A stretch of DNA of 24,280 nt from a virus, in IMG/VR virus record IMGVR_UViG_3300037537_000138, positions 1-24,280 of that record; one strand, 5' to 3'. Positions 1-24,280 of the stretch are shown here, piece by piece. Under the pieces are notes generated by a model. That model ran no database searches. It was not told the origin of the DNA and saw only the letters and a program-made list of their open reading frames with translations. Made by a program: the position numbers and the translations under genes. Within the stretch, counting starts at the first letter, position 1. Every line of letters starts with the position of its first letter.

Positions 1-509
1 TCTCGTACAGCTTTAACATTTTGAATAGCATCATCAGCGAAATAAAAATCATTATAACCTTCAGATAGTCTTTCAGCAACCCAATCAGCTTTTGCTTCAG
101 CTGTACCATTTTCTAAACCAGTTATATTATTTAGTGATATATTTAATCCTAATCCTTTAGCAAATTTTTGTATAGCCACTGCTGATTCTTGTGGTCTAGC
201 TGTTACTATAAATATATCTTTACTACCAAATTTCTTTTGTCTTTTTAAAGCTAAATCAAACAAAGGACCTTTTCTACCTTTTTTTACTTGAGTAAATTCT
301 GAAAAATCAAATATCGCACCCATTCTTTCTAATTCACCAGATCGTTTAGCAAACTCAGCAGGTGTTAATCTACCTGTATCTGGTATTCCTCCCCATCCTA
401 CTACAGCGGGGTTAAATCCACCATCAGGTAATCTTCTAGGTATTTTATATGTAACTCTAGAATCAGATATAGCCACTGTATCATCAAAATCTAATATAGT
501 TATACCTTT
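1..509 (-). other. HAD-superfamily phosphatase-like domain within the giant protein
   Basis: All four HAD motifs are readable in frame. Motif I is ILDFDDT, with nucleophile D2128 and acid/base D2130. Motif II is FIVTARP, with T2224 after a hydrophobic strand. Motif III is Lys 2261 in EAKADW. Motif IV is FYFADDA, with the acidic pair D2280-D2281. About 90 residues separate motifs I and II, enough for a C1-type cap. HAD enzymes with DxD in motif I are usually phosphatases or phosphotransferases acting through an aspartyl-phosphate. Every catalytic position is kept, so I infer an active enzyme; the substrate is unknown. The domain may continue past the left edge. Confidence 0.85.
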
Positions 510-3500
510 GCTTGGTTCACCAACTGCTTTATTAATTTTATCAAAAATAACAGCTTTATCAAATAAATCCTCATATTTAGTTTCGTCAATTATCTGTTTA
601 GTTCTATATGTTAAAAATTTATCACCATTCCAATCGTATATATTATTTACATCTTTACTAGGTAGTGCGTTAATTCTATCAATATCAAGATCTGGATTTG
701 ATTTACCTAATGCGTTATCTAAAGGTTTAACTATATTATAAAATGTACTTAATTGTGTAAATCCAATTAGTTGTTTTCTCAATTCATTTTTAATATTTAT
801 TCTTTTCGAACTAAATATAATTTGAGCAAGTCTAGATGTCATTGCTACATTGGCTAATAAATGTTCACCATATACTTTAGTTTCTTTGTCATTTAGTTGA
901 GTTTTAGTTCTTTTTAAACCATCAAGTGTTAATAAATCCCATGTACTTAAACCTCTAATACCATTTACTAAATTAGTTGATGCTTGTAATAAATGAAGAA
1001 TAGTCATCTTCATTGTTGGACTTTTACTATTTCTAGCTATTTTTCTGAATTCTTGAACAATGTATGTAAGCGCTATTTGATTTGCATTATTTATTACTGC
1101 TATATCATCTTTGTATTTTTCTGCTTTTTTCAATTGATTATCAATACCACTTACGCTAAATATATCTTGTAGTATCGTATTCATTTTACCTGTTTTTGAA
1201 TTCAATAATGTTATATGTTGTAATATAGCTTGTACATGGTTTGGTATTTTGCTATCCTTATTTTCAAGTATTATTTGTTTTATTTTTTGATGGCTTTCGG
1301 TATATGATGCTGTAATGTAATTACCATCTTCATCTATTTGATATACAGTAAGATCTTTACCTTTTTTACCATGTTTCTCAAAATACTCATCTTGAGCTTT
1401 TTTAGTTGCTTTTTTATCAACTTTTCTTGTAGCAGGATCTAAATAATCTTGCTGATAACCTAATATCTGAACGTCTCTAAATTTATTACCTTTATTATAC
1501 ATAATATATAATATCGGTGCTAATGCTTTTGCTATTGCTTTATTATCAAAAGCAACGCGATCTCTTGCGGTAGTTGTTAATCCTTTATTTGTCTTTGTAC
1601 CTAAATTTGTTTGTTCTTTAAATTCAGATAATAATTGTTGATCAAAACCTAAACCTTCTTCTGCTAAAGCTCGTGTGGTTAATAATTGTATAAAGAATCG
1701 ATTTTGTTTTAACCCATGTTTGGAAACGTCTTTTGCAATAGCAGCAATCCACGTAGGATATTGTGCCATTTCTTCAGGATGACGCCATTCATTTTCTTCT
1801 GTAATGACAAGCTTTACATCACTATTATATTTTTCTTCTATTATATTAACAACTTCTAATACTTGACTAATAAATGTATCACCTGCAATTCCTTCAGGAA
1901 TTAAATCTATAATATCTATATCTATAGTCCTATTATTTTTTATGAATTGGCCTTGGTCAAGTTGTAGTTCTATTTCAGAAGTAAAATTCTCTTGTAATAA
2001 AACATCTTTTGATTCATTATTACGTTTAAAAGCATCTAGTATTGATCCTTTACCCATTCTAGCTTGTTCTCTAAATAAATCAAAACCTACTTTATAAGCA
2101 ATTTGTTGGGATATGCTTTCTTTTTTCATACCTAAAGCTTTACCATTTTTTATAAAAATGTTTTCCCAAGCTTTATCATCAATTTCAAAATCAGGTTTTT
2201 TACGTATTATTTGGTGTCTAGCAGTTCTACCATGAACAGCTGCTATTTCTTTATCTATTACAGCTCCTTTTTTACCCCAAACAGTATAATCAACCCAATT
2301 AGGTGTGAATCCAACTAATTTATTTTTACCAGTTTTGTCATCTATTTCAAATACTTTTACTCCACCAACTGATTTTTGAACAGATTCTGGTAAGAATCTA
2401 GATAAAAATGTATCTGTAGCGTTATCAAGAATTTGTGTTTTATAGGTTTTTAGAAACTTTGCATAACTCTTATCAGACATTCTACCCAAAGCTTCTCTTA
2501 CAACTAAATCAGCTTGACCCATAAGTCGTTTTTTCAACTGTCTTGCAAAAGGTAATATTTTTTGATTTTTACTAATAGCTTCATATATCGTTTTATTGAT
2601 CGTTGCTACTTCTCTAGCGGTAATATCTATTATACTCTGTATAACTTCGGGGGCAAATATATCACTAGTTATTTTACCTTTTTCATCAACATTAACATAT
2701 GAATTATCACTTGCACTTAGTTCATCAAGACTAAATGTACTATTATCATCAGCTATCATATTGCCAATCTTAGGATCGTTTATATCTACTTCAAACTTAG
2801 GTTTTATAGCAACACCTTTTTTCTTTCCTGTTCCAAATATAACATTTAAACCTTTAAATTTTTTTGATCCCATTAACCAACCAAAGAAACTCTTATTATA
2901 TTGATCAAAGTTTATAGCATGTGGTAATAATTCTATATACATAGATTGTTTAAAATCTCTAAAAGCATCACTATCTATTCCAGGTAATACCACTCCTTCT
3001 TTTTGTGTTGTCCTAATAAATTCTGTTCTAATAGCATTATCTAATAAACCTTCGTCAAAAGCTTTAGTAAAAGCAACTTCATTTTTAATGTCATCTACAC
3101 CTTGAGTTTCACCTGGAGTTTCTTCAAATATTTTATCTACGGCTTCTTTATTAATGGTTTTACTTAATTTTTCAAGTCCTTCTTCTTCTTCTTCTGTTGC
3201 TGTTTTTATACCTTGTTGATTGCTTATGCTTCTTTGAAAATCAGATATAAATTTAAATACAGATTGATCTGAATCTAATTCCATCATCCATGTTAAATCA
3301 CCCATTACATTATTTACAAGTCCTCTAACAAAATCCCCAATACTTTTATTTTCTACAACATCATTTATATCTATAAAACCTAAAGCAATAGCATTATTTA
3401 TTTGTGCTAATATTTCTTCATAATTAGTATCTTTACCTTTTTGACGGTAACCATATTGTTCAAATTTTAAAATTAATGCGTTTAATGTTTTTTTGTTTTT

Positions 3501-6500
3501 AACACCTTTTAATTTTTGTCTTAATGTTTTTATAGCATCTCTTACAGCTTGTTTACCTTTTTTATCTAACTCACCATTTTTATCAACTATATTTGCGGCT
3601 TTATTTCTTAAGTGAAATAATTCTTCTAATGGAGTAGCTGCAGCATATAGTGCAAGTTCTCCAAAAATTTTCGATTTATTAATTAGATCAACCATAATAT
3701 TCTTATTGTTAACTAATATATCATTTTTACCGTTAATATCAAAAATAGTACCGTTACCTCTAGGTTTCCATTGTTGCTTACCATCTTTATCTAATGTGGT
3801 TGGTGTAAACATTCTATTTTTAGCAATTATTATTTCTGCATCACTATAACCCGCTTCTTTTAATTGTTTTTCTAAATCTTCTACGCTTTCTATATTATAA
3901 TAATTTCCATCATGTGTTGCTAGTACAACATCTTCAAAAAATTGATTAAGTCCAGCATAATATAAAAGCTCTGGGGTTTTGTATTTTTTAATAGCATCTT
4001 CATCAATTACTTTACCAAACACTCCTTTTAACTCTTTTATTTCTTGCTCAACTTTTTTCTCTAATTCTTTAGCTCTAGTTTCTAATATTGCATCTTTTTC
4101 ATTTGTTATTTCATCATAACTTTCTCTTAGTTTTTTTAGTTTTTCTTCACCTGTAGTTTTAATATTACCACTGTTACCTAAAGCAAGGGATTGATCACCA
4201 ATATGTTTTAATTGCATGTTCATATCAGAAACTTGCATAATTTCCTCATACGTTAATCCATACAATTTATTAAGAGACTTTGCGTCATCAAGTGCTAATG
4301 CTTTAGTAATTTCTCTTCTTTCCTTAATAGCTTCTTTTCTAGCTTCACCAATTAAACTAGGCATTTCTAAATTTATTATATCTAACTTTCTAGCATTTTC
4401 TGAATTTGTTAGGAATTCTTTTCTTATTCTAAAATCATTAATAAGTGTATTTCTTATAGTTCCACCAATCTTTGGAGCACCTATACCAAGAATTGTTACA
4501 GATGTATTAGCGAAGAAATCTCTATCAATACCTGTTACCATACTCTTATTTCTATCTTTCAAAACTGTTATATCAAAGAAATTATGAGTTAACTCTGTAC
4601 CAAGTTCCTCAAGATTTTCTATAGCTAAACCTGTTGTAAACACAGGGAATGCTCCTTTTGCAGAATTAACAACAAGTCCCACGGTAAAATTTGGTAAATT
4701 TCTATATGCTGTTCCTTTTAACTCATTAACCCCAACTCTATACATCATATCACCAGTTTCTTGCACCCATCTTAATGATCCAAATCTTTCAAATACAGCA
4801 GCAGAACCACCATAAGCATATGATGTAAATGCTTTTTGTGCAAAAGTATAATTACGCATTCTTTCTAAATCTATTATTTCTTCATTTATAATCCTTCTTT
4901 CTAAATCAGGTGTTAAAGGATCATCTCTTTTAGCATATTTAATATCTAAAGCTTCTAATGAAAACGCTTGATTTAACTCTAAATCTATAGCTTTACCACC
5001 AGTTTCTGCACCAAAAAACATTCCTACGGTTGTATTCATTGTATTTCTCTTTGTAATAGCAGCTTGTCGTAAAAGTTTTTTCTTAGCATTCTTTGTAATA
5101 CCTTTTTTAGCAGCAAGTTTAACAAGTTGAGCAGCCCTCATACCACCTACACCTGGAATAACACCTGTTACAATAGACGGCATATTGTTTGCTATAGCTT
5201 CTCCGAACCAATTCCAAAAACCTATTTTACCACCCTCATTTTCAAACATGTCTATATCGGCAAGTTTCAAATCCACAGGAATTTCATCCTCTCTAACTTG
5301 ATCTAATCTTTTATTATAATTTACTGAATATTCCCATATATCTTTACTAGCTGCATCTAAAATAATTTTACCACCATCACCCATCATAGCTAATTGAATA
5401 CCTCTTGGACTTAATCTCATTGCTGTATCTGCTATTAAAGCGCTACCACCTAATAATAATTCCCCAACAAAGAATTTTTCTAAAGAATGACCAGCTCTTT
5501 TACTCCAACTGTAATCTTTTCTTATAGCATCTTGTAGTATTTTTGCATCAGTAATTTCTCCTTTTTTATTATTAAATTGTTCTGCAAAAACATTATAATG
5601 TTGTTGATTTAATATAAAAGCTTCGTATAGTTCATGTATACCAGAATCTTGTATTTCATTAACTATATTAATTTGTTCGTTAACTAATTTATTATATTTT
5701 ATATTTTGTTCTTCAGTTGTTATATCACCTATAGCTTCAGCTTTTTTATTAATTTCTTCAAGACGCTTTTTATAGTCAAGTATACCTTTATCTTGTAGAT
5801 CTTGCCATTGGTTTAAAATAAGTTCATTTTGTGATTTTAACCAGCCGCGTGGGCTGTCTGGGGAGTCGCTGATAAACTTCTTTGCGTCTTCAGCGGTTGC
5901 AAATCCTATGTTATCAAACATATTCATTTGCTTTTGAATTTTCTCTGGAACATCTCTAAGATAGAGTTCCGCTTTTTTTCTAGCTAATATATTTTTATTA
6001 TCCTTTTCAATGTATGCTAATCTATTTTGGTCATATTCTGTTACTGGATCTATAATACCACCTTTTTTATAATTTGAATATTCTTGGTATTTTTCATCAT
6101 CATTAAAATAATTTTCTATAAAATTATCATATTCTTTATCTGAACCAAATTTATTAAATAAATTATCTCTTAAATCTTGAGTTTTTCTTTTAGCAATAGT
6201 AGTCGGCAATATTCCAGGAGTTGGTTTTTTAAGTTTTTCTTCTTTTAAAATTCGATTATATTCCTTCGTAATATATGCTCGTCTTTCACTTAGTAATTTA
6301 TTATCTTTGAGTTTATTTAATTTTGTATCTCTTGGTAACCATCCAACCTTAGCATCAAACATAAAATATCTATTAGCATCTGATTTGTCTAATTTTGTTT
6401 GTTCATCTTCACTTATTGCAAATGTAAATTCTTGTAACTTTAATTCTTCTGACTTAGCATCTTCATTTAACTGTTCTTGAATTTTAGTTATATACTCTCT

Positions 6501-6872
6501 TTTATGTTTTATTATATCACTAATGGTGATAGTTGATAAACCATATTTTTCTTTTCTCCATTTATTAAATTGTTGACGCTCATGTGCATATAAACTTTCT
6601 CTAAAATACTTAGTAACTTCATCATCACTTAATGCTTCTCCGTTTTCACCTTCTTTAGCGCCATGAACTTCATCATCAAACGTAATATCAGCCTTAGATA
6701 CAAGTGGATTTACCTCTTGTTCTACTTCTTCTTCTTCTACATTTACAGTTTCTTCTTGATTAGTCGTATCAGGATTTTCAACATCCCATGTTGCCATGAA
6801 TTCTAGTATCTCTTCTTCACTAAAACCTTGCTCGACTAAACTTTGAAGATATTTCAATCTTGCTTCGTTCAT
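1..6872 (-). CDS. Giant virion/ejection-type protein with C-terminal HAD phosphatase-like domain (3' end beyond window)
   Basis: The frame is open from an ATG at 6872-6870 to the left edge, giving 2290 residues with no stop; the C-terminus is outside the window. The N-terminus is acidic (Glu runs near residues 35-50) and mostly helical and Lys/Glu-rich. Hydrophobic, Gly/Ala-rich stretches lie near residues 467-482, 558-585 and 730-752, the last followed by ENLEELGTEL. A second Glu-rich patch lies near 1226-1232. At 1083-1087 the sequence EELFH looks like an HExxH zincin motif that lost its first His. Residues about 2122-2290 form a HAD-like domain, listed separately. The gene is last in a series resembling T7 genes 13-14-15-16, so I infer a large internal virion protein released with the DNA. 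I saw no lytic transglycosylase or RNA polymerase signature. The leader is AT-rich without Shine-Dalgarno; the previous gene ends 13 bases upstream. Confidence 0.85.
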   Translation of the reverse strand, partial: MNEARLKYLQSLVEQGFSEEEILEFMATWDVENPDTTNQEETVNVEEEEVEQEVNPLVSKADITFDDEVHGAKEGENGEALSDDEVTKYFRESLYAHERQQFNKWRKEKYGLSTITISDIIKHKREYITKIQEQLNEDAKSEELKLQEFTFAISEDEQTKLDKSDANRYFMFDAKVGWLPRDTKLNKLKDNKLLSERRAYITKEYNRILKEEKLKKPTPGILPTTIAKRKTQDLRDNLFNKFGSDKEYDNFIENYFNDDEKYQEYSNYKKGGIIDPVTEYDQNRLAYIEKDNKNILARKKAELYLRDVPEKIQKQMNMFDNIGFATAEDAKKFISDSPDSPRGWLKSQNELILNQWQDLQDKGILDYKKRLEEINKKAEAIGDITTEEQNIKYNKLVNEQINIVNEIQDSGIHELYEAFILNQQHYNVFAEQFNNKKGEITDAKILQDAIRKDYSWSKRAGHSLEKFFVGELLLGGSALIADTAMRLSPRGIQLAMMGDGGKIILDAASKDIWEYSVNYNKRLDQVREDEIPVDLKLADIDMFENEGGKIGFWNWFGEAIANNMPSIVTGVIPGVGGMRAAQLVKLAAKKGITKNAKKKLLRQAAITKRNTMNTTVGMFFGAETGGKAIDLELNQAFSLEALDIKYAKRDDPLTPDLERRIINEEIIDLERMRNYTFAQKAFTSYAYGGSAAVFERFGSLRWVQETGDMMYRVGVNELKGTAYRNLPNFTVGLVVNSAKGAFPVFTTGLAIENLEELGTELTHNFFDITVLKDRNKSMVTGIDRDFFANTSVTILGIGAPKIGGTIRNTLINDFRIRKEFLTNSENARKLDIINLEMPSLIGEARKEAIKERREITKALALDDAKSLNKLYGLTYEEIMQVSDMNMQLKHIGDQSLALGNSGNIKTTGEEKLKKLRESYDEITNEKDAILETRAKELEKKVEQEIKELKGVFGKVIDEDAIKKYKTPELLYYAGLNQFFEDVVLATHDGNYYNIESVEDLEKQLKEAGYSDAEIIIAKNRMFTPTTLDKDGKQQWKPRGNGTIFDINGKNDILVNNKNIMVDLINKSKIFGELALYAAATPLEELFHLRNKAANIVDKNGELDKKGKQAVRDAIKTLRQKLKGVKNKKTLNALILKFEQYGYRQKGKDTNYEEILAQINNAIALGFIDINDVVENKSIGDFVRGLVNNVMGDLTWMMELDSDQSVFKFISDFQRSISNQQGIKTATEEEEEGLEKLSKTINKEAVDKIFEETPGETQGVDDIKNEVAFTKAFDEGLLDNAIRTEFIRTTQKEGVVLPGIDSDAFRDFKQSMYIELLPHAINFDQYNKSFFGWLMGSKKFKGLNVIFGTGKKKGVAIKPKFEVDINDPKIGNMIADDNSTFSLDELSASDNSYVNVDEKGKITSDIFAPEVIQSIIDITAREVATINKTIYEAISKNQKILPFARQLKKRLMGQADLVVREALGRMSDKSYAKFLKTYKTQILDNATDTFLSRFLPESVQKSVGGVKVFEIDDKTGKNKLVGFTPNWVDYTVWGKKGAVIDKEIAAVHGRTARHQIIRKKPDFEIDDKAWENIFIKNGKALGMKKESISQQIAYKVGFDLFREQARMGKGSILDAFKRNNESKDVLLQENFTSEIELQLDQGQFIKNNRTIDIDIIDLIPEGIAGDTFISQVLEVVNIIEEKYNSDVKLVITEENEWRHPEEMAQYPTWIAAIAKDVSKHGLKQNRFFIQLLTTRALAEEGLGFDQQLLSEFKEQTNLGTKTNKGLTTTARDRVAFDNKAIAKALAPILYIMYNKGNKFRDVQILGYQQDYLDPATRKVDKKATKKAQDEYFEKHGKKGKDLTVYQIDEDGNYITASYTESHQKIKQIILENKDSKIPNHVQAILQHITLLNSKTGKMNTILQDIFSVSGIDNQLKKAEKYKDDIAVINNANQIALTYIVQEFRKIARNSKSPTMKMTILHLLQASTNLVNGIRGLSTWDLLTLDGLKRTKTQLNDKETKVYGEHLLANVAMTSRLAQIIFSSKRINIKNELRKQLIGFTQLSTFYNIVKPLDNALGKSNPDLDIDRINALPSKDVNNIYDWNGDKFLTYRTKQIIDETKYEDLFDKAVIFDKINKAVGEPSKGITILDFDDTVAISDSRVTYKIPRRLPDGGFNPAVVGWGGIPDTGRLTPAEFAKRSGELERMGAIFDFSEFTQVKKGRKGPLFDLALKRQKKFGSKDIFIVTARPQESAVAIQKFAKGLGLNISLNNITGLENGTAEAKADWVAERLSEGYNDFYFADDAIQNVKAVR

Positions 6873-6885
6873 AGGTTAAAATTAA

Positions 6886-8883
6886 TTATTTTTTCTTTTT
6901 TGCTGCTAAATCCTTATATCTTTTATTTAGCACAAGTAGTTTAGTTAAGTAAGCGCTTTCTTTCGCTGTAAGTACTTTACTTTTTGATATATTCTCTAAT
7001 CTATTCTTAACTTGCTCTGTATAATAAGGACTAGAATTTATAATATTCTGCCAGCTTTCATGGTTAGTACCTACATCTTCACCTTTAACCTTTTTATGCA
7101 TATCATTCGCAATAATACTTTCTATATTACCATCATTTAATATGAAATTAGTTCTAGCTATTGACCATCCACCACCTTCATCTAAGTAATCATCTTTTCT
7201 AGCATCAGATTGAATACCTAAAGCATCATATAGTTCTTTTACATCATTAGGTTTTGTTAAATCAAAAGTTGGCATATCAAAAGCTTCATCTTGATCAGCT
7301 AACGTAGCTTGTCTCTTTTTACCTGTTGCTTTACCATCCTTATCAAGAATATCAACCATAACAGGTACTTGTGTTATAGTACCGTCACTATCTGTAACTT
7401 CTTCATAGATTTTACCACCTTTTATAATACCAGTTCCTCTATAACTTAATGTTAATAAAACCTCTCCATTGTCACCTTGCTTAATATTATATTGTTCTAT
7501 AAACTTAATACCATCACTAGTTTGAATCCTTTTACCAACTAAACCACCTTCGTTACTAGTTACACCTATTATTTCACCAGTTTTAGTATCAGTTGCGCTT
7601 AATTGAGCAATTGTAGGAATACCACCAAACTGTTCACTTACTTGACTAATAACAGTCTTAGGATACTTACTTGGAGGATCTTCTTTGGTCTCTTTTATTG
7701 GTTCTTTTACCTCTTGTTGTCTAGGTGTCATTGCTCCATTACTAATAACTTGGGTAAGATAATCTTCAACCATTTTAGCGTGTATTGTTGGATCATATTT
7801 TACTTTATATCTACCACTTGTTTTACTATTTTCCCAATCAAAAGTTCCATCTTCATTAATCTTTGCTAATTTGCCATCTTTACCCACTGGTAACATATTA
7901 GAATATATCCAAGCCCCACCGAATTGACCTATAATACCTTGAGCTTTTTTTCTAGCTCCTTCTGCTTTAAATATATCTTGCTGTGGTATAGATATACCTT
8001 CAGGATGTCCTTCTCTATTTTTCCATGCTTTTATTTCAGCTGTTAATTCTTTACTAGAAGCCGTAATATCTGTAGTAATTGTATCTTTCTTATCTACATT
8101 ATCTTTAAACATACCAGAAGCAGCATGTAATTGACCTAAAGTAACATAGTGTTTTTTATTGTCTTGATCTCTATACCATATTCTTGGCACCTCAGTTTGA
8201 TTTTTATAAGATCTTTTAGCTTGACGTTTTGCTTTACCACCTTTCTTACCCATGATCTCATCCCATGTTTCATTATAACCACCTTCAAAATCAAAACCCC
8301 ATGGTAAATCACCTATTGGTTTTCCATCATCATCAAGTTCTATTTCTATACCTAAAGATGATAAAAACGCAGCAACATCGCTATTGTCAATTAATGCGTT
8401 ATAATCTATATTATCTTCATTTAATGTTTGTTCAGTACCAAATTCTGTAATTAGTTTTTTAATTTGTTGTTTATATGCACCAAGTGATTCTATTTGTTTA
8501 TTTAATTTCTTTTTTTCGTGTCGTGTCATATCAACGTAATCTTTCGGTTGACCTGCTCTCTCATGTTTTGTTACTCCATCCTCCATAAACTCAGGGTACG
8601 TAGCACGCGCTTCACTAATTGTTGTAGGTATAACTTCATTTTGACCTTTTGCTACATTATTAAAGTATTCATCCATGAATTTCACTTTCAAACTTTTTTC
8701 CGCTTCAATCATTTTAGCCATTCGGCCAATAGGTATTGAAGCATCTCTCCAAGATTTTTGTATAGCGTTACTTATATGTGCCCAATTAGGTTCTGTTGGA
8801 ACGTCACCTCTTCTATAAGGTCCCATGGGCATATCTGGTGATGGTCTAACATGTGGTCTCCATTGTTCTACTTGTATAGCCAT
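6886..8883 (-). CDS. Probable internal virion protein, 665 aa (position of T7 gp15)
   Basis: I do not recognise a named family. The protein is hydrophilic, with a Pro/Arg-rich start, charged helical segments (about residues 60-150, Lys/Glu/Gln-rich), an acidic patch around 165-190 and a basic Lys-rich end (AAKKKK). It has no signal peptide or membrane segment. It lies between an Ala-rich S74-carrying protein (2 bases upstream) and the giant ejection-type protein (13 bases downstream). T7 gene 15 (internal core protein, about 750 aa) holds the equivalent place before gene 16. A role in the internal core or DNA-ejection channel is inferred from order and size only; a tail-associated protein is the alternative. 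The start ATG follows an A/T-only leader. Confidence 0.55.
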   Translation of the reverse strand: MAIQVEQWRPHVRPSPDMPMGPYRRGDVPTEPNWAHISNAIQKSWRDASIPIGRMAKMIEAEKSLKVKFMDEYFNNVAKGQNEVIPTTISEARATYPEFMEDGVTKHERAGQPKDYVDMTRHEKKKLNKQIESLGAYKQQIKKLITEFGTEQTLNEDNIDYNALIDNSDVAAFLSSLGIEIELDDDGKPIGDLPWGFDFEGGYNETWDEIMGKKGGKAKRQAKRSYKNQTEVPRIWYRDQDNKKHYVTLGQLHAASGMFKDNVDKKDTITTDITASSKELTAEIKAWKNREGHPEGISIPQQDIFKAEGARKKAQGIIGQFGGAWIYSNMLPVGKDGKLAKINEDGTFDWENSKTSGRYKVKYDPTIHAKMVEDYLTQVISNGAMTPRQQEVKEPIKETKEDPPSKYPKTVISQVSEQFGGIPTIAQLSATDTKTGEIIGVTSNEGGLVGKRIQTSDGIKFIEQYNIKQGDNGEVLLTLSYRGTGIIKGGKIYEEVTDSDGTITQVPVMVDILDKDGKATGKKRQATLADQDEAFDMPTFDLTKPNDVKELYDALGIQSDARKDDYLDEGGGWSIARTNFILNDGNIESIIANDMHKKVKGEDVGTNHESWQNIINSSPYYTEQVKNRLENISKSKVLTAKESAYLTKLLVLNKRYKDLAAKKKK

Positions 8884-8885
8884 AA

Positions 8886-9758
8886 TTATATTCTTTTAAA
8901 TTCTACGTCTAATTCTGAATAATTTACTATATCATAACCATTAATACGTATAATGGCATGTTGCGGTATTTCATCAGACATAACGCCTTGGAATATTCCT
9001 TTACCAAATATTTTATTAATATATTTAAACGCATATATTTTTAATCCACTTGGTGAATATCCTATTAGTTTTATATTTTTCTTTAATCTTCGATCACTTG
9101 CACCATAAGTTTGAGCCGCAGATCCAATTGCTTGTGGTATTGCTTGTCCCCAAATTTGTAAAGACTGTCCATGTAGTTGGTTTGCTGCTGACCTATGTCC
9201 AACTTCTAATCCTGCTAATCTATCTAACTGTTGCATTTCTCGTTTTTCTCGAGTATTAAATGTCCAAGCTCTACCTTCTGTTGTCATTGCTTGCATTCTT
9301 CTAGATTCACCTATTCTTAATCCCATAGCATCTTGTTCTCCTTGCGCTTTTAATTGTGCATTCTTAGCTTCTTGTTGTTCTATACCAGCAGAAATACCTC
9401 TTTTAGCACCTAATACACCTTGAGCTAAAGCTGTAGCTCCACCACCACCCATACCAAACGCTTTCATTTGATCTAATGTATTAGCTAATGATATATCAAC
9501 TTGTTCCGCCTCAAATTGAGCTGCTTCTGTAGCAACTTGTAAACTAGCGAATGGATTAGAGACCATTGATCCCAAACTTGCCATTTGATCGTAAGGATTA
9601 ATTACTTCTTGTCTAGTTTCTTCGGCTATTGCTAGTCTTGCAGCAGCGTCATCCGCTTGCTCATCTCGTTTTTTTGCTCGTTTTTTTGCTTGTACCGCAG
9701 TGACGATAGAACTCGCAAGAGATGCTACCCCAACTGCTATTGCTGTGTATAATGCCAT
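8886..9758 (-). CDS. Ala-rich internal virion-type protein with C-terminal S74 chaperone/autoprotease domain, 290 aa
   Basis: Residues 1-22 form a hydrophobic Ala/Val/Ser segment, followed by a basic patch (KKRAKKR) and a long Ala/Gln/Glu-rich helical region to about 215 with a Gly run (GMGGGG). This composition and position resemble T7 gp14, the small internal protein that inserts in the outer membrane. The last 70 residues start SDRRLKKNIKLIG and contain GKGIFQGVMSDE and GYDIVNYSELDVEFKRI, a short form of the intramolecular chaperone of endosialidase (peptidase S74). In that family a Ser-Lys pair five residues apart cuts just before the Ser. Here S221 and K226 match, so cleavage between A220 and S221 is predicted. 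The domain identity is well supported; the gp14-like role is inferred. Confidence 0.8.
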   Translation of the reverse strand: MALYTAIAVGVASLASSIVTAVQAKKRAKKRDEQADDAAARLAIAEETRQEVINPYDQMASLGSMVSNPFASLQVATEAAQFEAEQVDISLANTLDQMKAFGMGGGGATALAQGVLGAKRGISAGIEQQEAKNAQLKAQGEQDAMGLRIGESRRMQAMTTEGRAWTFNTREKREMQQLDRLAGLEVGHRSAANQLHGQSLQIWGQAIPQAIGSAAQTYGASDRRLKKNIKLIGYSPSGLKIYAFKYINKIFGKGIFQGVMSDEIPQHAIIRINGYDIVNYSELDVEFKRI

Positions 9759-9763
9759 AATTT

Positions 9764-10162
9764 TTAATTTATTACTTTTGTCATTTCGTAAGATGGTTTG
9801 TCATCAACTAACCATCCTAATTTTTTATGTGTTTCTATTAAATGTTTATTTCTACCTATTGAAAATATATATGTAATGCCTTGATCTTTTAACATATTTT
9901 CTGCTGATACAATTAAAAGTTCTATAGCCTTTGATCTATCTTCTTCTCTATATTCTGGATTAGATACAATCCATTCAAGTAAAGCACCTTTTGAATTTGT
10001 TATATAAATATAACAAGATACTATACTTACATCACCTTTCTCAACTATTAACCCGGTTGGTGGTAAATTTTCTTTTGGTATAACAGGCCATTTCCATTTT
10101 GCCCACCATTGTGATATAGTTTTATAGTCCTCATCACGAAGACGTCTTACATTTAATTTCAT
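9764..10162 (-). CDS. Small GNAT-fold acetyltransferase-like protein, 132 aa
   Basis: The start MKLNVRRLRDEDY (strand, then helix) is typical of GNAT N-termini. LEWIVSNPEYREEDRSKAIELLI fits the motif A strand-loop-helix, and the end has the usual helix plus LGW seen in motif B. In active enzymes the loop reads (Q/R)xxGx(G/A) and binds the acetyl-CoA pyrophosphate. Here it is R72-E-E-D-R-S77, with Asp and Ser in place of Gly and Gly/Ala, so CoA binding is doubtful. T7 gene 13, about 138 aa, lies at the same point before genes 14-16. A virion or assembly role is plausible; protein acetylation of the host is the alternative. The gap to the upstream gene is 10 bases. Confidence 0.75.
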   Translation of the reverse strand: MKLNVRRLRDEDYKTISQWWAKWKWPVIPKENLPPTGLIVEKGDVSIVSCYIYITNSKGALLEWIVSNPEYREEDRSKAIELLIVSAENMLKDQGITYIFSIGRNKHLIETHKKLGWLVDDKPSYEMTKVIN

Positions 10163-10172
10163 TTTATTTTAT

Positions 10173-11567
10173 TTATTTTGACGATAATATTACTTCACTA
10201 CTTCCACCAAATAATTCAGCTTTTTTAGCTGTAGCACCCTCTGTAGGTTCCCAATATCTAAATTCAAATTCTCCATAATAACCTTTTAATCCAGTTGTAT
10301 TAAAATAAGTATTATCTTGAAACATATCAACTGCTTTATTTCTTAATTCACTAAAGTATTTACCTTCTTTTTTAACAAAACCAATTGTTTCACCATCAAT
10401 ACTAGTCGATTCTTTTGGTATTTTATAAGCGTCATTTACATTATCATATGTATCATAACCAGTGATAGCATAACCACCTGTATTAAAACTCTCCATAGTC
10501 CAACCAGTGGTACCTTCATAATTAATAGTTAAAAAGTTTTTAATAAGATCTGGTTTATCATTTAATATTGTTTTTATATAAACTGGATCAGGGAAACTTA
10601 CTGCTCCATCAAGAACACCATCGGGTTCTTCATAAAATTTAGCTCTTGGAATAGTAGTATCATAATGTTTAAACATATTTTGACCAATTAATGTTTTATT
10701 TGGCCATGTATAATATTCATTATGTAAACTAACACCAAATGTTGGTTTAAATGTATAAAAACTAACCCAACCTTGTACATTCTCATCAAAAGCTAATGTT
10801 CTATATTCAGTTACAGCTGTATCTATTTCTGGAGAATTACCTGAAGCTTTACTAAGTATTCCACCATCAATTGTAGAACCTTGCAATGAAATAAAATATT
10901 TTTGTTTTTGTTCATCAAAGGATCCATATATATTATCACATAAAACTAGGTGATCTTTAAAAAAGTCTTTCATACCATATACAGATATAGGTGTTATACC
11001 ATCTTGTGATAACCTACAAACCACCCCTCTATATTGATCTGCAAAATATTTCCTATTACCAAATACTGCAAAACTTTCTGGATTTTTACTTATTCCAAAT
11101 TTTCCAGCATAAGGTGTAATTTGACCTATAATATTAGCACCAGAGGTTGTTATCGATTGACCTTCAGCAGTATAAATAGCATCTTTATCTATAAGAGCCC
11201 TATTAACTTTGTTTTCTTGAAAGATATTTAAATTAGTATCTTCAGCGTGTAATTTTTGTATACTACCTTGAGCTATATCAACAGCTCTTGTAATTTCTTC
11301 ACCAATAGGGAATTGATTTAATTCATTAAATTCAGTTCTAGAATTAAATATTCCACTATGTATCATGGCATTTGGTCTTTGGTATTCATCATATTTTTCA
11401 CTTACAATGTGAGCTCTAGCACCGTAATCCATACCTACACCATTAAATTCACCTTTTATTCTAGATTCTTCTATATGCCATTTACCAGTATCTTCAGTTG
11501 GTCCTGCCCCAACGCCACCAGCGATGACTATCGAATTAAAATACGCTATTTCTAATGTTACTGCCAT
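10173..11567 (-). CDS. Tail protein, probable propeller half of the tail nozzle, 464 aa
   Basis: The protein is rich in aromatic, Gly and Thr residues in short alternating strands, without signal peptide, membrane segment or Cys-rich region. Landmarks are GVGMDYGARAHIV with a nearby RPNAMIHSGIF, a stretch around residues 110-200 reading NIFQENKVNRALIDKDAIYT and then GKFGISKNPESFAVFG, and RLSQDGITPISVYGMKDFF. The pattern of an external-value check, a reference strand and 'is the surface here' loops recalls the beta-propeller of T7 gp12/P22 gp10-type nozzle proteins. This is structural intuition, not a matched family. It directly follows the 1265-residue tail protein (19 bases), whose N-terminus also looks nozzle-like, so the two may build one nozzle. 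It precedes the GNAT-like gene. Confidence 0.55.
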   Translation of the reverse strand: MAVTLEIAYFNSIVIAGGVGAGPTEDTGKWHIEESRIKGEFNGVGMDYGARAHIVSEKYDEYQRPNAMIHSGIFNSRTEFNELNQFPIGEEITRAVDIAQGSIQKLHAEDTNLNIFQENKVNRALIDKDAIYTAEGQSITTSGANIIGQITPYAGKFGISKNPESFAVFGNRKYFADQYRGVVCRLSQDGITPISVYGMKDFFKDHLVLCDNIYGSFDEQKQKYFISLQGSTIDGGILSKASGNSPEIDTAVTEYRTLAFDENVQGWVSFYTFKPTFGVSLHNEYYTWPNKTLIGQNMFKHYDTTIPRAKFYEEPDGVLDGAVSFPDPVYIKTILNDKPDLIKNFLTINYEGTTGWTMESFNTGGYAITGYDTYDNVNDAYKIPKESTSIDGETIGFVKKEGKYFSELRNKAVDMFQDNTYFNTTGLKGYYGEFEFRYWEPTEGATAKKAELFGGSSEVILSSK

Positions 11568-11586
11568 TTATTTATTTTTAAATATT

Positions 11587-14500
11587 TTAACATGATGAAC
11601 AAGTTCCCTCATCATTATTTAACGCTCCATCAACAACATACCACCTATGATTATTATAACCAAATACCCACCATCCCACTGTACCTGCGAATAATTTAGT
11701 TGTTTCAGCAGCATCTATATATAATATATTATTATAATGAACAGCTGTTGTTGTTGGTGCTGTCAATGCTGTACCTTGAGCGGCATAAATTGTATAAGAT
11801 GGAACAATACCACACATTGCATATTCACAAGCCGTATCTTCACTTTCATTTGACCAACCTCCTAAAGGAAGACTATCTAATTTTGTTGCTGTAAATGTAT
11901 TTGAAGCGCTTAATCCACCATCATCCGTGACCTTTAAGTCTAACGCTGCCGTTGTAGCAACACCAGGAAATATTGTACTTTCATTAGCCGCATAATCAAT
12001 ATTCGTTGTTACCCTCATTGTTCCTTGAGATGGTTGATCTACAGTAAGACCTGTAACCGCACCACCTGTAGATGGATAAGATAAATAACTAGTAGGTGTT
12101 AAATATTTTTGTCTTAATAATGTGTTGGCAGATCCATTAAACGCTTGAACACTTCCAACCACTACTCCACTACTTGATCCTGTAGGAATATTACCAGAAC
12201 CAGAATTTACAGCCGGAGAAAAGTTTGTTACTGAAACATCAAAATCCGCTGTAGTTGTTGCGGTATCACCATCTTGTGATGCTTTAATAGTTAATGTAAA
12301 TGTATCTTTCCCCGATAAGCTAGTGTGTGCAAATAAAGCATCGGTTCTTACTTCCCAATCACTAGAGTTAAGAACAATAGCAAAAGAACTTGTGTATGGA
12401 TTACCATTTCCATCAACAGCATTTAATAATTCAAAACTACTAATACTACCAGATGTAGCTGTAGCAGTTAATACACCTATTTTTGTTCCAGATGCTTCAT
12501 TTTCTACCCAAGTGGTAGCGTCTATCGCAACATCTTCTGGACCTCCAGACGCATTAGCAATCATTTCATTTAAATCATGTAATAAACCTCCAGTAGATGT
12601 TTCCCAAAATATATCAATATTTGATTTTACTGGTTCTGTTTCAAATACTGTTAAACCGTCAACATTAGCATAAGGATAACCAAGGGGTGTATTGGTACCT
12701 TCTACACTAGGATTAATATCTACATCACCCAATGTCACTGCTACTTGTTCAGTTCTTAAATTAGGTAATTCAGCAACCATTGGATTTTTATCATTATCAC
12801 GTACAAATTTATAAACCCTAACCCTAGCTGCACCAGTATCTGCTTCATTCACATCACTTGATAATCCTTGCTCAATTGCAGAACCTATACTTATAACATC
12901 CATATATTCTTGATCTACATTACCAATTACAGATTTGTAAGTTGGTGTATCTCCAGAATCTGCACCTTGTACTATTTTAGGATAAAGTCTAACTTCACTA
13001 CCTGCGATACCTTCTAATGTTCTATCACTTTCATGCACTGATCTAGGAACTTTATTTATATTATCACCATATAATGTTAACCACGATCTACCACTCTGAC
13101 TCACATCTTCATCACCACCAATTGTATTAACACCTGTACTTGTAAAACGTTTTGTTGTCCATGAGTTAGCTGGATGATTAGCGTATACATTATAATAATC
13201 TTGTTCTGTTTGTTTTACAACTAATCGCCAAGAATACCAACCATGAGGATTGGTAGCTATAGCATATAATTTTGAAGCTTCTACAACTCTCGAATCATTA
13301 AAAGTTATATTTAATGATCTACCATATGCTGCTTGAAGAGCACTCCAACTATATAGTTTAAACGATAACGTAATACTTGATAAATTAGCGGCGATTGATA
13401 TAGTTAAAGTAGTTGAACTTATAGCAGAAACCACTGTTCCAACAGTTATACCAGTACCTGTTATTGATTGACCTACTTCAATAAGACTATTAGCACCAGT
13501 TAAAGTAACTGTTGTTGATGAGCCAGTAGTACTACCCACTTGTGTAGTAACCGTAAACTTGTTTGCTAAATCATCTACTATAGCACCCACCGTTGTTGTG
13601 TCAGATAAATCTGAAGCCGAGTGTGTTGATAAAATAACTGGTGATTGTCTACCCCATCTGTCTGATAATACAACACCAACTTGATATGTTCTTCTTTGTT
13701 TTATATTATGGTATTTATATGTATTAAAAGTATTTTGTAAAACACCACTAATTAGAGCAAATTCATTATCACCTTTCCAATTGTGAGATGTTGTAAAATC
13801 AATACCTTTTCTATTATTTGTGTCTAATGGTAATTCGTAATTTTGTGTTATATTACCATAAATAAGTCTATTGGATATAAGTTCTTGAGCTTTAGCACGT
13901 ACAGGTATTTTATCACTAACCCTTATTAATTGTTTTTCAGGTAAAACCTTATATGGTTCTTTAGAATTGTATGTATATTTTACCGCCTGTCTATAATATA
14001 GTTGTTTAAATATTAATGATACACCATCACCCACTGTTATACCATCATTTAATGTTATAATATTAGTACTCGTGTTTACACCTGTCACGTAAAGTCTACC
14101 TGCAGAACCTAATATTGATGTACTCAGACGATCAAGTACCCAATCAGTTCCAACTACTTCACCTGCAGCATCTACATCATCAACTTTTAATGTTTCATCA
14201 TCAGTGTGTATTCCATCTGTTACAACAGTTGAATTATCTACTGATACTCCATATGATTCAATAGTTGCACTTCCTAGAGCATTCATGTCTATAGTATCAA
14301 TTAATCTTATTGCTAAACCATTTGATTCTTTTACTAATATTTCAATTTTACTTATTTTAAATGGATTACTATAAGTTGAACCTGGGTTTGCACCACCTTG
14401 AAATTCATTGATATTTGGTATAGGTATACGCATTATGACTTTATTATATGCGTTTTGCATAATAGGTAAAGTTGTATTTTCCCAAACATCTTCTACACTT

Positions 14501-15384
14501 ACAGGAACTTTAGGTTCATCACCCGTGCCTGTATCAGCAGTTGTAGAATTAATTTGATCTGGAGCCTGTTCTAAAATACCTGCATTTAAAGGTTTAAATA
14601 CAGATTGTGTAAAAGGTGATATAATTGAATATTGTCCATCACTAAATTTATATCTATATGCAAATCTAATAAATTTATCTTGCATATATTTAGATTCAAC
14701 ATCACCATCTCGAAGTAATGTTGTACCATCTCCTCTTGAGTATGCTGCATCTCCAACAACTACGTTTGTTTCATTTAAAAAAGGTTCTTGATATGGTGCT
14801 ATTTTTGCAACACCAATTTTTTCTTCACAATCATAATAACCTGCATCATAAGATGCGCTATTTGGATCAGCTATATTTAGATCAACTCCTCTTGGTTGGT
14901 TATAATCATCTGTCCAATATAAATAATTTTCAATAACATTAATACCTGTAATTAACTTTTTTTTATTAAAATTCAAATATCTTCCAGTAACAATTTCTAC
15001 AGGTTCAGCACTACCATCTTTCATAATGATACTACAATAATGAGTTACCCCAGTTCTTTCCATTGTAACTATATTTGCTTCAGAATCACTACTAAAATTA
15101 GTTGTAAACCAAAATATCCTATTTTTTGGCGTATCAACATAAGCACCTATAGTAGTATCACCAGAACTATTTCCACTTGGTTCGCTAGCGCCTAACGGCC
15201 AATCGATTTTATTATTATATGCTAATTTGTTTCCTAATATATTTTCAACAGCACCAACATCAGAATCTTCACTATTAGAAATTTGTACATTTTGAGCCTC
15301 CCTATATTCACCTTTAGGTATTAATCTTTCATCAAGATCTTTGTTCATTCTACCTTTAACAAAATAATTTTTTATTTCTGGCAT
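11587..15384 (-). CDS. Large tail nozzle/stabilisation-type protein with bead, cadherin-like and Cys-containing C-terminal domains, 1265 aa
   Basis: The N-terminus (MPEIKNYFVKGRMNKDLDE..., then GEYREAQNVQISNSE and VENILGN) is of the type seen at the start of P22 gp10/T7 gp12-like tail proteins in marine phages. Around 495-510 a segment NRLIYGN suits a propeller blade. Residues about 610-680 form a Thr/Ser/Gly bead with VGQSITGTGITVGT. Residues about 945-1055 look cadherin-like: a strand-rich repeat with GTKIGVLTATA, then TFTLTIKASQDGD and VSVTNFSPAV. The last 85 residues have four Cys (two near 1183-1188, two in the final GTCSSC) and aromatic-rich YIDAAET and WYVVDG segments, like fibre tips. 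The role is tail shaft or nozzle with attached receptor-facing domains. The start is 4 bases after the previous stop. Confidence 0.7.
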   Translation of the reverse strand: MPEIKNYFVKGRMNKDLDERLIPKGEYREAQNVQISNSEDSDVGAVENILGNKLAYNNKIDWPLGASEPSGNSSGDTTIGAYVDTPKNRIFWFTTNFSSDSEANIVTMERTGVTHYCSIIMKDGSAEPVEIVTGRYLNFNKKKLITGINVIENYLYWTDDYNQPRGVDLNIADPNSASYDAGYYDCEEKIGVAKIAPYQEPFLNETNVVVGDAAYSRGDGTTLLRDGDVESKYMQDKFIRFAYRYKFSDGQYSIISPFTQSVFKPLNAGILEQAPDQINSTTADTGTGDEPKVPVSVEDVWENTTLPIMQNAYNKVIMRIPIPNINEFQGGANPGSTYSNPFKISKIEILVKESNGLAIRLIDTIDMNALGSATIESYGVSVDNSTVVTDGIHTDDETLKVDDVDAAGEVVGTDWVLDRLSTSILGSAGRLYVTGVNTSTNIITLNDGITVGDGVSLIFKQLYYRQAVKYTYNSKEPYKVLPEKQLIRVSDKIPVRAKAQELISNRLIYGNITQNYELPLDTNNRKGIDFTTSHNWKGDNEFALISGVLQNTFNTYKYHNIKQRRTYQVGVVLSDRWGRQSPVILSTHSASDLSDTTTVGAIVDDLANKFTVTTQVGSTTGSSTTVTLTGANSLIEVGQSITGTGITVGTVVSAISSTTLTISIAANLSSITLSFKLYSWSALQAAYGRSLNITFNDSRVVEASKLYAIATNPHGWYSWRLVVKQTEQDYYNVYANHPANSWTTKRFTSTGVNTIGGDEDVSQSGRSWLTLYGDNINKVPRSVHESDRTLEGIAGSEVRLYPKIVQGADSGDTPTYKSVIGNVDQEYMDVISIGSAIEQGLSSDVNEADTGAARVRVYKFVRDNDKNPMVAELPNLRTEQVAVTLGDVDINPSVEGTNTPLGYPYANVDGLTVFETEPVKSNIDIFWETSTGGLLHDLNEMIANASGGPEDVAIDATTWVENEASGTKIGVLTATATSGSISSFELLNAVDGNGNPYTSSFAIVLNSSDWEVRTDALFAHTSLSGKDTFTLTIKASQDGDTATTTADFDVSVTNFSPAVNSGSGNIPTGSSSGVVVGSVQAFNGSANTLLRQKYLTPTSYLSYPSTGGAVTGLTVDQPSQGTMRVTTNIDYAANESTIFPGVATTAALDLKVTDDGGLSASNTFTATKLDSLPLGGWSNESEDTACEYAMCGIVPSYTIYAAQGTALTAPTTTAVHYNNILYIDAAETTKLFAGTVGWWVFGYNNHRWYVVDGALNNDEGTCSSC

Positions 15385-15388
15385 TTAA

Positions 15389-16543
15389 TTAACTTTTTAT
15401 TTGCTTAGATTTACCCCTCATTACTTGGGTAATCTCTGCTATTTTTAAATTAGATAATCTTAGTTTAGCATTCCTCATTGCTGCTCTTCGTTCTTTTCTA
15501 TATCTATTTATTATATATTCAGGAACAGTTATCCTTGTTGATAATAAATTAAAAACCAATGATTTATACACTGCATCTTCTGCAAATTTATGTACTTTCA
15601 TTTCTCCATCAGTACCTAAACCGTCAGATATATATTTTAAAGTAATTATTTTTTCTTTTAAATCACTACTAAAAGATATTTTACCATTTAATTCATCTAT
15701 TATAAATACACCATTTTGTTGTGCTGTTTCAGGATTTAATCCATATCTAAGACCTAGATTACTAGGTACTCTATTTAAATACTCATCAGGACTATTTAAA
15801 TTACCAGCTATATTACCTAATTGAAAATCTTGAAAATACTCACTAGTTAACGAATCACCTGTTAACAAATCACCTTCTGATGAAAATAAATAATCATAAT
15901 CAGAATCTTGTAATATTGATTCACTTGGTTTTGATGTTATTCTACTAGGATATATTATATGTTCAATACCAGCTAAATCAACCCATGATAATCTAACATA
16001 ATTTATATAATCTTGTGGCATTGGTATTGATAAACTTGGACCAACATCAATTTCTTGAATTTTTTCAACTCGACCTATATCATAACTAAATTCTTGTATA
16101 CATCGTTTAGTGTGAAATAATACTTCAGATCTTTTTACTGTGTTTATTAATTTACCATCCCCTACATAACCTATCATAAAATTATTAACTATATCTTTTA
16201 AAGATATATATCTATAATCCCCAAATATTTGTGTTAATAGTAATGCAATAACTGTATCGGTTTCAGCTATAGTTATACTATCAGATAAAGTTGATGTTAC
16301 ATTATCTACAGTTTTTTGAGTAAACGTGATTACCCCTGAAGCATAAGTATAATTATCTCTATCTTGTTCTTGACCATTTAATGTTACAATAAATTCACTT
16401 TCATTAGCTGGTGTGTGTGTGAAATCGGAATCAAACGTATATATAGCTCTTGGTATACTACCACTTATAGCACCTTCTGAACCTAACCATTTGTGTTTGT
16501 TATTGTAATATTGATAATGTGTTGTTGATCCTAATAGTCCCAT
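15389..16543 (-). CDS. Head-tail connector/tail tubular A-like protein with inserted surface domain, 384 aa
   Basis: After MGLLGSTTHYQYY the chain enters a segment (about residues 20-105) that reads like a fibre or bead domain: FIVTLNGQEQDRDNYTYASG followed by VITFTQ. The presumed core then begins with FGDYRYISLKDIVNNFMIGYVGDGKLI, followed by a helical stretch with EVLFHTKRCIQEFSYD and MPQDYINYVRLSWVD. This core pattern is familiar from adaptor/tubular-A-type proteins of marine podoviruses. The C-terminus is basic and helical (RYRKERRAAMRNAKLR), suited to contact the portal or DNA. The gene lies between another connector-type gene (2 bases upstream) and the nozzle-type gene. The function is inferred from pattern and order; the inserted domain is my interpretation. 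Confidence 0.65.
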   Translation of the reverse strand: MGLLGSTTHYQYYNNKHKWLGSEGAISGSIPRAIYTFDSDFTHTPANESEFIVTLNGQEQDRDNYTYASGVITFTQKTVDNVTSTLSDSITIAETDTVIALLLTQIFGDYRYISLKDIVNNFMIGYVGDGKLINTVKRSEVLFHTKRCIQEFSYDIGRVEKIQEIDVGPSLSIPMPQDYINYVRLSWVDLAGIEHIIYPSRITSKPSESILQDSDYDYLFSSEGDLLTGDSLTSEYFQDFQLGNIAGNLNSPDEYLNRVPSNLGLRYGLNPETAQQNGVFIIDELNGKISFSSDLKEKIITLKYISDGLGTDGEMKVHKFAEDAVYKSLVFNLLSTRITVPEYIINRYRKERRAAMRNAKLRLSNLKIAEITQVMRGKSKQIKS

Positions 16544-16545
16544 AT

Positions 16546-17580
16546 TTATTGTGCTTTAATTTGTGCGTTTGTTTGTGCTATTTGAGATGTTAATTGAGTT
16601 ATATCTGCTTGTTTCATAACTACTCCAGCCATACCCATTACGGCAAGTAGTAAATTTGTTTCTTCTTGTGGATGTAATTCAAAATTAGTTGAACCTTGTG
16701 TGGTTGTTAAATAAATATCTTCTGTTCTTAATGTTAAAACTAAATCATCAGCTCCAGTCCAACCTAACGCGTTTGATATAGTTATTGTATCACCCACAGC
16801 AAAACCTGAACCCACTATATTAACTATTACTGCAGTTACAGCACCACTACTTATTGTTAATGTTATACTAGCACCAGTACCACTACCACTTGTTGTTACT
16901 CCACTAGTTGTACCAACTATTATTGTTTGCGTACTCTCCATTAAACCTGAATTACCACCAGTTACAATACCTGTATCATTTGTACCTAATATTATACCAT
17001 AAGCAACATAAGGATTTGAATCATATATATTAGTACCATACGTTGCATTTCTAGTATATCCCCATCGTGGATCCGTTGGTACTTTAATATAATCAAGTGT
17101 TGCTGTTGTAATACTTGTAGGGTTAACTTGTATTGAAGTTGCTCCAGAAGAAGTTGTTGTTTTATAGTATATCGGATAATCTGTACTTGGTTTTGTCAAA
17201 GGAGATGACGATAAGTAAGGAAGTTCGTGTTTATCAACTAATTCAAATAGTAATGTTCTATCACTATTTATTAGTTCTATTATTTTATATATATCGGTTG
17301 GTAAACTACCAACACCTGTATCTAAAGTTACTGATGCTGTTTTGTAAAAAGCATCTATTTTTTCTTTTATTTTTGAGGGAGCGTCAGCATAACCTAAATT
17401 GGTTCTACCAATTGCATCAAGTTGCAACATTTTATTATACTCTGCAAATGCTATATCTAATAATTGCATTTGTGCTTGTCTAGCTATTTTATTAAATTCA
17501 TCGGGAGTTAAATAACCTCTTTGTTCTTTATTTAAAACCGATAAAACTGTTTTATATACTGTGTTTACGTTTATAGCCAT
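16546..17580 (-). CDS. Connector/tail-tube-type protein with inserted bead domain, 344 aa
   Basis: I start it at the ATG at 17580. An in-frame GTG at 17607 would add nine residues, but that codon lies inside a long hairpin stem and the ATG has the usual A-rich leader. The N-terminal half is helical (VYKTVLSVLNKEQRGY, then PDEFNKIARQAQMQLLDIAF). A middle part has the conserved-looking LDYIKVPTDPRWGYT, and the end is FELHPQEETNLLLAVMGMAGVVM plus a Gln-rich helix. Between these, about residues 195-290 form a Gly/Ser/Thr/Val bead with GASITLTISSGAVTAVIV and VGSGFAVGDTITIS, a repeat type often seen on phage surfaces. It is probably a head-completion or tail-tube ring. Confident as a gene, moderate on role. 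Confidence 0.65.
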   Translation of the reverse strand: MAINVNTVYKTVLSVLNKEQRGYLTPDEFNKIARQAQMQLLDIAFAEYNKMLQLDAIGRTNLGYADAPSKIKEKIDAFYKTASVTLDTGVGSLPTDIYKIIELINSDRTLLFELVDKHELPYLSSSPLTKPSTDYPIYYKTTTSSGATSIQVNPTSITTATLDYIKVPTDPRWGYTRNATYGTNIYDSNPYVAYGIILGTNDTGIVTGGNSGLMESTQTIIVGTTSGVTTSGSGTGASITLTISSGAVTAVIVNIVGSGFAVGDTITISNALGWTGADDLVLTLRTEDIYLTTTQGSTNFELHPQEETNLLLAVMGMAGVVMKQADITQLTSQIAQTNAQIKAQ

Positions 17581-17590
17581 AATTTCTTTT

Positions 17591-17631
17591 TTTATAGTAG
17601 TAGTCACCCAATAGAGTGACTACTCTATAAA
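17591..17631 (-). promoter_or_regulatory. Long intergenic RNA hairpin before the connector gene
   Basis: On the minus strand TTTATAG + AGTAGTCAC pairs with GTGACTACT + CTATAAA, giving 16 base pairs with one bulged A and an eight-base loop (TCTATTGG). A shorter, mutually exclusive hairpin (ATAGAGT, loop AGTC, ACTCTAT) uses the 5' half. The stem ends about 10 bases before the ATG of the connector gene. No T-run follows, so it is not an ordinary terminator. An RNase III-type processing site, a translation-control element or mRNA end protection are possible. Confidence 0.7.
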
Positions 17632-17637
17632 GTGTTA

Positions 17638-18453
17638 TTATTTTAATATCTTCTCAACAGATTGGTATATTTCCATACCTTCGTCTGTTTTAAAGAAAGC
17701 CGCTAATGCGGAATAAGGATGTTCATCAAACGGAACAGTCATAATTTTTCTATTATTACTACCCCAGTGAAATGTTCTTTGATCTGCAGCTAATTTTATA
17801 ATATTAGCTTCAACCGCCCTTATACCTATATTTCTCAACTCGATGTCTTCATCCTTCGCGAGATCTAAGAATAATCGTGGGTTGTTCTTAGCAAATATAA
17901 GTCCATCGCGTTTAAGTTCCTTAGATTTCATCTGAGATACTCTAGAACCGATTTCTGTTCTTAATATTGCTTCCAACTGATCAATTTCCATATTTGAAGC
18001 CGCTTGTAGCGCTTCAAGTTCTATATTTAGTATATCTAATTCTGATGCAGCTTCTTTTTCAGGATCTTTTTCCTTAAAAAGTTTATTCCTATCAGGATGA
18101 TATAACGATAATAGTTTTTGTAAAGTTGTTTCTTCTCTAGGAACAAACAAAATACCATCTCTAAATATAATATGACCCAATCTTTGTGGGCCTTTAAATT
18201 CGTCAACAAAAGGAGTTTTCTGATTTTTACAATATTTCATCTCTCTTTCGTATCCTTGTTCTTCATCAAACCAATAAATTCCTCTTGATTTCATGATATA
18301 TACAATAGGTTTTGAACTTCCCATAAGTTCATATAATCTATCTTTTATCTCCCATATAGGAGTGGAAGTAGTTTTTTTAACCACCTCTTTTTTTACTTGT
18401 GGTTTTTTAACCACTACTTGTGGTTCTTTAACCACGTTTTTTGTTTTTGCCAT
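17638..18453 (-). CDS. Conserved-looking phage protein of unknown function, 271 aa, with Lys/Val-rich N-terminal tail
   Basis: I do not recognise a function. Residues 1-32 are a basic, low-complexity tail with repeated VVK(E/K)PQV units. A compact part with GIYWFDEEQGYEREMKYC and HIIFRDGILFVPRE follows to about residue 110. A coiled-coil-like acidic/hydrophobic segment (about 120-170, rich in Glu, Leu, Ala) comes next. The end has SELKRDG-type basic helices, NNPRLFLDLAKDEDIELRN and PFDEHPYSALAAFF. Its place between capsid and connector genes suggests a head-completion or capsid-bound protein, and the basic tail could touch packaged DNA. It is preceded by the capsid terminator, so it should be expressed at a lower level than the capsid protein. 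The ATG has the same leader motif as the scaffold gene. Confidence 0.6.
   Translation of the reverse strand: MAKTKNVVKEPQVVVKKPQVKKEVVKKTTSTPIWEIKDRLYELMGSSKPIVYIMKSRGIYWFDEEQGYEREMKYCKNQKTPFVDEFKGPQRLGHIIFRDGILFVPREETTLQKLLSLYHPDRNKLFKEKDPEKEAASELDILNIELEALQAASNMEIDQLEAILRTEIGSRVSQMKSKELKRDGLIFAKNNPRLFLDLAKDEDIELRNIGIRAVEANIIKLAADQRTFHWGSNNRKIMTVPFDEHPYSALAAFFKTDEGMEIYQSVEKILK
18395..18435 (-). repeat. Two tandem 20-base repeats (21-base period), each a small hairpin, inside the 271-aa gene
   Basis: Positions 18395-18414 and 18416-18435 match at 19 of 20 bases, with a 1-base spacer. A partial third copy (gtttttttaaccac) lies at 18371-18384. Each unit contains an inverted repeat, GTGGTT-4 bases-AACCAC. 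The 21-base period is seven codons and gives the VVK(E/K)PQV repeats of the protein tail, so the copy number can change without a frameshift. Confidence 0.85.
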
Positions 18454-18470
18454 GATATAATATAATTAAA
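18454..18470 (-). promoter_or_regulatory. Leader motif TTTAATTATATTAT before the 271-aa gene
   Basis: The 14 bases at 18457-18470 (minus strand TTTAATTATATTAT) end three bases before the ATG. They are identical in sequence and spacing to the motif before the scaffold gene at 21214-21227. No Shine-Dalgarno sequence is present. It could be a translation enhancer of the A/T-rich Bacteroidota kind or part of a promoter; the sequence alone does not decide. Confidence 0.5.
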
Positions 18471-18478
18471 AAGTTATT

Positions 18479-18515
18479 AAAAATAAAGGCTAGGCGCCGA
18501 AGCGCCTAATCTTTA
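18479..18515 (-). terminator. Intrinsic terminator with UUCG tetraloop downstream of the capsid gene
   Basis: On the minus strand TAGGCGC-TTCG-GCGCCTA forms seven perfect pairs closed by the very stable C(UUCG)G loop. It extends outward through a G-U wobble and one mismatch to a further five pairs (TAAAG with CTTTA). A run of five T follows. It begins 11 bases after the capsid stop codon. It is the only clear intrinsic terminator in the window and one of very few GC-rich spots. It should let the capsid transcript end here while some transcription reads through into the connector and tail genes. Confidence 0.9.
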
Positions 18516-18525
18516 AATATTTATT

Positions 18526-19971
18526 CTATCTGAATAATATAAAATTATTCGCGCCTTGTGTTACAAGACATCTTTCAGATAAATAATGAACCTCCATCGC
18601 ATCTAATGAAGAAGTAGCTGCTCCCACAGATCCAGTGATCCATGATTTTAGCTTTCTATCATCAGCTTCAGAAGCTCTGTATCTCACGTGTAAGAAAGGT
18701 CTTTTGACGTTTCTTCCAAGCGATTGATCGTATACGGAACTTGTTCCAGCAGGAACTAAAATTCCAGCAACTTTACCAACAGTAGCTGTGTCGTTAACCA
18801 ATCCTCTAGTGGACTTATTGTTTAGATATTTCCAGTCAGTTTTATAGAAGTCATAAGAACCTCTTCTAAATCCGTTGAAACCTAAATTTAAAGCCATGTC
18901 TTCTGAGTTATTAAAAACTCCATAAGAAGAACCACCAGCATAGTGATTGTTTACATCTGCTAACATGTTGTCTTGTGCGATATTAGAAGATCTATCTAAG
19001 AACATCATATTCTCTTCAATTGATCCTTGTTTATCTAATTCACCAATCAATGTATCGAAATCAGCTAAATCATCGCTAGCTGTATCAAACATGTTTGTTG
19101 CAATCATACCTCTATTTTCGACAGCTTCGAAAAGACCCTCAGTACCAGTACCTGTTACGGCGGAAGATCCACCTTTAGCGATACCTTCTACTACGGACAT
19201 TTCTAAATAATCGTCGAATCGTTTTCTAGTGTCACCTTCAGCTTTTAAATACCAAAGATATCCATTTTGACCTGCTTCACCAGAAACTTCAACCCAGCCA
19301 ATTTGAGCTGCGTCAGATCCACTAACAACATACTTATCTTTAATTATGATAGGTTTGTTACTAAAAGATTTGAAGTTTGGATTAACAGATTCTTCAATAG
19401 CACTAGTTCCTTTTCCAAAATCAGAACCGATAACATAGACTCTAACTACTGCAGCACCTGCAACAGCACAATTATCTAAGTCATCAAAATTTGCGTTACC
19501 ATAAGGCCTTAAGGTAAAGACAGTTGTACTGTTTTCAATACCGAGTGTGCATTGTGCTTTTGTCACCAAAACATCACTACCGGTTTTTACTTGAACAACA
19601 CATACTGCGCCTTTCCTCACTGCGTGAGCAATGTCATCTCCAGACTCATCATCGATGTCTTTTGGATTAGAACAGATACCTGTTTCAGTATCCATTACTG
19701 CTTTATAAGCTAAGTGTAACCTACCTTGTTCAGACCAAACTATTTGATCAGAAGCCATAGGTAACTCTGCACCAACCATACGTAAGAATCCACCGATAGA
19801 TCTGTCTCCATATCTTTCAATTTCCGCTTCGTATAATTCAGGCAGATATTGTTGTGCCCAACCTTGATTCTCAGTGCTTGCTAGATCTAAATAAGATCCA
19901 GTAGTAACCTGCTTTATCGCGTTCGGCGTTACGAGATTATCAGTCCCGATTGTTATACTTGTGTTTGCCAT
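18526..19971 (-). CDS. Major capsid protein, 481 aa
   Basis: The call rests on position (after portal and scaffold, before connectors), length, balanced composition without transmembrane segments or signal peptide, and the strong terminator directly after it, as expected for the most expressed virion gene. The N-terminal part has a helical TENQGWAQQYLPELYEAEIERYGDR segment, suited to an HK97-type N-arm and spine helix. A middle region rich in Val/Ala/Gly strands (about 120-245) fits a P-domain or insertion. The C-terminal third has DFYKTDWKYLNNKSTRG, VAGILVPAGTSSVYD and DAMEVHYLSERCLVTQGANNFILF, a strand-rich A-domain type ending. Compared with neighbours it uses somewhat more G and C. No prohead protease gene is visible nearby. 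It starts at ATG with leader AACAAAAA. Confidence 0.8.
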   Translation of the reverse strand: MANTSITIGTDNLVTPNAIKQVTTGSYLDLASTENQGWAQQYLPELYEAEIERYGDRSIGGFLRMVGAELPMASDQIVWSEQGRLHLAYKAVMDTETGICSNPKDIDDESGDDIAHAVRKGAVCVVQVKTGSDVLVTKAQCTLGIENSTTVFTLRPYGNANFDDLDNCAVAGAAVVRVYVIGSDFGKGTSAIEESVNPNFKSFSNKPIIIKDKYVVSGSDAAQIGWVEVSGEAGQNGYLWYLKAEGDTRKRFDDYLEMSVVEGIAKGGSSAVTGTGTEGLFEAVENRGMIATNMFDTASDDLADFDTLIGELDKQGSIEENMMFLDRSSNIAQDNMLADVNNHYAGGSSYGVFNNSEDMALNLGFNGFRRGSYDFYKTDWKYLNNKSTRGLVNDTATVGKVAGILVPAGTSSVYDQSLGRNVKRPFLHVRYRASEADDRKLKSWITGSVGAATSSLDAMEVHYLSERCLVTQGANNFILFR

Positions 19972-19995
19972 TTTTTGTTAATTTTAAAATGTTAA

Positions 19996-21210
19996 TTAAT
20001 AGTTTTTAAGCTTAAATTTCAGTTTCGAACTATCGTCGCCACTAATAACCTTGTATTTTTGTCCCTGAGTTTCAACAATACCACTATCAGTTTTCCTAGG
20101 ATCCATATTTATATTTTTGGCGTCACTAGTTACCTGCTTAATAGCATCGGCTTTACCCTGTTCGTAAAAATGATTAGCAATAGCGTCAGCGTTTGATGCG
20201 GCAAATATAGTTTTATGGTACTCACTAGCATTTGTTATGAATTGATTTTTGTCTAAAAATTTATTAAACATATTCATAACATCACTTTGAGCTTCCTTAA
20301 CTACATCGGCATCTTTAACATTGTATCGATATTTTTTGTCCCCAACTTTAAAATCAAAACCTTTGAATTCATCATTAAACACTTTATCAGTTTCTTTGTT
20401 AAAATGTGCCTTGCTTTTTACAGCCAGTTCATTTCTCTGCTCTTGCTCTTTATTATAACGGTTAAAAAACTCAACTGCTTTTTGTTGTTCTGGAAGTAAC
20501 TTAGAACCCAACTTGACTTCTTCGTAATATTTCCCTTTCAGACCTTCTAAATGCTGTCTAGCTTCATTTACCGCTTCTTTATAAGCAAGCTGTTTTCGCT
20601 TAACATCCTTTGTGTCATCAATATCTTTATCAAAACTAAAATTATCTTCAATCATGAAGTTAATTTCGTCATGAGATAAATGACTTTTTGTTTGTTCATA
20701 ATAACTCCTTAATAAGTCGCTATCATCAACTTTTGAATAATCCGCATTGAGGCGAACGTATTCCTCTAGCGTTCCACCAGTCTCGTTCATAAACTTCACG
20801 AGTTTTTCAACATTCTCTGGTAGTTCCATTCCTGGAGTTGTTTTTTTAGTTTCTTTTTCTAAAACGGGTTCTTTAGTTTTTTCTTTAACTGTTGTTTCTT
20901 CAGTTTTTTCTTCTGAATCCGTGATCTCTTCAAGAACAGGTGTTTCTACTTCCCGTTCTTTCTTTTTTTCTTCCCCCGACTCTTTGTCTGGTTCTTTATT
21001 GGAGACTTTACTCTCGTCCCCTTTGGATAATATTTTCCCGGCATCTTTTTCAGTTTTAAGGGTTTTACTTAAATCAACCTTATAAGAACCATCTTCTTGT
21101 AAAGCAGATGGTTTTTTAGGTTTTTCTTCTTTTACTTTTGGTTGAGTTACTTTTGTATCTCCACCTTCACTCATAATTTTGGTATTTTCTACCTCTTTTT
21201 GTGTTTCCAT
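19996..21210 (-). CDS. Scaffolding protein, 404 aa
   Basis: It lies between portal and capsid genes, the usual scaffold place. The first 130 residues are low-complexity, dominated by Lys, Glu and Thr (for example KTEETTVKEKTKEP), hence disordered. Then come helical segments: VEKLVKFMNETGGTLEEYVR, a patch with LLRSYYEQTKSHLSHDEINFM, and an acidic region with FSFDKDIDD before long charged helices to about residue 345. The end is basic (SSKLKFKLKNY), like the capsid-binding tail of P22-type scaffolds. I infer assembly of the procapsid around it. An in-frame ATG at residue 13 (MSEGGDTK) is a possible alternative start; I keep the first because the shared leader motif sits directly before it. Confidence 0.8.
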   Translation of the reverse strand: METQKEVENTKIMSEGGDTKVTQPKVKEEKPKKPSALQEDGSYKVDLSKTLKTEKDAGKILSKGDESKVSNKEPDKESGEEKKKEREVETPVLEEITDSEEKTEETTVKEKTKEPVLEKETKKTTPGMELPENVEKLVKFMNETGGTLEEYVRLNADYSKVDDSDLLRSYYEQTKSHLSHDEINFMIEDNFSFDKDIDDTKDVKRKQLAYKEAVNEARQHLEGLKGKYYEEVKLGSKLLPEQQKAVEFFNRYNKEQEQRNELAVKSKAHFNKETDKVFNDEFKGFDFKVGDKKYRYNVKDADVVKEAQSDVMNMFNKFLDKNQFITNASEYHKTIFAASNADAIANHFYEQGKADAIKQVTSDAKNINMDPRKTDSGIVETQGQKYKVISGDDSSKLKFKLKNY

Positions 21211-21227
21211 AACATAATATAATTAAA
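21211..21227 (-). promoter_or_regulatory. Leader motif TTTAATTATATTAT before the scaffold gene
   Basis: Positions 21214-21227 read TTTAATTATATTAT on the minus strand, then three bases, then the scaffold ATG. The same 14 bases at the same distance precede the 271-aa gene. The rest of this 34-base gap is also A/T-rich and holds no clear terminator for the portal gene. Confidence 0.5.
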
Positions 21228-21244
21228 TAATTAAAAAATTTCTT

Positions 21245-23665
21245 TTATTGTGGTTCAAATTGTTCAAGACCGAATCCTTCTAAATTATCAAATCCTGCAG
21301 ATTCAAAGTTTTTAGCCGGAGCATCAGTATTTCTTTGTTCTATTAATTCAGATTGTTGAGATGCTTGAATTCTAGTTCGTTCATCTTTACGATCTTCTTT
21401 AGTAGTTTCTTTAGTATCAGTCACTCGTAAGTCAGCTTCTTTAAGACGCATGTTTAACATAAACTCACGCTCCATTAATTGCATTTTAATTTGAGCTTCT
21501 CTTTCCATTTTTTCAATATCAAAACCTTTTTGAGCTTCAGCTATTTGTATTTTACTTTGTGCTGTAGCTTGCTCTTTTTGCATTTCTGCAGCAGCAGCAG
21601 CTTCAGCAGCCTTAGTATTTGATTGCGTTTGAGCTTGGATATTTTCCATTTGAATTTGTCTATCTAACTCTTGTTTCTTACGTCTACGTATTTTTAGTAA
21701 TTGATTAGCAAGTTTTAAATTTTTTACTTCCCTAACATCAATTGCATCTTCTAAATATATTTGTTCTTTTTGAAGAGCCATTTGAATGTTATTTTCTAAC
21801 AATTGTTTTTCTTCTTCATCAGGCATTAATTCTAAAAATATACCAAAATCATGTAAATGTAATTCTTTAATTTCTGCTAACGTAGCAACATTAAATCTAC
21901 CTAAAGAATTTACAAACTGATTTGCAGTGGTAGAAAATTCTAATACATCTGATATTCTCAGTGATAAACATTCTGCAGTTTTTAATGTTAAATATAAACC
22001 ACCTTGTAATATATGTCTTGTTGCTGTGTTTGAATTAGCAGCTGCAAGTTTTTGTACACCAACTAAAGATTTTGGATCAGGCATACTACCATCTCTTGCT
22101 TCATTTAATCCGGTTACATCCCTTATCATTTGTATGTAATAATTATACGAATTTATTAATGCAGATATTTTTTGATTACCACTACTAGATTGTATTTCTT
22201 GTATAGGGGCTTTTCCACTATTAAATTCCCCATCTTGTGTCATAGATCTACCAACAACACTACCAGTTTGGAAATACATATTCAATGCTTCTGCTGGGTT
22301 ATAATTAGTACCATTACCTAAATCAATTTCCGCAAGTCCATCAGCGTCCATATAAATACCATCTGGTACCATTCGCGCTAATACTTGTTGAAGTTTTAAA
22401 TGAGTTAATTGAACCATATCAGCAAAAGTAGTCATTCTACCAACTAATGATTCTGGTCTTCCATTATAAATTCTTGGTGCTACAATGTTATAAGACATGT
22501 GACATTTTGTAATGTCAGATTTTGGCCTACACATATTTTCTGCCAAGAACCATTGAAGCATTTTATCATGACCTAAAATTTTAGCACCACAATATAATAC
22601 TTCTATTGATCGATCTGTTTTTTGAAATCTTGATCTTGTATCTTTTGGTGGATTAAATGAATCATCTTTTTTTATTGCCTTATCATATCCACTACCACCT
22701 TGTTTTATTTTAAATGTTTGATTTTGATATGTTTTATATTCAAACCACAACACGTGAACCATATTATCTTCAACTTGTTTTGATGTTTGAAATTTTTTAA
22801 ATAATTTACTAGTTGCTCCAGATTGTTCTATTGTAGCTATATCTTCATCTGTTAATTCTGGAAAATATTTTTTTACTTCAACTACAGACATTTTTCTAAC
22901 TTCTCCAACATAATATAAATCATCAAAATATGGAGAATCTGTATGTGAATGTACTATATCAATTGGGTCAACATATTGTATTTTTATACCTTCCGCTGTA
23001 TTAAAGTTATTTTTTACACAAGCTATACCTAAAACTGTAATATCATAATCTAATCTTCTTTTAATTAAATCATAATCATTTAAATCCATTAAATTATTTA
23101 ATGCTTCTTCTTGCGCTATTTCTATAGATTGTTTATAATCTAATTGCATATGTAATGCTAATTCTTCATCATTTTCAGGTAAATTATCAGGATCTTTACT
23201 ATTATACATTGGTATTTCAAGAGATGCTTCAATAGTTTTATAAAGCTCTAAATTTTTCATATCCTTCATAATAGCTTCAATGTATTCTGTTCTTCTTTGT
23301 GAAGATGTTGGATCTTGCGAATATGCTTTTAAATCGTATGTTCTTTCAGCAATACCATTTACAACTATATCTACGAATTTAGGTATAATTGGTACAGGTT
23401 TCCAATCTAAATTAAGATAAGATAAATCACCATTAATAGATAATTCATCTTTATATTTTTGTATACTCTGTTCACCTCTAGCGTATAATCTTAAATCATT
23501 ATATCTTTGTCTAGAGTTGTGATATTTTGTAGAACCAGAATCTTTTTTAAACCATTCATTTTCTATTGCGTTTGCAACTTGCAAACCATACTGTGGATCC
23601 ATTTTTTCAATTTCTGGAACCGAATGACTAGGAAAAGAAGTTTTTGGTTGTGTTTTTAATCCCAT
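21245..23665 (-). CDS. Portal protein, 806 aa
   Basis: The protein forms the dodecameric ring at the DNA-packaging vertex. Evidence is its place right after terminase, its size, and typical portal patterns: LRLYARGEQSIQKYKDEL and NLDWKPVPIIPKFVDIVVNG in the first 110 residues, a wing-type middle with IQYVDPIDIVHSHTD, and in the last third INSYNYYIQMIRDVTGLNEA followed by DPKSLVGVQKLAAANSNTATR, the segment around the clip/stem and tunnel-loop region. Residues about 640-760 form a long coiled coil rich in Gln, Glu, Lys and Ala (KAAEAAAAAEMQKEQATA), which could make a barrel or contact the internal core. The C-terminus is acidic and Phe-containing. The stop of terminase and this ATG abut (TAAATG). 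Confidence 0.85.
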   Translation of the reverse strand: MGLKTQPKTSFPSHSVPEIEKMDPQYGLQVANAIENEWFKKDSGSTKYHNSRQRYNDLRLYARGEQSIQKYKDELSINGDLSYLNLDWKPVPIIPKFVDIVVNGIAERTYDLKAYSQDPTSSQRRTEYIEAIMKDMKNLELYKTIEASLEIPMYNSKDPDNLPENDEELALHMQLDYKQSIEIAQEEALNNLMDLNDYDLIKRRLDYDITVLGIACVKNNFNTAEGIKIQYVDPIDIVHSHTDSPYFDDLYYVGEVRKMSVVEVKKYFPELTDEDIATIEQSGATSKLFKKFQTSKQVEDNMVHVLWFEYKTYQNQTFKIKQGGSGYDKAIKKDDSFNPPKDTRSRFQKTDRSIEVLYCGAKILGHDKMLQWFLAENMCRPKSDITKCHMSYNIVAPRIYNGRPESLVGRMTTFADMVQLTHLKLQQVLARMVPDGIYMDADGLAEIDLGNGTNYNPAEALNMYFQTGSVVGRSMTQDGEFNSGKAPIQEIQSSSGNQKISALINSYNYYIQMIRDVTGLNEARDGSMPDPKSLVGVQKLAAANSNTATRHILQGGLYLTLKTAECLSLRISDVLEFSTTANQFVNSLGRFNVATLAEIKELHLHDFGIFLELMPDEEEKQLLENNIQMALQKEQIYLEDAIDVREVKNLKLANQLLKIRRRKKQELDRQIQMENIQAQTQSNTKAAEAAAAAEMQKEQATAQSKIQIAEAQKGFDIEKMEREAQIKMQLMEREFMLNMRLKEADLRVTDTKETTKEDRKDERTRIQASQQSELIEQRNTDAPAKNFESAGFDNLEGFGLEQFEPQ

Positions 23666-24280
23666 TTATTCTATTATTTTCGATGTTATTCCTTGGTTGT
23701 TATATTTTGTAAATCCAAAATTAACAGTGGTTGTGGTTTTTTCAGGTCTTGGTCTATACAAGTTTTTATTACATGCCATTATAGCTAAACCAGAGCTTAT
23801 AGTAGCATCAAATCTTGTTCTATTATTTATATCAAATTTAGACCAATCATTAAGTGTATTTGTAAAATACATATCCCCATATAATAAATCTCCTTTTAAA
23901 CCAACATATTGTTGTATATAACTTTCAATCGCGGCTGCGTGAGCTTGTTTTATATCTTCACTTGAATTAGGTATTCCACCTATTTCTTTTTCAGCTACAG
24001 ATAATTTATTCCATGTTTTATCAGGTCTATTCATGGAGTATCCTCTATAACCTCTTCTTCTTAAATAATATAATAATCTAGGTTTATTATTTTCACATAA
24101 TAGTGGCATCCCATAAAAATGCAAAGCCATTAATACGTCTTCAAAAAATATTTCCGCTGTTGCAGGTCTAGCTATATATTCTAAGAAAAAATGATTTGGA
24201 GGTGCATCTTCCATACTAAACTTAGTTAATCCATGCAAAGCACCTTTTGATCCTTGTCCATCTACGGTACCAGATATATC
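23666..24280 (-). CDS. terL: Terminase large subunit, C-terminal part (204 residues visible, start beyond window)
   Basis: The reading frame is open through the right edge; a TTG at 24238 could be mistaken for a start, but the sequence upstream of it (DISGTVDGQGSKGA) continues the same domain. This part is the RNase H-like nuclease end of the packaging motor. It shows strands and helices with FLEYIARPATAEIFFEDV, MPLLCENNKPRLLYYLRRRG, YRGYSMNRPDK, KEIGGIPNSSEDIKQAHAAA and, near the end, RFDATISSGLAIMACNK, the usual place of a late metal-binding Asp. This wording is familiar from terminases of large Bacteroidota and marine phages. The ATPase part (Walker motifs) lies outside the window, so its integrity is unknown. 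It abuts the portal gene. Confidence 0.8.
   Translation of the reverse strand, partial: DISGTVDGQGSKGALHGLTKFSMEDAPPNHFFLEYIARPATAEIFFEDVLMALHFYGMPLLCENNKPRLLYYLRRRGYRGYSMNRPDKTWNKLSVAEKEIGGIPNSSEDIKQAHAAAIESYIQQYVGLKGDLLYGDMYFTNTLNDWSKFDINNRTRFDATISSGLAIMACNKNLYRPRPEKTTTTVNFGFTKYNNQGITSKIIE

Follow-up and report, generated by a model that had tools for sequence, protein, structure and literature searches.

A predicted HAD phosphatase domain within a giant polyvalent-type protein of an uncultured marine podovirus

The giant open reading frame and its gene neighbourhood

The window, i.e. the whole stretch of DNA that was analysed, is an entire virus record of 24,280 bases, and its features described here all lie on the minus strand. 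The head/neck cassette (15389..24280, minus strand) encodes, in minus-strand order, the C-terminus of the terminase large subunit, the portal protein, a 404-aa protein, a capsid-type protein and several virion structural proteins. It is followed by a group of genes (6886..15384, minus strand) with products of 665, 290, 132, 464 and 1265 amino acids, of which the 464-aa and 1265-aa proteins are structural and the 132-aa protein matches PHROG 17252; the order of these neighbours is kept in relatives with a flank long enough to be compared. The last gene is a giant open reading frame (3..6872, minus strand) that runs through 2290 open codons from 6872 to 3, where the record ends. The encoded protein, of polyvalent type, thus has at least 2290 amino acids and its C-terminus is cut by the contig end; complete homologues continue for approximately 650-750 amino acids beyond the domain described below.

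The 290-aa protein (8886..9758, minus strand) matches PHROG 6121, a virion structural protein family (E 2.2e-7), and ends in the stretch SDRRLKKNI, which is weakly matched by the S74 endosialidase chaperone model (E 0.086). The cultured portal proteins closest to that of the window phage are those of Elemovirus, Pervagoviridae, Pachyviridae and related phages. Contigs of the same phage group (L090-L104) have been binned in metagenome-assembled genomes labelled Alphaproteobacteria, Woesearchaeota, Aliivibrio, Ilumatobacteraceae and others, and the HAD domain of one of them, L090, is 100 % identical to that of L001, the nearest complete relative of the window protein. The labels of these bins probably reflect binning contamination and are not evidence of the host.

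HAD motifs and their conservation

The HAD phosphatase domain occupies 3..530 (minus strand, approximately residues 2115-2290) of the giant open reading frame, and its C-terminal edge is incomplete, the contig ending after motif IV. An earlier note on this DNA had described four HAD motifs, in frame and in HAD order, and all four were confirmed. Motif I (ILDFDDT, residues 2126-2132; 477..497, minus strand) contains the nucleophile D2128, the general acid/base D2130 and T2132, motif II (FIVTARP, residues 2221-2227; 192..212, minus strand) contains T2224 and the invariant R2226, motif III is Lys2261 (90..92, minus strand), and motif IV (FYFADDA, residues 2276-2282; 27..47, minus strand) contains D2280 and D2281. 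An insert of approximately 15 residues (2152-2166; 375..419, minus strand) between motifs I and II is missing in most relatives. Among 5000 shuffled versions of the giant protein with its composition retained, 65 also matched a deliberately loose four-motif HAD pattern, and the motifs alone are therefore suggestive, not proof. The identification as a HAD phosphatase was backed instead by homologues, by profiles and by a confident predicted fold.

When viral contigs were searched with the final 206 residues of the window protein, 566 candidate stretches were obtained, 558 of which encode relatives, and 80 of these were taken for reading. Where complete, the open reading frames that contain the HAD domain correspond to about 2,050-3,660 amino acids, with the domain approximately 810-1,000 amino acids ahead of the C-terminus. 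All catalytic residues were invariant in the first 77 sequences. When approximately 141-145 distinct copies were compared, the two aspartates and the threonine of motif I, the threonine and arginine of motif II and the lysine of motif III remained invariant, motif I reading DFD[DEQG]T in 141 of the 141 distinct copies that cover it, and the aspartate pair of motif IV was present in 144 of 145, the exception being a decayed copy (L127). The earlier statement that the catalytic residues are all kept thus applies to the window, where they are intact, and to nearly all family copies compared.

No other part of the window protein comes near the HAD domain in conservation, its mean majority-residue fraction, computed per 50-residue block, being 0.47-0.78 compared with 0.08-0.26 elsewhere. 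Identity between L057 and L067 was 0.989 in the HAD domain and 0.444 in the N-terminal flank, and between L002 and L003 it was 0.908 and 0.247, respectively, with 92 % in the C-terminus. These differences suggest a constant module of HAD domain and C-terminus joined to a fast-changing N-terminus that would be rapidly replaced. In close pairs dN/dS of the HAD domain was low (e.g. 0.016/0.492 for L075/L076). The HAD domain is thus genuine, has kept its integrity and evolves under purifying selection. It was matched once in 10 of 12 tested records, and in the other two a single domain was found in two pieces with a kinase between them. No match was obtained with tblastn of the window protein (P0001) or of the HAD consensus in 50,697 phage records, nor a HAD match with the window domain or the family profile among PDB sequences.

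Profile and fold comparisons

Among 62 family members, 56 matched PHROG 415, which is named polynucleotide kinase (best 1.4e-10), 52 matched DUF2608 (best 3.5e-7) and 18 matched a Pfam HAD family (best 3.4e-4). The profile search that had been proposed as a check was thus positive for the homologues, whereas the window copy alone had no match in Pfam.

Structure prediction, proposed at the same time, was carried out on L001, which is 65 % identical to the window protein over the aligned part. The AlphaFold model of its HAD domain (pLDDT 89.7, pTM 0.81) resembled many HAD proteins (Z 9-12.8). After VIA re-ranking of the PDB matches the 3'-phosphatase of T4 Pnkp came first (Z 12.8, rmsd 2.6, 127 aligned residues) and Pnkp1 of the Pnkp1-Rnl-Hen1 RNA repair complex scored 12.2; the top five (Z 12.8, 12.2, 12.1, 11.9 and 11.6) were nucleic-acid 3'-phosphatases, with the next rows within 2 Z units. 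In addition to the fold, the domain has in common with T4 Pnkp (PseT) and Pnkp1 the DxDxT motif, the lysine, the aspartate pair and an invariant arginine two residues past the serine or threonine of motif II. The clearest BFVD matches of the model were long uncharacterised proteins of uncultured viruses, which by their predicted fold evidently belong to the same family.

The domain is not filed here as a Pnkp phosphatase. Alignment of the HAD family with T4 Pnkp by hhalign was weak and covered 32 columns around motif I only. R176 and D254 of T4 Pnkp are, we assume, essential phosphatase positions; matched by spacing and by the motif I alignment, the position of R176 held R or K in 42 of 77 sequences and that of D254 held D in 2 of 74. 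Since these positions appear not to be kept, the domain is described here more broadly, as a predicted active HAD phosphatase, an assignment that is well supported by the conserved residues and the modelled fold.

An exchangeable position and a nested kinase

With the conserved C-terminus alone as query, 80 loci were obtained. The HAD domain precedes the C-terminus in 62 of them; 18 lack it, some of these being truncated. A P-loop kinase stands in place of the HAD domain in three of the 80 (L113, L116 and L117). On these counts the HAD domain is the commonest occupant of what the loci present as an exchangeable 'effector' position ahead of the C-terminus. Other, mostly unidentified sequence was seen in the same place in L115, L124, L131, L144, L147, L149, L151, L152, L156, L165 and L182.

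A P-loop kinase was also found nested within the HAD domain, between motifs I and II, in L138 and in ten contigs detected with the L138 kinase as query, on one of which L138 itself lies (loci L138, L189-L197 and L200). The short insert that the window has of its own lies between the same two motifs, and no kinase was seen there. The kinase was above the Pfam cut-off for AAA_33 (1.4e-16) and Zeta toxin (2.2e-11). Its profile ranked entries listed as 'Metallophosphoesterase', which we take to be the kinase domain of Clostridium thermocellum Pnkp (CthPnkp), at E 2.8e-4, with Zeta at 0.004 and T4 polynucleotide kinase at 0.08 behind them, so that the best match among solved structures is a bacterial Pnkp kinase. 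One BFVD relative bears the name UDP-N-acetylglucosamine kinase. A kinase partner, present here in a minority of relatives and matching both Pnkp and Zeta, may be a further likeness to T4 Pnkp and Pnkp1. In the window family the kinase lies within the HAD domain and not N-terminal to it, and the HAD domain itself is part of a giant virion-type protein of 2-3.6 thousand residues.

The HAD fold and superfamily are already known. Neither the HAD domain as a common occupant of a virion-effector position nor a kinase nested in it was found in the open-access literature that was searched.

Similarity to polyvalent and other virion cargo proteins

A zincin motif, HExx(x)H, was present in the first three quarters of 63 of 65 giant proteins, compared with 0.8 % of shuffles, and is kept in 63 of 64 relatives. 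The window protein, one of the two giants without it, has a degenerate copy of HExxH, EELFH (residues 1083-1087; 3612..3626, minus strand). As EELFH is at least two base changes away from HELFH, the broken motif does not result from a single sequencing error.

The conserved C-terminus of approximately 680 amino acids was predicted to be all-helical (pLDDT 82.7). Its model resembled BFVD proteins named PolyVal ART, LPD (large polyvalent protein-associated domain), MuF-C and nuclease, with E values of about 1e-4 to 1e-7. No neighbour was found in the PDB (best Z 4.2) and no convincing family in Pfam or PHROG; one relative had a sub-threshold match to LPD14. The giant protein of L017 had a sole match, weak and in the C-terminus, to Tenacibaculum phage Gundel_1, and scanning viral contigs with the C-terminus of Gundel returned the Gundel-type record only.

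With these features the giant protein looks like a virion cargo protein of the 'polyvalent' type. In a survey of polyvalent proteins the zincin peptidase is the commonest domain and injection with the DNA is proposed (Iyer et al. 2017, PMC5512222). Polyvalent proteins are very large multidomain proteins encoded among virion genes, with zincin HExxH motifs and exchangeable enzymatic domains, as in the family studied here, and the helical C-terminus of this family has a fold likeness to BFVD proteins named PolyVal ART and large polyvalent protein-associated domain. The window copy has lost the zincin motif, which is not obligatory in this class. In the window family the HAD domain is the commonest occupant of a fixed position. 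A kinase nested in a HAD domain is absent from the passages of the survey that were read, and the terms 'phosphatase', 'HAD superfamily' and 'polynucleotide kinase' do not occur in its main text (PMC5512222). Another likeness is to the giant cargo proteins of Crassvirales (C1, C2 and the virion RNA polymerase), which belong to podoviruses of Bacteroidota, are likewise giant late products and, according to a review, probably leave the virion together with the DNA or before it (PMC10136315). The cultured portal proteins closest to that of the window phage are, however, not from Crassvirales, and the window protein has a HAD domain instead of a polymerase.

The same gene order was found in Flavobacterium elemo phages, Cellulophaga phages phi38:1 and phi13:2, Maribacter phage Panino and the Manatee Spring podovirus. 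In these cultured or complete phages the structural cassette also ends in a giant protein, several of which are annotated as structural. Those of elemoF and the Manatee Spring podovirus contain an HExxH motif, as do the relatives of the window protein, and the Manatee Spring protein has one segment in common with L030 (E 1.8e-42). In contrast to the window protein, none of the elemo, phi38:1, phi13:2, Panino and Manatee giants has a HAD domain or a detectably homologous C-terminus; the HAD domain is therefore not needed for ejection as such. Flavobacterium phage elemoF (L083) has a small stand-alone gene annotated as a HAD family hydrolase (8121-8474), and its giant protein has no HAD domain. 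The description of the giant protein as 'ejection-type' in the earlier note is supported indirectly by the gene order of cultured Bacteroidota podoviruses and by the polyvalent-like C-terminus, but it finds no parallel in a HAD domain of the cultured giants, and the interpretation given in that note is supported in part. The zincin motif of the family, the exchangeable position and the nested kinase lay outside what the note had in view. On these grounds, packaging and ejection of the giant protein are well-founded inferences.

Possible role of the HAD domain

The explanation that we prefer, with a probability of roughly 0.7, is that the window, from an uncultured marine podovirus with relatives among phages of Flavobacteriia, encodes a probably active HAD phosphatase within a virion cargo protein of the polyvalent type. 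The unvarying helical C-terminus of approximately 680 amino acids probably has a role in packaging or ejection, the N-terminal 1500-2000 or so amino acids vary and as a rule include a zincin metallopeptidase motif, and the position between them is filled by a HAD, kinase or other domain. Most likely the protein is packed in the head and ejected together with the DNA or before it, and the HAD domain would then dephosphorylate a substrate of host or phage origin during the first minutes of infection, a period that virion-delivered enzymes decide. A phosphatase that keeps its active site invariant across hundreds of contigs of uncultured marine phages, and that a Pnkp/Zeta-like kinase can replace or interrupt, suggests a specific early task, possibly repair of nucleic-acid ends against host nucleases. 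The domain is compact (approximately 200 amino acids) and open to direct expression and assay.

Our best guess for the substrate, a tentative one, is the 3'-phosphate end of a cut nucleic acid, which would be healed as by T4 Pnkp. In T4, end healing follows cleavage by a host anticodon nuclease (PMC2610378). Two independent comparisons, the fold of the HAD domain and the profile of the kinase, each point to the healing of nucleic-acid ends, and healing could allow damage by host nucleases to be repaired before phage genes are expressed. The full proposal, an injected end-healing enzyme consisting of a HAD 3'-phosphatase in a giant virion protein and, in some members, a nested kinase, which would repair host-nuclease cuts before phage expression, is less likely than not. 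End healing is a lead, and small-molecule phosphorylation of the Zeta type fits the kinase almost as well.

It is also conceivable, at less than even odds, that the delivered HAD domain acts on a small molecule such as a nucleotide, a nucleotide alarm signal or a sugar nucleotide or cell-wall precursor, the kinase being Zeta-like or UDP-GlcNAc-kinase-like. The kinase score above the Zeta toxin cut-off and the name of the BFVD relative fit such a substrate, as do the 96 residues between motifs I and II in L001 (D23 to T119), which leave room for a small cap. The 3'-phosphatases in the first five fold ranks speak against it, although the following rows are close, as do the name of PHROG 415 and the ranking of the CthPnkp entries over Zeta.

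It is improbable that the domain is a protein phosphatase delivered to modify a host regulator, in the manner of the injected HAD effectors of intracellular bacteria. The top Foldseek rows of the L001 model in the PDB were the HAD effectors Ceg4 and Lem4, with Eya2 among the first rows, but these matches were weak (E 0.003-0.03, TM about 0.3-0.4) and VIA re-ranking placed Pnkp first. We give similarly little credence to an unpackaged giant protein, which would work inside the cell as an ordinary enzyme and share its transcription with structural genes, considering its place as the closing gene of the structural cassette, where cultured relatives have giants annotated as structural, the N-terminal diversification and zincin motif of the kind known from polyvalent proteins (PMC5512222), and the resemblance of the C-terminus to annotated polyvalent proteins. 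Least likely is that the HAD domain serves the virion protein structurally or in regulation, without catalysis, which would agree with the cultured relatives that have no HAD domain and with the other sequence found in its place in some relatives, but not with the invariance of the catalytic residues, the low dN/dS and the single clearly decayed copy.

With regard to the preferred phosphatase and its possible end-healing role, 25 related records were searched for ligases. No match to the T4-type RNA ligase (PF09511) was found in the 25 records, the controls being equally without a match, so that this result does not show the ligase to be absent. PF09414 reached the cut-off in one of the 25, at a site where the DNA ligase model matches as well; a tRNA-repair set of kinase, phosphatase and RNA ligase is therefore not established. 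A gene of the ATP-dependent DNA ligase type was above the cut-off in 17 of the 25 records. In the record of L149 (G019) the ligase match (21686-22261, minus strand) crosses seven TGA codons, one TAG and one TAA, and could represent a decayed gene or a frameshift.
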